Positions 1-64,000 of a stretch of 64,000 bases of DNA are shown one piece after another. The DNA is taken from positions 1-64,000 of the IMG/VR virus record IMGVR_UViG_3300023178_000009; one strand, given 5' to 3'. This DNA is from a virus. Under the pieces are notes generated by a model that saw nothing but the letters and a program-made list of their open reading frames with translations, ran no database searches and was not told the DNA's origin. Each line of letters begins with the position of its first letter. Within the stretch, counting starts at the first letter, position 1. The position numbers and the translations under genes were made by a program.

Positions 1-2070
1 ATTACAGATGTAGTTTTATATTTACGAAGAAAGCCTGGCCAAACAGGTAATAGAAGCGGCCGAAAAAATCCGGGCATTAACGTTATTTTGTTGGAATGTA
101 ATGCAGATGGAAGTCCAAATATCAGTGCTCGATTTGAAGACGGTGTCGCTCGAGCAGAATGGCACGAAACTAAAGCTTCACCACTCGCTGCATCAGGTAC
201 TAGATTTGAATTCGATTCTCCAGTAACTGTTGACACCAATAAATCATATGCTCTTTGTATACAACCAGAAGATGAAGAATATATTTTTTGGTACAGTCAA
301 AAAGGTGATTTATTATTGGTAAATGGTAATAGATCCGAACAGCGTTCAGGTGGATCATCAAAAGAACATCAAGGTGATTATTATCCTGCACGTACTTCTG
401 CTAGTCGCGGTGCAGTCTTAAGTGCTAAGAGAGAACGACCTTGGCAACCTGATACAAATCTAGATTTAAAATTCGATGTAAATATTGCTGAATATAATAT
501 CGGTGATGTATCAGTAAACTTTATACACAAAGACTATGAATTTATACAATTAGTTTATGGCACAGACGATAATTGGATGCCCGGCGAATGGGTTTATAAA
601 GATAAAACAGCAGATTCTACTGGTATTTCAATTACAGCAGGTCAAAAAGTTATTACCGGAACAGGAATGGCATCTGTTAACGACGGCGATAAGTTAGTTG
701 TAATAGATGGTACAGATAGTACAATTGTACAAATATTTACAGTAGATACGAGTATCGCTGCACCGTCATCAACTAAAATATATGTAGAAGAATATTGTGA
801 AAGAACAATTACTAATGGTAGTTTTAAAAACACAGTAATTGGAAGAATCGAAGTATATGATTTCGATTTTAAATTTATGAGATTGAATGATTCGTCAGTA
901 AATGTTACACAATATGATGTGGATAATACTAAACGTTTTTGGGCAGCCGATACTATTATAGGTCATCAATCAGGATCTACAGGTACAATTGATTATATGG
1001 ATACTCTTGATGTATCTATTTTTAGAACAGCTTGGAATGGTGATTTGCCTACTGAATTCGATGCTACATCTTATTACAAATTTGCAGAATCGGTTGGCGG
1101 TGGTGTATATGAATTAGATGATACTACTCCAAATATGTATTTGAACGCAGTAAATAATGTTGACTATACTGCTGAAATTCTATCAAAATCAATAGAAGTT
1201 GATCAATCTACTAATATGCATAATGCATCAAGCGATTCAAAATCATCTATACTTAATCTATCATTTGTTTATAATGGACAAAAAACAAAAGTCTATAATG
1301 TACCAGCTTTTGAAATTGATGAATTACAGGTTGTTGCTCATAGATTTGCTATTAACAATGATTCGACTAACGAACATACGAATGATGGTAATGCGATTAC
1401 TAAACATATTTCTAAGAAATTAGAGTTTGATGGCCAAAGAGCCGAGGACATACGTGTTATTATTAATGCATACAGACCACGACAAACAGAAATTGAAATT
1501 TATGCTAAAATTCTAAACTCAGATGATCCAGCATCGTTCGATGATAAGTATTGGACCAAATTGACAAATTTATCTTCTATTGATGATTATTCATCATCTT
1601 TGAATAGAACGGATTATAGAGAATATGAATACGGATTTCCATTCTATCCACCTTCTGCAACAACATTGAGTGGAGAATATACGGCTACATTAGATAGTGC
1701 AGTTTTAACGACAACATCTGGAACTGGTACAGATGTATCAGCAGGCGACGTAATTAAAATTTATAGTCCTATTTTCTCAGATAATTATGGAGTATTTTCA
1801 GTTGAAACTTCAGATGCTGGATCAATTACATTGAATGAACCTGTATCAAATACCAGTATAGCACAAGATGGTTTAAAAATTGATACACTAACGACACCAT
1901 ATACTGCATTTAAGAATATCGAAAATGACGATATCGTTAGATACTTTGGTGTATCAGGTGAATCATATGATAACTATGATACTGTTGCAATAAAGATTGT
2001 GTTACTGGCGGAAGATCGTAAATTAACACCTAAAGTTGATGATTACAGAGTTATAGGAGTTTCTGCATAA
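1..2070 (+). CDS. Tail/baseplate structural protein, 5' end outside window
   Basis: The frame is open from the first base, so this is the C-terminal 689 residues of a longer protein; the first possible internal start (TTG at 88) is not a convincing real start. The sequence is beta-rich and Asn/Asp/Thr-rich with no catalytic motif. The last 40 residues (NDDIVRYFGV, then TVAIKIVLLAEDRKLTPKVDD) and a middle segment (DIRVIINAYRP, IEIYAKILN) resemble the C-terminus of large baseplate/tail proteins of T4-like cyanophages, where they also precede fibre genes. It overlaps the next gene by one base (TAATG). The structural role is inferred from resemblance and position; the exact gp number is not claimed. 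Confidence 0.6.
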   Translation: MTDVVLYLRRKPGQTGNRSGRKNPGINVILLECNADGSPNISARFEDGVARAEWHETKASPLAASGTRFEFDSPVTVDTNKSYALCIQPEDEEYIFWYSQKGDLLLVNGNRSEQRSGGSSKEHQGDYYPARTSASRGAVLSAKRERPWQPDTNLDLKFDVNIAEYNIGDVSVNFIHKDYEFIQLVYGTDDNWMPGEWVYKDKTADSTGISITAGQKVITGTGMASVNDGDKLVVIDGTDSTIVQIFTVDTSIAAPSSTKIYVEEYCERTITNGSFKNTVIGRIEVYDFDFKFMRLNDSSVNVTQYDVDNTKRFWAADTIIGHQSGSTGTIDYMDTLDVSIFRTAWNGDLPTEFDATSYYKFAESVGGGVYELDDTTPNMYLNAVNNVDYTAEILSKSIEVDQSTNMHNASSDSKSSILNLSFVYNGQKTKVYNVPAFEIDELQVVAHRFAINNDSTNEHTNDGNAITKHISKKLEFDGQRAEDIRVIINAYRPRQTEIEIYAKILNSDDPASFDDKYWTKLTNLSSIDDYSSSLNRTDYREYEYGFPFYPPSATTLSGEYTATLDSAVLTTTSGTGTDVSAGDVIKIYSPIFSDNYGVFSVETSDAGSITLNEPVSNTSIAQDGLKIDTLTTPYTAFKNIENDDIVRYFGVSGESYDNYDTVAIKIVLLAEDRKLTPKVDDYRVIGVSA

Positions 2071-2255
2071 TGTCAGAAAGTTTAGTGAAGATTGATGAAG
2101 GTGTGTTTATAAATAATAATATCGATGAATTCGAACAATATAAATTAGCAAGACGCCGGGCAAAAAGAGAAGTAGATTTGTCAGCTCGTATTTCACGGTT
2201 AGAAAACGAAATCGCAGATTTAAAAAAAATAATCAAAGATTTAACAGTAGGATAA
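2070..2255 (+). CDS. Small coiled-coil protein
   Basis: A 61-residue, highly charged protein whose second half (LSARISRLENEIADLKKI) shows a heptad pattern typical of a short coiled coil. It begins in the stop codon of the preceding structural gene, indicating translational coupling, and lies five bases ahead of the giant fibre gene. A coiled coil of this size beside a fibre could be a trimerisation or attachment piece, or a fibre chaperone; that is inference. A TATAAATA box lies inside its coding sequence. No family recognised. Confidence 0.6.
   Translation: MSESLVKIDEGVFINNNIDEFEQYKLARRRAKREVDLSARISRLENEIADLKKIIKDLTVG
2108..2115 (+). promoter_or_regulatory. Candidate T4-type late promoter inside a gene
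   Basis: Exact TATAAATA within the small coiled-coil gene, about 145 bases before the fibre start at 2260. It encodes ordinary residues (Ile-Asn-Asn), so chance is possible in AT-rich DNA, but it is the only late-type box near the fibre gene. Confidence 0.4.
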
Positions 2256-2259
2256 AGTA

Positions 2260-5200
2260 ATGGCATTACTTTCAGGTTTTGATCAGATAGATCCAGCTAA
2301 CGACTCATTTAGCGATTGGTTACAAAAAACCAATGAGATGTTGTTGATCATCCGAGGTAACACAGTTCCCGGTACTACACAGGCAATGACTGCAAATAGT
2401 TTGCCCGGTGGTTCTATGACTTGGGGTAATGCGACACTCTTCGGTCAATTTACTGCCAACACAATGGTTGTACTCAATGATGGTGGAAACGACGGATCAG
2501 ATGATAATGTTTTCGCTAACGGAAGCTTTGGTGGTTTAAGGGGCGGCAACTGGGATCCAGCAACTAATAATATTAGCGCCGATACACTTTACGTAGTTTC
2601 AAATACTACATTTACAGATGAAGGTAACGTTGTATATGTCGATACAATGTACGGTCTTCAAGTAGAAGCCAATACAGAACTACGACATGATGTTTTGTTC
2701 GTAGGCAATGGCGGCACAGCCGTTAATCCAAAGTTGAAGTGGGAAGATGCTGATAATATCCTCAGCTTTAATGATAATGTCCGTGCAGTCTTTGGTAAAG
2801 ATTCGGGTTCAGAAGTTGTAGGCGGTACAGGTCAAGCAGAATTCTTATTTGTTGACGCAGATAGTCGAATGTATGTCAACACAGAGAACATGAACATTCG
2901 TGCAAATACTGACGTCAACTTTATTACAGATAACTTCGAGCTGAAGTCAGATATAGGTTCAGAACTTTATATCTCAGCTGATGTTGCAGATAACAGCACA
3001 GTCAAGCTATATTACGAAGGAAATCTTAGACTCTCCACGAATACTCATGGTGTTGTAGTCGATGGTGATACTATTATCAAAGATGACATCGTAATGTTTG
3101 ATACCGGTCGAATCATGATGGGTGGAACATACCCATATGATGGCACACAAGATATTGCAACATATAACTTCCAGATTTATACTGATGGCACAGACGGTAT
3201 TATTGTATCAGGTGATAAGGATCTAAATATTTTCGTGCACGAAGGATTCAATCTTACGAATGAGCCCGGTACGATAAACTTTATTACTGCAAATAACGAT
3301 GGCTCGAGCGAAGTTGTTCTTTATAACAATGGTGATGCTCGTCTCGAAACAACAGGAACACAATTAGGTGAAGTACCGGGTGTAGAAGTATTTGGCGAAG
3401 CTAATACAACAACACTTCGAGTCAGAGAAGATGCAAACTTTGATGGATTTGGTGGACTTAATTCAAACAACGTACATTGGGATGCATCAGCAAATACGTG
3501 GAACTATCGCGACGCAACTAAGATTACTCTTGGTGACAGTGATGACTGGGAAATGTTTTATACTGCTGCCGGTCGAGCCTATTCGAATACGGACAATCAA
3601 GACATTCGAGCTCGCGTCGATCTTAATATCATTTCAGATATTGTAGAAATTAAATCAGAACTCGGTAGCGAATTGTATATGTCGGCCGATGTTGCTGACA
3701 ATAGCACAGTTAAACTTTACTACGAAGGCAATGTAAGACTGTCGACAAATACACACGGTATAGTTGTTGATGGTGATACGATTGTAAAAGACAATGTCGT
3801 AGTCTTCGATAATAATAAGATTTTGATGGGTGGCACATATCCATACACAGGCGCCGAAGACATCGCTGATTATAATTTCCAAATTTACACCGATGGAACT
3901 GATGGTATTATTGTTTCTGGTGATAAAGATCTAAATATTTTTGTACACGAAGGATTTAATCTTACTAACGAGCCTGGCACTATTAGCTTTATTACTGCTA
4001 ATAATGACGGATCGAGTGAAGTTGTTCTTTATAATGGTGGTGTTGCTAGACTTGAAACAACAGGAACACAATTAGGTGAAGTACCCGGCGTTGAAATACA
4101 CGGTGAAGCAAATACAGATACGTTAAGAGTCACAGAAGATGCTAACTTCGATGGATCTGGTGGATTAGATTCTAATAATGTTCATTGGGATGCATCGGCT
4201 AATACATGGAACTACCGTGATGCAACTAAGATTACTCTTGGTGATAGCGATGATTGGGAGATGTTCTATCTAGCAGCTGGCCGTGCATACTCTAACACCG
4301 ATAATATGGATATTCGTGCTCGCACAGACATGAATATGATTACCGACACGTTTGAGTTGAAGTCTGAATCCGGTGCAGAATTATACATGTCAGCTAATGT
4401 AGCTGATAATAGCACAGTTAGATTATACTACGAAGGTTCTGAACGTCTACAAACAAATACACACGGTGTTGAAGTTACAGGTGAATTGGTAGCCAACGGT
4501 GGTATTGTTACATACAACGACCAACCAATCGAAATGGGTGGCGCGAACTACGCTGCAGCTCATAACTTTACGATTGTTACCGACGGTACTGATACAACAA
4601 TTACAGAAACAGCTAATGATCTATTTGTTCGTGTACAAGATAATTTCCGTGTCACTGATGATACCGGTGTTACTTCTCTTATCGTAGCAAACACATCAGG
4701 CGAAGTAACTCTCTATCATAATAACAATCAAAAGTTACAAACAAATAATTATGGTATCGAAGTTACTGGCGAAGCTAATACTGGAACATTGCGGGTTCGT
4801 ACTGACGCAAACTTCGACGGTACCGATGCTAATGGAGATATTTTATTAGATTCTAATAATATGTCATGGGATGGTAGTGCTAATACATTATATTTAAAAG
4901 ACAGTTCACCAATTGTAATTGGTGATGGCGGAGATCTAAGCATTTATCATGACGGCACTAATAGTTATATTGAAGAAGCTAATACCGGTAGCCTTATTAT
5001 CGAAGGTACAAATTTAGTACTAAGAGCGACTGACGATTCTCGCTATCTAGAAGGTATCGATGGAACTGGTACTCGACTTTATTCACCTGATGATACTATA
5101 GCATTAGTTGCAAACAATAATCAGATTCATATTACTGACCTCGCTAATACTTCAACTTTACGCGTCCGTAGTACTTCATTGTTTGAAGGTAGTATTGATA

Positions 5201-7524
5201 TCGAAGGTTCTACAAGTGTTAATACTCTTACTTGGACTAAATCGTCCAATACACTAAACTTCGATGATGATAACTTCGCTACATTTGGTACAGGTGGAGA
5301 TTTAAGCGTTTATCATGATGCAAATAATTCATACATTGAGAATATTACTGGTGAATTATATATTCAAGGCGATGGTATTACAATTAGAAGTCATACTGGC
5401 ACTGAAGAATTTATAACTGCAGACGTAGGCGGCGCTGTCACTTTATATTGGGATGATGCAATAAAGCTTCAAACAAATACAAATGGTATTGAAGTTACAG
5501 GTCAAGTCATTGCATCAACAGGTTTTGTTACATATAATGATCAAAAGATTGAGATGGGTGGTACTAATTATGCAGATGCCCATATTTTCGAAATTTATAC
5601 AGATGGTTCTAATAGCTATATTACAGAAACCGGTGGCGGCGACTTAAATGTTCAGGCCAATAATCTTATTTTAGAAGCTACAGATGGAACAGATTATTTT
5701 GTAGCTACGAGTGGTGCAAATACTACTATTCATCATGGCGACGGTACACAAATTCTAGAAATAAGAACTGACGGCGTCGACATTGAAGGCGAAGCTAATA
5801 CTGATACGTTGCGTGTTCAAGGTAATGCTAAATTTGAAGGTACAGACGATACAATTTACCTTGAGTGGTTGGCAGGCACTAAAGTACTTGATTTTAACGA
5901 TGATGTAAAAGCTAGATTTGGCGATAATCATGACCTAGAAATCTATAGCGACGGTTCGATTTCACATATCTTAGAAAGTGGTAGTGGTAATTTAGTTATT
6001 GAAGGTACAAATTTAACACTAAGAGCCACAGATGATACTAATTATATGGCTGCTACAGACGGTGGCAGTGTACAATTGTACTACGCAGGCGAAGGTGCGA
6101 ATAACATAGTACGAGTTTCTACGACTAATCTTGGTGTAGATATTGAAGGTGAAGCCAATACTGATACATTAAAAGTTCAAGGCGATGCAGCATTCCAAAA
6201 TGGTGGAAATGATGAAATAAATTGGGAAGCTACTAATAATATTCTAAATTTCAATGATGGTGTAAAAGCTACATTTGGTACTGATGATGATTTAGAAATT
6301 TACTTTGACGCTACAGGCAACAATTCAATAATTCGCGAAACTGGCGGCGGCGATTTATATCTTCAAGCTAATGGTATGATACTTGAAGATACATCCGGTA
6401 ATAATTATGTTGATATGGTAGCTGGTGGTGCGGTTTCTTTATATCACAATGGTGCTACAAAATTAGCCACAAAGTCGACAGGTGTAGGAGTAACTGGACA
6501 ATTAGATGTATCTACAAATATTGTAGCTGATGGTAATCTTACTGTAAAAGGTAATACAACACTTGGTGATGCTAATACTGATACTATTGATGCAGTGGCC
6601 GAATTTGTAAGTAATTTAATACCTGAAGCAAATACCACATATAATATTGGTAGCAGTGATAATAAATGGAATGATTTGCATCTAGATGGAGCCATGAATT
6701 CAGGCTCAATTCAAACTGGAATAATTGCCGGTGGCAATACTACAATTACCGGCGACGTTGATGCAACTACATTTACTGGTAATGGCGCTGCGATTACCAA
6801 TTTAAATGCATCCAATATTGATGCTGGTACAATTGGTGATGATTATTTGCCTGATGAAATTTCATCCGATATTACCGGTACTGCAGCTCAAGCAAATACA
6901 GTTGAAATTCATACTTCTACAGACGATCAAGAATTTAGAGTAGCATTTACTGCCAATACTGCTGATTATCATGATATATATGCAGATTCTGGTTTATTAT
7001 ATAATCCAGTAGATAAGATACTATATGCTGACAATCTGACGGTCAATACAAATATTACTTTACCATCAGAAGTAACTTTAGCATTAGCAAATGTTACTGA
7101 TCTTGAAGTGTCGAATACAGCAACAATTCTCAATCTAGAAGTAACATCGCTTGAAGCCAATGGCGTAGCATTTACCGGTACAGGTGGAGATGTAACTAGT
7201 AATGTAGCAACGCTTATCGATACTTTCCCAATCGAGCAAACTCGTGGATTTAAATACTTTGTTCATGGTGAAGTTACCAACGATGATACTAAAGGATATG
7301 CAGTTGAGATCAATGTTATAACAACTGATACTGGTGCTGATACAAAGATTTTCTACACTCGATATGGTGAAGTAGAGAGTGGTATGGCAGATGTTAATTT
7401 AGTACCACAACTCGCTGCAAATAATACTCATATCGATTTAATGGCCACGTGCGACTCTGCAACGGCTACTGATATTCATAGATTTAATGTACTTAAAATT
7501 GAAACAAGGGATAATGGTGTATAA
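2260..7524 (+). CDS. Giant tail fibre protein with internal repeats
   Basis: A 1754-residue protein made of repeated beta-rich modules with phrases such as DGTDGIIVSGDKDLNIFV, LYYEGNxRLxTNTHG and EANTDTLRV. Three copies of a 236-residue module start in perfect phase near 2.9, 3.6 and 4.3 kb, followed by shorter diverged modules. The C-terminal part has YNIGSSDNKWNDLHL and an FKYFVHGEV...TRYGEV domain, both typical of distal fibre modules in T4-like marine phages. It probably forms a long trimeric fibre used in host binding. The RBS is weak (TAGGATAAAGT before ATG) and coupling to the preceding gene is likely. It overlaps the following gene (TAATG). Fibre role is inferred from size, repeats and neighbours. 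Confidence 0.75.
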   Translation: MALLSGFDQIDPANDSFSDWLQKTNEMLLIIRGNTVPGTTQAMTANSLPGGSMTWGNATLFGQFTANTMVVLNDGGNDGSDDNVFANGSFGGLRGGNWDPATNNISADTLYVVSNTTFTDEGNVVYVDTMYGLQVEANTELRHDVLFVGNGGTAVNPKLKWEDADNILSFNDNVRAVFGKDSGSEVVGGTGQAEFLFVDADSRMYVNTENMNIRANTDVNFITDNFELKSDIGSELYISADVADNSTVKLYYEGNLRLSTNTHGVVVDGDTIIKDDIVMFDTGRIMMGGTYPYDGTQDIATYNFQIYTDGTDGIIVSGDKDLNIFVHEGFNLTNEPGTINFITANNDGSSEVVLYNNGDARLETTGTQLGEVPGVEVFGEANTTTLRVREDANFDGFGGLNSNNVHWDASANTWNYRDATKITLGDSDDWEMFYTAAGRAYSNTDNQDIRARVDLNIISDIVEIKSELGSELYMSADVADNSTVKLYYEGNVRLSTNTHGIVVDGDTIVKDNVVVFDNNKILMGGTYPYTGAEDIADYNFQIYTDGTDGIIVSGDKDLNIFVHEGFNLTNEPGTISFITANNDGSSEVVLYNGGVARLETTGTQLGEVPGVEIHGEANTDTLRVTEDANFDGSGGLDSNNVHWDASANTWNYRDATKITLGDSDDWEMFYLAAGRAYSNTDNMDIRARTDMNMITDTFELKSESGAELYMSANVADNSTVRLYYEGSERLQTNTHGVEVTGELVANGGIVTYNDQPIEMGGANYAAAHNFTIVTDGTDTTITETANDLFVRVQDNFRVTDDTGVTSLIVANTSGEVTLYHNNNQKLQTNNYGIEVTGEANTGTLRVRTDANFDGTDANGDILLDSNNMSWDGSANTLYLKDSSPIVIGDGGDLSIYHDGTNSYIEEANTGSLIIEGTNLVLRATDDSRYLEGIDGTGTRLYSPDDTIALVANNNQIHITDLANTSTLRVRSTSLFEGSIDIEGSTSVNTLTWTKSSNTLNFDDDNFATFGTGGDLSVYHDANNSYIENITGELYIQGDGITIRSHTGTEEFITADVGGAVTLYWDDAIKLQTNTNGIEVTGQVIASTGFVTYNDQKIEMGGTNYADAHIFEIYTDGSNSYITETGGGDLNVQANNLILEATDGTDYFVATSGANTTIHHGDGTQILEIRTDGVDIEGEANTDTLRVQGNAKFEGTDDTIYLEWLAGTKVLDFNDDVKARFGDNHDLEIYSDGSISHILESGSGNLVIEGTNLTLRATDDTNYMAATDGGSVQLYYAGEGANNIVRVSTTNLGVDIEGEANTDTLKVQGDAAFQNGGNDEINWEATNNILNFNDGVKATFGTDDDLEIYFDATGNNSIIRETGGGDLYLQANGMILEDTSGNNYVDMVAGGAVSLYHNGATKLATKSTGVGVTGQLDVSTNIVADGNLTVKGNTTLGDANTDTIDAVAEFVSNLIPEANTTYNIGSSDNKWNDLHLDGAMNSGSIQTGIIAGGNTTITGDVDATTFTGNGAAITNLNASNIDAGTIGDDYLPDEISSDITGTAAQANTVEIHTSTDDQEFRVAFTANTADYHDIYADSGLLYNPVDKILYADNLTVNTNITLPSEVTLALANVTDLEVSNTATILNLEVTSLEANGVAFTGTGGDVTSNVATLIDTFPIEQTRGFKYFVHGEVTNDDTKGYAVEINVITTDTGADTKIFYTRYGEVESGMADVNLVPQLAANNTHIDLMATCDSATATDIHRFNVLKIETRDNGV
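2890..4450 (+). repeat. 708-bp in-frame tandem repeat in fibre gene
   Basis: The segment encoding VADNSTVxLYYEG begins at 2983, 3691 and 4399, exactly 708 bp (236 codons) apart. Protein copies are nearly identical while many codons differ silently, showing an old duplication held by selection on the protein. Confidence 0.85.
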
Positions 7525-7937
7525 TGGCAAATGTAATCTATGATAAATACAAAGAAGCATTGATTAGTGCTAGTAATGATGTTGCTCTCAATGCAGGTAA
7601 TTTAAAAGTATCACTTATAGATTCTGATGTAACTATGTTTGGATCTACAGATGAATTTTATGCTGATCTTAATTCGTCAGCTGGAGTGGCAGCTACAGTG
7701 ACATTAACAAATGTTACAGTAACTAATGGTGTACTAGATGCAGATGACGTTGTTTTCGAAAGTGTGGCAAATACAACACCCGAGTCAGAAGCACTTTTAT
7801 TTTGGATTGATACTACTAACACTGCTACTTCACGATTAGTAGCGTGGCTTGATACAAATATAGACGGGTTTCCGATTACGCCAGATGGTTCTAACGTAGA
7901 TATTACGTGGAGTACTTCAGGCATTTTCAAATTATAG
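7524..7937 (+). CDS. Small virion/tail-fibre-associated protein
   Basis: A 137-residue protein with no Cys and mostly beta-type, Thr/Val/Asp-rich sequence; begins MANVIYDKYKEAL and ends DITWSTSGIFKL. Similar small proteins accompany fibre genes in many phages, where they are thought to be virion components, but no function is known. It starts in the stop codon of the giant fibre gene (TAATG) and is followed 10 bases later by another fibre gene with the RBS GAGAGAAG. The position suggests a fibre accessory or head/tail decoration subunit (inference). Confidence 0.6.
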   Translation: MANVIYDKYKEALISASNDVALNAGNLKVSLIDSDVTMFGSTDEFYADLNSSAGVAATVTLTNVTVTNGVLDADDVVFESVANTTPESEALLFWIDTTNTATSRLVAWLDTNIDGFPITPDGSNVDITWSTSGIFKL

Positions 7938-7947
7938 AGAGAAGTAA

Positions 7948-9126
7948 ATGACTGCTACCTCACAAAAATTTGACACATTAGACGGGTTAGTTGTTACTGG
8001 CTCAATGGAGGTTGGTGCCAATTTAGCAGTTGACACCAATGTCTTATTCGTTGATACCGTAAACAATCGGGTCGGCATAAACGATTCATCACCATCATAT
8101 CCGCTTGATGTAGTTGGCACTGCACAAATTACAGGTGGCTTATATATTGGCACCAATATTACTCACGTCGGCGACACTGATACCACGATCGGATTCTCGA
8201 ACAATCAAATTGATATTACAGCTGGCAATGCAAATATAGCAAGTGCTAATACTACTATGCTATCAATTAATGCTGGTGATGGTATACAAGTAAGAGGTGT
8301 TAGTCCTACTAGTACATTTGCTACAAATACAGAAAAAGCTGATGGCGGCATTGGTGTTAATTCTATAAACACATCAATGATACTATCACAAGATGATACT
8401 GCCACTGGTATTATTTTTGGTGCTTTGACGAACGATGATGTACCAGATCCTAATTTTGGTGGTACTTGGTCAAGCACATCAGCTGATGAAATATCGATAA
8501 TTATTGGTGATCGAAGACGGGCATATTTTGATAACGACGGTCTTCATTTTTCTAACCTCTCGGCATCTGATAACACAATTGATGGTGTTGATAATGTAGA
8601 GATTCTTAGTAGTATTACTCATAGCGGCGATGTTGCAACAAAATTAGAATTTGATGCTACTGCATCTATAAGATTGGTATCAAATGGATCTGAAAGATTA
8701 AAAGTTAATGCTACACAAACATATATTAGTGGTGATTTAGATGTAACAACTGACATCATGGCGCGCCGTATTCAAGTAGAAGATTATTTTAAGGAAACTG
8801 TAGTAGCTGCATCAACAGGAAATTCAGTAAACATAAACGTAAATTCTGGTTCGGTATATACATTTACGCCAAATGCTAACTATTCGGTTGATTTTACAAA
8901 TTTCCCAACGGCAGCTGGTGAAGCTGCAGCGTTTACTTTAGTCATAGATAACAATGGCACCGCAAGAGAAGCTACGTGGCCAGGGGAACTAGAAGGAGAT
9001 GCTATATATTGGGCAGAATCAGTAGAACCTCCATCGTCATCTGGAATTGACATATATAATTTTGTAGTAATTGCTGGTAAAATATATGGTTCATTATCAA
9101 TTCGAAATGCTGGTTGGGCACAGTAA
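7948..9126 (+). CDS. Tail fibre protein
   Basis: A 392-residue fibre-type protein. The N-terminus (LDGLVVTGSMEVGANLAVDTN) and repeated NxxRVGINDSSPSYPLDV / GTAQITGGLYIG phrases are the beta-prism style seen in phage fibres and fibre-like neck proteins. The last about 115 residues form a separate domain (NxVNINVNSGSVYTFTP ... TWPGELEGDAIYWAESVEPP ... YGSLSIRNA) that recurs at the end of the protein at 19386-20027. RBS GAGAGAAG lies six bases before ATG. Role in host attachment is inferred. Confidence 0.65.
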   Translation: MTATSQKFDTLDGLVVTGSMEVGANLAVDTNVLFVDTVNNRVGINDSSPSYPLDVVGTAQITGGLYIGTNITHVGDTDTTIGFSNNQIDITAGNANIASANTTMLSINAGDGIQVRGVSPTSTFATNTEKADGGIGVNSINTSMILSQDDTATGIIFGALTNDDVPDPNFGGTWSSTSADEISIIIGDRRRAYFDNDGLHFSNLSASDNTIDGVDNVEILSSITHSGDVATKLEFDATASIRLVSNGSERLKVNATQTYISGDLDVTTDIMARRIQVEDYFKETVVAASTGNSVNINVNSGSVYTFTPNANYSVDFTNFPTAAGEAAAFTLVIDNNGTAREATWPGELEGDAIYWAESVEPPSSSGIDIYNFVVIAGKIYGSLSIRNAGWAQ

Positions 9127-9141
9127 TAAAGAGGATGTAAT

Positions 9142-11490
9142 ATGCCAATAGGAGGCGGAAAAAGTTTTCTAGATAGAACGTGGGCTGCCACTTTTTCTGA
9201 AACTAGATATAAAGAAGCAACGTCAGGTACAACTGATGCTACTCCTATCTCTATTCCTTATGGTCGTCAAATCATTGAGATTGAGGCTAGAGGTGGTGGT
9301 GCTAGTGCTCCAACATTAAAAGCAGCATATAGTACAACTAAAGCAGTTTATCAAACTAATGCAATTACTAATTATCCATCACGATTGCAGAAGGCTGCCT
9401 ATCAGAATCAAACAAACTATCCTTCTAGATTACAGAAAGCTGCTTATCAGATTCAAACCAATTTTCCTTCTCGGTTGCAAAAATCTGCTTACCAAAATCA
9501 AACTAATTATCCTTCTCGGTTGCAAAAAGCTGCCTATCAGAATCAAACCAATTATCCTTCTCGGTTGCAAAAATCTGCTTACCAAAATCAAACTAATTAT
9601 CCTAGTAGACAGCAGAAGGCCGCCTATAGTGTTATCACTAATTACCCTAGTAGAGAACAAAAAGCTGCTTACCAAAATCAAACCGATTATCCTAGCAGAC
9701 AGGTGAAAGCTGCCTATAGTGTTATCACTAATTATCCTAGTAGAGAACAAAAAGCTGCTTACCAAAATCAAACGGATTACCCTAGTAGACAGCAGAAGGC
9801 CGCTTACCAAAATCAAACCGATTATCCTAGTAGACAACAAAAGGCCGCCTATAGTGTTATCACTAATTACCCTAGCAGACAGCAAAAAGCTGCTTACCAA
9901 AATCAAACGGATTATCCTAGTAGACAGGTGAAAGCTGCCTATAGTGTTATCACTAATTACCCTAGCAGACAGGCGAAGGCTGCCTATAGTGTTATCACTA
10001 ATTATCCTGGCAGACTGCAAAAATCTGCCTATAGTGTTATCACTAATTATCCTAGTAGACAGCAGAAGGCTGCCTATCAAAATCAAACCGATTATCCTAG
10101 TAGACAGGTGAAAGCTGCCTATCAAGATCAAACAGATTATCCTAGTAGACAGGTGAAAGGTGCCTATAGTGTTATCACTAATTACCCTAGCAGACAGCAA
10201 AAGGGTGCTTATTCTAATGTTGCTAACTTCCCAGCAAGGACCACTTCTTTTACTCAAGCAGCTTATTCTTCAGGTTATACTTTCGGGCAGGTATTTTTTC
10301 CGACCTATCAAACATTTACTGCTACAGCGTATTACCCGTCGCGAGTTGTATATTCGGGAAAAGCTGCTTATTCACAAACAACAAACTATCCTGCTAGAAA
10401 TAATCCAGCATACCAAAATCAAACAGATTATCCTGCTAGAAATCAAGCAGCATATTCAGTTGTAACAACCTATCCTGCTAGAAACAAAGCAGCATATTCG
10501 GTTATAACAAACTATCCTGCTAGAAACAATCCGGCATACCAAAATCAAACTGATTATCCTGCTAGAAATAATCCAGCATACCAAAATCAAACTGATTATC
10601 CTGCTAGAAATAATCCAGCATACCAAAATCAAACAGATTATCCTGCTAGAAATCAAGCAGCATATTCTGTTGTAACAAATTATCCTGCTAGAAATAATCC
10701 AGCATACCAAAATCAAACTGATTATCCTGTTAGAAATAATCCAGCATATTCGGTTGTAACAAACTATCCGTTGCGTAATAATCCAGCATATTCAGTTGTA
10801 ACAAACTATCCTGTTAGAAACAATCCGGCATATCAAAATCAAACAGATTATCCTGCTAGAAATCAAGCAGCATATTCTGTTGTAACAAATTATCCATTGC
10901 GTAATAATCCAGCTTATTCGGTTGTAACAAACTATCCTGTTAGAAACAATCCGGCTTATTCTGTTGTAACAAACTATCCATCACGTAATCAGCCGGCTTA
11001 TTCAGTTGTAACAAATTATCCATTGCGTAATAATCCAGCATATGCGGTTGCAACATATTATCCATTGCGTAATAATCCAGCATATTCTGTTGTAACAAAC
11101 TATCCTGCTAGAAATAATCCAGCATACCAAGTTGTAACAAATTATCCATCACGCAATCAGCCGGCATATTCGGTAACTAATGTTACTAATTATCCTTCTC
11201 GTGTAACTAATTATCCAGCAAGAACTACACTCGGGCTTGCTGGTGATGACACAACAGTTCAATGGACAACTCCTGATGGTACTCCTGTTAGTGTAACTGC
11301 GCCGGGTGCTGCACCTAATGTTACAAATTATGTTACGGCTGCAGCAACAGCAACATATGTACAAATTACTAATCCAAATGAAGTCGATGGTATAGATGGT
11401 ACAGACTTATCGGTAAGTGTTGGTAATTCCCCAGCTGGTAATAATAATGCTACTAATAGAGGATATATAAATATAAAATACAGTGGTTAA
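9142..11490 (+). CDS. YP-repeat fibre protein
   Basis: A 782-residue protein, most of which is two tandem arrays: 19 units of 15 residues (consensus KAAYQNQTDYPSRQQ) and about 19 units of 14-15 residues (PAYSVVTNYPARNN), separated by a 38-residue linker. Two unit flavours, QNQTDYP and SVITNYP, are interspersed. The N-terminus (residues 1-60) ends IIEIEARGGGASAP, and the C-terminus ends NNNATNRGYINIKYSG; together these resemble the two edges of glycine-rich phage fibre tip domains, as if the array had expanded inside one. RBS AGAGGATG precedes the ATG. No family recognised for the repeats; a fibrous virion protein is the best inference from fibre neighbours. Directly followed by a prolyl-hydroxylase-like gene. 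Confidence 0.7.
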   Translation: MPIGGGKSFLDRTWAATFSETRYKEATSGTTDATPISIPYGRQIIEIEARGGGASAPTLKAAYSTTKAVYQTNAITNYPSRLQKAAYQNQTNYPSRLQKAAYQIQTNFPSRLQKSAYQNQTNYPSRLQKAAYQNQTNYPSRLQKSAYQNQTNYPSRQQKAAYSVITNYPSREQKAAYQNQTDYPSRQVKAAYSVITNYPSREQKAAYQNQTDYPSRQQKAAYQNQTDYPSRQQKAAYSVITNYPSRQQKAAYQNQTDYPSRQVKAAYSVITNYPSRQAKAAYSVITNYPGRLQKSAYSVITNYPSRQQKAAYQNQTDYPSRQVKAAYQDQTDYPSRQVKGAYSVITNYPSRQQKGAYSNVANFPARTTSFTQAAYSSGYTFGQVFFPTYQTFTATAYYPSRVVYSGKAAYSQTTNYPARNNPAYQNQTDYPARNQAAYSVVTTYPARNKAAYSVITNYPARNNPAYQNQTDYPARNNPAYQNQTDYPARNNPAYQNQTDYPARNQAAYSVVTNYPARNNPAYQNQTDYPVRNNPAYSVVTNYPLRNNPAYSVVTNYPVRNNPAYQNQTDYPARNQAAYSVVTNYPLRNNPAYSVVTNYPVRNNPAYSVVTNYPSRNQPAYSVVTNYPLRNNPAYAVATYYPLRNNPAYSVVTNYPARNNPAYQVVTNYPSRNQPAYSVTNVTNYPSRVTNYPARTTLGLAGDDTTVQWTTPDGTPVSVTAPGAAPNVTNYVTAAATATYVQITNPNEVDGIDGTDLSVSVGNSPAGNNNATNRGYINIKYSG
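9391..10245 (+). repeat. 45-bp coding minisatellite, 19 units
   Basis: Nineteen consecutive units of exactly 45 bp (15 codons), sharing AY-x4-[ND]YP-x-R. Neighbouring units are often near identical in DNA, for example around 9480-9600 and 9780-9960, so copy number could change by slippage or recombination. Confidence 0.95.
10360..11160 (+). repeat. 42-bp coding minisatellite, 19 units
   Basis: One 45-bp unit followed by eighteen units of exactly 42 bp (14 codons), consensus PAYxxxTxYPxRNN, then a degenerate tail to about 11226. The repeat core matches the first array but the spacer is one codon shorter. Confidence 0.95.
11466..11473 (+). promoter_or_regulatory. Candidate late promoter at end of YP-repeat gene
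   Basis: Exact TATAAATA, 32 bases before the oxygenase ATG at 11506, the same spacing as the intergenic late promoters here. It overlaps codons for the last residues of the fibre gene. Confidence 0.55.
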
Positions 11491-11505
11491 CAAGGTAATT
11501 ATATT

Positions 11506-12120
11506 ATGCATGAAATTGAGAAGTTGACTCCCGGTCATAATCTCCAGCGATTTGGTGTTTATGAAAATGTATTTGATGAAGATGAAATTAATAAAATTAG
11601 ATTTTTTAAAAAAATTATTAATTTCGAATCTGGTGAAACATATTCTGAACGATCTGAAGGTAAAAAAGTACCTGATTCTACAGATAAAGTTCGGGATTGC
11701 AAAGTAGCAAGCCTTCATAGAGAACAAAATACAAATATAGTCTATGAAAAAATTGGTCATTTAGTTGGCAGAGCTAACTATGATCATTTTCTTTATCCAA
11801 TTATAGGTATGGAAGATATTCAATATGTTATCTACGACGGGCCAGGCACTAAATATGATCCACATACAGACGTTCTATTACAAGGCTATAGACCAAAAGA
11901 TAGAAGAATTTCTGGTATTGTTATGCTATCTGATCCTGAAGACTATGAAGGTGGTGAATTAACTATAGATTTAGATGGAAATGGCCATTTATATCCAATT
12001 GAATTGAAGAAAGGTGCTGTCGTGTTTTTTGACAGTCATATGTTACACCAAGTTACTCCACTTATATCTGGCAATAGAGAAACGCTAGTGTTTTGGGTTT
12101 GGGGAGATAGTCAAATATAA
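11506..12120 (+). CDS. 2OG-Fe(II) oxygenase, prolyl-4-hydroxylase-like
   Basis: A 204-residue enzyme of the 2-oxoglutarate/Fe(II) dioxygenase superfamily, which couples decarboxylation of 2-oxoglutarate to hydroxylation of a substrate. The iron ligands are visible as H120-x-D122 (YDPHTDVLL) and H181 (FFDSHMLHQVTPL), with R191 placed to bind 2-oxoglutarate; GGELTIDLDG and KKGAVVFFDSH are typical core strands of the P4H-like branch. It follows the YP-repeat fibre gene and starts a tightly overlapped five-gene set. T4-like marine phages often carry such genes; substrates are not established. Modification of a virion protein, DNA or a host factor are all possible. Confidence 0.85.
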   Translation: MHEIEKLTPGHNLQRFGVYENVFDEDEINKIRFFKKIINFESGETYSERSEGKKVPDSTDKVRDCKVASLHREQNTNIVYEKIGHLVGRANYDHFLYPIIGMEDIQYVIYDGPGTKYDPHTDVLLQGYRPKDRRISGIVMLSDPEDYEGGELTIDLDGNGHLYPIELKKGAVVFFDSHMLHQVTPLISGNRETLVFWVWGDSQI

Positions 12121-12824
12121 TGTTTTTTAATAACGATAAAATTGAATTTATTATTGAACCAGAATTGCATGAAGTTTTACCTGAGCCAGTACCTGCAAAT
12201 AAACACATTCCGGAATGGTTTAGAAAGATTCCTTTAAAAACTGAGCAAAGAACGAATACTATGCCGGGTGCCACGGCAAAAAAATGTTTGCCTATGTTGG
12301 ATGCTATGACGCTTGGTTATATTGTGCCTCTTCAAGGCGATGTTCATGTTATTACTAATGACGATTGTAGTGTATTATCTGCAGAACATATGCAAGATAG
12401 TACTTTACCATTTGTTGAAAGACATTCGTTTAGTCAACTTAAATCAACTGGTTGGAAAACTGGAAAACAAGATCCTTTAAAGTTTATAAATTATTATGGA
12501 ATTAAAACTCCGCCTGGATGGTCGTGTTTATTTCAACCACTACCTAGTGTCTGGAATTTACCATATACAGTTTTAAGTGGTGTTGTTGATACTGATCAAT
12601 ATCATAGTCCAGTTAATTTTCCAGTAATTTGGCATCAACCAAATTTTGATGATACACTACTCGCAGGTATGCCATTAGTACATGTCGTGCCATTTAAAAG
12701 ACAAAAGCATAAACACATTATTAGACCTATGAATGAAAAAGAATGCAAACAGCGAGATAAACTTAATGTTGCAAATCGAACACGATTAGGAACTTATACA
12801 AAAGAATTGCGTGAAATAAGATGA
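12120..12824 (+). CDS. Unassigned phage protein, paralogue A of a tandem pair
   Basis: A 234-residue protein starting in the stop codon of the oxygenase (TAATG). It contains KHIPEWFRKIPL, KKCLPMLDAMTLGYIVPL, TPPGWSCLFQPL and AGMPLVHVVPFKR. The same landmarks, in the same order, occur in the next gene (CPGIVDYKNLGWILTAW, TPWMVKAKNISLLIMPP, AGEPLVHIIPFKK), so the two are tandem paralogues. The pattern (paired beta-rich halves with a conserved PLVHxxPFK near the end) recalls uncharacterised phage and bacterial proteins of similar size; I do not assign a family. Grouping with oxygenases suggests a shared pathway (inference). Confidence 0.6.
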   Translation: MFFNNDKIEFIIEPELHEVLPEPVPANKHIPEWFRKIPLKTEQRTNTMPGATAKKCLPMLDAMTLGYIVPLQGDVHVITNDDCSVLSAEHMQDSTLPFVERHSFSQLKSTGWKTGKQDPLKFINYYGIKTPPGWSCLFQPLPSVWNLPYTVLSGVVDTDQYHSPVNFPVIWHQPNFDDTLLAGMPLVHVVPFKRQKHKHIIRPMNEKECKQRDKLNVANRTRLGTYTKELREIR

Positions 12825-13537
12825 TTGAAAATAATGTAGAATTTTATGATATGGATGGCACATATTATAAATTGCATCCAATTCAAAAAGCGCGAACCTT
12901 TAATGCCTGTCCTCATAAAGCCGTGCAAAAAGAAAAATTTGGGAAAGAAAAATTTAATGATTGCCCCGGTATTGTAGATTATAAAAATCTAGGATGGATT
13001 TTGACAGCGTGGGATGAGATTCAGGTATTTAATGATGGTCCAAATACGATGGCATATGTAATGTCTAGAGATAAATCTGGAAATGAATCACATAAACCAT
13101 TAGGTAATCAAGTATGTGGTCCTATGAGTGAAGAAATAGCTACAGGTATACCTGATCAAAACTGCGCAGCTAACCCATTACATTTAACAACCCCTTGGAT
13201 GGTGAAGGCAAAAAATATTTCATTATTAATTATGCCTCCTCATTATCATTCGAATATAGTAGAGAAGTTATACATTTACCCTGGCGTAGTTGATTATTCA
13301 GAGAGATTTACTACACTCAATATTATTTTTAAGCCAAAAGAAAAAGGCAGTTTTACAATCAAAGCCGGTGAACCTTTAGTGCATATTATACCATTTAAGA
13401 AAGAAACATACAATGGTTTTTATGGTCCAATGGTAGAAAAACGAGAAGCTAGATCTCGAGGATTCGCGAGTGTAGCTCAATGGTATAGAAAATATTGCAT
13501 GCGAAAAAGCAATTATACATTAGAAGAGAAACAATAA
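12821..13537 (+). CDS. Unassigned phage protein, paralogue B of a tandem pair
   Basis: A 238-residue paralogue of the preceding gene, overlapping it by four bases (ATGA). It has a Cys/His-containing stretch FNACPHKAVQ followed by FNDCPGIVDYKNLG, a QVCGPMSEEI segment, MPPHYHSN and the shared AGEPLVHIIPFKKE. The two His-rich motifs are not in paralogue A, so the pair has diverged. No catalytic family recognised. The stop is shared with the next start (TAATG). Confidence 0.6.
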   Translation: MIENNVEFYDMDGTYYKLHPIQKARTFNACPHKAVQKEKFGKEKFNDCPGIVDYKNLGWILTAWDEIQVFNDGPNTMAYVMSRDKSGNESHKPLGNQVCGPMSEEIATGIPDQNCAANPLHLTTPWMVKAKNISLLIMPPHYHSNIVEKLYIYPGVVDYSERFTTLNIIFKPKEKGSFTIKAGEPLVHIIPFKKETYNGFYGPMVEKREARSRGFASVAQWYRKYCMRKSNYTLEEKQ

Positions 13538-14406
13538 TGTTTGCAAAAGAACAATTCGAAAAAGATTTTGAAGAAATTTATTTTAATGATAAGCTTATTG
13601 TTTTAAATAATTTTATAAGAGAAGAAGAGTGTTGTCATCTCGGTACAATTGGTGATTTTAAAAAATTAATATTATTTAAAGAAGACCAATTTACTTATTA
13701 TTTTGTAACTGCACTATCTAAGATGCAAACAGATGAAATTCAATCTACTACAAATAGAATTCTAGAGGATTATAAAAATAATCCTCAATTTACTCCGCTT
13801 ACTACAAAAAATCCTGATAGTGTAGAATTTGATGATCAAAATCAAAAATCAGAAATATATCAAGATTTTATTAATTATTGTAAATTGTCATTAGAATATA
13901 TTGAAAAAAATAATCAAACAATGATGATTAATAAATTTGAAATTTTTAACAATCATGTCTATGAACTGTTACAATTTTTATTAAACCAATTTTATTGTAA
14001 TCTTGAATATTATGGAGTCTGGCCTGTACGACCTGTTCATACGAGTGGTTGTATTCAAGCTTATTATCATCCATCAAAAGATGCCGATAAACATTTACCG
14101 TGTGCTAAAACGTGGAGTAATTTTTTTCTAGGTGTAGATGAATCATTTAAAATTATTGTTTATAAAAATAGATGTTCTGCATTATGCGATCATAGTTTTC
14201 CAGAAGATTGGGATGTTAGAGATTATCAAGTTTTTTTTGATAAATTAGAGATAGAACAAGAAATTACAGTAAACAAAGGTGATATTGTTTATATTCCTGC
14301 TCATCAATACTACAGCATTGAACCACTTGGCGAAGCTTTGTTTTTTAATATACCTTTAATTCTAAAAGGTCCATATGCTACACACGGCATACAGGAAAAA
14401 CCATGA
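13537..14406 (+). CDS. Cupin/2OG-oxygenase-like protein of unknown function
   Basis: A 289-residue protein. The ATG at 13537 overlaps the previous stop as TAATG and is chosen over an in-frame TTG 42 bases upstream. The N-terminus (NDKLIVLNNFIREEEC) reads like the opening of a 2OG-Fe(II) oxygenase, and the C-terminal part (EITVNKGDIVYIPAHQYYSIEPLG) resembles the last strands of cupin/JmjC folds. A clear HxD is not seen; VHTSGCIQAYYHPS and SALCDHSF hold candidate metal ligands. A degenerate or atypical oxygenase, or a cupin partner, are both possible. Very AT-rich codon use. Confidence 0.5.
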   Translation: MFAKEQFEKDFEEIYFNDKLIVLNNFIREEECCHLGTIGDFKKLILFKEDQFTYYFVTALSKMQTDEIQSTTNRILEDYKNNPQFTPLTTKNPDSVEFDDQNQKSEIYQDFINYCKLSLEYIEKNNQTMMINKFEIFNNHVYELLQFLLNQFYCNLEYYGVWPVRPVHTSGCIQAYYHPSKDADKHLPCAKTWSNFFLGVDESFKIIVYKNRCSALCDHSFPEDWDVRDYQVFFDKLEIEQEITVNKGDIVYIPAHQYYSIEPLGEALFFNIPLILKGPYATHGIQEKP

Positions 14407-15002
14407 TTGAAAGAATTGATATATTTGTCGATAGTATTTTTAAAATGGTTTTTGATGATGTCAATTCTGAAGAAATTGTTAAATTTATGGATTATATTTG
14501 TAGTCAAGATGAGGGGAGGGATTTATCAAATATTGGAGGCTGGCAACGAGAATATAATATAAATGAAAATAAACATATAGATAATTTAATTGGTCGTATT
14601 AACGAAGCTGCCAATCAAATATGTAGAGATGCTTATGAATCTGATGTAAATGTAAAAGTTGATAATTTATGGATGAACATTAATTTCCAACATTGTTACA
14701 ATATGCACCATTCTCATCCTGGCCCAACATGTGTTTTATCTGGTTGTTATTATCCAAGAAATGTAGAGCAAGAACAAGGTGAAATTATGTTTATTAGAAA
14801 AGGTGATTATTCATGGGCATTACAAAATGGCTCATTAGGCGATGATTTATGCAATCCATTAATAACAACCGATCATTTTGAACCAATCACCGAAAAAAAC
14901 ACATGTTTATTTTTTCCTAATCATATGACACATGGCGTATTAATAAATCAAATAGAAAAACCTCGTTATTCGATCGCTTTTAATATAGTACGGTTCGAAT
15001 AA
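14403..15002 (+). CDS. 2OG-Fe(II) oxygenase, TIGR02466-like
   Basis: A 199-residue protein overlapping its predecessor by four bases. The core NLWMNINFQHCYNMHHSHPG then LSGCYYPR, and later FFPNHMTHGVLINQIEKPRYS, follow the pattern of the TIGR02466 family of putative 2OG-Fe(II) oxygenases common in cyanophages and marine bacteria: a His-rich first motif (H103, H105), a distal His (H177) and an Arg (R188) near the C-terminus. It is the last gene of the 11.5-15.0 kb cassette; a late promoter follows at once. Substrate unknown. Confidence 0.75.
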   Translation: MIERIDIFVDSIFKMVFDDVNSEEIVKFMDYICSQDEGRDLSNIGGWQREYNINENKHIDNLIGRINEAANQICRDAYESDVNVKVDNLWMNINFQHCYNMHHSHPGPTCVLSGCYYPRNVEQEQGEIMFIRKGDYSWALQNGSLGDDLCNPLITTDHFEPITEKNTCLFFPNHMTHGVLINQIEKPRYSIAFNIVRFE

Positions 15003-15003
15003 T

Positions 15004-15011
15004 TATAAATA
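15004..15011 (+). promoter_or_regulatory. T4-type late promoter
   Basis: Exact TATAAATA in the short intergenic gap after the oxygenase cassette, 25 bases before the ATG at 15037. Expected to be read by RNA polymerase carrying the gp55 late sigma factor encoded at 52662. Confidence 0.8.
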
Positions 15012-15036
15012 AAAGTAAAACGAGGACGTTTCTCTC

Positions 15037-15384
15037 ATGGCCCGTACCGAAGATTTAACCATAGTCGAAGGTGCTGACGCTACTATTAAAGTATTCATTG
15101 TTGACACAAATGGCGCAGCTAAAGACATTAATAATAAATTGTTTAGTGGAGGAATGAAGAAAACTTATTCTGATCCTACCACTATTTCATTCAGCACTGC
15201 TGTTGTAGACGCCAACGGTGGTGTAATTCAATTGAGTTTGAACTCGACACAGACTAGTACACTCGATACCAGTGTGAGATATGTATATGACGTTGTTATG
15301 TACGAATCAGGAAATACAAATATAGAAAGAATTATGGATGGTAAAGTGTTTATTAAACCTAGCGTTACAATTTTAGGGAGTTAG
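15037..15384 (+). CDS. Small Ig-like virion protein
   Basis: A 115-residue beta protein (MARTEDLTIVEGADATIKV ... VRYVYDVVMYESGNTNIERIMDGKVFI). The pattern of a beta-sandwich ending in a strand with a DGKVFIxPSVT motif resembles small structural domains found in phage baseplates and fibres (BppU-N-like). RBS GAGGACG is 14 bases upstream. Followed three bases later by a fibre gene. Virion role inferred. Confidence 0.6.
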   Translation: MARTEDLTIVEGADATIKVFIVDTNGAAKDINNKLFSGGMKKTYSDPTTISFSTAVVDANGGVIQLSLNSTQTSTLDTSVRYVYDVVMYESGNTNIERIMDGKVFIKPSVTILGS

Positions 15385-15387
15385 TAA

Positions 15388-16263
15388 ATGGCGATCATTC
15401 TACGTGCAGATGATGATGCTCTTACACACACTGAGCTTGACGCAAACTTCACATCTCTTTTACCAACAACTAACGGCCAATTAGTAATTGGTAATACTGG
15501 AGCCGCAAGAAGTCCGACTATTGGTACTCTCACGCCAGGAAATGGTATTGATATTACTAATGGTGCAGGATCTATTACAATCACAGCAGAAACTGCTAAT
15601 ACTACCAATGCCGGCGTAGTTGAGTTAGCCACCATCGCTGAAACAAATACTGGTACTGATGCTACTCGAGCAGTAACGCCTGATAGTCTCGATGGTTGGA
15701 CAGGATCAACCAACGTAGCAACACTTGGTACTATAACATCTGGTACATGGCAAGGTAGTGTTATTGCTTCTGCTTATTTGGATGCTGATACCGCACATCT
15801 TTCGACTACACAGACGTTTAGCGGTGCAAAAACATTTAGTGCAGTTACTACAATTTCCAATGCAACTGCGTCTAGCAATACTAGCACAGGCGCTTTAAAA
15901 GTCACGGGCGGTGTTGGTATTCAAGGTGCGCTGTATGCCACGTCTAAGTCATTCGACATTCCACATCCTACTAAAGAAGGCATGGGATTACGTCATGGAT
16001 CATTAGAGGGACCAGAATTTGGTGTGTATGTGCGAGGTAAAACTACAGAACAAGTTATCGACTTGCCAGATTATTGGGTAGGCCTTGTAGATGAATCAAC
16101 AATCACAGTACAATTAACTGCGATCGGCCATCCTCAACATTTATGGGTTAAGAAAATAGAAAATAATCAAGTTCATATTCGTAGCGTAGATCAAGTTAAT
16201 TGTTACTATCACATCTTCGCAGAGCGCAAAGACATCGATAAGTTAGAGGTGGAATATGAATGA
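15388..16263 (+). CDS. Short tail fibre protein with C-terminal tip domain
   Basis: A 291-residue fibre protein. Residues 1-170 are low-complexity fibre sequence (LTHTELDANFTSLL, VATLGTITSGTWQGSVI). The last about 100 residues carry SKSFDIPHPTKEGMGLRHGS then EGPEFGVYVRGKT and DLPDYWVGLVDESTITVQLT, a C-terminal domain widespread in fibre and structural proteins of T4-like cyanophages. The RBS is GGGAG before ATG. Its end overlaps a 36-residue Cys-rich ORF. Confidence 0.75.
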   Translation: MAIILRADDDALTHTELDANFTSLLPTTNGQLVIGNTGAARSPTIGTLTPGNGIDITNGAGSITITAETANTTNAGVVELATIAETNTGTDATRAVTPDSLDGWTGSTNVATLGTITSGTWQGSVIASAYLDADTAHLSTTQTFSGAKTFSAVTTISNATASSNTSTGALKVTGGVGIQGALYATSKSFDIPHPTKEGMGLRHGSLEGPEFGVYVRGKTTEQVIDLPDYWVGLVDESTITVQLTAIGHPQHLWVKKIENNQVHIRSVDQVNCYYHIFAERKDIDKLEVEYE

Positions 16264-16366
16264 GTGTGCAATTTGTCATTGTGAATGCGAAGATATTTGT
16301 TGTTCACAAGAATGTCATGAAGAATTAGAAAGATTGAATACGGCAGTAAATCAGGATGACGACTGA
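16256..16366 (+). CDS. Cys-rich 36-residue microprotein
   Basis: A very short ORF with seven Cys and two His in 18 residues (CAICHCECEDICCSQECH), then an acidic tail LERLNTAVNQDDD. It overlaps the fibre gene by eight bases and its stop overlaps the next ATG (TGATG), with an excellent RBS GAGGTGG four bases before its ATG at 16256. Both junctions fit a translationally coupled gene rather than chance. The Cys spacing suggests a tiny zinc-binding or disulfide knot. No family known to me. Confidence 0.65.
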   Translation: MNECAICHCECEDICCSQECHEELERLNTAVNQDDD

Positions 16367-17055
16367 TGTCCGTAAAATTTGGAACAACTTCTAATTTAAG
16401 AGCTCTTCGAAAAATTGGTTCAGACATGGAAAGAGAGGGTACTCAACAAAATACCATGACTTTTACCTTTCCTACTGGATGGCAAGCCGGCGACTTGGCC
16501 ATTATTAGTGCATGGTGGGATTCATCAATTACCATTAGTACACCAACAGGATGGACAAGTATAGTAACAAATGAAGATGGATCAGAATATCCTGAAGGAC
16601 AAACATTCTATAGAATTTTGCAATCAGGTGATAGTGGTTCAGTAAGTGTTGTTTCAAGCTTAGCCGATTACTATTCTGGTGTTATTCATATTTTTAGAGG
16701 CAATGCTCCAATATCATCTGTGACAATAGGTAACACTGCTTTTGCAGATGGTCCAAGCTCTTTAAATTCTACAATAGCCGCCGATTCTCCAGCTACAGTA
16801 TCAGCAAATACAGTACGCCTTAAATTATATTTTTTAACAGGTAGGCAACAAACAACTTATATTCAAAATCCAATACCAACATTTACTCCAAATGATTGGA
16901 CTGAATATTACGACGGCGAAAACAAAGTTACTTTGGATAATATGGATTGGTCATATAAAATATTATTGCCGGGTACTTTAGACGCCAGTAATCAGGTTAC
17001 AACAAATGATACAGGGAGGCAAGGACATCATTTAGCGTCCTTGACACTGAGCTAA
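16366..17055 (+). CDS. Beta-sandwich virion protein
   Basis: A 229-residue protein with FTFPTGWQAGDLAIISAWW, STPTGWTSIVTNE and a later FYRILQSGDSGSVSV, a pattern of jelly-roll or Ig-like domains common in marine phage structural proteins. It sits in a chain of overlapping genes (TGATG at its start, TAATG at its end) with two lectin-like proteins, so it is probably part of the same adhesion apparatus. No catalytic residues evident. Confidence 0.6.
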   Translation: MSVKFGTTSNLRALRKIGSDMEREGTQQNTMTFTFPTGWQAGDLAIISAWWDSSITISTPTGWTSIVTNEDGSEYPEGQTFYRILQSGDSGSVSVVSSLADYYSGVIHIFRGNAPISSVTIGNTAFADGPSSLNSTIAADSPATVSANTVRLKLYFLTGRQQTTYIQNPIPTFTPNDWTEYYDGENKVTLDNMDWSYKILLPGTLDASNQVTTNDTGRQGHHLASLTLS

Positions 17056-17957
17056 TGGCAATTCCACAAAAATTTCTTCGTTGTCTTGTCGATGCTCGTA
17101 ACTCAAAAAGTTATCCGGGCACAGGCACAGTATGGACTGATATATCAGGATATAATAATAACTTCAATCTCGCGAATGTAACTTATAATTCTGCTGGATA
17201 TTTTACTTTTAATGGAAGTACAAGTAGTGGTACGATGACACCATCTACACCAAATGGTTTCGGAGTTGATAATAGACAATCTACTGTTAGTGTTTTATGT
17301 AGACCGACTTTAAATACCGCTGCAAATAAGCCTATCATTACCGACAACTATGGACCAGAGTGGGGCATATGGTACGATGGTGATGAATTTAGATCATATG
17401 TTTATGGCGGATCCGCTGCACAGGCACATTCTATCAATGGTTGGGCTAATGTTACGATGGTGGTTGATTATGTTGCAAGACCACCATTAACTTATACTGT
17501 GACTGGTGGTTCACACACTTCTGGAACAACAACTCTAAATGTCACTCACAATGGTAATTTTATTTATAACGCGTCTGGTCCATTAAATGATAGAATTACC
17601 GTATCAGGTCTATCACCTTCAGGCTATAACGGAACTTTTGCTTTAACTGGTGCAACGACCAGTACTATATCATATGCTCAATCAGATCCCGGTACATTTG
17701 TTTCAGGAGGTACCGCTACCACCAAAGTAGGCAATTATAGATTTAAACAATATTTAAATGGTGTAGCTACAACTGATGCTACAGGCTCAGTAGGAAATGG
17801 ATGTGATGATTGGCCTATTACTATCGGTTTTGATTCGCAAAGTGGCTCACCTGTTAATTATTTTACTGGTGATATTGCATGGATTGGTATATGGCAAGAA
17901 GCATTGAGTGCTGCTGAAGTAAATGATATTTACAACGCTCTTCGAGGTAGAATGTAA
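17055..17957 (+). CDS. LamG/ConA-like lectin-domain virion protein
   Basis: A 300-residue protein. It begins CLVDARNSKSYPGTGTVWTD ISGYNNNFNL (split here for length), then YFTFNGSTSSG and STVSVLCRPT, the standard opening of LamG/concanavalin-A-like domains in phage structural proteins. Strands resume at NYRFKQYLNGV and finish WIGIWQEALSAAEVNDIYNA. Between them, about residues 145-230, is an inserted module (TVTGGSHTSGTTTLNVTHNG ... GYNGTFALTGATTSTISY) unrelated to the lectin fold. The domain probably binds surface glycans or forms virion contacts (inference). Confidence 0.75.
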   Translation: MAIPQKFLRCLVDARNSKSYPGTGTVWTDISGYNNNFNLANVTYNSAGYFTFNGSTSSGTMTPSTPNGFGVDNRQSTVSVLCRPTLNTAANKPIITDNYGPEWGIWYDGDEFRSYVYGGSAAQAHSINGWANVTMVVDYVARPPLTYTVTGGSHTSGTTTLNVTHNGNFIYNASGPLNDRITVSGLSPSGYNGTFALTGATTSTISYAQSDPGTFVSGGTATTKVGNYRFKQYLNGVATTDATGSVGNGCDDWPITIGFDSQSGSPVNYFTGDIAWIGIWQEALSAAEVNDIYNALRGRM

Positions 17958-19360
17958 TGTCTATAAAAAATAGTATAGTTACAAATGGATTGACATTCTA
18001 TTATGATATGTTTAATGATAAAAGTTTTCGAGGTGCGCCTACTACAAATATCGAAGAAAACGGTAATGCTGATCGTAATATGACGCAGTCCGATGCCTTT
18101 TCTAGCTATAGTGGAACGGTATCAGGCGGCAGATGGGCCCTAAATCATCATGATGCTATTAAAGTTTACAATAGAGCCGGCTCTAATATTTCATCTAAAA
18201 TTAATAGTGGTGTACAAAATTACAAAAACACATATCATGGTATTTGGACATACGAAGAAGAATTAGGCTATCCGGTCGTTACGATGAGAGACATTGGTGA
18301 CGGATCATGGATGTATGCTGGTTTTGGTATAGATGGCAGCTACAATACTCCAGCCAAATGTGGTTTAGGTTTAGGTGATAATTACGTTATATCATGGGAT
18401 CAATGGACTACAAATACGAGTAAATCAGCTAACTGTGGATTGTATGGTCAAAATACGACAGGAACACAAAACAATTTTCACGATGGATTATCTAATAGTT
18501 CCGGAACTGGTAAAAAATATAACACAAGAACACATACATGGGAAAGATTGTGGTGTATATTTACAATAGGTGCAAATCGTGGTTTGAACGCCACATGGAG
18601 CCAATATAATTATGGTCATTATGGCGGAAGAGGTATAACAAAAGTTGCTAATTGGCAGCTCGAAGTAGGTAATACTCCATCTAAATATGTTATACCTAAG
18701 ACAGCAACTAGTACTCAAACTAGAAGTAATACAGAATCTATAGTTGATTTAGCACCTAATCCTGCTGCTATTACACAGACTAATTTGACATATTCTATTG
18801 CAAATACGACTGATTTGCAATTACCAGAAAGATTTTCTTTTACGAATAGTACGTCACGTTTAGACATCGAATCATCTGCGCTTTCTGCTCAGGCTTCGTC
18901 TGGTACATGGACAATTGATATATGGTTAAAAAGAACAGCATTGAGTAGTGGTGATATCGACACATTTCTACAAACAGGTTCAGCAAATAATTTTCTTTGG
19001 TATTTTAGACAAACTACTGGCAATATAGAATTTGAAAATACTGCTAAAGTTACGTGGAGTTTTACACCTACGACTGATGTCTATTATCACTTTGTAGCAA
19101 CAGGATCTGGAGGATCTGTAGAAGTCTTTATAAATGGGGTTTCTCTCGGCACGCGTGCAACAACATCTACTTTTTCGATTGCATATGCAAATGGAATTTG
19201 TGTAGGTCAAGAATTAGATAGCAACTCAGCGACTCCTTCTGTTGATCCTAATCAAAGATTTCAAGGAGAAATACCTTCTATGAAATTTTATAATAGAGTT
19301 TTATCAGACACAGAAATACTACAAAACTTTAATGCATCTCGTGGAAATTACGGCGTATAA
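17957..19360 (+). CDS. Two-domain LamG-like virion protein
   Basis: A 467-residue protein. The first about 250 residues (NGLTFYYDMFNDKSFRGAPT ... VANWQLEVGNTPSKYVIPKT) match a common phage structural domain that ends with a QLExGxxxSxY signature of carbohydrate-binding-like jelly rolls. The last about 200 residues form a LamG domain (TWTIDIWLKRTALSSGD, VYYHFVATGSGGSVEVFING, MKFYNRVLSDTEILQNFNA). Probably a receptor-binding or decoration protein. Starts at the TAATG overlap with the preceding lectin gene; its stop lies within the next late promoter. Confidence 0.7.
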   Translation: MSIKNSIVTNGLTFYYDMFNDKSFRGAPTTNIEENGNADRNMTQSDAFSSYSGTVSGGRWALNHHDAIKVYNRAGSNISSKINSGVQNYKNTYHGIWTYEEELGYPVVTMRDIGDGSWMYAGFGIDGSYNTPAKCGLGLGDNYVISWDQWTTNTSKSANCGLYGQNTTGTQNNFHDGLSNSSGTGKKYNTRTHTWERLWCIFTIGANRGLNATWSQYNYGHYGGRGITKVANWQLEVGNTPSKYVIPKTATSTQTRSNTESIVDLAPNPAAITQTNLTYSIANTTDLQLPERFSFTNSTSRLDIESSALSAQASSGTWTIDIWLKRTALSSGDIDTFLQTGSANNFLWYFRQTTGNIEFENTAKVTWSFTPTTDVYYHFVATGSGGSVEVFINGVSLGTRATTSTFSIAYANGICVGQELDSNSATPSVDPNQRFQGEIPSMKFYNRVLSDTEILQNFNASRGNYGV

Positions 19361-19363
19361 ATA
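19356..19363 (+). promoter_or_regulatory. T4-type late promoter overlapping a stop codon
   Basis: Exact TATAAATA that includes the TAA stop of the LamG gene; 22 bases before ATG 19386. Confidence 0.75.
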
Positions 19364-19385
19364 ACTATACACATAGGAAGATTAA

Positions 19386-20027
19386 ATGGCCACTACTGAC
19401 CGCGATCTATTAATTACTCCAAATGATGGCAACGCTAGCAATGATCCAAAGATCGAATTTAAAAGCGGCGGAACATCGGGAGATCCAATTACATTATCTG
19501 TAACAGATGATGGAACAACTACTACGCTCGATTTTAGTGGGTCGGCTGGCCAATTATTTTCAATTGCAAATGATTTGAGCGGTACAATTTTTGCTGCAGC
19601 TGATGGTTCTGGTGTACCAATAATTGAAGCAGATGCTGATGGCACCGTCCGGTTTGCTCCGTTTGGTGGTACAATTGAGGCTGGTGCACCTTTTAGAGAA
19701 AAAATAATTACATCATCTGGTACAACAGCAGCATTAGATTTATCGGCCGGATCAGTTTTCTGGCATGTAGCTGGAGCAGGTACAACTACTTTTAGTTTTT
19801 CTAATGGTCCAGCATCAGGATATTCACAAACAATTACTGTTATACATCAACAAGATAATACAGGTAGTCGAGCTGCATCTTGGCCTGGAGCTTTATATTG
19901 GGCAGAAAATGTAGAACCACCCGAATCTACTGGTGCCAGTGCTATAGATGTTTATACAATTAGTATTATAAATAATGCTGGGACGACTTATTATTGGGGT
20001 TCTCTGAGCATTAGAAACGCAAGTTAA
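19386..20027 (+). CDS. Fibre-type protein sharing a tip domain with 7948-9126
   Basis: A 213-residue protein. Residues 1-95 are fibre-like (LLITPNDGNASNDPKIEFKS, NDLSGTIFAAADGSGVPIIE). The last about 110 residues (HVAGAGTTTFSFSNGPASGY ... SWPGALYWAENVEPPEST ... YYWGSLSIRNAS) match the C-terminal domain of the fibre at 7948-9126, with the shared landmarks WPGxLxxxxYWAExVEPP and GSLSIRNA. RBS GGAAG precedes ATG. Confidence 0.65.
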   Translation: MATTDRDLLITPNDGNASNDPKIEFKSGGTSGDPITLSVTDDGTTTTLDFSGSAGQLFSIANDLSGTIFAAADGSGVPIIEADADGTVRFAPFGGTIEAGAPFREKIITSSGTTAALDLSAGSVFWHVAGAGTTTFSFSNGPASGYSQTITVIHQQDNTGSRAASWPGALYWAENVEPPESTGASAIDVYTISIINNAGTTYYWGSLSIRNAS

Positions 20028-20038
20028 AAATTGATTCT

Positions 20039-20046
20039 TATAAATA
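20039..20046 (+). promoter_or_regulatory. T4-type late promoter
   Basis: Exact TATAAATA 12 bases before ATG 20059 and 151 before ATG 20198. With T4-like geometry transcription would start near 20052, leaving almost no leader for the first ORF. Confidence 0.75.
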
Positions 20047-20058
20047 ATGGAGTAGATA

Positions 20059-20244
20059 ATGACTACGGGTAAAGATAAAACATTAGCCGAAAAATTAAAA
20101 GGCGCTGGTTTATCTGGTGTTCTAGAGGTTAAGAAAGCCGACGGCACTGTAGCTAAACTTTATTTAAAGCAAAAAAACTCAACAGGAGATAGTTTAAATG
20201 GCGACATTAACACATCCAACAGCAACCAGGGACGCAATCACTAA
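20059..20244 (+). CDS. Small protein overlapping the next gene
   Basis: A 61-residue ORF (MTTGKDKTLAEKLKGAGLSG, then VLEVKKADGTVAKLYLKQK). The RBS is GGAG seven bases before the ATG. It ends 47 bases inside the following gene in another frame; its last 16 residues are Asn/Ser/Gly-rich and may be only what the overlapping frame allows. The compact front part looks genuinely coding. Function unknown. Confidence 0.5.
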   Translation: MTTGKDKTLAEKLKGAGLSGVLEVKKADGTVAKLYLKQKNSTGDSLNGDINTSNSNQGRNH

Positions 20245-20599
20245 TACTGTCGTCGACCTTATTGACGGTGGCGCTTCAGCTGGAACGCTTGTATTCTTGA
20301 CCGCTGCAGATGCAACGGTTGCAACTCTTACTTTTAGTGATCCTGCTTTCGATGCGTCGGGTTCAGGCGGTGGTAACCCTGCTGGTGTAGCCACGGCTAA
20401 CGCCATCACTGCTAATACGAACTGTAACGAAGGAACAATTACTAAGTTTGAGGTTCGTGATTCGAACGCAGCAGTAGTTTTCCAAGGCGATGTATCTGAC
20501 GATAACACTGGTACTGGTTCTATTCAGCTGTCATCTACAGCGATTGGTTCTGGTGACACATTGTCAGTAAGCTCACTTACTTACACCGCTCCAGCTTAA
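20198..20599 (+). CDS. Small virion decoration/fibre-associated protein
   Basis: A 133-residue protein with an alpha N-terminus (LTHPTATRDAITNTVVDLID) followed by beta sequence ATLTFSDPAFDASGSGGG, then IQLSSTAIGSGDTLSVSSL at the end. Homologues with this order are frequent in tailed phages and are regarded as virion proteins of unknown role. RBS AGGAGA is eight bases upstream. Codon use is more GC-rich than its neighbours, as in the capsid and sheath genes, consistent with high expression. Followed by two hairpins. Confidence 0.65.
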   Translation: MATLTHPTATRDAITNTVVDLIDGGASAGTLVFLTAADATVATLTFSDPAFDASGSGGGNPAGVATANAITANTNCNEGTITKFEVRDSNAAVVFQGDVSDDNTGTGSIQLSSTAIGSGDTLSVSSLTYTAPA

Positions 20600-20613
20600 T
20601 AGTATGAATCTCT

Positions 20614-20639
20614 TGGGTAACTACATATTCAGTTACCCA
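20614..20639 (+). terminator. Hairpin after 20198 gene
   Basis: Nine-bp perfect stem TGGGTAACT / AGTTACCCA with an eight-base loop, 14 bases after the stop. No U-run follows, so it may protect RNA or act with the second hairpin. Confidence 0.5.
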
Positions 20640-20656
20640 CATGGTAAACTGAAAAG

Positions 20657-20683
20657 CAAACAGACCTACGGGTCTGTTTGTTA
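20657..20683 (+). terminator. Probable rho-independent terminator
   Basis: Ten-bp perfect stem CAAACAGACC / GGTCTGTTTG closed by a TACG (UNCG-type) tetraloop, followed by a short T-rich stretch TTATG. Lies just before the GER-repeat gene. Confidence 0.65.
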
Positions 20684-20700
20684 TGCATGGGAGATGATCG

Positions 20701-23700
20701 GTGAGTGATTTAACACGTGTTATATACGTCGACGATGGTACCCCAGCCAGTAGCGATTTATATGTTACTCCTCACGGCTACGTAGAAAAATCAGAAGAAG
20801 CCGGTCACGGCTTCGTTGGCATAACCAATGCATCCACTTCAGGTGTCGGCGAAAGACAGGTTAAGCGAACGGCAGGTGTCTTAGGTATTACCAATGGATC
20901 TACTTCAGGCATTGGCGAACGCACAGTCAAATCCACATCAGGTTCGTTAACTGCTTCTACTGGTCCTTCAGTATCATCACCGGGCGAACGCAGTGTAGTA
21001 TCATATAGTACCGCTGTTGTAGCAACTACTCCTCCATCATCGTCTGGTATCGGCGAACGGCAAATTGATCAAACTTCAGGTTCTTTAGCTCAAGCTGGTA
21101 ATGCAAGTTTATCATCAACTGGCGAGAGGCAAGTTAAACGAACAGCTGGTGTTGGCGGTATAGCTAATGGATCTACATCTGGTGTAGGTGAAAGACAAGT
21201 TAAGCGAACGGCTGGTGTCTTAGGTATTGCCAATGGATCTACATCTGGTGTCGGTGAAAGACAGGTTAAAAGAACTGCTGGTATCTTAGGTATTGCTAGC
21301 GGATCAACATCAGGTATTGTTGAAAGACAAGTTAAACGGACTGCTGGTGTCTTAGGTATTGCCAATGGATCTACTTCAGGTGTAGGTGAAAGACAAGTTA
21401 AACGGACTGCTGGTGTCTTAGGTATTGCCAATGGATCTACTTCAGGTGTAGGTGAACGGCAAATCGATCAAACCTCAGGTTCTTTAGCTCAAGCTGGTGA
21501 TGCCAGTTCATCGGGTATTGGTGAAAGACAGGTTAAAAGAACTGCTGGTGTCTTAGGTATTACCAATGGATCTACTTCTGGTATTGGTGAACGTCAGATA
21601 GATCAAACGTCTGGTTCTTTGGCGCAAGTTGGTAATGCTAGTTTATCTGGCGTCAGTGAACGCACAATTACTCAGACTGCCGATAATTTACCAGCGAAAA
21701 GTAATCATACACTTGTAGGTATCGGCGAACGGCAAATAGTTTCTACTTCTGGTTCACTAACGGCATCTACAGTTGGCTCAGTATCGTCACCCGGTGAGCG
21801 TACTGTAGTATCCTATAGCACAGCGGTTGTTGCGCAAAATGGATCTACTACTGGTGTTGGTGAAAGACAAATAGATCAAACTTCTGGCTCTTTGGCTCAG
21901 GCTGGTAACGCAAGTTTAGTCGGTATTGCTGAAAGGCAGATTACGCAAACAGCCGATAATTTACCGACAAATACTGGTTCTACTTCGGGCGTCGGTCTTG
22001 CAGGTAAAGACGTTAAAGTCGGCATTTTAGGTATAGCTAATTCTGAATCGTCCGGCATTGGTGAGAGACAAATAACACAAACTGCTGATCTATCAGGATT
22101 TACCGCTGGTTCAACTTCTGGTACTGGCTTACGTACTATTAAATCAACGTCAGGTTCTTTGGAAGCTTCTACCGGCCCGGTAATATCAAGCCCTGGCGAA
22201 CGTATTATTACGACTTATAGTTCTGCTGTCGTTGCTCAAGATGGATCTACGGTTGGTATTGGTGAGAGACAGATTACGCAGACCGCTGACAACTTACCAG
22301 CTAAGAGCGATCATACACTCGTAGGATCTGGCCTAAGAACTATAACACAGACTGCTGATCTATCAGGATTTGCCGCTGGTTCAACTTCTGGTATTGGTTT
22401 ACGTACTATTAAATCAACATCAGGTTCTTTGTTAGCATCAACTGGACCTTCTGTATCAAGTCCCGGTGAAAGAACTATTACAACTTATAGTTCAGCTGTT
22501 GTTGCTCAGGATGGATCTACATCAGGCACTGGTTTACGTACTGTAACTCAAACAGCAGACAATCTTCCAGCTAAGAGTAATCATACACTCGTAGGAACTG
22601 GTCTAAGAACAATTACTCAAACAGCTGATCTATCAGGATTTGCAACAGGATCTACGTCAGGCACTGGTTTACGAACTATATTACAAACGTCTGACAATAT
22701 TCCTATTAATACAGGTTCTACAACTGGTATTGGTGAACGACAAATAATAACTAATTCAGGTTTAGATGGCTATCAAGTAGTAACCGGTTCTATATCATCT
22801 GTTGGTGAACGTACAATTACTCAAACCGCAGATCTTTCTGGTTTTGCAGAAGGATCAACATCTGGCACCGGCTTAAGAACTATTGTACAGACAGCTGATA
22901 ACTTACCTACTAATACAGGTTCTACAACTGGTACAGGTACAATTGAAACATTAGCTGTTGGTATTTTAGGTATTGCTAATAGTTCTGCATCTGGTACTGG
23001 TTTAAGAACTGTTGTGACTACTGATGGTTCGCTAACACCATCAACTATACCAGTCGTATCATCACCCGGCGAACGTATCATTACAACTTATAGTTCTGCG
23101 GTTGTGGCCACAACACCTCCGGAGCTTGATGGTGTCGGTGAACGTCAGATTACACAGACTGCTGATAATCTTCCAGCTAAGAGTGATCATACGCTTGTAG
23201 GTATCGTCGAAAGACAAATTATTCAAACAGCAGATAACTTACCAGCTAAGAGTAATCATACTCTATCAGGTACCGGTGAAAGACAGATTACCCAAACTGC
23301 AGACCTTTCTGGATTTGCAACTGGATCTACATCAGGTACCGGTGAACGACAAATCAATCAGACAGCAGATATCACAGGATATGATATATCAAGTGTAAAT
23401 GCTATTGGTGAAAGAACCGTTGTACAAACGGCCGATAATCTACCAACGAATACTGGTTCTACAACTGGTATAGGTATTTCCGGTAAAGTTGGTTCTGGTC
23501 AATTAACAGCATCAACACTTGGTTCTACATCTGGTATCGGTGAACGACAAATTGTTTCTACGTCTACCAGTTTACAAGCAAGCAATGCTTCTGTTTCAAG
23601 TGATATTGGTGAAAGACAGATAGATCAAACTTCCGGAAATCTTGCGCAAGCAAGTGATGCTAGTGTTAGTGCGATCGGTGAAAGAACTATTGTACAAACA

Positions 23701-25017
23701 GCTGATAATATTCCTGTTAATTCTGCTTCTGTATCAGGTATTAGTGAACGTCAGATTACACAAACCGCTGATAATTTACCAGCTAAGAGTAATCATACAT
23801 TATCAGGTGTCGGTGAAAGACAAATAGAAAGTACAGCTGGTATTTTAGGCATTATTAATGGATCAACTTCTGGTATAGGTTTACGTAGTATTACATCTAC
23901 ATCAGGAGCACTTGCTCCGACTACAACACCAAGTGTATCATCACCGGGTGAACGTACTATCACACTATATGTTGGCACAGCTGTAGCTACAGATGCTAGC
24001 TTAGTAGGTATTGTCGAAAGAACTATTGTACAGACAGCTGATAATCTACCTGTTAACACTGGTTCAATAAGTGGTACAGGTATAATTGAAACATCAGCGA
24101 CTGGTGTTTTAGGTATTACTGATAGTTCTGTATCTGGTGTTGGTGAACGACAAATTGTAATTACTTCTGGAATATCACAAGCAGAAGATGCATCGGTCAA
24201 CAGTGTCGGTGAAAGACAAATAGATGAGACTTCCGGAAGCTTGGTTGCTGATAATGCCGTCGTCAATAGTATTGGCGAAAGACAAATTACGCAAACAGCC
24301 GATAATATTCCTGTTAATACTGGATCTACTTCTGGTATTGGTGAAAGACAAATTGTTTCTACAAGTGGTAATTTAACGCCGTCCACTGTACCTATTGTAT
24401 CATCACCCGGTGAACGTATCATTACAACATACAGTAGTGCTGTTGTTGCAACTACTCCTCCTGAAACAAGTGGTATTGGTGAGAGAACTATTAATCTTAC
24501 GGATGGTGTATCTCAATCAGAGATATCACAAGTAAATGGTATTGGTGAAAGAGAAATAACCAAGACCGCTGATGATGCTCCTACACTTTACTCGCAAGTT
24601 GTGGGTAATGTAATTAGAGAAGTTAAATCTGTTGTTGCAGTCGGTGGAATAGAAAACAGTGTTGTTAACGGTAATGGTGAAGTTGAAGTTCGAGGTCAAG
24701 GTTTTGCCGGTATTACAAATTCATCGGTATCTGGTATTGGTGAAAGAGAAGTAAATACTGAAAACGGTTCAGGCAATCTAGTAAACGCTGGAATTGATAA
24801 TGCAGTCGTAGGCCAAGGTCTTAAGTCGTATAATATTGCATTACAAGCTACGACAGGGCCGTCAGTATATGGTCTAGGTGCAAGAATAACAGACTTTGCT
24901 CAGCTAGTTCGTGTAACAGATACGGGCGAATCTACTATTACTACTAGTTTATCCGACGAAGATCAAATTGTTACATATAAAGAAAAAGAATACATTAAGA
25001 AAATAACAGTAGCATAA
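20701..25017 (+). CDS. GER-repeat giant virion protein
   Basis: A 1438-residue protein starting at GTG with GGGAG eight bases upstream. After a 30-residue head (SDLTRVIYVDDGTPASS) it consists of some 55-60 repeats of about 22-23 residues, typified by GERQVKRTAGVLGIANGST and GERQITQTADNLPAKSNHT; recurring variants include SSPGERTITTYSSAVVA. The last 70 residues (YNIALQATTGPSVYGLG ... EKEYIKKITVA) leave the repeat. The regular length, with Gly-Glu-Arg at one corner and alternating hydrophobics, fits a beta-solenoid or fibrous rod (inference). Located between fibre genes and the neck gene gp13, so a fibre or whisker protein is likely. No catalytic motif. Confidence 0.65.
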   Translation: MSDLTRVIYVDDGTPASSDLYVTPHGYVEKSEEAGHGFVGITNASTSGVGERQVKRTAGVLGITNGSTSGIGERTVKSTSGSLTASTGPSVSSPGERSVVSYSTAVVATTPPSSSGIGERQIDQTSGSLAQAGNASLSSTGERQVKRTAGVGGIANGSTSGVGERQVKRTAGVLGIANGSTSGVGERQVKRTAGILGIASGSTSGIVERQVKRTAGVLGIANGSTSGVGERQVKRTAGVLGIANGSTSGVGERQIDQTSGSLAQAGDASSSGIGERQVKRTAGVLGITNGSTSGIGERQIDQTSGSLAQVGNASLSGVSERTITQTADNLPAKSNHTLVGIGERQIVSTSGSLTASTVGSVSSPGERTVVSYSTAVVAQNGSTTGVGERQIDQTSGSLAQAGNASLVGIAERQITQTADNLPTNTGSTSGVGLAGKDVKVGILGIANSESSGIGERQITQTADLSGFTAGSTSGTGLRTIKSTSGSLEASTGPVISSPGERIITTYSSAVVAQDGSTVGIGERQITQTADNLPAKSDHTLVGSGLRTITQTADLSGFAAGSTSGIGLRTIKSTSGSLLASTGPSVSSPGERTITTYSSAVVAQDGSTSGTGLRTVTQTADNLPAKSNHTLVGTGLRTITQTADLSGFATGSTSGTGLRTILQTSDNIPINTGSTTGIGERQIITNSGLDGYQVVTGSISSVGERTITQTADLSGFAEGSTSGTGLRTIVQTADNLPTNTGSTTGTGTIETLAVGILGIANSSASGTGLRTVVTTDGSLTPSTIPVVSSPGERIITTYSSAVVATTPPELDGVGERQITQTADNLPAKSDHTLVGIVERQIIQTADNLPAKSNHTLSGTGERQITQTADLSGFATGSTSGTGERQINQTADITGYDISSVNAIGERTVVQTADNLPTNTGSTTGIGISGKVGSGQLTASTLGSTSGIGERQIVSTSTSLQASNASVSSDIGERQIDQTSGNLAQASDASVSAIGERTIVQTADNIPVNSASVSGISERQITQTADNLPAKSNHTLSGVGERQIESTAGILGIINGSTSGIGLRSITSTSGALAPTTTPSVSSPGERTITLYVGTAVATDASLVGIVERTIVQTADNLPVNTGSISGTGIIETSATGVLGITDSSVSGVGERQIVITSGISQAEDASVNSVGERQIDETSGSLVADNAVVNSIGERQITQTADNIPVNTGSTSGIGERQIVSTSGNLTPSTVPIVSSPGERIITTYSSAVVATTPPETSGIGERTINLTDGVSQSEISQVNGIGEREITKTADDAPTLYSQVVGNVIREVKSVVAVGGIENSVVNGNGEVEVRGQGFAGITNSSVSGIGEREVNTENGSGNLVNAGIDNAVVGQGLKSYNIALQATTGPSVYGLGARITDFAQLVRVTDTGESTITTSLSDEDQIVTYKEKEYIKKITVA
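20803..24800 (+). repeat. 66-69 bp coding repeat array
   Basis: Repeats encoding xGERxIxxT-x13-15 across most of the gene; blocks near 21120-21470 are almost identical in DNA. Confidence 0.85.
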
Positions 25018-25020
25018 ATA
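25013..25020 (+). promoter_or_regulatory. Variant late promoter (CATAAATA)
   Basis: One mismatch to TATAAATA, 31 bases before gp13 at 25052, overlapping the stop of the GER-repeat gene. Position matches the other late promoters. Confidence 0.55.
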
Positions 25021-25051
25021 AATTTATTAAAGCTAAAACGGAGCACATTCG

Positions 25052-25795
25052 ATGGCAGTTCCATCCACACGAGACGAGTTTAAAGAGTATTGTCTAAGAT
25101 CACTAGGCAAGCCCGTCATCGAAATTAATGTAGCAGACGAGCAGGTCGAAGATAGAATCGATCAAGCTCTACGTTTTTTCTGGGATTATCATTTCGACGG
25201 CACAGAAAAAATCTACTATAAAATTTTAGTTACTCAACAAATTAAAGATGATGGATATGTAGATCTGCCCGAGAATATTATCGGCGCCGTACGGTTGTTT
25301 CCGATGGGTGCACTTGGTACTTCATCAGGAGATATATTTAATATTCGATATCAAATCGCATTAAACGATCTATACACTCTTACTAACATTGCTCTTATAG
25401 ATTATTATATGACAATGGAACATCTCGCGATGGTTCAAGAAATACTTGTTGGTAAACCACAAATAAGATATAATCGTCATCGTAATCGTTTACATATAGA
25501 CGAAACAAAACAAGATTTAAGAGTAAATGAATATCTTATATTGGAAGCATATGAAATTGTTGATCCTGCTACATACACGGATGTATGGTCAGACCGATGG
25601 TTACAGTATTATACATCACAACTTATTAAAAGACAATGGGGTACAAATCTTACTAAGTTCGAAGGACTACAACTTCCAGGTGGTGTAACTTTTAATGGTA
25701 GACAAATATATGATGATGCTCAGACTGAGATCTCTAAACTAGAAGAAGAGATGATTAACAATTACAGCTTGCCTGTAATGGATATGATTGGATAA
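25052..25795 (+). CDS. 13: Neck protein gp13
   Basis: A 247-residue head-completion/neck protein. In T4, gp13 and gp14 form the neck that seals the filled head and receives the tail. The opening STRDEFKEYCLRSLGKPVIE, then DRIDQALRFFWDYHFDG and later WSDRWLQYYTSQLIKRQWG, match gp13 of T4-like cyanophages. Gene order gp13-14-15-16-17 supports the call. RBS CGGAGC lies before ATG, and a CATAAATA box is upstream. Confidence 0.85.
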   Translation: MAVPSTRDEFKEYCLRSLGKPVIEINVADEQVEDRIDQALRFFWDYHFDGTEKIYYKILVTQQIKDDGYVDLPENIIGAVRLFPMGALGTSSGDIFNIRYQIALNDLYTLTNIALIDYYMTMEHLAMVQEILVGKPQIRYNRHRNRLHIDETKQDLRVNEYLILEAYEIVDPATYTDVWSDRWLQYYTSQLIKRQWGTNLTKFEGLQLPGGVTFNGRQIYDDAQTEISKLEEEMINNYSLPVMDMIG

Positions 25796-25838
25796 AGAGC
25801 ATAGCTCTATTATACTCAAAAAATAGGATTTGTACACA

Positions 25839-26570
25839 GTGGCAACCAATTTATACTTCAATAATTTTAATAGTACATCTGAACAAAGTCTAATTGAAGA
25901 CCTTGTTATCGAGTCTATTAAAATTTATGGCCATGATCTATGGTATTGTCCACGTACAATAGTAGCCAAAGATGATATCCTAAACGAAGATCCGTTATCA
26001 ACATACAATGATTCATATCAAATCGAAATGTATATCAAAAATGTTGAAGGATTCGAAGGTGAAGGTGATTTCTTATCTAAATTCAATATTCAGATTCGAG
26101 ACGAGATTACATTTACTGTTGCTAGAAAAGTATATCAAGAAACCGTTGGAGACTTCGAAGATAATGATCGGCCATTTGAAGGTGATCTTATTTTTATGCC
26201 ATTAACTAATAAAGTATATCAAATCAAGTTTGTTGAACATGAGCCGGTATTCTATCAAAATGGTGCACTACAAATGTTTGATATCAGGTGTGAATTGTTC
26301 GAATACAGCAATGAAGATTTGAATACAGGTTTACCATATGTAGATAATCTCGAAATCATTCATTCATTATCTGCAGACGAACTGGATGGTCTTACATACG
26401 ATGCTAACAATAATATTATTATTGATCCTGATACAGGTCGACCAGTAGGATTAGATAGCAACTGGAATCCTGATGATCCGTATGCAGACAATAGTTCATT
26501 CCAAGTAAGTGCTAATTCATTCATTGATTTTACGGAACGAGATCCATTCAGTGAAGGCGGTAGATACTAA
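25839..26570 (+). CDS. 14: Neck protein gp14
   Basis: A 243-residue neck protein partnering gp13. It starts MATNLYFNNFNSTSEQSLIE, a conserved gp14 opening in T4-like marine phages, and contains LWYCPRTIVAKDDILNED and FDIRCELFEYSNEDLNTG. The GTG at 25839 is preferred because AGGA lies 11 bases upstream; an in-frame TTG at 25830 would sit only two bases from it. Ends in a TAATG overlap with gp15. Confidence 0.85.
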   Translation: MATNLYFNNFNSTSEQSLIEDLVIESIKIYGHDLWYCPRTIVAKDDILNEDPLSTYNDSYQIEMYIKNVEGFEGEGDFLSKFNIQIRDEITFTVARKVYQETVGDFEDNDRPFEGDLIFMPLTNKVYQIKFVEHEPVFYQNGALQMFDIRCELFEYSNEDLNTGLPYVDNLEIIHSLSADELDGLTYDANNNIIIDPDTGRPVGLDSNWNPDDPYADNSSFQVSANSFIDFTERDPFSEGGRY

Positions 26571-27667
26571 TGTTTGGACGTACTTTTTATCACGATACTC
26601 TGCGTAGATATGTTATCTTATTTGGTACATTATTCAATGATGTTTATATTAATCGCGAAGACGAGAATGGCAACGTAAAACAGGTCATTAAAGTTCCTCT
26701 TGCATATGGACCTCGAGAAAAGTTTCTCGCGAGGATAGAAGGAATAGAATCGAATCGTGATCCATTACAACAGCCATTTTCAGTTGTATTGCCTCGCATG
26801 GGTTTCGAAATTACAGGTTTTAATTATGCACCTGAACGAAAATTGCCTACCCGAAATAAATTTAAGATTGAAGATATTGATGGTGATGGCGACCGTCGTG
26901 TCTCAATCTATAATCCAGTTCCCTATGATATTCAATTTAGTTTGTCCATTTTTGTAAAGAACACGACAGATGGTACTAGAATTATTGAACAAATACTTCC
27001 ATACTTTACACCTGAATGGACATCAACAGTATTACTAACTGAAACTCCTGAAGTTAAATTGGATATACCACTTGTTTTAACTGGAACAAGTCAAGATGAT
27101 GTATATGAAGGTTCTTTTGAAGATCGCCGCGCCTTGATATGGACACTCGATTTTACAATGAAAGGTTATTTCTATGGTCCAGAATATAAAAGTGATGTAA
27201 TTAAATTATCTAATACACAAATATTTGATTCATCATTGTATGATGATATAGATCAATCAATTAACAATGTTGAAGTAGCTTCACGTTTACTCGCTGAACC
27301 TGCCATATTAGCTAATAATTCTCCTACTGTTTTCTCAGATATTAATGCCGAAACTGCTACAGCTGTTGCCGTGATTAGTAGTGGGAGTGTAACAGAAATT
27401 GTACTTACTAATATTGGTTATGGATATAGTGACACACCAGCAACTATTACTATTGATGGTAATGCTACTGCAACGGCCGTAATGGGTAATGGATATAATA
27501 TAGATAGAATAGTAATTACTGATGGTGGCTCTGGATACACTGAAACACCTACCGTAACAATATCTGCACCTGACTTAGTATCGATAGCAAATACGGCAGC
27601 TATTGATTCTGAATCTACTTATGGTGTTGCAGAAGTGAATATAGGTCCATTCCCTGATGAAGGATAA
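26570..27667 (+). CDS. 15: Tail completion/sheath stabiliser gp15, C-terminally extended
   Basis: A 365-residue protein. Residues 1-230 are gp15-like: FYHDTLRRYVILFGTLFNDV, then RNKFKIEDIDGDGDRRVSIY and a WTLDFTMKGYFYGPE motif. gp15 caps the tail and joins it to the neck. T4 gp15 has 272 residues; here about 100 extra residues near the C-terminus contain two copies of a G[YS]GYxxxPxxxI unit (IGYGYSDTPATITI and GGSGYTETPTVTIS), a beta-repeat often found in fibre proteins. This extension may decorate the collar (inference). Confidence 0.8.
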   Translation: MFGRTFYHDTLRRYVILFGTLFNDVYINREDENGNVKQVIKVPLAYGPREKFLARIEGIESNRDPLQQPFSVVLPRMGFEITGFNYAPERKLPTRNKFKIEDIDGDGDRRVSIYNPVPYDIQFSLSIFVKNTTDGTRIIEQILPYFTPEWTSTVLLTETPEVKLDIPLVLTGTSQDDVYEGSFEDRRALIWTLDFTMKGYFYGPEYKSDVIKLSNTQIFDSSLYDDIDQSINNVEVASRLLAEPAILANNSPTVFSDINAETATAVAVISSGSVTEIVLTNIGYGYSDTPATITIDGNATATAVMGNGYNIDRIVITDGGSGYTETPTVTISAPDLVSIANTAAIDSESTYGVAEVNIGPFPDEG

Positions 27668-27671
27668 AGAT

Positions 27672-28079
27672 ATGAAGCATGATATATTGAATGATGTTTT
27701 GAATATGAATAGTGGACAACTCATCGAACAAGAAGAAAAACTACCTACAACTTATCGTCCAAGTCTCGAAACAGATAAAGAAATCGAGAACGATACAAAA
27801 TATGTTCGTCAGAATTTTTATGATCTTATCGAAAAAGGTCATGGTGCAATCGACGAATTGCTTGCAGTAGCAGATCAGTCTCAACACCCCAGAGCATATG
27901 AAGTCTTAGCTAATATGATCAAAACAATGGGTGATATGAATAATGATCTGCTAGCCATGCATGAAAAGAAACAAAAACTTACAGGCGAGAAACCAGAAAA
28001 ACCAGATACTGTTAATAATAACTTGTATGTAGGTAGTACGAGTGATTTGCTGAAGTTATTAAATAAAGAAAATGAGTGA
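27672..28079 (+). CDS. 16: Terminase small subunit gp16
   Basis: A 135-residue protein at the gp16 position immediately before gp17. Small terminase subunits recognise DNA and regulate the packaging motor. Features: DVLNMNSGQ near the start, a central helical region (ARQ-like YVRQNFYDLIEKGHGAIDE, ANMIKTMGDMNNDLLAMHEK) and a C-terminal VGSTSDLLKLLNK, all as in cyanophage gp16. ATG 27672 is chosen because AGGA lies seven bases upstream; the earlier in-frame ATG at 27657 overlaps gp15 without a good RBS. Overlaps gp17 by eight bases. Confidence 0.8.
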   Translation: MKHDILNDVLNMNSGQLIEQEEKLPTTYRPSLETDKEIENDTKYVRQNFYDLIEKGHGAIDELLAVADQSQHPRAYEVLANMIKTMGDMNNDLLAMHEKKQKLTGEKPEKPDTVNNNLYVGSTSDLLKLLNKENE

Positions 28080-29727
28080 AATTCAAGATATTATAGATTA
28101 TCGATCTTATCTCGGTAATGTAAATCTTAAGCGCAAGGGTGTTACAATTGAATGGACCGAAGATATGGTCCAAGAGTTTGTGAAGTGTGCTAAAGATCCA
28201 ATATACTTCTCAGAAAAATATATACAAATTGTACATGTTGATCATGGATTGATTCCGATAAATTGCTATGACTATCAAAAAGAAATCATTAAAAAAACCA
28301 CCAATAATAGAAGAGTCTGTGTTGTTACGTCACGGCAGGCAGGTAAAACTACTACTGCTGTATGTCTTATACTTCATTACATATTGTTTAACGACCATAA
28401 GCTCGTGGCTCTCCTCGCTAACAAAGGAGATGCAGCTAGGGAAATATTGGACAGAATTAAAACTGCGTATGAAGCGTTACCGAAATGGCTTCAACAAGGA
28501 GTCATCGAATGGAACAAAGGATCAGTAGAATTTGAAAACGGATCCAAAATCATTGCGGCTGCTACTTCTTCTTCTGCTATTCGAGGCAAATCCGTATCCT
28601 TCCTATACATTGATGAGACAGCTTTCGTGGAGAATTGGGACGAATTCTTTGCCTCAGTATTTCCAACAATCTCATCCGGAACTAGTACTAAAATCCTTCT
28701 TACATCCACACCAAATGGATTAAATCACTTCTATAAAACATGTGAAGGTGCCAAAGCAGGCAAAAATGGTTACGAGTTCGTGCAGGTTATGTGGCATGAC
28801 GTCCCGGGCCGTGATGAAAAATGGAGAGAAGAAACACTCGCTGCGATGGACTTTGATACAGAAAAGTTCGCGCAGGAAATGGAATGTGAATTCCTAGGTT
28901 CATCGGGTACACTCATATCGGGATGGAAATTAAAGCAACTTGTATATAGAGAAGCTATTAAAGAAGTCGGTGGTATAAACATATATGAAGAACCGATGCA
29001 AGAAGGCAACTATGTGATAGTTGTTGACGTCAGTAGAGGTAAAGGATTAGACTATTCTGCCTTTCAGGTCGTTGATATATCAGAGATGCCGTACAGACAG
29101 GTTGGAACATATCGTAATAATATGATCACACCTATAGATTATGCTGCAGCTGTGCATAGCGCGGCAAAGTATTACAATGAAGCCAATATATTGGTTGAAG
29201 TCAATGATATTGGAGAACAGGTAGCTTCTATTCTTTTCGAAGAATATGAATACGAAAATATGTTACTCACTGAAAATAATGGACGTGAAGGAAAACGTCT
29301 ATTATCAGGTGTAGCAGGATTCAGCGGAAGAGCAGATAAAGGTATACGTACTACTAAATCTGTAAAATCTGTTGGTTGTTCAATGATAAAATTATTAGTA
29401 GAACAAAATCAAATTATAATTAATGATTTCGAAACAATACGTGAATTTTCGACATTTAGTCAAAAAGGTACATCATGGGAAGCAGAACCGGGCAATCACG
29501 ACGATTTAGTGATGTGTTTAGTTCTCTTTGGTTGGTTGTCAAACCAGAAATTCTTTAAAGAATTGACTGATATAAATACGGTTATCAATCTCAAAGAAAT
29601 GAATGAAGAAAAAGTCTTTAGTGAGCTGGTTCCATTCGGTATCATTGACGACGGGCAAGACGTACACGAGCAAGAATCTCAAGTAAAGACTGCCAGAGGT
29701 GGAGATGACTATAGTTGGCTAATGTAG
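28072..29727 (+). CDS. 17: Terminase large subunit gp17
   Basis: A 551-residue packaging motor with N-terminal ATPase and C-terminal nuclease. Walker A is SRQAGKT at residues 87-93, Walker B FLYIDE at 177-182 with catalytic E182, and the coupling motif LLTSTPNG near 209-216. The RNase-H-like nuclease shows VIVVDVSRGKGLDYS (acidic D319) and a late GNHDDLVMCL with paired Asp. Length is close to T4 gp17 (610) and to marine relatives (about 550). It should move DNA into the prohead through the gp20 portal and cut it. Confidence 0.95.
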   Translation: MSEIQDIIDYRSYLGNVNLKRKGVTIEWTEDMVQEFVKCAKDPIYFSEKYIQIVHVDHGLIPINCYDYQKEIIKKTTNNRRVCVVTSRQAGKTTTAVCLILHYILFNDHKLVALLANKGDAAREILDRIKTAYEALPKWLQQGVIEWNKGSVEFENGSKIIAAATSSSAIRGKSVSFLYIDETAFVENWDEFFASVFPTISSGTSTKILLTSTPNGLNHFYKTCEGAKAGKNGYEFVQVMWHDVPGRDEKWREETLAAMDFDTEKFAQEMECEFLGSSGTLISGWKLKQLVYREAIKEVGGINIYEEPMQEGNYVIVVDVSRGKGLDYSAFQVVDISEMPYRQVGTYRNNMITPIDYAAAVHSAAKYYNEANILVEVNDIGEQVASILFEEYEYENMLLTENNGREGKRLLSGVAGFSGRADKGIRTTKSVKSVGCSMIKLLVEQNQIIINDFETIREFSTFSQKGTSWEAEPGNHDDLVMCLVLFGWLSNQKFFKELTDINTVINLKEMNEEKVFSELVPFGIIDDGQDVHEQESQVKTARGGDDYSWLM

Positions 29728-29759
29728 TTTGAAATGTGCTTTGTTATAAATAAAACTAC
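29724..29759 (+). other. Inverted repeat flanking a late promoter
   Basis: GTAGTTT (29724-29730) pairs with AAACTAC (29753-29759); the 22-base loop holds the TATAAATA box. Too weak and loop-rich for a confident terminator. Confidence 0.35.
29745..29752 (+). promoter_or_regulatory. T4-type late promoter of gp18
   Basis: Exact TATAAATA 45 bases before ATG 29798, in a 70-base intergenic gap; strong RBS AGGGAGA follows. Confidence 0.85.
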
Positions 29760-29797
29760 GAAATACATTATAATCAATTTACAGGGAGAAACACAAC

Positions 29798-32320
29798 ATG
29801 CCTTTTCAATTAAGCCCAGGCGTTAATGTTACAGAGATCGATTTGACGACTGTAATCCCTGCCGTAGCCACAACTGACGCCGCCATTGGTGGTGTTTTTC
29901 AGTGGGGACCGGTAGATAAGCCTTCGCTCGTTGTAAGCGAAGATGAATTAGCACAAGTTTATGGTAAGCCTAATAGCGATAATTATGAAACATGGATGAC
30001 CGCTGCTAGCTTCCTATCTTATTCTAATCGTCTTTATGTTTCACGAGCTCATCACTCATTTGGAAGTGATATTCTAACGTCAGCGTACGCTCAAAGTGGT
30101 ACAGACTATTTTGTAATCGATGGTACTGTTAGTGAACTGGAAACCGGCCTAGTAGTAGCTGCTATTGACGGATCAGTTTCAGAGGCAGCAATTACTGTTG
30201 ATACTACAGACGCATTTGATACATTTAATGATGTTACAGCTATTCACGACGGTGACGTACCTACAGGTCTTTTTACTGGTACATTATCTAATGTATTGAA
30301 TGGCGAAGCAGTAACGCTAAGCACTGATGGTACATTGCCACAAGGTTTTGATAACTTAACTACTTACTTTATTGTTAACTCGGTAGGAAACCAATTTGGT
30401 CTGTCACTAACTCAGGGTGGATCAGCTATTCCTTTGGTATCGACTGGCGATGGTACAGGTTCTGGATCATTGGTTCTTACTCGATCCGGTGATACTCGAG
30501 TAACTATGACTGGTCAAACATGGTCAGGCGCCACCGGTGCAGCTACATTAGAATTTCATGACGCTAGCTATTCATTCAACTCCGTAGCATTTGATGGTGC
30601 TACATCATCTGTTGCTGCTTCACACATTGTTAAAAACGATGATTCATATACAGATGCACTGGCAGGTTTTGATGACGCAGCACGCTGGGTTGCAAAATAT
30701 CCCGGTCTCATAGGCAATTCACTAAAAATTTCTGTCTGCGATTCGAACACGGCATTTAGCTCTGATGTAGAAATCGCGGCTGGACAAGTAACTACGCTTG
30801 CTATTAATGTTGGAGCAAATACTGGTACGATTACTTCAGCGGTTGATGGCGATGTAACAAATGTTACGTCTAATCTTTCCGTAGGAGATCAAATTAAAGT
30901 TGGTAATACAACAATTGGTGTTCAGTATCTTGAAATTACATCAATTGGAGCTGTTTCTGCTGGAGAAGCTGAAATCGAATTTGCTCAAGCTCTTACTACT
31001 ACAGAAAATATTAGCGTCGCCTCTTCGGTTTCTGCAGCTGCAACCATTGAACGATATTGGCAGTATTGGGATTTAGTTGAAGGTGCACCTACTCAATCAG
31101 CTTATGTTGCATCTCAAGGTAATACAGCAGCAAATGACGAAGTTCATGTTGTTGTAATTGACGAAGATGGTAAGATTTCTGGAATTCCTAACACAGTACT
31201 TGAAGTGTATAGTGGTCTTTCTCGCGCAACTGACGCTAAAGGTGAACAAGGTAATAATATATACTACAAAGATGTGATTAATCAATCTTCAGGTTATGTT
31301 TGGTGGGCAAATGATGATACAAATGCAACATCAGCATCAGCGTTACTTGTTCAATCATCAACTAATACTGGACCTGCTACTTACTCATTTATTGGTGGCC
31401 GAGACGTCGGTACTGAAACTACATGTGCTCTAGGTGATGTATTACGAGCTTATGACGTATATCGATCAGCTGAAGACATTGACATCTCATTGGTGTTGAC
31501 TGGTAAGTCTCGAGGTGCATCAAACGGTGCACAGCTTGGTAATTACTTGATTGACAACATTGGCGAACGACGTAAGGATTGTGTTGTATTCATCTCACCT
31601 GACAAGGATGATGTTGTTGGTAATTCATCCGATATCACAGAAGATGTTGTTCAATTTAGAAACAGCTGCCGATCATCTTCATACGCTGTACTCGACTCAG
31701 GTTATAAGTACATGTATGACAAGTATAACGACGTATATCGATGGGTACCTATTAATGGTGACATCGCCGGTCTAGCAGCATATACAGATGAATTGCGTGA
31801 TGCATGGTGGTCACCTGCAGGTTTCAATCGTGGCCAAATTAAGAATATTGTTAAGCTCGCTTGGAATCCGAAGCAAGCTGAGCGCGATATTCTTTACAAG
31901 AACGGTATTAATCCAATTGTTAACTTCCCAGGTCAAGGTATCGTAATGTTCGGTGATAAGACTCTGTTGGCTAAGCCTTCAGCGTTCGATCGTATCAACG
32001 TACGACGACTCTTCATTGTTCTTGAGAAAGCAATTGCTACAGCTGCTAAGTTTACATTGTTTGAGTTCAATGACGAATTCACACGCGCTAGCTTTGTTAA
32101 TCTTGTAACACCTTTCTTACGAGATGTTAAAGGCCGCCGAGGTGTAACAGACTTTGTAGTCGTATGTGACGAGACAAACAACACAGGTGAAGTCATCGAT
32201 CGCAACGAGTTCGTTGGTGACATCTACATCAAACCTGCTCGAAGCATCAACTTTATCCAGTTGAACTTTGTCGCAGTGCGAACAGGTGTAGAATTCTCCG
32301 AAGTTATTGGAAATTTCTAA
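29798..32320 (+). CDS. 18: Contractile tail sheath protein gp18
   Basis: An 840-residue sheath subunit; T4 gp18 is 659. The conserved N-terminus (SPGVNVTEIDLTTVIPAVAT, then GGVFQWGPVDKPSLVVSED) and C-terminal core (NRGQIKNIVKLAW, LFEFNDEFTRASFVNLVTPF, GDIYIKPARSINFIQLNFVA) are diagnostic. Between them, about residues 157-236, lies an inserted module (GTLSNVLNGEAVTLSTDGTL PQGF...) of a type usually seen in fibre proteins; such surface insertions are tolerated on the outside of sheaths. Own late promoter and strong RBS fit high expression. Confidence 0.95.
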   Translation: MPFQLSPGVNVTEIDLTTVIPAVATTDAAIGGVFQWGPVDKPSLVVSEDELAQVYGKPNSDNYETWMTAASFLSYSNRLYVSRAHHSFGSDILTSAYAQSGTDYFVIDGTVSELETGLVVAAIDGSVSEAAITVDTTDAFDTFNDVTAIHDGDVPTGLFTGTLSNVLNGEAVTLSTDGTLPQGFDNLTTYFIVNSVGNQFGLSLTQGGSAIPLVSTGDGTGSGSLVLTRSGDTRVTMTGQTWSGATGAATLEFHDASYSFNSVAFDGATSSVAASHIVKNDDSYTDALAGFDDAARWVAKYPGLIGNSLKISVCDSNTAFSSDVEIAAGQVTTLAINVGANTGTITSAVDGDVTNVTSNLSVGDQIKVGNTTIGVQYLEITSIGAVSAGEAEIEFAQALTTTENISVASSVSAAATIERYWQYWDLVEGAPTQSAYVASQGNTAANDEVHVVVIDEDGKISGIPNTVLEVYSGLSRATDAKGEQGNNIYYKDVINQSSGYVWWANDDTNATSASALLVQSSTNTGPATYSFIGGRDVGTETTCALGDVLRAYDVYRSAEDIDISLVLTGKSRGASNGAQLGNYLIDNIGERRKDCVVFISPDKDDVVGNSSDITEDVVQFRNSCRSSSYAVLDSGYKYMYDKYNDVYRWVPINGDIAGLAAYTDELRDAWWSPAGFNRGQIKNIVKLAWNPKQAERDILYKNGINPIVNFPGQGIVMFGDKTLLAKPSAFDRINVRRLFIVLEKAIATAAKFTLFEFNDEFTRASFVNLVTPFLRDVKGRRGVTDFVVVCDETNNTGEVIDRNEFVGDIYIKPARSINFIQLNFVAVRTGVEFSEVIGNF

Positions 32321-32326
32321 TAAATA
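32319..32326 (+). promoter_or_regulatory. Variant late promoter (AATAAATA) of gp19
   Basis: One mismatch to TATAAATA, 30 bases before gp19 and overlapping the gp18 stop. Same variant as at 40696. Confidence 0.5.
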
Positions 32327-32356
32327 GAACAAAGCTAAATTAAAGGAGAATAACAA

Positions 32357-32863
32357 ATGGCTTTTAGCTTACAAGACTTTAAATCAGGCGCAATAGAGGC
32401 GGGCGGTTATCGTCCCGCCCTCTTTGAAGTTGTTGCTACATCGTTTCCTGAACAGTTTAGATTTCTTTGTATGTCTTCACAGGTACCTGCTGCCACCCAC
32501 GGTGTAATCGAAGTTCCTTACTTTGGCCGTAAAGTTAAGATTGCTGGTGACAGAACGTATGCTGAATGGACAACAACTCTCATGCTCGAAGAAGATTTTG
32601 CAGTCCGAAATTCACTCGAGCAATGGGCAGATCAAATCAACGATCCTACATCAGGTGTTCGAACATTTGGTGGTCCTGAAGATTATAAATCAGATCTTGA
32701 AATCAAATTGTATGGAAAGACAGGTGATGTCAAGCGCACATACAAACTAGTAGATTGTTGGCCTACAGATGTAGGTACTATAGAATTGGATTGGAATACA
32801 ACTGATACGATTGGTACTTATACTGTAACTTGGGCCTTTGATGAGATGGCTGCTGGCAGCTAA
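32357..32863 (+). CDS. 19: Tail tube protein gp19
   Basis: A 168-residue tube subunit (T4 gp19 is 163). The tube lies inside the sheath and is driven into the cell on contraction. Diagnostic stretches are FRFLCMSSQVPAATHGVIEV, RTYAEWTTTLMLEEDFAVRN and LVDCWPTDVGTIELDWNTTD, ending in TYTVTWAFDEMA. Directly follows the sheath gene, with RBS AAAGGAGAA. A strong terminator comes after it. Confidence 0.95.
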   Translation: MAFSLQDFKSGAIEAGGYRPALFEVVATSFPEQFRFLCMSSQVPAATHGVIEVPYFGRKVKIAGDRTYAEWTTTLMLEEDFAVRNSLEQWADQINDPTSGVRTFGGPEDYKSDLEIKLYGKTGDVKRTYKLVDCWPTDVGTIELDWNTTDTIGTYTVTWAFDEMAAGS

Positions 32864-32890
32864 TTTCATCCAGTTCTAAAAGTGGGTTGA

Positions 32891-32930
32891 GGGGGATTAT
32901 AAATAATCTTATAGTCCCCCTTATTTTTAT
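32891..32930 (+). terminator. Terminator whose stem contains a late promoter
   Basis: A 12-bp stem (GGGGGATTATAA with TTATAGTCCCCC, one G-T pair) around a six-base loop, followed by TTATTTTTAT: a good rho-independent terminator for the gp18-gp19 unit. The left arm and loop include the next late promoter. Confidence 0.8.
32898..32905 (+). promoter_or_regulatory. Late promoter of gp20 inside terminator stem
   Basis: Exact TATAAATA, 38 bases before ATG 32944, lying in the left arm and loop of the terminator at 32891-32930. Confidence 0.8.
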
Positions 32931-32943
32931 CGGAGCGTTATGA

Positions 32944-34650
32944 ATGGAACTGTTTGGATTTGAGATAAACCGCAAGAAAGAAGAGAAGCAAAAAGAAAAG
33001 CTTGTCTCCTTCGTACCTCCGTCAAACGAAGATGGTGCATTAACCGTTGCCGCCGGCGGCGTATATGGCACTTATGTCGATCTCGATGGTTCAGTCAGAA
33101 CCGAAGCAGAATTAGTAAACAAATATCGTGCCATTTCGTTTGACCCTATTCTCGACATGGCAATTCAAGAAATCTGTAATGAAGCTATTGTCGAAGATTC
33201 AGACGAAGAAACAGTTAGTATTGTCCTTGACAATTTAGATACACAAGAATCAATTAAAAAATCAATTCAAGAAGAATTTGATGAAGTATTAAAACTTCTA
33301 GAATTTAATCGTTTGAGTTATGAATTGTTTCGTCGTTGGTATATTGATGGTCGCTTATACTATCATATACTTGTAGATGAAAAGAAACCGGCTCGAGGTA
33401 TTCTAGAAGTAAGATATATTGATCCCCGCAATATCAAAAAAGTAAGAGAAGTTAAAAAAGAAAAAGATCCAAAGACTGGTGTTACAATTGAAAAAATTGT
33501 TAACGAATACTATATGTACAGTCCATCAGGATTTTTAAAGAGAACTGGATCTATAACCGGTTCATCAATGAGTTCGTACGGATCTAGTAGTCCTGCAGCA
33601 AATGCTGAAGGAATTAAAATTTCTAAAGATTCTATCGTATATAACACCAGTGGATATCAAAGCTTAGATAACAAACTTATTCTCTCTTGGTTACAAAAAG
33701 CTATACGACCTCTTAATCAACTGCGATCTATGGAAGATTCGTTAGTAGTATATCGTATTTCTCGTGCGCCTGAACGTCGAATTTTCTATGTTGATGTAGG
33801 CGGTCTGCCAAAAGCTAAAGCAGAACAATACTTGTCTGATATCATGACTAAGTTCAAAAATAAAGTAGTTTATGATTCTGCAACTGGCGAAATTAAAGAC
33901 GATCGTAAATTCATGACAATGCTAGAAGATTTCTGGTTACCACGAAGAGAAGGTGGTAAAGGTACAGAGATTACTACATTGCCAGGCGGTGCTAATCTAG
34001 GAGATATTGAAGACGTACAATATTTTCAAACTAATTTATATCGTGCGCTCAATGTACCTATTTCTCGATTACAGCCAGAATCTACATATAGTCTTGGAAG
34101 AGCCACAGAGATTACCAGAGACGAAGTTAAGTTCAGTAAGTTTATCCTACGTCTTCGACAAAAGTTCTCAGAATTATTTCTGAAACTTCTCGAGAGACAA
34201 CTTATCCTAAAGCAGATTTGTTTGCCAGAAGAGTGGGAAGAATGGAAAGATGAAATTAATTTTGACTTTGCTGTCGATAACTATTTCGAAGAATTAAAAT
34301 CACTAGAAATGAATCGCGATCGCATTGGTCTATTGCGAGAGATGGAAGAATATGTTGGTAAATATTATTCTCATGAATATATTCGTCGATATGTATTGCA
34401 ACAATCAGAAGAAGAAATAAAAGATCTTGATGAGCAAATTAAAGCTGAAACAACAGATCTACGATATAATGAACCTGAAGAAGAGATGGAAGATGAGCCA
34501 GAAGAAGAACCAGCACCGCCGGCTCCTACATATAAGTTAGTTCCTGATGATTCAAAAGAACAAGAAGAAAAACCAGAAAAGAAAGAGGAGTATAACGAAC
34601 TTCAGGTAAACTTGATTGAAAGTATGACACGATATCTAAACGATGAATAA
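32944..34650 (+). CDS. 20: Portal protein gp20
   Basis: A 568-residue portal (T4 gp20 is 524). Twelve copies form the vertex ring that nucleates the head and passes DNA. Conserved parts: KYRAISFDPILDMAIQEICN, FRRWYIDGRLYYHILVD, IRPLNQLRSMEDSLVVYRIS, RAPERRIFYVDVGGLPK and NVPISRLQPES. The C-terminus is a long acidic and Pro-rich tail (EEMEDEPEEEPAPPAPTY). ATG 32944 gives the gp20 frame; an ATG at 32940 is in another frame with an early stop. Overlaps the collagen-like gene by eight bases. Confidence 0.95.
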   Translation: MELFGFEINRKKEEKQKEKLVSFVPPSNEDGALTVAAGGVYGTYVDLDGSVRTEAELVNKYRAISFDPILDMAIQEICNEAIVEDSDEETVSIVLDNLDTQESIKKSIQEEFDEVLKLLEFNRLSYELFRRWYIDGRLYYHILVDEKKPARGILEVRYIDPRNIKKVREVKKEKDPKTGVTIEKIVNEYYMYSPSGFLKRTGSITGSSMSSYGSSSPAANAEGIKISKDSIVYNTSGYQSLDNKLILSWLQKAIRPLNQLRSMEDSLVVYRISRAPERRIFYVDVGGLPKAKAEQYLSDIMTKFKNKVVYDSATGEIKDDRKFMTMLEDFWLPRREGGKGTEITTLPGGANLGDIEDVQYFQTNLYRALNVPISRLQPESTYSLGRATEITRDEVKFSKFILRLRQKFSELFLKLLERQLILKQICLPEEWEEWKDEINFDFAVDNYFEELKSLEMNRDRIGLLREMEEYVGKYYSHEYIRRYVLQQSEEEIKDLDEQIKAETTDLRYNEPEEEMEDEPEEEPAPPAPTYKLVPDDSKEQEEKPEKKEEYNELQVNLIESMTRYLNDE

Positions 34651-35797
34651 TATTGATCCGATTGTAACCTCATTCGCTATCGCTACAGCGAAGAAGGAAG
34701 CAAAAAAATTAGAAGATAAAATCTTCGATGTATTAGAAGAAGTTCAAACCCGCGGCCCTATGGGTCTTGATGGAGAACAAGGCCCACAAGGCCTAACTGG
34801 AAAAACCGGTCCGATGGGCCCACAAGGTCTACCCGGACCTCGTGGAGAAAAAGGAGAAACTGGTGAGCAAGGAATACAAGGAGAAACCGGAGAAATTGGA
34901 CCAGCTGGTGAGCGGGGCGAAACTGGCTTACAAGGCATTCAAGGAGAACAGGGCCCACAAGGACCACAAGGGATTCAAGGAGAGATTGGTCCAATTGGTG
35001 AGCAAGGTCCGCAAGGTCCGCAAGGAGAACGCGGAGCAGATGGACAACGCGGCGCTCAGGGAGAAAAAGGTGAAAAGGGTGACGTCGGCCCAACTGGCGC
35101 TACAGGAATTGCAGGACCGATCGGACCTCAAGGAGAAAAAGGCGATAAAGGCGATTCGGGAGAACAAGGTCCGCCGGGCAAGGATGGCAAAGATGGCCAA
35201 GACGCAGATCACGAACAAATAAAAGAACAAATCAATACTTTATTTGATGATGCTAAAAATTATTTAGATACACAACAAAAGAATTTACAAGAGCAATTAG
35301 ATGCTACTCAATTACAAGATCTAACTGAGTTTAAAGCAAAACTTACAAAAGAAGTATCTGATACTATTGAGAAGCATAAGAAATTTATTGATACACAAAT
35401 TTCTAATAAATGGGCGTCATCTGCTGGTGGTGGTTCGGTAAATATCCTACAGATGGATGACGTTCAGTTTCAAAAGAGACATGAAGTCGAAGGCGATGCT
35501 ATTTTAATATTTGATGCAAGTATAAAGAAATTTGTATCAGAATCATTTAGCGCTATTATAGACAGATTAGAATTAAATATTGGGACGGCATTAGAAGTGC
35601 AATACGATAAATTAGTTGATCAAGAAGGTGATTTCACTTATATCGGTGAAGCAGCACCGGGCTCTGCTCGTGATGCGGCGGTATGGAGAATTAAAAGAGT
35701 CTATGAAATAGGCGATGATATTGAAATCATATGGGCAAATAATACTGCCAATACAGAACTTATCTGGGACAATCGAGCAACGTACGAGTACAACTAA
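34643..35797 (+). CDS. Collagen-like structural protein
   Basis: A 384-residue protein. Residues 1-37 are helical; residues 38-187 are 50 uninterrupted Gly-X-Y triplets (GPMGLDGEQGPQGL...), enough for a 40-nm collagen triple helix; residues 190-255 are a charged coiled coil; the rest is a beta-type tip (NILQMDDVQFQKRHEVEGD ... YTYIG-like AAPGSARDAAVWRIKRVYEI). The triple helix plus coiled coil implies a trimeric fibre. Only two prolines occupy the Y position (GLP and GPP). It follows the portal gene, a place where T4 has prohead-core genes, so it may be a head or neck fibre (inference). Confidence 0.85.
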   Translation: MNNIDPIVTSFAIATAKKEAKKLEDKIFDVLEEVQTRGPMGLDGEQGPQGLTGKTGPMGPQGLPGPRGEKGETGEQGIQGETGEIGPAGERGETGLQGIQGEQGPQGPQGIQGEIGPIGEQGPQGPQGERGADGQRGAQGEKGEKGDVGPTGATGIAGPIGPQGEKGDKGDSGEQGPPGKDGKDGQDADHEQIKEQINTLFDDAKNYLDTQQKNLQEQLDATQLQDLTEFKAKLTKEVSDTIEKHKKFIDTQISNKWASSAGGGSVNILQMDDVQFQKRHEVEGDAILIFDASIKKFVSESFSAIIDRLELNIGTALEVQYDKLVDQEGDFTYIGEAAPGSARDAAVWRIKRVYEIGDDIEIIWANNTANTELIWDNRATYEYN

Positions 35798-36183
35798 TGT
35801 GTAATCCAAATTGTTTAACAACTCTCAATGACGATACACAAAAAGAAATCGCTAGCATTTCAATCGGTGATGTCATTAAAACAAAAAACTATGATACATT
35901 AGCAGATGTAGAAGCAACTGTCACTGGTAATACTGTAAAACTAGCAGATCAAATTATTTTTTATTATACTGATGACACATTACATCAGTATGGAACTACA
36001 CAAGAAATATACACTGACGATGGATGGAAATTAGCAACAGACATTGTTATTGGAGATACGCTAAATTCTGGTAGTAAAGTTGTACAATCATGGGAAATTG
36101 AAAAAAATAAAATAGTTACAGATGTTATTTCATCTGAAAATACTTTTATAGCAAATGGATTTTTAGTAAGGTGTAGTGTCTAA
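35797..36183 (+). CDS. Free-standing Hint (intein-like) domain protein
   Basis: A 128-residue protein with Hint-domain architecture. Cys at 2 and 6 precede the N block (DDTQKEIASISIGDVIKT, compare the intein I-x-x-I-x-x-GD pattern). The central LHQYGTTQEIYTDDGWKLA then DIVIGDTL is like the block B T-x-x-H and following GW-A-GD elements of intein and hedgehog domains, with H63 as the candidate catalytic His. The end ENTFIANGFLVRC mirrors the intein C block F-x-x-NG-[IF]-LV-HN, but HN is replaced by RC. It begins in the stop codon of the collagen-like gene. Autoprocessing, or a fold reused structurally, are both possible. Confidence 0.7.
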   Translation: MCNPNCLTTLNDDTQKEIASISIGDVIKTKNYDTLADVEATVTGNTVKLADQIIFYYTDDTLHQYGTTQEIYTDDGWKLATDIVIGDTLNSGSKVVQSWEIEKNKIVTDVISSENTFIANGFLVRCSV

Positions 36184-38579
36184 TGGCTATCGGAGGAAAC
36201 CCAATTGTTGTCGATTCGTCTGCTGCAAATGATACTGCTCCTGCTCAAACACAAGCGACAACTACATTTGAATTTGTCGTATCTGATACTTTTGCAAACC
36301 TAAACAACGGTGATATCGGAGCTGGAACTTTTGGTCCGGGTTCTACATATGTTGGTAGATTGGTATGTATTAGGCCACACACAAGTACAGAAGTTACTAG
36401 ACGCGTTACAGCTGATACTGCAGGAACTGGCACAACTCGAATTTTAACAGTATCAGAAGCATTTGCTTCGGGTGAAGAACCTGCACAAAACGACGAAATT
36501 CAATTTTGTTACAGAGCCGAAGATGTATCAACCGCAACAGGTTATACATATCGAACTCGAACCGGAGTATTTGAAGCCGGTAGAAATTTATTAATTGGTG
36601 ATCCTACCGCTCAACCCGCAGCCGGCACTTTTCCTTGGTTAGCCGTACTTGATTCAGAATTATTTGAAATTAATGATGCTGGCGCAGCAGGTACTGGTCT
36701 TATTATTGGCCAACGATCACGTTTTCAAAGTGGATTTAAAGTTGCAGATACACCAGTATCAGGTGGTACAATACTATTTCTCAGTGCATCTGACGGCGAA
36801 AACGCATTTGAAATGGCTAATACATGTTCAATGCAAATCTATAATACTTCCTTGATTGCACCCGTAGCAGATTTAAATAGTATCGTATATACTGGTGATA
36901 CTGTAGTTGTTCCTACAGAATATAGTGAATTTGAGAATGTGTTTATTGCAAATTTGACAAATAGCTTGTCTTTAAGTGGTGCTGGATTTGATATAAAAGA
37001 TGTTAGTATTACAGGTTCAGATAATACAACATCTTCAGTGGAAACAATGGATAACTTTGGTGGTGGTAGTACAGGACCGTTTGAAAATGTTATCTTTAAC
37101 ACATTAAGTGGATTAGCATTTCCATTTGGTGGCGGTGCTACACTAAGAAATTGTAAATTTATTAACTGTGTTGGAAATTTTAATGATACAAGCTCTGCAG
37201 TCGGTATTACTGCAATTGATTGTCTATATAGTAGTAACCCACCTGATTTAAATTTAGTATCAAATGGTGGAGATGTATTTAGAGCATTAAGTACTACATC
37301 GTCTATTGATAGAGCACTTAGATTAAATCTATCAGTACAAGATATCAATCAGTCTCCAGTAGATGCTCGATATAGAAGATATGAAGCTCTGCAAACAGAC
37401 GGCCAAATCGGCAGTCCTCAGGTTTTTGGTACAGATGGTGTTGCTAACTCTTCTATCACTGCTAATACATATACGTATACGTCAGGCACCACTGTAAATA
37501 CACAAAACTTTAATAATTATGCTGTAAAAATATATGAGTACGGTGATATACCATTAGATACAGGATTGCTGAGCCCAGTAGGTAGAAATGAAGGTTGGGA
37601 TTTTTCTTTTACCTCTGTTGCTGATCCAGAAATAACACAGGCAACTCAAGCCACCGCTGAATCAGAAGGAAGCGGCGCGGTGATTACTCGACACGGCGCC
37701 GGTGAAACTGATACACAACCAATGAAATTACTAGCATATGATGGTGGCTCTGGTACTTTGCCATCAGCTGGAACGACATTAACCGCAGGTGGTGGTGCAA
37801 CTGGAGATGTGGTAGAATTCTTTGATACTACATTTATTTCTGATGTTACGAGTGGATTTGTGTTAGTTGAAAACTGGAATGGTACTGAATTTGGTGATAA
37901 CGAATCATTGACAGGTACTGGTTTTACAGCTACGACAGATACTGCTTCTTTATATCAAGAATATACATGGGAGTATGATCCTACTGCAGCATCAAATACT
38001 GATATTAGAGCAATTTACGATTATCAATTCGCAGCACTTGATACCCAAACTTCTAATACTTATACAGCATCAGTGATGGAGTTTAATGGCACTGAACACA
38101 CTCATATGGTGTTTAAAGAAAATAATGAGTTATCAACTAAACGAAATGTTACAAAAACTGAAGGCGTCTATATACGCGGTTTGCTAGCAACAGAAGTAGA
38201 TTTCTTTACTTCTGATAGTGGCGCATTATTCAATTCACCAACAGTTGTAGAATTTATAATTAGTAATTTGCATGAAGATACCGAAGTTAGATTGTTCACA
38301 GATCCAGCTCTGTCTCCATTAGGTGGTGTTGAATCAGTTGGTAATACAGCTTCATATGATACTGCGTTCACAGCTGTGGCTGGTTCGCATCCTGATGCGA
38401 CAACAGGACTATATGATATTAAATATACGTATGTATATACATCTGATACAGATATATATGTAGTAGCACATTCACTTGAATATCAATATCAAAGATTAGA
38501 AACTACTTTAGTATCTACCAATTCAACTTTGCAAGTTAATCAAATTGCTGATAGGCAATACGATGCTGGAAGTGTTTAG
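36183..38579 (+). CDS. Beta-helix virion protein
   Basis: A 798-residue protein. After an N-terminal IGGNPIVVDSSAANDT region, the middle (about residues 190-350) has short N/C-rich rungs such as FENVFIANLTNSLSLSGAGF and ATLRNCKFINCVGNFNDTS, typical of right-handed parallel beta-helices. The C-terminal half is beta-sandwich-like and the last residues are ADRQYDAGSV, nearly the same as the end of the next protein (RNYDPGSV). Probably a surface fibre or appendage inserted between portal and prohead-core genes. No glycosidase residues assigned. Confidence 0.6.
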   Translation: MAIGGNPIVVDSSAANDTAPAQTQATTTFEFVVSDTFANLNNGDIGAGTFGPGSTYVGRLVCIRPHTSTEVTRRVTADTAGTGTTRILTVSEAFASGEEPAQNDEIQFCYRAEDVSTATGYTYRTRTGVFEAGRNLLIGDPTAQPAAGTFPWLAVLDSELFEINDAGAAGTGLIIGQRSRFQSGFKVADTPVSGGTILFLSASDGENAFEMANTCSMQIYNTSLIAPVADLNSIVYTGDTVVVPTEYSEFENVFIANLTNSLSLSGAGFDIKDVSITGSDNTTSSVETMDNFGGGSTGPFENVIFNTLSGLAFPFGGGATLRNCKFINCVGNFNDTSSAVGITAIDCLYSSNPPDLNLVSNGGDVFRALSTTSSIDRALRLNLSVQDINQSPVDARYRRYEALQTDGQIGSPQVFGTDGVANSSITANTYTYTSGTTVNTQNFNNYAVKIYEYGDIPLDTGLLSPVGRNEGWDFSFTSVADPEITQATQATAESEGSGAVITRHGAGETDTQPMKLLAYDGGSGTLPSAGTTLTAGGGATGDVVEFFDTTFISDVTSGFVLVENWNGTEFGDNESLTGTGFTATTDTASLYQEYTWEYDPTAASNTDIRAIYDYQFAALDTQTSNTYTASVMEFNGTEHTHMVFKENNELSTKRNVTKTEGVYIRGLLATEVDFFTSDSGALFNSPTVVEFIISNLHEDTEVRLFTDPALSPLGGVESVGNTASYDTAFTAVAGSHPDATTGLYDIKYTYVYTSDTDIYVVAHSLEYQYQRLETTLVSTNSTLQVNQIADRQYDAGSV

Positions 38580-38581
38580 AG

Positions 38582-38589
38582 TATAAATA
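38582..38589 (+). promoter_or_regulatory. T4-type late promoter
   Basis: Exact TATAAATA 38 bases before ATG 38628; RBS AGGAGAA follows. Confidence 0.85.
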
Positions 38590-38627
38590 ACTAGAACAAT
38601 AACCCCTCTTAATAGGAGAAAACCACA

Positions 38628-40697
38628 ATGGCAGTATTCGTTCCCAGTGAAGTAATCACTGATCCCGATGCACTATCTGCTACAGTGAAATTGACGACGG
38701 AGACACGTGCTGCGACGTCAGAAATTTTCATCGATACTACACCTGCAGGTACGTTAGGTTCTGAGCGTACAATTCAGGTAGCTATTGATGCGTCAAATGA
38801 TATGAAAGAAGCAGGTTTGACACTTAAGTGTCTTTATTCATTCCTCAAAGATCGATGGAAGGCTGATGCTAATCTGATCAAATTCCCATTTCCAATGACT
38901 CCAATTACGGACGAACAGTTTGAATTTACGAATGGTTGGAAATTGGAAGATACAGTTACTTCTGGTACTGGCGATGATGGTACAGGTGTAACTACCCCTT
39001 ATTTAATTCGTACTGGTGGCTGGGCTGTCAATCAAGGTCCCGGTACTAACGACTCAGAGCGCTGGGTAAACGTTATCACACTGGGCGAATTGGACTCAAA
39101 TGACCAAGTTTATTATCGTCAAGTTAATGATACGACGACTGCTCCTACAGATTTTCTTCTAGAAGGTCGTGTAAATCAGGCGATTCAATTTTATACTGAT
39201 ACGAACGCTGATGGTACACCAGATAGTAATTTATCTTCTTTCCTCGAAGTGTTTGTACGTACATTTGGTAAGACGTATTCACAAACGGACTTGGAAGATA
39301 TTGGTGCTGCAGACGGTGTTACGTATCAAGCATATCGTTTCCCACTTGTGAATTCATCCGACGTTAAGATTACTGCATCACAGGCTGCAGCATCTGGTGA
39401 TGATATTGCTCTTTCTAATATTACTGGTAACAGCTCTAACGGCACAGTTACAGTAACAACTGGAGGAAATCACGGTCTTGCAAATGGTGATTATGTAGAC
39501 GTAACAGGTACTACTAACTTTAATAGTACAAACAATGCTATTACAACTACAGGCGCGACTACATTTACATTTACAGAAACTAACGCTAATGCAGACGAAA
39601 CTTCTGGTAATGTTTCCGGTACATATTTCAATAATATGTCAATGTCTTGGGCAAATACTGCAGATAATACGCAGCAAACTGGATTCAATGATACATTTGA
39701 TACAACTGGTGTATCAGTTCCAGAAGCTTACTTCACCGTAAATATTGATGCCGATGTCGCAAATAATATTACGCCAAATCCTTCTGCTGAAACAATCTAC
39801 ACGTGGATTCAGGCTCAGCTGAAGAAGACAAGTGACATTAATACCAATACTTCACAAACAGGTGTTCGTCGTGGTGATATTACACCATTGAAGGCACGAT
39901 TTATTGGTGACGATCTGTATACTCTTGGTCAAGCTGACGTACCCGGATCACAAGACTTCGAAGGTGTATATATTACTGATTATGCAGATGCTGACCAGAA
40001 CAGATTGCATTTCTGGGGTTATGGATCTGAAGAAAATGATTCAGCTGTAATTTCAGTTATTGGTCGTGTAGCAAATGGTCAAGTTACTGTTGATACTACG
40101 GCAGATCATGGTTTTGCAAATGGTGATTATATTACTATTACTAATGTAACTTCAGCTGGAGATGCATTTACTGGTAATTATGAAATTACAACAGTTCCCG
40201 ATGCGAATACATTTACATATGATCAATCATCCACAACGGTAGAATCTGGCACAGTAAGTGGTACATCTCTAGCATCACCTGCTGAATTCCAGAACTTGAC
40301 ATTCCCATTCGTTTCTACATTGACATTGAGTTTTAACTCAAACCTTGTTAATGATGGCGATGGTATCTTCCGTGTATTCTTCTTGAACGATGATGCACCG
40401 GGCGATAATACTGGTCGTGATTTCGGTACGAAGGATGCATTGCTTGTAAAAGATAATGGTAACGCTGATATTGCAGGTAATATTACACAAGCTACTGAAA
40501 CCTTTAACTTCGCATATGATTCGAATATTCAACGAGGTGCTTCTACTGCTGCAACAGATGCACCGATTGTTGTTGTTGCTATCGGTCTAGATACGGCGCA
40601 ATATGTAAAAGTTGATGATCAGGTTATTCAACGAGGTGACTTAACAGTATCGTTAGTTGCTCCACTCGAGAGAAACTACGATCCTGGCAGTGTATAA
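38628..40697 (+). CDS. Virion structural protein with two inserted Ig-like modules
   Basis: A 689-residue protein with strong RBS and its own late promoter. The backbone (FVPSEVITDPDALSATVKLT, LKCLYSFLKDRWKADANLIK, FPMTPITDEQFEFTNGWKLE) resembles structural proteins of other marine myoviruses. Two copies of a module are visible: GTVTVTTGGNHGLANGDYVD with ATTFTFTE near residues 265-335, and GQVTVDTTADHGFANGDYIT with ANTFTYDQ near 480-545. The C-terminus ENRNYDPGSV-like motif (ERNYDPGSV) matches the preceding protein. Function in the particle unknown. Confidence 0.65.
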   Translation: MAVFVPSEVITDPDALSATVKLTTETRAATSEIFIDTTPAGTLGSERTIQVAIDASNDMKEAGLTLKCLYSFLKDRWKADANLIKFPFPMTPITDEQFEFTNGWKLEDTVTSGTGDDGTGVTTPYLIRTGGWAVNQGPGTNDSERWVNVITLGELDSNDQVYYRQVNDTTTAPTDFLLEGRVNQAIQFYTDTNADGTPDSNLSSFLEVFVRTFGKTYSQTDLEDIGAADGVTYQAYRFPLVNSSDVKITASQAAASGDDIALSNITGNSSNGTVTVTTGGNHGLANGDYVDVTGTTNFNSTNNAITTTGATTFTFTETNANADETSGNVSGTYFNNMSMSWANTADNTQQTGFNDTFDTTGVSVPEAYFTVNIDADVANNITPNPSAETIYTWIQAQLKKTSDINTNTSQTGVRRGDITPLKARFIGDDLYTLGQADVPGSQDFEGVYITDYADADQNRLHFWGYGSEENDSAVISVIGRVANGQVTVDTTADHGFANGDYITITNVTSAGDAFTGNYEITTVPDANTFTYDQSSTTVESGTVSGTSLASPAEFQNLTFPFVSTLTLSFNSNLVNDGDGIFRVFFLNDDAPGDNTGRDFGTKDALLVKDNGNADIAGNITQATETFNFAYDSNIQRGASTAATDAPIVVVAIGLDTAQYVKVDDQVIQRGDLTVSLVAPLERNYDPGSV

Positions 40698-40703
40698 TAA
40701 ATA
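40696..40703 (+). promoter_or_regulatory. Variant late promoter (AATAAATA)
   Basis: One mismatch to TATAAATA, 46 bases before ATG 40750 and overlapping the previous stop codon. Confidence 0.45.
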
Positions 40704-40713
40704 ACTATGTGAC

Positions 40714-40736
40714 GGGGGACATTTCGTCCCCCATTT
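40714..40736 (+). terminator. Hairpin, possible terminator
   Basis: Seven-bp stem GGGGGAC / GTCCCCC with ATTTC loop, then ATTTCTG. The T-run is short; it may end the 38628 transcript or sit at the 5' end of the next. Confidence 0.55.
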
Positions 40737-40749
40737 CTGAGGAATTATA

Positions 40750-41295
40750 ATGTTTACGAGATACGAAATTAGAAATACTGCCTATAAAATGAAAAACGGA
40801 AAGCCTCCGGTTTTTCCTGAAGTTGTTGAAACTTTACAACCAATGCTAGATGAAAAAGGATTTCATTGGGCAGATTTTCCAGAAATTTGGGATGTAGTAA
40901 TTGTACAAGGTGAATACAAAGTTATTCATGCAATTAGAAATCTACCTGCGGTAGAAATGATTTGTGCTCAAAAACAAATGGCAGAAAAAGTTGGTGCCGA
41001 TCCTGATTTTGATGATCAAGGTAATGCTATTGTTGAATCTATTGAAGCACAGTTTTTAGACGGTATTATGACTTGGGAAAACTATGCTCGAGAATGGGGT
41101 GTAGCTAAAGATGATACGGGTAGAATTATAACTAAACTTATAAAACGTAAACCGGTTCAAAAAGTAGAGATCACACAAGATGTGATTGATCAAAAAATAA
41201 AAGAACAGCTGGCTCAAAATTCTGGTTCATCAGATATAGATCAAGCGAGAGAAAATGTTACGCCACATGTTCGAGTCACAAAAGTAGTGGAGTAA
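40750..41295 (+). CDS. Hypothetical protein in structural insert
   Basis: A 181-residue, charged, mostly helical protein (MFTRYEIRNTAYKMKNGKPP, FPEIWDVVIVQGEYKVIHAI, MTWENYAREWGVAKDDTGRI) with a Lys-rich C-terminus. Not recognised. RBS TGAGGA is close to ATG. It precedes a 916-residue virion protein by three bases, so it may be an assembly chaperone or a minor structural protein (inference). Confidence 0.5.
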   Translation: MFTRYEIRNTAYKMKNGKPPVFPEVVETLQPMLDEKGFHWADFPEIWDVVIVQGEYKVIHAIRNLPAVEMICAQKQMAEKVGADPDFDDQGNAIVESIEAQFLDGIMTWENYAREWGVAKDDTGRIITKLIKRKPVQKVEITQDVIDQKIKEQLAQNSGSSDIDQARENVTPHVRVTKVVE

Positions 41296-41298
41296 TAA

Positions 41299-44049
41299 AT
41301 GGCAGGCGAAAAGAGATATACTAGGATACCACCGGAGAGCACTGGCGACCGTGTGTACATGATACACACTGCGGAACTTGAATTTAAGAACGGCGGTAAT
41401 TCTCCAACAGCAACATACGGTAATCACGACTGGAAAACAGGTGAAAGATATGATGTTGCTGGATTTGGGATGGTTCACGTTCATGGCGTGTACGACCGTC
41501 AGGATGGCACTGGTATTCTTGCAATACATTACTCTCAAACCAATAAGATGGAAAACAACGTTCCGGAAGCCGATTCGTTAATCTCGCTTGACGGTGTAAA
41601 CGTTGGTCAAGTTGACACTGCATATGATGTTTATATCCCTGCACAAAACATTATGGGATATGACAATCCGGAATATGGATGGAACATTGATCGTTTTGGT
41701 TCTGGACCTGTTACATTTGCGGAGGGCCCACCTCTGCTTACTGGGTTCGGTGCGCTTAAAGTTAACGATGCTAGAATATTGGCCACTTATGATTTTAATA
41801 AAAGCAATTTACCTAACGAATTTGTAAACTCCCGAGAAGGTGGTTCAGCAGTAAGTAACACATGGGATCCTGTTACTCGTGGTGTAAAACTTGCGGTGGG
41901 CGTAGATCAAGGTGATCGTGTAACACAAACATCAAACCTGTTTCACAGTACAGAAGATGGTGCAAGTATGTTGTTCGTGATGGCTACCAGAAGTGGTGAT
42001 GCAGGAAAGGAAAATGTTGCCCGAAACTGGGGAGCATTTGATTCAACAGATGGATACTTTTTCCAAATAAAAGGATCGGACTTAGCACCAGGTGGCAGAA
42101 CACAAATGGGTATGCCAGTATCAGTAACTCCTGGCGCAGGTTCAGCATTAAGAATTGTTCATCGTTATACATTCAATGGTACAACGGGTAATCACGAAGT
42201 ACTTCAAAATGAGTGGAACAAAGACACTCTCTTAGGTACTGGTGGTGCTACAAACCCCTCTGGTATGCAATTAGACGTTACAAAAATAAATACGTATTGG
42301 GTTGACTATCAATACTTAGGAGGAGGTAGAACTCGTTGGGGTGTATTCTATAGAGGTGACCGCATTGTATGTCATGAAATGATTCATGGCAATGCAGAAG
42401 AAGGTCCAATGACTCAAAATAGTCATCCGATTTCTAATCCCAATAGACCTGTGTGTTGGGCAATGGCTAATTATGGAACTGCTGGTAGTAGTTCAGAATT
42501 TTATGCTTATGGTGCTGGTGTATTCATTGAAGCATCAACAGATCCATTAAAATCTGCTCAACAAATTAGTATTGATGTACAGACAAAAACATGGGGTCAA
42601 CCAGAACTTCAACCTTATTGGAGAACTAAACAAACTCGAAGTGGTAGTTCCAGCAGTTTCCCCGCCCTGTTAAAATCAGGTACATATAGCAGTCAAAGCA
42701 GCACACAGTATGCAATGACTTTATCTCCCGAACAGTTTTTATCTAACGGGGATGAAAACCACACTGTGTATCAGCCAATTATTTTTCAGTTAAATAATCA
42801 CGAGATAGAAACCGGAGACCCATCTCTTGTAGAGATTCGTGCTTTCTATGGTTGTATAATGCGAGGGTTCGAATGGGACGACAGCAAACCAAGCACCCCA
42901 ACTGTTCTTTTTGATGAAGAAGGTGACCATTTAGCCCACGTAATAGAAATTGGTAGATTTGTGATTGACGGTTCAAAGGAATTCAACTTCAGTGAACTAT
43001 CGGACAATTTCCAATACGGTACTGTAAGAAATCTTAGTGACCAAAAGTTGTCAAGAGCACTACAACCTTTGACAGGATGGACAAGCACCGATGATCGTTA
43101 TGGCACCGGACAAGCCAAAGTCGTGGTTGCAGTAGGTCCAGATCCAGTTTATGGTTCCAGCATACACTATTTTGCAGATAAACAACCTGTTGCAATCAGA
43201 GAGGTTGATGGAGATCAAGTAATCAGTGACGCATTTAGCACTGCAACAACTTTCACAAATATTAAAACAGCAGGTGCTTCTGGGTATGCTTCTGTAGATC
43301 AAGTAGATAATCCTGCGGATTGGCATTATATATCGTATGTAGATAGAAACGAGGCTTGGTTATATAATAGTCAAGCAGATATCGATGATGATCGTTTGAC
43401 TCGTACTGTTGATGTAGATGATTGTCTAAGTTTAGATTTAGGGCAAAAACTCACCGTAACACCTACTGGTGCAACTGCGTTTATTATGAAGATAGACGTG
43501 GATACTACTGGTGCAATTGCAGCGACAGCAGCAACTACTGCTGAATATCAAATTGTTACAAGAGGCACAACTGACTTCACTGCTATTGGAGCACCAGATA
43601 ATAATCCGGGCACTATCTTTACTGCCACCGGAGCGGGTACAGGAACAGGTACATTAGTAGCAACAAGTGGCACAGCAGGCACACTGGCAATTTGTGGTAG
43701 AAGTTCGGCGCAGGTAGATTACTTGGGATTATTTACTACAGACGGTGGTGGTGCTGGTACAATCACATCAAATGGTACCGATGCAGGTGTCGCTAAAGAT
43801 TACTGGACCTCGATCAATGCCCTTAGTTACACTGATTTGGGTATGGATGCTGACGAAGATTTATCAGGTTCAACTGCTCCGACTTATACTGGTTTGGCGT
43901 TATACGGTAATCCAAATCCAAGAGCAGCATGGACATTTATGATTAAGCATTTGGATAATCCAAACGAAGACGGTGACGGTGACCGAGCACCAGTTAAGAA
44001 AAATTCCAGAACAAATTGGAATATATTCTGGCGTGAGAAGTTACAGTAA
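41299..44049 (+). CDS. Large virion structural protein
   Basis: A 916-residue protein with many Trp/Tyr/Gly-rich beta strands (YMIHTAELEFKNGGNSPTAT, GYDNPEYGWNIDRFGSGPVT, WVDYQYLGGGRTRWGVFYRG). The region around residues 300-400 reads like a lectin-type jelly roll. Near residues 750-800 is a common phage insertion module (TRGTTDFTAIGAPDNNPGTI then FTATGAGTGTGT). The end RAAWTFMIKHLDNPNEDGDG is well defined. Codons here are more GC-rich than in neighbouring genes, which may mean recent acquisition or strong expression. Ends TAATG with the next gene. Confidence 0.6.
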   Translation: MAGEKRYTRIPPESTGDRVYMIHTAELEFKNGGNSPTATYGNHDWKTGERYDVAGFGMVHVHGVYDRQDGTGILAIHYSQTNKMENNVPEADSLISLDGVNVGQVDTAYDVYIPAQNIMGYDNPEYGWNIDRFGSGPVTFAEGPPLLTGFGALKVNDARILATYDFNKSNLPNEFVNSREGGSAVSNTWDPVTRGVKLAVGVDQGDRVTQTSNLFHSTEDGASMLFVMATRSGDAGKENVARNWGAFDSTDGYFFQIKGSDLAPGGRTQMGMPVSVTPGAGSALRIVHRYTFNGTTGNHEVLQNEWNKDTLLGTGGATNPSGMQLDVTKINTYWVDYQYLGGGRTRWGVFYRGDRIVCHEMIHGNAEEGPMTQNSHPISNPNRPVCWAMANYGTAGSSSEFYAYGAGVFIEASTDPLKSAQQISIDVQTKTWGQPELQPYWRTKQTRSGSSSSFPALLKSGTYSSQSSTQYAMTLSPEQFLSNGDENHTVYQPIIFQLNNHEIETGDPSLVEIRAFYGCIMRGFEWDDSKPSTPTVLFDEEGDHLAHVIEIGRFVIDGSKEFNFSELSDNFQYGTVRNLSDQKLSRALQPLTGWTSTDDRYGTGQAKVVVAVGPDPVYGSSIHYFADKQPVAIREVDGDQVISDAFSTATTFTNIKTAGASGYASVDQVDNPADWHYISYVDRNEAWLYNSQADIDDDRLTRTVDVDDCLSLDLGQKLTVTPTGATAFIMKIDVDTTGAIAATAATTAEYQIVTRGTTDFTAIGAPDNNPGTIFTATGAGTGTGTLVATSGTAGTLAICGRSSAQVDYLGLFTTDGGGAGTITSNGTDAGVAKDYWTSINALSYTDLGMDADEDLSGSTAPTYTGLALYGNPNPRAAWTFMIKHLDNPNEDGDGDRAPVKKNSRTNWNIFWREKLQ

Positions 44050-44633
44050 TGCCTTCTATCCATTTCAATTACGGCAATTGGTGGAATTGGGCTGACTATC
44101 CCGATCAAAAGGTAGTATTTGATGGGCCTACGAAAACCATATTCGTAAGTGAAGGTGTTACAGAACTTGATGTAAAGGTTGATATCTATTCTGCATGGAA
44201 AGAGTGGAGTATCTATTCTCCAGAACAAGGCACGGCATCGACGTGGCCAAAGGCTATTACAGCAATTGGTGGTGATCCGATTACTGACGATCGTAATGTT
44301 GGTACAACATACTTCCTTGAGAATGGATGGAGAATACAGCCGTTTGCTAGCAAAGATCCATATGTGTTAACAGTAGAAGGAAATATTTACACACGAGAAA
44401 CCGGACAAAATCCATTCCTTTTTGCCGAAGGTGTATCCACTTCACTCGTAAGATCTAACATTGTAGATTTGATTAGAGTTGAAGCACTTGGTGTAAATAT
44501 TACAAATACAGATATTGCTGCGATTGCTGGTAGCGTTTGGGATGAGGCGCTTGTTGATCATGTTGCAGCTGGAACTACAGGTAATAAGCTTGGTAAGATC
44601 GCAACTAAGATTCAAGATATAGCTTTAAGATAA
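44049..44633 (+). CDS. Conserved phage virion protein
   Basis: A 194-residue protein with KTIFVSEGVTELDVKVDIYS then AWKEW, followed by ITAIGGDPITDDRNVGTTYF and LENGWRIQP. This combination is widespread in phages with quite different tails and is seen as a virion protein of unknown role. The C-terminal 50 residues form predicted helices (SVWDEALVDHVAAGTTGNKL) that may oligomerise. It completes the structural insert before the prohead-core genes and ends just ahead of a late promoter. Confidence 0.6.
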   Translation: MPSIHFNYGNWWNWADYPDQKVVFDGPTKTIFVSEGVTELDVKVDIYSAWKEWSIYSPEQGTASTWPKAITAIGGDPITDDRNVGTTYFLENGWRIQPFASKDPYVLTVEGNIYTRETGQNPFLFAEGVSTSLVRSNIVDLIRVEALGVNITNTDIAAIAGSVWDEALVDHVAAGTTGNKLGKIATKIQDIALR

Positions 44634-44639
44634 AATAGA

Positions 44640-44647
44640 TATAAATA
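44640..44647 (+). promoter_or_regulatory. T4-type late promoter of prohead core genes
   Basis: Exact TATAAATA 16 bases before ATG 44664. An upstream ATG at 44652 would fall at the predicted transcription start, so the later ATG is favoured. Confidence 0.8.
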
Positions 44648-44663
44648 GATCATGGAGAATAAT

Positions 44664-44885
44664 ATGACAAATGTAACAGATTTTATTCAATCAGCAGTAA
44701 CTGACAAACCAGTTGCAGCTCAGAAAGCTTTTGCAGCAGCTATGGACGATAGAATTCAAGATGCCTTGACAGCTAAATATGATGAGGTATCTCAACAGGT
44801 TTTCAATGCTACTTATGATGAGCAAGAAGTAGAAGTTGACGAACCAACAGATTTAGAAACAGAAATGGAAGATAACGATGTCTGA
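44664..44885 (+). CDS. Prohead core protein, gp67-like
   Basis: A 73-residue acidic protein: MTNVTDFIQSAVTDKPVAAQ, an Ala-rich amphipathic middle and a Glu/Asp tail (EVEVDEPTDLETEMEDND). T4 gp67 is a small acidic core protein encoded after gp20 and cleaved by gp21; the position and make-up agree. ATG 44664 has GGAG seven bases upstream, while the in-frame ATG at 44652 has none and lies at the expected transcript start. Overlaps the next gene by eight bases. Confidence 0.65.
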   Translation: MTNVTDFIQSAVTDKPVAAQKAFAAAMDDRIQDALTAKYDEVSQQVFNATYDEQEVEVDEPTDLETEMEDNDV

Positions 44886-45645
44886 TATACTTAACAACTT
44901 ACTTGAAAAATTCAAGAAGGTCGATGGAGGACCTCTTGATCCTCAGCGTTCTGGTGCTGATGGCCATGAAGACGATTTTATTGGAAAGCATATCGATAAT
45001 ATCGAAGTAACTGACGGGCCTGGTATTGAAAAAGAAAAAGGGCATCCGGCTAATGCTGGCGAAAAGTCAAAGACAGCTAAGCGCGCTCCTCATAAAGGAT
45101 ATGATAAGCCAGAAGACGAAGAAGTATATGAATCAGCGGATGAAGGATATGATATCGAAGATTACTATGATATCGATGAAGAAGAAGATATTGATGTCGA
45201 TATGGATCTTATAAAAGAAGATGCAGTATTCTTTATGCAAATCATTGACGAAGCAGTCGCTGAATATATCGAAGAAGAAGCTGACGAAGAAGAAAAAGAA
45301 ATGTTAGAAGAAATGATGTCAACTGATGAAGGCATCATGGAATTATTGGACGCTTTGTTTGAAGAAGAGAAAGATTGTGATTGCTGTGGTAAACCAATGT
45401 CTAAATGCGATTGTGATGATGATGATGACGACGATGATGACGATGCCGTCATCGACGCTAAGCCTAAGCTGAAAGGTCAAAAAGGTGGAAAACAAGATGC
45501 AGCTGAAGGTTACGGTAAGAAGAAAGTAAAAGAAGACATCGAACGAAAGTCAGATGTCAAAATGATTAAAACAAAAACACCTGAAGGTAAAGTTGTTTGG
45601 AAAAAGCAACGCGGTGAAACTGAAGTAAGTAAAGCGACTGACTAA
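44878..45645 (+). CDS. Acidic prohead core-like protein (gp68 position)
   Basis: A 255-residue, extremely acidic protein between gp67-like and structural genes, at the place where T4 has core protein gp68. The middle (DIEDYYDIDEEEDIDVDMDL ... EYIEEEADEEEKEMLEEMM) is nearly all Asp/Glu. A Cys cluster (CDCCGKPMSKCDCD) precedes a run of ten Asp, and the last 60 residues are Lys-rich (GQKGGKQ, GKKKVKED, VVWKKQRGETE). The charge split suggests a scaffold that interacts with itself or DNA. Assignment rests on position and composition only. Confidence 0.5.
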   Translation: MSDILNNLLEKFKKVDGGPLDPQRSGADGHEDDFIGKHIDNIEVTDGPGIEKEKGHPANAGEKSKTAKRAPHKGYDKPEDEEVYESADEGYDIEDYYDIDEEEDIDVDMDLIKEDAVFFMQIIDEAVAEYIEEEADEEEKEMLEEMMSTDEGIMELLDALFEEEKDCDCCGKPMSKCDCDDDDDDDDDDAVIDAKPKLKGQKGGKQDAAEGYGKKKVKEDIERKSDVKMIKTKTPEGKVVWKKQRGETEVSKATD

Positions 45646-46361
45646 TGGTTGCTAGTTATTGGCCAGATGATTTTAGTATTAATATTGCTCGAGGTATTGT
45701 AAAAGGTACTTCGAGCAATCATAAGTTTGGAGCTGTACCTCAGATGAGTAACTCCAATACTGGTACTATTTGGGATATAAATGATACAGTTTATCCGTGG
45801 TCTGCATTTGACGTTGCAAATACTGCAGTTATTCCTGCAGTTGATGTAGGTGATAATGGAAAAACTGTTACAGTGCAAGGTTTAGATCAAAATTATAATT
45901 TTGCTGAAGAAACTTTTGTAGTGTCATCAGCTGGATCTACTACAGGTTCAGTTGAATTTAAAAGAATTAATAGAGCATTCATAAGTGCTGGTACAGATAA
46001 TACAGCGAATGTAAATATAACATATAATGGAACAACTGTTGCAAGAATAGGTGCAGATAATGGTCAAACACTTATGAGTGTATATACTGTACCAGCCAAT
46101 ACAGATGTATTTTTAATGAAGTTTGTTGCATCAGCTAGTGCTGATGCTTCTTTATTTTTTAGACGTAGAAACTTTAATGAAAATGCATTTAGAATTGCAC
46201 ACACTGGTGAATTAGTAAATTTCTATGAGTATGAATTTGAAGTGCCATTAAAATTTGCAGAAAAAACAGATATCGATGTACGAGCGATAACAGGTACAAA
46301 TAATGCTAGAATTACATGTTGTTTTGACATGGTACTCATAGAGCAAGGACTAGGATCATGA
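45645..46361 (+). CDS. Conserved marine phage virion protein
   Basis: A 238-residue protein with INIARGIVKGTSSNHKFGAV, then TGTIWDINDTVYPWSAFD and FKRINRAFISAG. This set of motifs recurs in virion proteins of many marine phages and cyanophages. The N-terminal beta domain and terminal EVPLKFAEKTDIDVRAITGT domain look like a decoration or fibre-tip fold. Starts in the preceding stop codon. It lies between prohead-core genes and the protease, so a head decoration role is plausible (inference). Confidence 0.6.
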   Translation: MVASYWPDDFSINIARGIVKGTSSNHKFGAVPQMSNSNTGTIWDINDTVYPWSAFDVANTAVIPAVDVGDNGKTVTVQGLDQNYNFAEETFVVSSAGSTTGSVEFKRINRAFISAGTDNTANVNITYNGTTVARIGADNGQTLMSVYTVPANTDVFLMKFVASASADASLFFRRRNFNENAFRIAHTGELVNFYEYEFEVPLKFAEKTDIDVRAITGTNNARITCCFDMVLIEQGLGS

Positions 46362-46594
46362 TTTTAAAACTAAAGAGCGCAGAAATTAATTTGGCGACAG
46401 CAAACGATGTAAGTACTGCTACAATTGTTCGATGCTATAATTCAGATTCTGCTGACCACGTAATTACAAACAGTAATGGTTTTACTGTCACGCTGCCAGG
46501 CGGTGCTATTGCTTTTATAGACAAGCTACCGACTGAAACTCTGATAGCCGATGCAAATGTACTAGCTGTTTCAGTTAGCTACAACATCTCGTAA
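46358..46594 (+). CDS. Small virion-associated protein
   Basis: A 78-residue beta protein (ILKLKSAEINLATANDVSTA, VTLPGGAIAFIDKLPTETLI, AVSVSYNIS). Small proteins of this type, with an LPGGxxxFIxKxPxxxL core, are paired with the preceding gene in other marine phages as I remember them; role unknown. Overlaps its neighbour by four bases (ATGA), showing translational coupling. Confidence 0.55.
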   Translation: MILKLKSAEINLATANDVSTATIVRCYNSDSADHVITNSNGFTVTLPGGAIAFIDKLPTETLIADANVLAVSVSYNIS

Positions 46595-46603
46595 GGAAAG
46601 GAT

Positions 46604-47266
46604 ATGAAGCTAATAACAGAAATAACCGAAGGCCTTCAAGTAATTACCGAAGAAAATAATGGTAAGAAAACAATGTTTATCGAAGGCATTTTTCTTCAAG
46701 GTAATATTGTTAATAGAAACGGCCGGCGCTATCCTACTGAGACACTACAAAAAGAAGTAGGCCGATATATGGCTGAGTCAGTGCAAAAAGGTCGAGCATA
46801 CGGAGAACTTGGTCATCCTGATGGTCCGGGTATTAATCTAGATCGAGTCTCACATATTATTACCGATCTTCGTCAAGAAGGCGATAACTTTATCGGTAAA
46901 GCAAAAATTTCTTCTACACCTATGGGTCAAATCGTCGAGGGTCTTCTCTCAGATGGAGCTCAGCTTGGTGTATCATCACGCGGAATGGGTTCTATCAAAG
47001 AAGGTAAAGACGGCGTTGCAGAAGTTCAAGAAGATTTTTACTTGGCAACTGCAGCTGACATCGTTGCTGATCCATCGGCACCAGATGCATTTGTAAATGG
47101 CATCATGGAAGGTGTGGAATGGGTGTGGAATCAAGACAAGTTAGTGGCTATGCAAGTAGAAGAAATGGAACGTCAGGTTGAAAAAGCTGCACGTAACAAG
47201 AAACTAAATGAACAGAAAAAGCTACAAATGTTCGAACGTTTCATCAATGAGATTTCAAAAGTCTAA
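46604..47266 (+). CDS. 21: Prohead maturation protease gp21
   Basis: A 220-residue serine protease that cleaves the core, scaffold and capsid precursor. The conserved start FIEGIFLQGNIVNRNGRRYP, His71 in GELGHPDG and Ser124/125 in LGVSSRGMGS match the gp21 catalytic His and Ser. Length agrees with T4 gp21 (212). Located just before scaffold gp22 and capsid gp23 as expected. RBS AAGGAAAGG precedes ATG. Confidence 0.92.
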   Translation: MKLITEITEGLQVITEENNGKKTMFIEGIFLQGNIVNRNGRRYPTETLQKEVGRYMAESVQKGRAYGELGHPDGPGINLDRVSHIITDLRQEGDNFIGKAKISSTPMGQIVEGLLSDGAQLGVSSRGMGSIKEGKDGVAEVQEDFYLATAADIVADPSAPDAFVNGIMEGVEWVWNQDKLVAMQVEEMERQVEKAARNKKLNEQKKLQMFERFINEISKV

Positions 47267-47270
47267 ATTG

Positions 47271-47278
47271 TATAAATA
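47271..47278 (+). promoter_or_regulatory. T4-type late promoter of gp22
   Basis: Exact TATAAATA 38 bases before ATG 47317; RBS AGGGAG follows. Confidence 0.85.
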
Positions 47279-47316
47279 GTAATTACTAGATTAAAATACC
47301 TAGGGAGATATATCTA

Positions 47317-48372
47317 ATGTCTGAAGAAATGAATTACGAAGTAGAAGAGACAGTAGATGTTGTTGAGCAAGAGGAATCTCTTGAAGAAGCATCTGCTGGT
47401 CAAGCTACTCTCAAAGTTTCTGCCACTAAGACTCAAATGCTTGGCGATTTGATGTCTAAAGTAGCTGGCATGACAAAGCAGGATCTTTCTGCTTTTCTTG
47501 ACAAAACTCTAGCCCAAGTTGGTAAGGAAGCTGATTCCGTACCTGATACTTCTGGCAAGAATGCGTCATCAGTTTCAAACAGCGGCGCTGGCACTCCTTC
47601 GCCTCGTGTTGCTGTGCCTGCCAAGGCAATGAAAGAAGATCTTGAAGACCTCTTCGGTGATCAAGAAGATCTTTCAGAAGATTTCCGTACTCGCGCTACT
47701 ACTATCTTTGAAGCTGCCGTTAATAATCGAGTTCAACTCGAAATGGTTCGCATTGAAGAAGAGAATGAAGCCAAGTTGGAAGAACAAGTTACTGAGTCTA
47801 TTGAAGAGCTTCATGGCCAAGTAGAAAAGTATATGGATTATGTTGTTGAAAAGTGGATGGAAGAAAATGCCGTCGCCATCGAAAACAATTTCCGAGTACA
47901 AGCTACTGAGTCGTTCATCGATGGACTTAAGACTCTTTTCGCCGAGAATTACGTTGAAGTTCCCGAAGAAAAGATTGATCTCGTTGCTGAACTCGAAGAG
48001 CGACTCGACGAGCTCGAAGAATCCTTAGAAGTTGCTGAAGCAAAAAATGTTGAGCTCACTAAGGTAATTAGCGAAGCTTCTGCAAAAGCCGCCTTCGAAG
48101 ATGTAACTGAAGGTTTGGTCGATACGCAGGTTGAAAAACTTCGTGCACTGGCCGAAGGAGTAGAATATTCTACTACTGAGGAATATGCAGAAAAACTCAA
48201 GATCATTAAGGAACAGTATTTCACTGAGTCTAAAAAAGAAAACGAAGGATCTACTGGTCTAATTAATGAAGAAGTTTCTGTGGGTTCTAATGACGATGTC
48301 GAAGATGAGGCTGCTATCCATCCGGATATGCGCCCTTATATGGAAAGCATCGCACGGACCATTAGAAAATAA
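47317..48372 (+). CDS. 22: Prohead scaffolding core protein gp22
   Basis: A 351-residue acidic, coiled-coil-rich scaffold. Long helices are evident (NRVQLEMVRIEEENEAKLEE, ELEERLDELEESLEVAEAKN), with KAMKEDLEDLFGDQEDLSED, then FRTRATTIFEAAVNNRV, which is conserved in gp22 of T4-like phages, and a C-terminal HPDMRPYMESIARTIRK. The acidic N-terminus is probably removed by gp21. The gene lies between protease and major capsid, each with its own late promoter. Confidence 0.92.
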   Translation: MSEEMNYEVEETVDVVEQEESLEEASAGQATLKVSATKTQMLGDLMSKVAGMTKQDLSAFLDKTLAQVGKEADSVPDTSGKNASSVSNSGAGTPSPRVAVPAKAMKEDLEDLFGDQEDLSEDFRTRATTIFEAAVNNRVQLEMVRIEEENEAKLEEQVTESIEELHGQVEKYMDYVVEKWMEENAVAIENNFRVQATESFIDGLKTLFAENYVEVPEEKIDLVAELEERLDELEESLEVAEAKNVELTKVISEASAKAAFEDVTEGLVDTQVEKLRALAEGVEYSTTEEYAEKLKIIKEQYFTESKKENEGSTGLINEEVSVGSNDDVEDEAAIHPDMRPYMESIARTIRK

Positions 48373-48378
48373 CTTTTT

Positions 48379-48386
48379 TATAAATA
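48379..48386 (+). promoter_or_regulatory. T4-type late promoter of gp23
   Basis: Exact TATAAATA 39 bases before ATG 48426 in a 53-base gap; RBS CAGGAG follows. Confidence 0.88.
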
Positions 48387-48425
48387 AACCAAGTAAATCC
48401 CAAATTCAACAGGAGTTAAACTACA

Positions 48426-49757
48426 ATGAATTTAAATGAACAAATTCAAACTAAGTGGGCACCAGTGATCTCACATCCTGATCTTCCGGAAATCGCTGAT
48501 CCTCACCGTCGTCAAGTTACCGCTATGGTACTTGAAAACACTGAGCGTGCGCTTCGTGAATCAGCTAGTCAAGGTATGTCTCAATCTTTGACCGAAACAC
48601 CTACCATGAACACTTTTGGTGGCATGGGTTCAGGCCAAACAGCTGTTAATGCTATTCAAGGTTTTGATCCTATCCTTATCAGCCTCGTTCGTCGCACACT
48701 GCCTAACTTGATGGCATACGACGTTTGTGGTGTACAGCCTATGACTGGTCCTACTGGTCTCATCTTCGCAATGCGATCTATGTACGCTGCTCCCGATCCT
48801 ACTGATCAGACTGGTTGGACAGAAGCTATGTACGACGAAGCCGATACAAACTTCTCTGGTGCCGATGCTCCTGCAGCTGGTGCAAACTCAGAAGGTGCAC
48901 CCGGTTTCCCAATTACAACTGCTGATGCAGAAGCTTTGGGTACAGATGCTGATGCAAACACAACATTCGGTCAGATGGGTTTCTCAATTGATAAAGTAAC
49001 GGTAACCGCTGGAAGCCGTGCTTTGAAAGCTGAGTACTCATTGGAACTCGCTCAAGACTTGAAAGCAGTTCATGGTCTTGACGCTGAGTCAGAACTTAGC
49101 AACATCCTTGCTGCTGAGATCCTCGCTGAAATCAACCGAGAAGTTATCCGTACTGTAAACAACTCAGCTGTTGTTGGTTCACAAGGTACAGTAACTACTA
49201 ACGGAACTTTTGACCTCGACGTTGACGCTTCTGGTCGTTGGTCAGTTGAAAAGTTCAAGGGCCTCATGTTCCACATTGAGCGTGAAGCTAACAAAGTTGC
49301 TAAAGACACTCGTCGTGGTAAGGCAAACATCATCATCTGTTCTTCTGACGTAGCGTCAGCTCTTCAGATGGCTGGTGTCCTTGACTACACACCTGCTCTT
49401 AATAGCAACAGCCTCGCAATCGACGATACAGGTAACACATTCGCTGGTGTATTGAATGGTCGTTATCGCGTATACATCGATCCTTATGCAACTACTAACT
49501 ACATGAACATCGGCTATAAGGGTTCTGGCGCATTCGACGCTGGTATCTTCTACTGCCCATATGTTCCTCTGCAAATGGTTCGTGCAGTTGATCAGAACAC
49601 ATTCCAGCCTCTGATCGGCTTCAAGACTCGATACGGTATGGTTGCTAACCCCTTCGCTACTTCAGTACAGGGTACTCCTGCTGTTGACCGAACTGGTGCA
49701 CTCAACGCACAGTCTAACGCTTACTATCGTAAGTCTACTGTTGCTAACCTGCTATAA
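48426..49757 (+). CDS. 23: Major capsid protein gp23
   Basis: A 443-residue HK97-fold capsid protein (T4 gp23 is 521; marine relatives are about 440-470). Diagnostic parts are DPILISLVRRTLPNLMAYDV, CGVQPMTGPTGLIFAMRSMY, and NEINREVI-like AEILAEINREVIRTVNNSA, ending YYRKSTVANLL. The N-terminal about 55-65 residues are probably removed by gp21. Codons are the most GC-rich and regular in the window, as expected for the most abundant protein. Own late promoter and a strong terminator behind it. Confidence 0.97.
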   Translation: MNLNEQIQTKWAPVISHPDLPEIADPHRRQVTAMVLENTERALRESASQGMSQSLTETPTMNTFGGMGSGQTAVNAIQGFDPILISLVRRTLPNLMAYDVCGVQPMTGPTGLIFAMRSMYAAPDPTDQTGWTEAMYDEADTNFSGADAPAAGANSEGAPGFPITTADAEALGTDADANTTFGQMGFSIDKVTVTAGSRALKAEYSLELAQDLKAVHGLDAESELSNILAAEILAEINREVIRTVNNSAVVGSQGTVTTNGTFDLDVDASGRWSVEKFKGLMFHIEREANKVAKDTRRGKANIIICSSDVASALQMAGVLDYTPALNSNSLAIDDTGNTFAGVLNGRYRVYIDPYATTNYMNIGYKGSGAFDAGIFYCPYVPLQMVRAVDQNTFQPLIGFKTRYGMVANPFATSVQGTPAVDRTGALNAQSNAYYRKSTVANLL

Positions 49758-49779
49758 TAAAAAAACCACCGCAGGGTTT

Positions 49780-49806
49780 GAGGGAGCTTCGGCTCCCTCT
49801 TTTTTT
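49780..49806 (+). terminator. Strong rho-independent terminator after gp23
   Basis: Eight-bp perfect stem GAGGGAGC / GCTCCCTC with TTCG tetraloop followed by seven T. Ends the head transcript. Confidence 0.95.
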
Positions 49807-49820
49807 GCCTGTGTACAATG

Positions 49821-49828
49821 TATAAATA
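49821..49828 (+). promoter_or_regulatory. T4-type late promoter
   Basis: Exact TATAAATA after the gp23 terminator, 34 bases before ATG 49863. Confidence 0.85.
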
Positions 49829-49862
49829 ACTCTGTATAATCTATTCATGGACATGATCTTGT

Positions 49863-50369
49863 ATGGCTGAATTTAACAAGAATATGCTATCGCCACTTGG
49901 CTTTAGTTTCCACATTAAAAAATTACCAGAGTTTAATCACTTCTGTCAATCTGTTACATTGCCTGGTAGTACACTCGGTTATACTGAACGTGCTACACCA
50001 TTTAAAACGATTCCTGTTTATGGTGATCATCTTACGTTTGGTGAATTGTCTGCTGAATTTAAAGTAAATGAAGATATGGGCAACTATATTGAAATATATA
50101 ATTGGCTGAAAGGAGTTGGTTTTCCTGATGAATTCCAACAATATAAAACATTAGCGAATAATAAGCCGGAATCTGGTGAAGGTATTGAATCTGATGCATA
50201 TATTATGGTTCTTTCTAGTAATATGCAACCTATCGTTAGAATTGATATTGAAGATATGTTTCCGGTTAGTTTATCAGATCTAAGGTGGGATTCGCGGGAT
50301 TCTGCTGTTGAATATATTGAAGCCACCGTTCAATTTAAGTTCTTAAAATATTCATTTACAAGTGTATAA
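49863..50369 (+). CDS. Tail-tube-family protein (gp3/gp19-like)
   Basis: A 168-residue protein with GFSFHIKKLPEFNHFCQSVT then LPGSTLGYTER, YGDHLTFGELSAEFKVNEDM and a final YIEATVQFKFLKYS, the layout of the gp19 tail-tube superfamily. It is distinct from gp19 at 32357. In T4-like cyanophages the gene following gp23 is generally annotated as a tail tube or completion protein (gp3), so a tail-tip or tail-completion role is likely. Own late promoter, no strong terminator; the early uvsY promoter lies in its last codons. Confidence 0.75.
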   Translation: MAEFNKNMLSPLGFSFHIKKLPEFNHFCQSVTLPGSTLGYTERATPFKTIPVYGDHLTFGELSAEFKVNEDMGNYIEIYNWLKGVGFPDEFQQYKTLANNKPESGEGIESDAYIMVLSSNMQPIVRIDIEDMFPVSLSDLRWDSRDSAVEYIEATVQFKFLKYSFTSV

Positions 50370-50383
50370 AAGTGTGGTAGAAT
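50355..50383 (+). promoter_or_regulatory. Sigma70-like early promoter for uvsY
   Basis: -35 TTTACA (50355-50360), 17-base spacer, -10 TAGAAT (50378-50383) preceded by TGG, an extended -10. Sits at the end of the upstream late gene, 28 bases before the uvsY ATG, and fits the switch from late structural to early/middle recombination genes. Confidence 0.6.
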
Positions 50384-50411
50384 AACACTTTAAAGTCCAT
50401 AAAAGTGCATT

Positions 50412-50846
50412 ATGACATTAGATGAAATATTCGATTTGTGGAGTGATGATGCCTCCATTGATCAAACTGAACTTGGTAATGCGGCACTTGAACTCGCCAA
50501 ACTTCACCAAAAATATTATAAAATCCTGAGTCAGGAGAGACTCTTACATAAAAAGCTTGAGATGGAACTTAAGCAATTAAAACTTGAAAAACAGGAGTTT
50601 TATGGAGATGGACCTACTCAAGAACAAATTGACAAAGGTTGGCAGCTTCCTGCAAAAGGAAGAATCCTCAAAGCTGATGTTGGAAATTATGTTGATAGTG
50701 ATTCTGATGTCATTAACCATACCCTTAAACTAGCCTATCAGGCCGAGAAAGTAAATCTACTTACTGATATAATTAAAACAATCTCCAATCGTGGCTTTCA
50801 TATTAAGTCTGCTATTGATTGGGAGAGATTCAAGGTCGGTGCGTGA
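50412..50846 (+). CDS. uvsY: Recombination mediator UvsY
   Basis: A 144-residue protein (T4 UvsY is 137). UvsY loads UvsX recombinase onto gp32-coated single-stranded DNA. The motif-rich stretch LHQKYYKILSQERLLHKKLE, KLEKQEFYGDGPTQEQIDKG and WQLPAKGRILKADV, then LTDIIKTISNRGFHIKSAID, is conserved among cyanophage UvsY proteins. It is coupled to uvsW (GTGA overlap). Preceded by a sigma70-like promoter rather than a late promoter, matching an early or middle role. Confidence 0.9.
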   Translation: MTLDEIFDLWSDDASIDQTELGNAALELAKLHQKYYKILSQERLLHKKLEMELKQLKLEKQEFYGDGPTQEQIDKGWQLPAKGRILKADVGNYVDSDSDVINHTLKLAYQAEKVNLLTDIIKTISNRGFHIKSAIDWERFKVGA

Positions 50847-52285
50847 TAAGAGTACGTAAAGTAAACGAAGTCTTTAATCAGTTTTTGATTGACGATATGG
50901 GAGTTGCACAAGAGCTCTCAGACTACTTTACGTTTAAAGTGCCTGGTTATCAATTTATGCCTGCTTATAGACATAAAGTTTGGGATGGTAACATTCGTCT
51001 CTATAATACCAAAGCTCAAACAATGTACTCTGGCCTAAATAACTACGTCGAGATTTTCGCGAAGGAGCGAGGCTATGACGTCACATATGAATACGATAAT
51101 TCAGCTAATCAATTCTCTGTCGTCGAGGCTAAACAATTCCTCGCTGACCAAAAGTTTACGCTTGAACCTCGAGACTATCAGATCGAAGCTTTCGTGGATG
51201 CTATACGTTATAATCGTGGTCTATTCATTTCTCCCACTGCCTCTGGCAAATCGTTTATTATATACATGATCATGCGTTGGCATCTTAAGCCAACACTTAT
51301 CATCGTACCTACCACAACACTCGTTCATCAAATGTATTCTGACTTCGAATCATACGGTTTTAACTCTAAAAAATATTGTCATAAGGTGATGGCAGGTAAA
51401 GATAAGAATACCGATAAACCAATTGTTATTACTACATGGCAATCCATTTATAAATTACGAAAGGATTTCTTTTCTAAATTTGATGTGGTAGTAGGAGACG
51501 AAGCTCACCTCTTTAAAGCTAAGTCATTGACTTCGATCATGACAAAAATGGAAAATACTAAATACAGATATGGATTCACTGGTACACTTGATGGTACACA
51601 AACACATAAGCTAGTACTTGAAGGTTTATTTGGTCCAGCTCAAAAGGTAACAACTACTAAAGAGTTGATGGATCAAAAACACTTGGCAGATTTTAAGATT
51701 AAGATTCTTGCACTTAAGTATCGCGATGAGATACGAAAGACAGTAGCCAAGATGAAATACCAAGATGAGATGGACTTTCTTGTATCATATGAACCACGTA
51801 ATAAGTTTATAAAAAATCTTGCTTTATCATTGGAAGGTAATACACTTCTACTGTTTCAATATGTTGAAAAACATGGTAGAATATTACAAGAAATGATTGA
51901 AAGCGAGGCTAAAGATAGAAAGGTATTTTTCATCCACGGAGGTGTGAAAGGTGAAGAACGAGATGAAATCAGAGGTATCGTCGAGAACGAAACCGATGCA
52001 ATCATTGTTGCTAGTTATGGTACTTTCTCTACCGGTGTTAACATTAGAAATTTACATTCTATCATATTTGCATCACCCTCCAAATCCAAGATTCGAAATC
52101 TTCAGTCTATAGGTAGAGGTCTTCGTAAGTCTGATACCAAAGACTCAGCTGTATTATATGATGTAGCAGATGATCTATCATGGAAGAGCACATCTAATTT
52201 TACACTCAAACATCTTATGGAACGTGTTAAAGTATATGACGAAGAGAAGTTTGACTACAAACTCTATAGTATAGGAATAACGTAG
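50843..52285 (+). CDS. uvsW: DNA/RNA helicase UvsW
   Basis: A 480-residue superfamily-2 helicase that unwinds R-loops and branched DNA and shifts T4 from origin to recombination-dependent replication. Motifs, counted from GTG 50843: I SPTASGKS (130-137), II DEAH (219-222), III GFTGTLDG (244-251), VI QSIGRGLR (421-428). The N-terminal about 90 residues form the small UvsW-specific domain (RVRKVNEVFNQFLID). GTG at 50843 overlaps the uvsY stop as GTGA, with AAGG seven bases upstream; an in-frame TTG at 50819 is disfavoured. Confidence 0.93.
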   Translation: MIRVRKVNEVFNQFLIDDMGVAQELSDYFTFKVPGYQFMPAYRHKVWDGNIRLYNTKAQTMYSGLNNYVEIFAKERGYDVTYEYDNSANQFSVVEAKQFLADQKFTLEPRDYQIEAFVDAIRYNRGLFISPTASGKSFIIYMIMRWHLKPTLIIVPTTTLVHQMYSDFESYGFNSKKYCHKVMAGKDKNTDKPIVITTWQSIYKLRKDFFSKFDVVVGDEAHLFKAKSLTSIMTKMENTKYRYGFTGTLDGTQTHKLVLEGLFGPAQKVTTTKELMDQKHLADFKIKILALKYRDEIRKTVAKMKYQDEMDFLVSYEPRNKFIKNLALSLEGNTLLLFQYVEKHGRILQEMIESEAKDRKVFFIHGGVKGEERDEIRGIVENETDAIIVASYGTFSTGVNIRNLHSIIFASPSKSKIRNLQSIGRGLRKSDTKDSAVLYDVADDLSWKSTSNFTLKHLMERVKVYDEEKFDYKLYSIGIT

Positions 52286-52662
52286 TGCATGTAATTATAC
52301 GACTAAAATCTGGTGAGACTGTAGTAGGTTCTCTTGCCGTCACGGAAGAGAATAGTATTGACGTTAAAGATGCATTACTTGTACACTTCACATTTGATCA
52401 TGATTATCCTGCCATGTATTTTTCAAAGTATTGTCTGTTTAATATTTCTTTTGATGTAACATTTCAAAAGTCGGATATCGCAAATATATTTAACGATCCT
52501 TTGCCTTCTATGATAGAATTTTATAAAGAGCAATTAGATAATTTAAAACAAAACTACGAGATTCGTAAGAGATCTCCTTTTAAGAAAAAAGATAGAGTCG
52601 ACCACGAACAAATTTTTAAAGCCATGTTCGAAAAAATGAACGATGATCCGGAGGTACACTGA
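52285..52662 (+). CDS. Sm-like small protein
   Basis: A 125-residue protein starting at GTG within the uvsW stop region. The front half (VIIRLKSGETVVGSLAVTEE then NSIDVKDALLVHF) follows the Sm1 pattern of a bent beta-sheet with a GxxVxGxL strand, and YFSKYCLFNISFDVTFQKSD could complete the fold. The C-terminal 50 residues are helical and basic (YEIRKRSPFKKKDR). T4-like cyanophages carry a similar ORF between uvsW and gp55. RNA binding or transcriptional co-factor activity (gp33-like role) is possible but unproven. Confidence 0.55.
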   Translation: MHVIIRLKSGETVVGSLAVTEENSIDVKDALLVHFTFDHDYPAMYFSKYCLFNISFDVTFQKSDIANIFNDPLPSMIEFYKEQLDNLKQNYEIRKRSPFKKKDRVDHEQIFKAMFEKMNDDPEVH

Positions 52663-53177
52663 TGGCAAACTATATTAACAACAAAGAGTTTTATGCACTC
52701 TTGCAAGATTTTAAAGCAAAGTGCAAGGAAGCGGAACTCAATAATAAGCCAACGCCGCGTGTCCCTGAAGATATCGGTAAATGTTTTATGATGATCGCTA
52801 CTAAGCTTTCAACTAAAGCCAATTTTTCTGGTTACACATATAAAGATGAAATGATATGTGATGCTTTAGAAAACTGCGTGGTGGCTGTGCATAGTTTTGA
52901 TCCGGATAAGTCTAAGAATCCATTTGCTTACTTCACACAGATCATTTGGTATGCATTTCTACGTCGTATTGAAAAAGAGAAGAAGCAGACATACGTCAAA
53001 TATAAGTCGCTCGAACAATTGGTAGTAGATGCAGATTTAATGGAAGATGATAACTATAAGAACTTCGATATCACGAATGAGAAAATGAAACCTATTATCG
53101 ATAAGTTCGAACAGAAAAAAACCAAAAAGAAAGTAGCCTCCAAAAAGGGAGTAGAAAAATTTACAGATGAAAATTAG
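52662..53177 (+). CDS. 55: Late-transcription sigma factor gp55
   Basis: A 171-residue divergent sigma factor (T4 gp55 is 185) that directs host RNA polymerase to TATAAATA promoters with gp33 and the sliding clamp gp45. The sigma region 2 core is visible: KDEMICDALENCVVAVHSFD, PDKSKNPFAYFTQIIWYAFL, RRIEKEKKQTYVKYKSLEQL. The C-terminus is Lys-rich. The many exact TATAAATA boxes in this window are its expected targets. Starts TGATG on the previous gene and overlaps the next by 11 bases. Confidence 0.93.
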   Translation: MANYINNKEFYALLQDFKAKCKEAELNNKPTPRVPEDIGKCFMMIATKLSTKANFSGYTYKDEMICDALENCVVAVHSFDPDKSKNPFAYFTQIIWYAFLRRIEKEKKQTYVKYKSLEQLVVDADLMEDDNYKNFDITNEKMKPIIDKFEQKKTKKKVASKKGVEKFTDEN

Positions 53178-54108
53178 AATTGCAGCATCGCCTTCTAAGC
53201 CTGTTGCTTCATATAGAATAAGAACAAAATTAATATTTGAAGATCTACCGCAAATACATGATATAGATTGGTATCCACCAAACAAAGATATTGATAACGC
53301 AATTGTATTCATCGATAAAGACAAGCAACGAGATCTTTGGCCGACAGAGTGGCCAGATTCTACAATTGTAGTATGGGATATGTGTGATTGGTATTTTGAT
53401 CGATCACCAGATCTTGTAGATTTTCTTTTAAATCGTGTTGATTATGTAACCGTTGCTACAGAATATTTGAGTGAAAAATTATTAAAAACGTATGGAGTAC
53501 AATCTACTGTAATCAAAGATCGATATCAAATAGAACCTATTTCTTGTTCTTGGCCTGCTAATAATGATTGTATAGAAGTTTTATGGTATGGCAACTCTAA
53601 TAATATAGATGAAGATGTTTTTATAGAAAGAATATGGGAACCTTTTAAAGATTTTGAATTGCCTGTAAATTTTAAAATACTGACGAGTAGTGATTTTAAA
53701 TTAAAAGAATGCTATCATGATGAAAAAAATACATTAGAATTAATAACATGGCAACTTGAAAATTGGCAATCATATGTAAAAAACTCTGATTTTGTTTTTA
53801 TACCAAAACTAAGCGATGATGATTTTAATTTATCGAAAGGACATATTAGAGTGATTGACTCCATTATGGCACATTCATTTGTTATAGCAGATGAGATTCC
53901 GGCCTATCAAAATTATGCAAACTATGGTAGAATAATACCACACGCAAATTTTGTCGCCGAAACAAGAAGAGCCTTAAATTCGAAATCAGAATCTATACAG
54001 AGAATACAAAACGGTCAAGCTTATATTGTTGACAAATATGATCGAGCAACATTAATCAAAAAGTGGGAACAAACGTTATTAAGTTATGAAAATCGCCCTA
54101 ATCACTGA
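53167..54108 (+). CDS. Glycosyltransferase-like protein
   Basis: A 313-residue protein with a two-domain layout reminiscent of GT-B glycosyltransferases: an N-terminal Rossmann-like half (MKIRIAASPSKPVASYRIRT, IVVWDMCDWYFDRSPD) and a C-terminal half with EVLWYGNSNNIDEDVFIERI, then NSDFVFIPKLSDDDFNLSKG and RVIDSIMAHSFVIADEIPAY, like the donor-binding E-x7-E/G-x-P region. It interrupts the usual gp55-gp47 neighbourhood and is more AT-rich than both. Substrate could be modified DNA bases or virion/host sugars; unresolved. Confidence 0.55.
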   Translation: MKIRIAASPSKPVASYRIRTKLIFEDLPQIHDIDWYPPNKDIDNAIVFIDKDKQRDLWPTEWPDSTIVVWDMCDWYFDRSPDLVDFLLNRVDYVTVATEYLSEKLLKTYGVQSTVIKDRYQIEPISCSWPANNDCIEVLWYGNSNNIDEDVFIERIWEPFKDFELPVNFKILTSSDFKLKECYHDEKNTLELITWQLENWQSYVKNSDFVFIPKLSDDDFNLSKGHIRVIDSIMAHSFVIADEIPAYQNYANYGRIIPHANFVAETRRALNSKSESIQRIQNGQAYIVDKYDRATLIKKWEQTLLSYENRPNH

Positions 54109-55135
54109 TCAACATTTTGGAGTTAGAAATGATTCTATCCAATTTCATGAATACTATAAAAAGTTTTACGAAGAGTTCTTCTTTCCGACACTAGAAAAAC
54201 AAGGCGTTAAAACTATTATCGAGCTTGGCGATATTTTTGATCGCCGCAAGTTCGTTAACTATGATACTCTTTATCGTTGTCGTGATTATTTCTTCGATCC
54301 TATCATAAAGAATAATTTAGAATTACATTGCATCATTGGTAATCATGACGTTTATTTTAAAAATACCAATAGAGTCAATGCACCTACACTATTAATAGAT
54401 GAAGAAAATATTCACATATATGATGAGCCTACTATCTTTCACGCAGATGGTCTCAATATTTTATTCATGCCTTGGATCAACAATTCAAACTATGAAGAAG
54501 CAATGCACTATGTCGAAAATAGTGGGTGTAGTGTATGTATGGGCCATCTTGAACTGAAAGGCTTCGAGATGTATAAAGGTGCAGTGATTGATGCAGGTCT
54601 GCCTCATGGTACTTTTAAAAACTTTGATATGGTGATGTCAGGACACTTTCATCATAAGTCATCACGCGATAATGTGCACTATCTTGGTGCGCCATATGAG
54701 ATGACATGGTCCGATTATAACGACGATCGAGGTTTCCATATCTTTGACACCGATACAAAAGAGTTGACATATTTCAAAAATCCGTATACAATGTTTAATA
54801 AGATATACTACGATGACTTGGAAGGTGATAGCATTTTAGATAAATCATTTGATCATCTTACCGATACGTACGTTAAACTTGTTGTTAAGAATAAAGATAA
54901 TCCATATTTGTTTGACCTATTCGTCGACAAAGTTAACACATCAAATCCTGCACATCTGCAGGTTGTAGAAGATAACTTTCATCTCGATCTCGAAGGTGAT
55001 GATACGATTATAGATGAAGCAGAAGATACGATTACAATCATTAATAAGTATATCGATAATCTTCAATTGAATGATGCAAAACCTATGAATGATTTATTTT
55101 ATGATTTATATCATGAAGCTTTGAGTACTGAATGA
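54086..55135 (+). CDS. 47: Recombination endonuclease subunit gp47 (SbcD/Mre11-like)
   Basis: A 349-residue Mn-dependent nuclease that works with gp46 to resect DNA ends for recombination-dependent replication. The calcineurin-like phosphoesterase motifs are all present: DQHFG (residues 8-12), GDIFDRR, GNHD, GHLE and GHFHH. Length fits T4 gp47 (339). Its start lies 23 bases within the preceding gene. Four-base coupling (ATGA) to the Cys-cluster gene that separates it from gp46. Confidence 0.95.
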   Translation: MKIALITDQHFGVRNDSIQFHEYYKKFYEEFFFPTLEKQGVKTIIELGDIFDRRKFVNYDTLYRCRDYFFDPIIKNNLELHCIIGNHDVYFKNTNRVNAPTLLIDEENIHIYDEPTIFHADGLNILFMPWINNSNYEEAMHYVENSGCSVCMGHLELKGFEMYKGAVIDAGLPHGTFKNFDMVMSGHFHHKSSRDNVHYLGAPYEMTWSDYNDDRGFHIFDTDTKELTYFKNPYTMFNKIYYDDLEGDSILDKSFDHLTDTYVKLVVKNKDNPYLFDLFVDKVNTSNPAHLQVVEDNFHLDLEGDDTIIDEAEDTITIINKYIDNLQLNDAKPMNDLFYDLYHEALSTE

Positions 55136-55560
55136 CAATTATAGCAACAGACAGATCATGCGGCGGTTGTGTTGGATGCTGTGATGGAACACTATCCTTT
55201 GATGAATTAACACAATCAGGTCAAAGACTAGTAGTGGGTGATGACCGAAGCTGCTTTTATATGGCAAAAGACGAGGGTTGTGCTGGCTATGAAGATAGAC
55301 CACAAAACTGTAAAGATTTTTTATGTGAATGGATGACAGACTGGGGATTGCCAGAATTTGTAAAACCGTCGCGATCCGGTTTTATTGTTATTAATAAGCT
55401 AGGCGATCCTAATCAAGAATGCTATGTACTTATACAAACATCTTCGTATAATATAGACCAAACAGCCCTGATATGGGTTCTTGGGTGGGCAAACGAAACA
55501 AAAAAAGATTTGATGATATCTACTAGAGCGACAGGTAGAATATTCTTCAAAAATACTTGA
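55132..55560 (+). CDS. CxxCxxCC zinc/iron-cluster domain protein
   Basis: A 142-residue protein with SCGGCVGCCDG at residues 9-19 and later GCAGYEDRPQNCKDFLCEW. The pattern C-x2-C-x2-CC ... GC-x2-Y-x-RP-x2-C-x3-C is that of the YkgJ/UPF0153 CxxCxxCC family, thought to bind zinc or an Fe-S cluster, sometimes acting on Fe(II)/2OG chemistry neighbours. It sits between gp47 and gp46, and overlaps gp47. Biochemical role unknown. Confidence 0.75.
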   Translation: MTIIATDRSCGGCVGCCDGTLSFDELTQSGQRLVVGDDRSCFYMAKDEGCAGYEDRPQNCKDFLCEWMTDWGLPEFVKPSRSGFIVINKLGDPNQECYVLIQTSSYNIDQTALIWVLGWANETKKDLMISTRATGRIFFKNT

Positions 55561-55566
55561 GGTAGT

Positions 55567-57267
55567 ATGTTATATTTTAAGAAAGTCCGCTGGCAGAATT
55601 TTCTTTCTACTGGCAATCAATTTACTGAGATTCTTCTCAATAAATCACAATCAACTTTAATAGTCGGTGAGAATGGTGCTGGAAAATCAACGATGTTGGA
55701 TGCAATCTCATTTGCATTATATGGTAAACCGTATCGTAATATCAATAAGCCTCAGTTAGTCAATAGTATTACTAATAAAGGTGCACTCGTAGAGATTGAA
55801 TTTTCAGTCAAAGGTAAAGATTATTTAGTTCGTCGTGGTATCAAACCAGCCAGATTTGAGATTATATGTGATGGTGTTCTCCTCGATCAAAATGCAAGTG
55901 TAAGAGAATATCAAGAATATCTCGAGAAAAATATTCTTAAACTCAATCATAAATCTTTTACACAGATTGTAGTTATTGGTTCTGCTAACTTTGTCCCATT
56001 CATGCAGATGAAAGTATGGGAACGTCGATCCATCATCGAAGATTTACTTGATATTGAAATCTTTACGAAGATGTATAATGTACTCAAAGAAAGAATCTCG
56101 GCCAATAAAGACGAAGTCATCTCAGCCAAATATAAGATCGATCTACTCGATGAAAAGATTACATTAACACGAAAACATCTCAATGAAATTGCATCGATGA
56201 AAAAGTCAGATCGCGATGCCAAACTTAAACAGATTGCAGAACTCGAGAAAAAATTAATTATATCCCGCGGTCAACATGAATTGTTTACTAGTCAAATTAA
56301 AGAAATGCAAGACAGTATTTCTGACTCAAAGAAGACTCACGATAAAAAACAAAAACTAGCTCATCTTAAATTTCAATTAGAACATAAAGTAAAATCTATA
56401 CAAGATGAAATTACTTTCTTTGAAAACCATGACGATTGTCCAACATGTACACAAACAATCGGCGATCTTATTAAGCAGCGCGCTATAGATGATAAGACCA
56501 CAAAACAAAAAGAAATTGAACAAGCTGTGACTGATATGTCTTCTCACTTTAACGAAGTCGAAGAACGATTGGCATATGTTGATAAAGTACAGCACGCGAT
56601 CTCAGCTGCCAATCAAGAGTTAATGAATATTAATAGTGAGATCATGACAACCACTAACTCTATTGAGGCAGTCAAATCGAGTATAGGTGATAAGATAATC
56701 GAAGAACCAAAAGATGATCTCGATTCTCTCAATAAGGATTTAAATGATGCAAAAACAAAACACGAATCGTTACTATATCAGAAAGAACTTTTCGATCGCG
56801 CTACATCTTTATTGAAAGATGGTGGTATCAAAGCCAAGATCATTCGACAATATGTGCCAATCATTAACAAATTGATGAACAAATATTTGGCAGCAATGGA
56901 GTTCTTTGTACAATTCGAGTTAGATGATCAATTTAATGAGAAGATCAAGTCCAGATTTCGTGATGAGTTTACGTACGATTCTTTTAGTGAAGGAGAGAAG
57001 ATGCGTATTGACTTATCACTCCTTTTTACATGGAGAGCAGTGGCTAAGCTACGCAATTCTACGACCACCAATTTATTGATTATGGACGAGGTGTTTGATA
57101 GCTCGCTTGATACTACAGGTACCGATGAGTTTATGAAACTCATTACTCAATTAACACAAGACACCAATGTCTTTGTTATCAGTCATAAGGGTGATCAACT
57201 CTTTGACAAATTCCATAGTAATATTCGCTTTGAGAAAGTGAAGAATTTTTCACAAATAGCAGCATAG
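55567..57267 (+). CDS. 46: Recombination endonuclease subunit gp46 (SbcC/Rad50-like)
   Basis: A 566-residue SMC-like ATPase that partners gp47. Walker A is GENGAGKST at residues 34-42, the zinc hook CPTC at 291-294 in the middle of the coiled coil, signature FSEGEK at 473-478 and Walker B LLIMDE at 503-508, followed by the D-loop SSLD. The coiled coil is short, as in T4 gp46 (560). RBS GAGGTAG lies before ATG. Closes the recombination block. Confidence 0.95.
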   Translation: MLYFKKVRWQNFLSTGNQFTEILLNKSQSTLIVGENGAGKSTMLDAISFALYGKPYRNINKPQLVNSITNKGALVEIEFSVKGKDYLVRRGIKPARFEIICDGVLLDQNASVREYQEYLEKNILKLNHKSFTQIVVIGSANFVPFMQMKVWERRSIIEDLLDIEIFTKMYNVLKERISANKDEVISAKYKIDLLDEKITLTRKHLNEIASMKKSDRDAKLKQIAELEKKLIISRGQHELFTSQIKEMQDSISDSKKTHDKKQKLAHLKFQLEHKVKSIQDEITFFENHDDCPTCTQTIGDLIKQRAIDDKTTKQKEIEQAVTDMSSHFNEVEERLAYVDKVQHAISAANQELMNINSEIMTTTNSIEAVKSSIGDKIIEEPKDDLDSLNKDLNDAKTKHESLLYQKELFDRATSLLKDGGIKAKIIRQYVPIINKLMNKYLAAMEFFVQFELDDQFNEKIKSRFRDEFTYDSFSEGEKMRIDLSLLFTWRAVAKLRNSTTTNLLIMDEVFDSSLDTTGTDEFMKLITQLTQDTNVFVISHKGDQLFDKFHSNIRFEKVKNFSQIAA

Positions 57268-57277
57268 GTATAATATA

Positions 57278-57469
57278 ATGTTTAAGATCTATACAAAAAC
57301 ACACAGCCACGACAACTGGAATGTAGTCATCGATGTTAAAAAAAGTAAAACACAAATTGTCGAACGTATATTTGCAAATCAAGAAGAAGTTGATGGTTTT
57401 ATCAGAGTAGCTCTTAAAGGTAAACCAGAAGAACATATTAAAGTGGAGTCGTTTGATGGCGAAGAATGA
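57278..57469 (+). CDS. Small hypothetical protein
   Basis: A 63-residue charged protein (MFKIYTKTHSHDNWNVVIDV, RIFANQEEVDGFIRVALKG) with a simple beta-beta-alpha-beta look. The RBS is AGG ahead of a TATAAT run, and its end overlaps the next gene by 14 bases. Small genes after gp46 are common in T4-like phages. No function assigned. Confidence 0.6.
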   Translation: MFKIYTKTHSHDNWNVVIDVKKSKTQIVERIFANQEEVDGFIRVALKGKPEEHIKVESFDGEE

Positions 57470-57698
57470 TAAGTGGAACGGTGAAGCAGATCCAATCGGA
57501 GATGTAGTATTCGAAAGAATTATGCAACTATATAATGGTGAAAGAGTTGAAAAACCTTTACATTATCCCTCGATTGATGTAGAATGGTTAATTAAGGATA
57601 TGAGAAGTATATGTGAACAGTGTTGGTTTCTAGACATTTCACTAAAACAGCTCATGGATATGGTATATGATGAAATCGCAGGTATAAAAGATGAGTAA
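57456..57698 (+). CDS. Small hypothetical protein
   Basis: An 80-residue protein (AKNDKWNGEADPIGDVVFER, DMRSICEQCWFLDISLKQLM), helical and acidic. ATG 57456 is chosen: GGAG lies nine bases upstream, and the TTG immediately before it is unlikely. It overlaps the MazG-like gene by eight bases, so the two are probably translated together. Not recognised. Confidence 0.6.
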   Translation: MAKNDKWNGEADPIGDVVFERIMQLYNGERVEKPLHYPSIDVEWLIKDMRSICEQCWFLDISLKQLMDMVYDEIAGIKDE

Positions 57699-58104
57699 AG
57701 ATTGGGCAAGTGATATCGCATCCATGCATGATAAGTATGGTGTCCGCGAGTGGGTAAAGAATAATCCTGAGAAGTTGAAAGAGTTTCTCGCATTTCGTTT
57801 GAAGTTTGTACAAGAAGAATTCCAAGAAACATTGGAAGCTGCAGTCAATAATGATCCAGAAGAGCTGGTAGATGGTCTGATCGATCTTTGTGTTGTTGCA
57901 ATAGGTACCCTTGATGCATTTGGTATCGATGCTCACAAAGCTTGGGATGTGGTCTATGCAGCTAATATGGCCAAAGAGATTGGTGTTAAAGAATCTCGGC
58001 CGAATCCACTTGGTCTACCAGATCTAGTCAAGCCAGAAGGATGGCAAACACCATCACATGCCGGCAATCATGGTATCTGGGAAGAGATGGCCAAGTCTGA
58101 ATAA
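57691..58104 (+). CDS. MazG-like nucleotide pyrophosphohydrolase
   Basis: A 137-residue all-alpha NTP pyrophosphohydrolase. The metal-binding pattern is visible as EEFQE (E42, E43, E46), then EELVDGLIDL (E58, D61, D65). MazG-like enzymes hydrolyse nucleoside triphosphates to monophosphates; T4-like phages use such proteins with DNA-modification enzymes to drain unmodified nucleotides or to adjust ppGpp. It begins the nucleotide-modification region, and is separated from the next gene by a promoter-like sequence. Confidence 0.8.
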   Translation: MSKDWASDIASMHDKYGVREWVKNNPEKLKEFLAFRLKFVQEEFQETLEAAVNNDPEELVDGLIDLCVVAIGTLDAFGIDAHKAWDVVYAANMAKEIGVKESRPNPLGLPDLVKPEGWQTPSHAGNHGIWEEMAKSE

Positions 58105-58108
58105 AGCA

Positions 58109-58137
58109 TGTACATGTGTCTCGTTTTATAGTAGAAT
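58109..58137 (+). promoter_or_regulatory. Possible sigma70-like promoter
   Basis: TGTACA (58109-58114), 17-base spacer and TAGAAT (58132-58137), 28 bases before ATG 58165. The -10 is identical to that of the uvsY promoter; the -35 matches TTGACA at four of six positions. Confidence 0.45.
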
Positions 58138-58164
58138 ATAATCTTCACACACAGGAAATATATT

Positions 58165-58812
58165 ATGAATTATCAAATTGCTTATCAGGAACTCGGCGCC
58201 ACTAAATTTTTACGTACTCATGGTCGCGATGTAGTAGAAATCCTAGGACATAATGTTACTGTAAATAAAATCAATCGGTTTTTAGGTTCTCGTGGTAGTA
58301 ATGTCTCGGATTTCTTTTGGCGAAATCGAAATCGATTGCACATCTATGGCATGTCTGTCGTCCAAGTAAATGAGAAATGCCGAATTAAAATTAATGCTAT
58401 TGGCCCCCGCGGCAACGTATTAAATTTTGTTGAAAATACTAATAAGCAACCTAATAAATTGGAGCCAGAAATGAAAGAATCTCTTAAGGTTCTGCAAGAA
58501 TGTGCTGAAGTACAAGTTAAAAAGTCAAACGACTATCAAAATGAATTCTCCCGCATTCGTCAAGCAGATTACTATCCTCGTGGTATCGCAACCATTACAG
58601 ATCTAATCTATGCTAAAGTTCTTCGTATGCAATCAGTCATTGAAGCTAGTGAACGAGATCCTAACTATGAACCGAACTTCGAATCAATCGAAGATTCAGC
58701 TAAAGATCTAATCAACTATGCATCTTTTGTTGTTGCATATATGCGTGGTAAGATGGATGGACAAGAATCTAACCGTGACTTTCTTAATAGGATCGTAAAT
58801 GATTCAGAATAA
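58165..58812 (+). CDS. DUF1599-like nucleotide-modification-associated protein
   Basis: A 215-residue protein. Residues 1-85 are a basic domain (KINRFLGSRGSNVSDFFWRN). Residues about 105-210 (ECAEVQVKKSNDYQNEFSRI, then ITDLIYAKVLRMQSVIEA and EDSAKDLINYASFVVAYMRG) follow the DUF1599 pattern: a K-N-DY motif, an I-x2-K-x2-R helix and D-x2-NYA. DUF1599 is also called nucleotide modification associated domain 1. Preceded by an AGGAAA RBS and a promoter-like sequence. It overlaps the hydroxymethylase gene by 14 bases. Confidence 0.65.
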   Translation: MNYQIAYQELGATKFLRTHGRDVVEILGHNVTVNKINRFLGSRGSNVSDFFWRNRNRLHIYGMSVVQVNEKCRIKINAIGPRGNVLNFVENTNKQPNKLEPEMKESLKVLQECAEVQVKKSNDYQNEFSRIRQADYYPRGIATITDLIYAKVLRMQSVIEASERDPNYEPNFESIEDSAKDLINYASFVVAYMRGKMDGQESNRDFLNRIVNDSE

Positions 58813-59476
58813 AGTAGAAGACATTCGTTGTTACTTTAAACAAGCTCTTCACGAGAAACGTTTCACCACAGATAAGACTGGTCAAAAGACTATAGAACTT
58901 ATTGGTGCTTCATTTCTCGCTGACGAGCCATCTATCTTTGGTAAACCGAATCAAAAATATATCAAGGCCGAAATCCAGTGGTATATGTCTCAGTCTACCA
59001 ATATTAATGACATATATAGTAGAGATCGTAAACCACCAGAAGCATGGCAATATAGTGCTGATGCAAATGGTGAAATCAATTCTAATTACGGCTATCTCAT
59101 TTATAACGAACGCTTTGGTAATCAATATAAGCAAGTTCGTGATGAGATGATGAAGAATCCATACGGTCGCCGTGGTACTATGATCTACAATCGACCATCA
59201 ATATGGCACGAGTACAACGAGGGTGGCAAGTCAGACTTTATTTGTACCAATGCTGTAAGCTACTATCTTCGAGATCATAAGCTACATGCAGTGGTTCAGA
59301 TGCGCTCTAATGATGTAGTCTTTGGTTATAAGAATGACTATGCATGGCAACGATTTGTACTTGAAAATCTTGCATATGATATTAGCCTACCACAACACGA
59401 TGTTGGTGTTGGTACAATCACGTGGCAAGTACAAAATCTTCACGTATATGAACGACACTTTGATTTGGTAGAATGA
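58799..59476 (+). CDS. 42: dCMP hydroxymethylase (gp42-like)
   Basis: A 225-residue enzyme of the thymidylate synthase fold that converts dCMP to 5-hydroxymethyl-dCMP with methylene-tetrahydrofolate. It matches T4 gp42 as I remember it along most of its length: DKTGQKTIELIGASF, ADEPSIFG, GEINSNYG, SDFICTN, MRSNDVVFG, NDYAWQ, LHVYERHFDLV. Catalytic Cys149 corresponds to T4 Cys148, and D180 (in KNDYAW) to T4 Asp179, the residue that favours cytosine over uracil. It overlaps the previous gene by 14 bases and the next by four. Confidence 0.92.
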   Translation: MIQNKVEDIRCYFKQALHEKRFTTDKTGQKTIELIGASFLADEPSIFGKPNQKYIKAEIQWYMSQSTNINDIYSRDRKPPEAWQYSADANGEINSNYGYLIYNERFGNQYKQVRDEMMKNPYGRRGTMIYNRPSIWHEYNEGGKSDFICTNAVSYYLRDHKLHAVVQMRSNDVVFGYKNDYAWQRFVLENLAYDISLPQHDVGVGTITWQVQNLHVYERHFDLVE

Positions 59477-59889
59477 GAGTAGGATTTACTGCTTCAGCAT
59501 TTGATCTATTACACGCCGGACATGTCTCAATGCTAAGAGAGGCAAAGACACAGTGTGACTATTTGATTTGTGGTTTACAAGTAGATCCTGGTCTCGATCG
59601 ATTAGAGAAAAACAAACCAATACAAACTTTACCGGAAAGATATATACAATTGTCAGCTGTAAAATATGTTGATGAGATTATACCTTATGAAACAGAAATT
59701 GATTTGAAGGATATCTTAGAAACATTAAAAATCGATGTACGTATTCTTGGTGACGAGTATCGTAATCTAGATTTTACTGGCAAAGAGATATGCCAACAAC
59801 GTGGCATTGAATTATATTTCAATCAACGAGATCATAGGTTTTCAACAAGTGATCTAAGAAAAAGAGTAACGTTATGTACGGAGTCTTAA
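59473..59889 (+). CDS. Glycerol-3-phosphate cytidylyltransferase-like (TagD)
   Basis: A 138-residue nucleotidyltransferase. H14-A-G-H17 in FDLLHAGHVSML is the HxGH CTP-binding motif, and RFSTSDLRKRV near the end stands for the R-x-STS-x2-R signature. TagD-type enzymes join CTP to a phosphorylated polyol. Phage copies are known from marine myoviruses; use in cell-surface glycan or in a modified-base pathway is open. Overlaps the hydroxymethylase and the i-spanin genes. Confidence 0.82.
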   Translation: MRVGFTASAFDLLHAGHVSMLREAKTQCDYLICGLQVDPGLDRLEKNKPIQTLPERYIQLSAVKYVDEIIPYETEIDLKDILETLKIDVRILGDEYRNLDFTGKEICQQRGIELYFNQRDHRFSTSDLRKRVTLCTES

Positions 59890-60350
59890 TTGGTATTATA
59901 CTTGCACTTGGTGGTGCAGGTTATTGGTACTATGATACAACACAGGCCGAACTTATATATTTAAAAACACATAATGCTGCACTCGAGTCTGCAATTGAAA
60001 CTCAAAAGGAAACATTGAATCAAATGCAAGAAGCAGCTGAACTTCAAAGTAAATCTATCAATGAGTTAACGGTTGCCAATCAACAAGCAGAACAAGAGAT
60101 GAATCGCTATCTCAGTATCTTTGCTCGTCATGATCTAACGAGGCTCGCGGCTGCTAAGCCAGGACTAATTGAAACAAGAGTAAACAGAGGAACGAAAGAT
60201 GTATTCGACAGCATTGAAAATGCTTCTCGTGCTATCGATCTCCTTGACGACGGGGTGCAGCTTTCTGCGAACTCCGGAGCCGGAGGTAGTGATACAAACG
60301 AAAGTAGTACGAGTGCCGATAACACAACCGATTCTACCTCGGGAAATTGA
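59874..60350 (+). CDS. Rz-like i-spanin (inner-membrane lysis protein)
   Basis: A 158-residue type II membrane protein: residues 3-19 (GVLIGIILALGGAGYWYY) are the transmembrane helix, followed by a coiled coil (AALESAIETQKETLNQMQEA ... AEQEMNRYLSIFARHD) and a flexible Gly/Ser/Thr tail. This is the layout of lambda Rz, which spans the periplasm and fuses the two membranes at lysis together with Rz1. The overlapping lipoprotein gene supports the call. It starts 16 bases inside the cytidylyltransferase gene. Confidence 0.8.
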   Translation: MYGVLIGIILALGGAGYWYYDTTQAELIYLKTHNAALESAIETQKETLNQMQEAAELQSKSINELTVANQQAEQEMNRYLSIFARHDLTRLAAAKPGLIETRVNRGTKDVFDSIENASRAIDLLDDGVQLSANSGAGGSDTNESSTSADNTTDSTSGN

Positions 60351-60588
60351 ACTTCGTGATCCTCAGTTCTATGTCGTATCGGCAAAGAATTTAGACGAGT
60401 TTATTGCGCGAGTAGAAAAAGAGTCAGGACAAGTTGTATTCATCGCGATGAGCGTTGCAGATTACGAATTGATGTCCTATAATATGCAAGAAATCAAACG
60501 ATATGTACAGCAGATGCAAGATGTGGTAGTATATTATCGTAGGGTAGTTGAAGACAACAATTCGAAAGTAGATGATAACAACAACTAG
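60199..60588 (+). CDS. Rz1-like o-spanin lipoprotein
   Basis: A 129-residue lipoprotein starting 152 bases inside the i-spanin gene in another frame. The signal MYSTALKMLLVLSISLTTGC carries a lipobox ending at C20, the lipidation site. A Pro-rich segment follows (RTPEPEVV, RVPITQPILPREIEL), as in Rz1, then a longer helical C-terminus (EIKRYVQQMQDVVVYYRRVV) that may pair with the i-spanin. Longer than lambda Rz1 (60 residues), as in T4 PseT.2/3-like or marine systems. Implies a host with an outer membrane. Confidence 0.82.
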   Translation: MYSTALKMLLVLSISLTTGCSFLRTPEPEVVIQTKVVRVPITQPILPREIELRDPQFYVVSAKNLDEFIARVEKESGQVVFIAMSVADYELMSYNMQEIKRYVQQMQDVVVYYRRVVEDNNSKVDDNNN

Positions 60589-61753
60589 ATATTATGATGA
60601 GTTTATAAGGTACTTTAATTTAGCCTCTAAACAACAAGAGCTATGTAATGTATCTAATAAAGAACCTTATGGGATGATCGCACACAAAGATTCGAATCTT
60701 GGTGATGATCTCATGGAGAATGTTGAATTGTATGATGTAGTCGAGCGTAAGTATGCTGGCTTCTCACAAATTATTAATGATTGCTTTTATGGATGGACTG
60801 AAGATCATCCATATTGGAAAAAGATGGAGGCGGGTGTGTGCACTCGCCAACGAGAGACCGTTGCCAAAGACTGGACCGGTAAACACAACGTATTCTCTCT
60901 TCCTGAATGGCTGTATATTTTTATACTCCATCGGGTAACCGGTTCAGCAATTAACTATGCCCAAAAACCATCGGGCTATTATAACACCATACTATTCAAT
61001 CTACATCAATGTGATACGATTGAAGAAATGGTGCAGCTGGTGAAACACTACCCGGTATCCTTTTATACTTCAGTCGGATACCAGTTCCCAGCATTTCCAA
61101 AACCAGTCGGTGACTATCGAAAGGGCGGCGACTATTACCTTGGTGAGTTCGCCCCAAGGCTGGCTCGAGATCTCGCGGACCATTTGACGATGGGTCCTAA
61201 AAAGGACCTTCGCGAGATTGGAGAGTTTATGCTGAAGTGGAACGAGGACAACGGCCTTCGACGCTATCAGTTTCAGTACGCAGCAGTAGTGGCTGACGTC
61301 GCCGACTGGTTTCCCCAATATGTGAACCGTGAGAGCATGTTCTATTACGGTACAAATGCAGTAGAATGTATTTCATACCTCGCTTTTCCAGAAAAGAGGA
61401 TGAAGAAAGAGTTGTTCCTTGATGCCGTCATGACAAAAATATATGATGATACAGGAAGTGTACCATATAATGCCGAAGATGTATGTTGTGACTTCATTCG
61501 TTATGTTGAGAATTATGTCCGGCCAGGTCCGGATTATGATCATCTAGATTATGATACCCTGTGGTCGTCATGCGGCATCAAGGATCACCCCTATGGCCGC
61601 CAGAAGTATATGCTAGATTTGGGTTTGGTAAATACTTTTAATGGCATGAAAAATCATCCATCTGATGACTTCATTTTGAAGAAAAACAATATGACTGCTG
61701 AAGAGTATCAACATAATGTAAATGCGAGGCTCCGATACAATGAAAATTTTTGA
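60572..61753 (+). CDS. Unassigned enzyme, candidate DNA-hypermodification (ADDT/aGPT-PPlase type)
   Basis: A 393-residue, mostly helical protein with many conserved-looking aromatic and charged residues: EPYGMIAHKDSNLGDDL, FYGWTEDHPYWKKMEAG, LHRVTGSAINYAQKPSGYYN, GGDYYLGEFAPRLARDLADH, RRYQFQYAAVVADVADWFPQ. It resembles, from memory, phage proteins assigned to amino acid:DNA transferase or alpha-glutamyl/putrescinyl thymine pyrophosphorylase groups predicted in thymine/hydroxymethylpyrimidine hypermodification. Neighbouring hydroxymethylase and PLP-enzyme genes support that reading, but no decisive motif was seen. Its end overlaps the next small gene. Confidence 0.45.
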   Translation: MITTTRYYDEFIRYFNLASKQQELCNVSNKEPYGMIAHKDSNLGDDLMENVELYDVVERKYAGFSQIINDCFYGWTEDHPYWKKMEAGVCTRQRETVAKDWTGKHNVFSLPEWLYIFILHRVTGSAINYAQKPSGYYNTILFNLHQCDTIEEMVQLVKHYPVSFYTSVGYQFPAFPKPVGDYRKGGDYYLGEFAPRLARDLADHLTMGPKKDLREIGEFMLKWNEDNGLRRYQFQYAAVVADVADWFPQYVNRESMFYYGTNAVECISYLAFPEKRMKKELFLDAVMTKIYDDTGSVPYNAEDVCCDFIRYVENYVRPGPDYDHLDYDTLWSSCGIKDHPYGRQKYMLDLGLVNTFNGMKNHPSDDFILKKNNMTAEEYQHNVNARLRYNENF

Positions 61754-62000
61754 TTTAGAACAACAGATCTTAGATTGTTGGAAAGTAACTGACGACATTG
61801 ATTTGGTGACAAAACATTTTGTTGATAGTCCAGAATGGGAAGGCATTGATCCAAAAGTTTGTGATGCGCTGATGAACAAGTATTTTGCTATCAAAGAACT
61901 GTATGAATTGAAGTTCAATGAGATGTGGGAATCCTTTGAGACAGTATGTAAAGAATATCATGAGGCAAGAAAAAATGACGCTGACTCACTTTCTAGGTGA
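61740..62000 (+). CDS. Small conserved hypothetical protein
   Basis: An 86-residue protein (MKIFDLEQQILDCWKVTDDI, ALMNKYFAIKELYELKFNEM, then WESFETVCKEYHEARK). Proteins starting with a LEQQIMDCW-type motif and ending FxxFExxCxEY are widespread in T4-like cyanophages; function unknown. ATG 61740 is preferred over the ATG at 61722 because GAGG lies 11 bases upstream and the start overlaps the preceding gene closely. Overlaps the next gene by 26 bases. Confidence 0.7.
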   Translation: MKIFDLEQQILDCWKVTDDIDLVTKHFVDSPEWEGIDPKVCDALMNKYFAIKELYELKFNEMWESFETVCKEYHEARKNDADSLSR

Positions 62001-62967
62001 ACATGATAATGATATTCAATACAATAATATCGCTGAAGTAGATTACAAAAACGGCAAACCAACATCATCGTGGCTAAAAGACTGGTGCCAAGAAGCTCGA
62101 ACGAATAAGTTCTTCGAGTTTTGTCGTGCCTATGACGAGCGTAAAGACTTCCTGCTCAAGAATAACTATCAACAGTTCTCACATCGTTTGCACTGGCATG
62201 AGTGCCCGTTTGTCGAGGAAATGGCACAATTAAAAGATCGTGCCAAATTAATCGAAGGATGTGTCCTGTTTTCTTTTAGCAACGAGCATTGGCAAACATT
62301 TAGAGCATGGAAAGATCATGGCTATGATGGCATGAAGGTACGGTTCTCGAATTATCGGCATGCACGTTCTGATCTCTTTCAGATCTATTATCCAAAAGAT
62401 ACCAAAGTCAAAGATTGGTTGATTGAAACACCAGCTCGTGTAGCAATTGAACTAGATGCGATGTTTGATGGCATGAGACGACCAATGACGATGATGGAGT
62501 TCGCCAAGAAGATGAATATCATCATGGTACGCGATTTTGGTTTTCGTAATGCCATGTATCCGTCAAAGAATGCAGCACGCCATGTTGCAATGAGTCATCC
62601 TGAATGGGTTGATCCTGACTCATTCTTACATGGCGGAACGGGATACTTCGATGGTCTATCACAAATCTTTGACTGTCCACATCTCATGTCAAAATCAAAG
62701 TATGAGATCGATGAGAATGGTGAATACGTACCAATGAATAAGTGGGCAGAGATGCAGGTCCAACACATGGACTATCTAAAGAATCATCCTAGCAATCCGA
62801 TTCATACACATCAGTATCTCAACTTAGAAGACAAATTGTGTATGCATTATAAATTTATGTCGATGAAACTTGGTTCCAAAAAACAGACAAAAATGATACC
62901 ATATAACTGGGTGTATCCAGACAATTGGTCACTAAAAACAAATAGGTACGATCGTGTCACACAATAA
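61975..62967 (+). CDS. Unassigned protein in modification cluster
   Basis: A 330-residue protein. ATG 61975 has GAGG nine bases upstream; two earlier in-frame ATGs lie deeper in the previous gene. Notable stretches are VLFSFSNEHWQTFRAWKDHG, RRPMTMMEFAKKMNIIMVRD, FGFRNAMYPSKNAARHVAMS and HGGTGYFDGLSQIFDCPHLM. It is rich in His, Trp and Met and mostly helical. It lies between the 393-residue candidate enzyme and the PLP enzyme with overlapping ends, so it probably shares their pathway. No family assigned. Confidence 0.5.
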   Translation: MTLTHFLGEHDNDIQYNNIAEVDYKNGKPTSSWLKDWCQEARTNKFFEFCRAYDERKDFLLKNNYQQFSHRLHWHECPFVEEMAQLKDRAKLIEGCVLFSFSNEHWQTFRAWKDHGYDGMKVRFSNYRHARSDLFQIYYPKDTKVKDWLIETPARVAIELDAMFDGMRRPMTMMEFAKKMNIIMVRDFGFRNAMYPSKNAARHVAMSHPEWVDPDSFLHGGTGYFDGLSQIFDCPHLMSKSKYEIDENGEYVPMNKWAEMQVQHMDYLKNHPSNPIHTHQYLNLEDKLCMHYKFMSMKLGSKKQTKMIPYNWVYPDNWSLKTNRYDRVTQ

Positions 62968-63835
62968 TCATGTAATCGATGGCGTTAATAAAGACGTAGG
63001 AGTTTTTGGCTATGAAGCAGCAAGAGAATATTATCTATCTTTGTGCGAAGGATGGGAACCGTACAACCCCGAACCGGTTGTACGAGAACACGATGGCATT
63101 CGAGTCGTACGAGATGACCTTATCGTGGGGACAAAAGCGAGAGCTGGAGATCTCCTTGCAAGTCGATGCCCCTCAGACACAATTGTATACTGTCAACCTC
63201 GCACCGGACTCGCCGGAGTTTCCATATTGGACTGTGCAAAACGATATAATAAAGACGTAATACTATTCATGCCATCGTCTCAGCGCGTCTCTTTACATCA
63301 GGCATGCTGCATTGAACGTGGCGCTAAACCTATCTTTAAACGTATCGCCGCTATGCCAAATTTAAACAAAGCAGCTAAAGAATATGCAGAGAAACACGGA
63401 TACTTTTTTGTCCCACTCGGACTTAGACATGAATTGGCGACTGCAGCTATAGTACACACTGCTATACAAATACCAGAACCTGAAGAAGTATATGTGGCTA
63501 CATCGACAGGTGTACTTAGTAGGGCATTGCAAATCGCGTGGCCAAGAGCTAAGTTTACGAGTATCGCAGTGGCGAGGAATCTTAAAGCCGGAGAATTAGG
63601 AAGAGCAGATGTCATATCAGAACCACTCGCTTTTACAGCATCTGAAAAGAAACAAAATTTACCTCCATTTCCTTCGATTGATACGTACGATGGAAAAGTC
63701 TGGAAGTACATTCCAAAAAACACGGGTCGGGATATTCTGTTTTGGAATGTTGGTACTGAACCTAGTTTACAAGACCATAACATATATGATAGAATAGATT
63801 CATATCGCGATTGGGAGAAAAAAGATGTTGCGTAG
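62954..63835 (+). CDS. PLP-dependent enzyme, fold-type II (ACC deaminase-like)
   Basis: A 293-residue protein with VVRDDLIVGTKARAG, matching the opening motif of tryptophan-synthase-beta/ACC-deaminase-like enzymes in which K61 would bind pyridoxal phosphate. The following CQPRTGLAGVSILDCAKRYN then LFMPSSQRVSLHQACCIERG resembles the cofactor and substrate loops, and STGVLSRALQIAWPRA the phosphate-binding region. Shorter than ACC deaminase (about 340). GTG start with AGG upstream. A PLP enzyme could supply or trim an amino-acid group on a modified base (inference). Confidence 0.65.
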   Translation: MSHNNHVIDGVNKDVGVFGYEAAREYYLSLCEGWEPYNPEPVVREHDGIRVVRDDLIVGTKARAGDLLASRCPSDTIVYCQPRTGLAGVSILDCAKRYNKDVILFMPSSQRVSLHQACCIERGAKPIFKRIAAMPNLNKAAKEYAEKHGYFFVPLGLRHELATAAIVHTAIQIPEPEEVYVATSTGVLSRALQIAWPRAKFTSIAVARNLKAGELGRADVISEPLAFTASEKKQNLPPFPSIDTYDGKVWKYIPKNTGRDILFWNVGTEPSLQDHNIYDRIDSYRDWEKKDVA

Positions 63836-64000
63836 TGGTTTAGTAGCTACACCGTTTATTACTATTTCACGCCAAATGACCAGCCATCGTGCTGCTCAAG
63901 GTGTAATATATGCAGATCAACTTTCTGAGGCCAATATTGGTACAATTAAAGTAAACATGACAGGTGATCAGTATGTCTCCGATTTTTGTGATTTCGATGA
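63825..64000 (+). CDS. 3'-truncated gene at window end
   Basis: An ATG at 63825 with GGAG seven bases upstream opens a frame that stays open to the last base (58 complete codons): MLRSGLVATPFITISRQMTS, then HRAAQGVIYADQLSEANIGT. It overlaps the PLP-enzyme gene by 11 bases, like its neighbours. Too short to assign; it is likely another member of this gene set. Confidence 0.6.
   Translation, partial: MLRSGLVATPFITISRQMTSHRAAQGVIYADQLSEANIGTIKVNMTGDQYVSDFCDFD

Follow-up and report, generated by a model that had tools for sequence, protein, structure and literature searches.

The window, the whole 64,000-nucleotide stretch of IMG/VR virus record IMGVR_UViG_3300023178_000009 that was analysed, ends inside a run of genes (Table 1) located in the replication-gene block of a T4-superfamily phage, between gp46/47 and the clamp gene. 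The genes and positions described in an earlier note on this DNA were all confirmed by an ORF check, and most neighbouring genes do overlap, by 4–32 nt; the description of nearly all ends as overlapping fails for the MazG-like and DUF1599-like genes, which lie 60 nt apart. The gene set extends beyond the window edge at 64000, with the ORF for the 367-aa protein followed by a 402-aa ORF resembling C5-methyltransferases. Two features had been missed: an Rz/Rz1-like spanin pair, placed between the nucleotidyltransferase and the 393-aa protein gene, and a 92-aa ORF limited to close relatives. The spanin genes are lysis genes that sit inside the cluster and outside the conserved modification set.

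Table 1. Features of the locus, with the matches or observations on which each assignment is based.
Feature	Position	Strand	Length (aa)	Basis
MazG-like nucleotide pyrophosphohydrolase	57691..58104	+	137	PF01503 E 6.6e-12; phrog_671 1.4e-23; position conserved
DUF1599/Nmad1-like protein, 'nucleotide modification associated'	58165..58812	+	215	PF07659 E 1.5e-4; phrog_1485 5e-12
gp42-type dCMP hydroxymethylase (predicted)	58799..59476	+	225	PF00303 2e-16; phrog_160 1e-48
Cytidylyltransferase-like nucleotidyltransferase	59473..59889	+	138	PF01467 3e-13
Rz/Rz1-like spanin pair	59874..60588 (Rz 59874-60350, Rz1 60199-60588)	+		phrog_739 1.7e-15; phrog_812 3e-13
393-aa core protein	60572..61753	+	393	Profile comparison with the 330-aa family; shared motifs
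ORF, function not assigned	61722..62000	+	92	Open frame; 14/124 first loci
HMUDK_hel/aGPT-PPlase/ADDT-fold protein	61975..62967	+	330	AlphaFold pLDDT 88.8; Foldseek
M6-type fold-II PLP enzyme	62954..63835	+	293	phrog_7093 9.5e-35; weak in Pfam
SGNH-like protein	63825..64928 (63825..64000 in window)	+	367	Motifs GDSH, GNIDVRHH, SVHLS; phrog_13881 6e-59
C5-methyltransferase-like ORF	64928-66136 (past window)		402	PF00145 E 5e-16

That the locus exists as a gene set is evident from its conservation. About 100 IMG/VR contigs show the gene order gp47-gp46-MazG-DUF1599-gp42-393-330-PLP-367-(C5MT)-GT-clamp, and the locus is therefore more than a chance assembly. The linkage of gp42 and the 393-aa, 330-aa, PLP and 367-aa proteins is fixed across very many contigs: all five are present in 33 of the 47 distinct contigs with enough flanking sequence for co-occurrence to be counted. 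Ten long relatives each carry a single thymidylate synthase-like gene and a PLP gene (10/10). The nucleotidyltransferase, in contrast to these conserved partners, is found in only 6 of 124 first loci; we dropped it as a pathway member and regard it as an accessory gene outside the conserved set. It shares 71% identity with proteins from Vibrio phages; among PHROGs, it matches heptose-1-phosphate adenylyltransferase best. Its earlier description as a CTP-dependent nucleotidyltransferase stands as far as the family is concerned, while the use of CTP is without evidence.

The first genes of the set point to a supply of hydroxymethylcytosine. The gp42-type protein is 53% identical to T6/T4 gp42 (phmmer E 3e-73) and retains the catalytic Cys of thymidylate synthases (DFICTN, aligned with T4 DFMCTN). 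Its KNDYAW aligns with T4 RNDYAW, which places the cytosine-type Asp, rather than the Asn of thymidylate synthases, at T4 position 179, as the earlier note had read it; the same Asp occurs in 72 of 72 distinct gp42 homologues (66 recognised by a pattern, 6 by inspection). As judged by sequence, the protein is a dCMP hydroxymethylase. No dUMP hydroxymethylase was found, the gp42-type gene being the sole thymidylate synthase-like gene in this record. Homologues of the T4 gp56 dCTPase and of the T4 gp1-type hmdCMP kinase were not found in the record either, and it is the absence of the former that makes the MazG-like protein a plausible candidate for dCTP removal. The DUF1599-like protein scores 22.5 bits against PF07659, under the 25-bit cut-off, and its position is conserved.

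The 393-aa and 330-aa proteins, described before as unassigned, indeed belong, together with all aligned relatives, to no Pfam or PHROG family. Their profiles found no match in a sequence search of the PDB, and tblastn with the 393-aa protein, the 330-aa protein and a divergent 393-aa protein found none in 50,697 phage records. The 393-aa protein is present in at least nearly 600 viral contigs. The predicted structure of the 330-aa protein matches HMUDK_hel/aGPT-PPlase proteins of phages phiRSL1, phiW-14 and SP10, as well as 5-hmdU-kinase helical-domain protein(s) of Microbacterium phage (Foldseek against BFVD, probability 0.98–1.00), with modest E-values (0.006–0.03) and a TM of about 0.5 to HMUDK_hel structures. 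Two of the BFVD fold matches are named 'Amino acid:DNA transferase domain-containing', a name that Pfam scans did not reproduce; against the PDB, the model gave only a weak match to the AGOG glycosylase, which is suggestive at most, and the PDB Foldseek search with the 393-aa protein was uninformative. On this modelled fold, the 330-aa protein is a candidate base-substitution enzyme, its function being inferred. The two proteins share helix spacing and motifs (GTNAVECISYL/YNAEDVCCDF), and comparison of the 393-aa profile with the 330-aa family gave P 0.005–0.03 (1/60 shuffles); we infer that the 393-aa protein is probably a paralogue of the 330-aa protein, within the HhH-glycosylase-like HMUDK_hel/aGPT-PPlase superfamily.

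Sequence signals supporting the fold match are weak. Against HMUDK_hel, hhalign was not significant alone for either protein; with deeper profiles the pairing of the 330-aa protein with HMUDK_hel reached 3/60 shuffles, which is still borderline, as is the 1/60 for the pairing of the 330-aa with the 393-aa protein. Since unrelated control pairs reached P 0.01–0.016, we do not count these signals as proof. The profile check proposed in the earlier note, run with the Pfam models HMUDK_hel (PF18723), ADDT (PF18724) and HMUDK (PF18748), yielded no sequence match anywhere in this record, and ADDT/aGPT-PPlase2 (PF18724) matched nothing in the ten long relatives either, so the HMUDK_hel link rests only on structure and motifs.

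The PLP fold-type-II assignment is supported. The protein falls into phrog_7093, to which gp052 of Pseudomonas phage M6 also belongs, and hhalign aligns the two over their whole length, including the C-terminal FWN(V/I)G end (E 7.7e-9; z of about 17 against shuffles). Lys61, the PLP lysine, is invariant. Sequence comparison thus groups the protein with the PLP enzyme of M6 hypermodification, and we consider it a putative tailoring enzyme, acting by decarboxylation or elimination.

Downstream, the 367-aa gene is a near-constant core partner of the 393-aa gene, lying near it in 45 of 47 loci. The C5-methyltransferase-like gene is an optional member of the set. Its PCAGLS catalytic Cys, GENAP and Q(T/V)RER motifs show little or no variation across nine aligned homologues (PCAGLS in 17/17). 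Alignment to the Pfam profile begins only at position 59, and that to HhaI at residue 70, so that neither covers SAM motifs I–III; the motif-I glycine and the motif-II Glu appear to be absent, and the position of the latter varies among homologues. In a distant homologue (L131), the alignment already starts at profile position 10. About two thirds of relatives have, immediately ahead of the 393-aa gene and overlapping it, a gene for a DNA-glycosylase-like protein with one or the other of two unrelated folds.

Taken as a pathway, we think it likely that this locus directs cytosine hypermodification, in which the hydroxymethylcytosine made by gp42 would receive an amine or amino acid as substituent, for the PLP enzyme then to tailor; this chemistry has not been proven, and there are no nucleoside data. 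The initial step is a strong inference from homology: the MazG-like and DUF1599-like proteins would remove dCTP or otherwise adjust its pool, and 5-hydroxymethyl-dCMP would be produced by gp42 and then polymerised into DNA. By inference, the 393-aa and 330-aa proteins would next replace the 5-hydroxymethyl group in DNA with an amine or amino acid; they are predicted to share the fold of enzymes displacing pyrophosphate from activated 5-hydroxymethyluracil in thymine-modifying phages, and the 367-aa SGNH-like protein is their near-constant partner. Finally, the M6-type PLP enzyme may tailor the amino-acid side chain, e.g. by decarboxylation to a short amine. The proposal that thymine-type chemistry has been moved onto hydroxymethylcytosine thus finds support in the cytosine-type gp42, the M6-family PLP enzyme and the 330-aa fold, with the Pfam models negative. 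The fixed gene linkage, the DNA-glycosylase-like gene ahead of the 393-aa gene in many relatives and the fusion of the 367-aa family to an HMUDK_hel-like domain in Aeromonas phage 44RR2.8t also speak for this reading.

The DNA kinase that the 5hmU-based thymine pathways of phages M6, ViI, SP10 and phiW-14 would lead one to expect has no counterpart that we could find. The 5-hmdU DNA kinase model (PF18748) matched nothing here (E up to 10) or in the ten long relatives (E up to 1), in a search where the M6 control was positive, and a P-loop scan of this record revealed no unassigned kinase. With no 5-hmdU kinase found, activation must differ from that in the thymine pathways, and it is at this step that the analogy would break. 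Candidates for activating the hydroxymethyl group are an unrecognised kinase, the 393-aa or 367-aa proteins or, where present, the C5-methyltransferase-like protein. A kinase-free, amino-acid-type hypermodification of 5hmC, activated on DNA, for example through covalent attack at C6 by a SAM-independent C5-methyltransferase-like protein or through the 393-aa and 367-aa proteins as a pair, with the PLP enzyme then trimming the amino acid put in place, is possible, and we put it forward only tentatively. If true, it would constitute an independent route, parallel to the thymine pathways, to cytosine nucleosides never seen before, and kinase-free hypermodification would be abundant in environmental T4-superfamily phages.

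Other readings of the locus have to be weighed against cytosine hypermodification. Cytosine carries sugars in T-even phages, RB69 and Shewanella phage Thanatos (PMC6024577, PMC12838424), a GT-like gene directly follows the set in many loci (here at 66189-67163), and there are several more GT-like ORFs in the genome. The phage might only glycosylate hydroxymethylcytosine, through the adjacent gene or another glycosyltransferase, with the remaining proteins acting elsewhere. We consider this option, also raised in the earlier note, unlikely, and disfavour it without excluding it because the neighbouring GT-like gene is also found in T4-superfamily phages without detected 393-aa or 330-aa proteins: its family occurs in Sinorhizobium, Caulobacter and Synechococcus phages, which gave no match to either. 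No homologue of T4 beta-glucosyltransferase was found in this record, and the sole datum bearing on an alpha-glucosyltransferase is the weak PHROG match of the neighbouring gene. Moreover, glycosylation alone leaves unexplained why an M6-type PLP enzyme and an HMUDK_hel-fold protein are locked to gp42.

That the set modifies thymine or uracil, with gp42 as an unrelated neighbour, could be argued since those relatives of the PLP and HMUDK_hel proteins that are known act on 5-hydroxymethyluracil in DNA (PMC6449724, PMC9476957). This is hardly tenable given that the only thymidylate synthase-like gene, here and in the ten long relatives, is gp42-type, that every one of the 72 distinct cassette gp42 proteins has the cytosine-type Asp, and that neither a dUMP hydroxymethylase nor a 5-hmdU kinase was found. 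It is also very doubtful, in our view, that free nucleotides are the substrate of these proteins, or that they work against the host or against rivals (e.g. by degrading unmodified or foreign DNA), instead of decorating phage DNA. aGPT-PPlase and MazG domains are among predicted bacterial defence genes (PMC13092281), the 393-aa gene is overlapped by a DNA-glycosylase-like gene in many relatives, and an HhH-fold protein could itself be a glycosylase; such a role sits poorly with the position in the replication block, the tight linkage to a dCMP hydroxymethylase and a PLP enzyme from a known DNA-tailoring family.

To our knowledge, the only phage cytosine decorations known beyond methylation and hydroxymethylation are glycosyl and carbamoyl groups on hydroxymethylcytosine, the latter reportedly from the MetaGPA work. 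Decorations of the amine and amino-acid type are known on 5-hydroxymethyluracil; for cytosine, we found no report of such hypermodification in the open literature searched. The set described here probably decorates cytosine using enzymes whose relatives have so far been known only in phages that decorate thymine, and an entire class of cytosine decorations in DNA may still await description. As hundreds of viral contigs from the environment contain the set and the 50,697 phage records hold no 393-aa or 330-aa relative, a common DNA chemistry of the virome may have gone unseen, which would be of relevance to restriction and CRISPR evasion, to sequencing bias against such viromes and to enzymes attaching amines to cytosine in DNA.

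The closest parallels lie in known modification systems. With T4, the phage shares its superfamily and gp42, while no homologues of the beta-glucosyltransferase, gp1 kinase and gp56 dCTPase were found here, and PLP and HMUDK_hel-fold proteins are present instead. The 5-(2-aminoethyl)-dU cluster of M6 likewise combines a pyrimidine hydroxymethylase, a phrog_7093 PLP enzyme and HMUDK_hel/aGPT-PPlase-fold proteins in one cluster; its hydroxymethylase is uracil-type whereas the one here is cytosine-type, and in place of a 5-hmdU kinase, Pfam ADDT protein or radical-SAM gene, none of which was seen in our set, there are the 393-aa and 367-aa proteins. The 402-aa ORF shares the PCAGLS catalytic Cys, GENAP and QxRER motifs with the C5 cytosine DNA methyltransferases HhaI and HaeIII, but its detected similarity starts after SAM motifs I–III, and it is optional in the set. 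Finally, in Aeromonas phage 44RR2.8t ORF233c (795 aa) and its relatives, the N-terminal 335 residues belong to the 367-aa family and the C-terminal half carries an HMUDK_hel-like domain (PF18723 E 9e-4 alone), in a phage that also has a gp42-type gene. Its arrangement differs, being a single fused gene near motA that is not adjacent to gp42, in a phage without a PLP gene; 44RR2.8t is a cultured phage, and its related parts make one component of the proposed system testable.

The window takes up the first 64 kb of a record of 163,706 bases, which has the gene content of a T4-superfamily phage: gp46/47, the gp43 polymerase, UvsX and the gp61 primase were all detected. We confirmed the ORFs that an earlier note had named across 57691-63835 and added a spanin pair that it had overlooked; the modification set extends past the window edge. 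Its gp42 (225 aa) is 53% identical to T6/T4 gp42 and keeps both the catalytic Cys and the equivalent of T4 Asp179, bearing out the cytosine-type Asp claimed for the hydroxymethylase. This Asp is present in 72 of 72 distinct gp42 relatives from cassette loci (66 by pattern, 6 by eye). Since, besides this homology and the retained residues, gp42 is the sole thymidylate-synthase-like gene in the record (as in each of ten long relatives), the sequence allows a strong inference that it makes hydroxymethyl-dCMP. No homologues of T4 gp56 or gp1 were found in the record; the MazG and DUF1599 proteins may substitute for the dCTPase.

Within the set, conservation is highest in the 393-aa protein (393; 63-100% identity), which is encoded in at least nearly 600 viral contigs. 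We counted partners within 3 kb of its gene in the 47 distinct loci whose flanks reach at least 3 kb upstream and at least 4.5 kb downstream: the 367-aa protein (367) was encoded in 45, the PLP enzyme in 41, and the 330-aa protein (330) and gp42 in 39 each, with all four in 33. As loci were retrieved via the 393 and 330 proteins, the counts for 330 will be too high, a bias that does not apply in this form to gp42, PLP and 367. Three loci hold only gp42, 393 and 367, and one more holds these plus a C5-methyltransferase-like (C5MT-like) gene, which suggests that 330 and PLP are additions to a minimal core made up of these three. The nucleotidyltransferase, previously counted as part of the locus, is not a conserved partner: it occurs in 6 of the first 124 loci and an isocitrate-lyase-like ORF in 5, and both are therefore local additions.

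No sequence family was found for 330, and the profile check proposed earlier, against the Pfam families HMUDK_hel (PF18723) and ADDT (PF18724) of thymine-hypermodifying phages, gave no sequence match. When its predicted model (pLDDT 88.8) was compared with viral structures, '5-hmdU DNA kinase helical domain' proteins of Ralstonia phage phiRSL1, Delftia phage phiW-14, a Microbacterium phage and Bacillus phage SP10 ranked after close relatives (probability 0.98-1.00, TM ~0.45-0.52, E 0.006-0.03); a fused Aeromonas phage 31 protein also matched (probability 0.63), and the closest sensible PDB matches, AGOG DNA glycosylases, were weak. Scored with the HMUDK_hel profile against a background of length-matched ORFs, 70% of the 330 family lay over the 95th percentile, versus 1.6% of the 393 family. 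The best alignment of 330 with M6 gp055 pairs GTGYFDGLSQIF...LNLEDKLC with GPGAIRGLNRLYG...DIEHTLCE in register, and is not significant on its own. For 330, an HMUDK_hel-type fold is predicted from structural comparison. Profile alignment of 393 with 330 gave P 0.005-0.03, the two carry the same pair of motifs, and the predicted helix starts in the aligned stretch are spaced 28/21/27 (393) versus 28/21/28 (330) residues; we infer that 393 is a paralogue of 330.

367 carries the motifs GDSH, GNIDVRHH and SVHLS, its sequence suggesting an SGNH-type domain. The homologue in Aeromonas phage 44RR2.8t is joined to a C-terminal half with a weak Pfam HMUDK_hel match (E 9e-4 for that half), a fusion that independently links 367 to this fold in a gp42-carrying phage. 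The 367 family is likewise joined to a second half in avDM9, and in Aeromonas phage 25 the 367-like part stands unfused. Aeromonas phages with such a gene may carry an unrecognised hydroxymethylcytosine decoration.

The PLP protein was assigned to phrog_7093 (E 9.5e-35), its Pfam signal being very weak. This family also contains gp052 of phage M6, the PLP enzyme of the described M6 thymidine hypermodification cluster (PMC9476957). Profile comparison of the two gave E 7.7e-9 over the full length, with a common C-terminal 'FWN(V/I)G' end and a score ~17 standard deviations over shuffles; the PLP lysine is invariant. In Erythrobacter phages R6L and ZS04 (L009, L010) and Microcystis phage Mae-JY30 (L008) members of the PLP family are joined with or adjacent to N6_N4-type methyltransferase and ParB/sulfiredoxin genes, possibly another modification set, with no described function.

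Of 107 distinct loci, 58 have a UDG-superfamily-like ORF (Pfam UDG E 6e-4 to 0.02, under cut-off) that directly overlaps or adjoins the start of 393; an HhH-GPD-type gene occupies the same slot in 14 more contigs. That two unrelated glycosylase folds fill one slot suggests that base excision, itself inferred, perhaps of deaminated or faulty bases, accompanies the pathway. The window genome has neither gene there, and a spanin gene instead; spanin ORFs also lie upstream of 393 in L014 and L095-L096.

Features of the record (G000) and of contigs fetched as related loci (L-numbers)
Feature	Position	Remark
Rz/Rz1 spanin pair	59874-60588	inside modification cluster
367-aa ORF	63825-64928	starts in window, ends beyond
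402-aa C5MT-like ORF	64928-66136	outside window; also L065, L068, L076-L080, L083, L088, L090, L131, L172, L295
Glycosyltransferase-like ORF, then sliding clamp	downstream of 402-aa ORF	outside window
Isocitrate-lyase-like 412-aa ORF	68283-69521	outside window; adjoins sliding clamp; identified by eye only
UDG-like genes (examples)	L029:1939-2361; L172:4442-4858; L296:7612-7998; L047:6427-6858	
HhH-GPD gene, L122 copy	L122:9157-9963	PF00730 E 1e-9
44RR2.8t ORF233c	L281:8992-11379	no annotation; family in about 38 Aeromonas phage records, classic cultured T4-like phages
Long ORFs of tandem peptide repeats	9142-11490; 20701-25017	YPSRLQKAAYQNQT; GSTSGVGERQVKRTAGVLGIAN
384-aa collagen-like Gly-X-Y repeat protein	34643-35797	two short steps downstream of presumed portal gene
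2-oxoglutarate/Fe(II) oxygenase-like ORFs	11506, 13495, 14403, 69521, 75374, 81115, 85305, 98971, 101084, 101920, 124563, 131098	about a dozen, unusually many

In the best-supported account, gp42 would provide hydroxymethylcytosine, enzymes of the HMUDK_hel fold would substitute it in DNA, and the M6-type PLP enzyme would then tailor the product. Homology establishes the family memberships of the hydroxymethylase and the PLP enzyme; that the base is substituted, what group is added and how activation occurs are inferences. Simple glycosylation of hydroxymethylcytosine, instead of substitution and tailoring, is a less likely possibility: phages of Sinorhizobium, Caulobacter and Synechococcus also encode the adjacent glycosyltransferase family, and no 393 or 330 matches were found in them. 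That thymine is the target is unlikely, because gp42 is of the cytosine type. In the open-access literature searched, neither this set nor cytosine hypermodification of the amine or amino-acid type is described; as the search did not extend to subscription papers or to preprints outside PMC, an earlier description cannot be excluded.

No 5-hmdU kinase was detected in the record or in ten long relatives (the M6 positive control was), so the activation step must either proceed differently in this phage or rely on an enzyme not yet recognised; scanning the record for P-loops revealed no unassigned kinase. C5 methyltransferases couple nucleophiles to hydroxymethylcytosine without SAM, which makes the C5MT-like protein a candidate activator in genomes that have it. 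It is found, with intact catalytic motifs and an apparently altered SAM-binding half, in roughly a fifth of loci, and most lack it. The copy in this record retains the C5-methyltransferase catalytic motifs, its detected similarity beginning past the SAM motifs, whereas the alignment of a distant homologue (L131) begins further upstream.

The base that undergoes substitution in phiW-14 is pyrophosphorylated hydroxymethyluracil (PMC5977210), and the 5-hmdU kinase that acts in pathways of that type (PMC6449724) is what the window phage and the ten long relatives lack by comparison. With the thymidine hypermodification cluster of M6, whose DNA contains 5-(2-aminoethyl)deoxyuridine (PMC6449724), the window phage has the PLP enzyme family in common.
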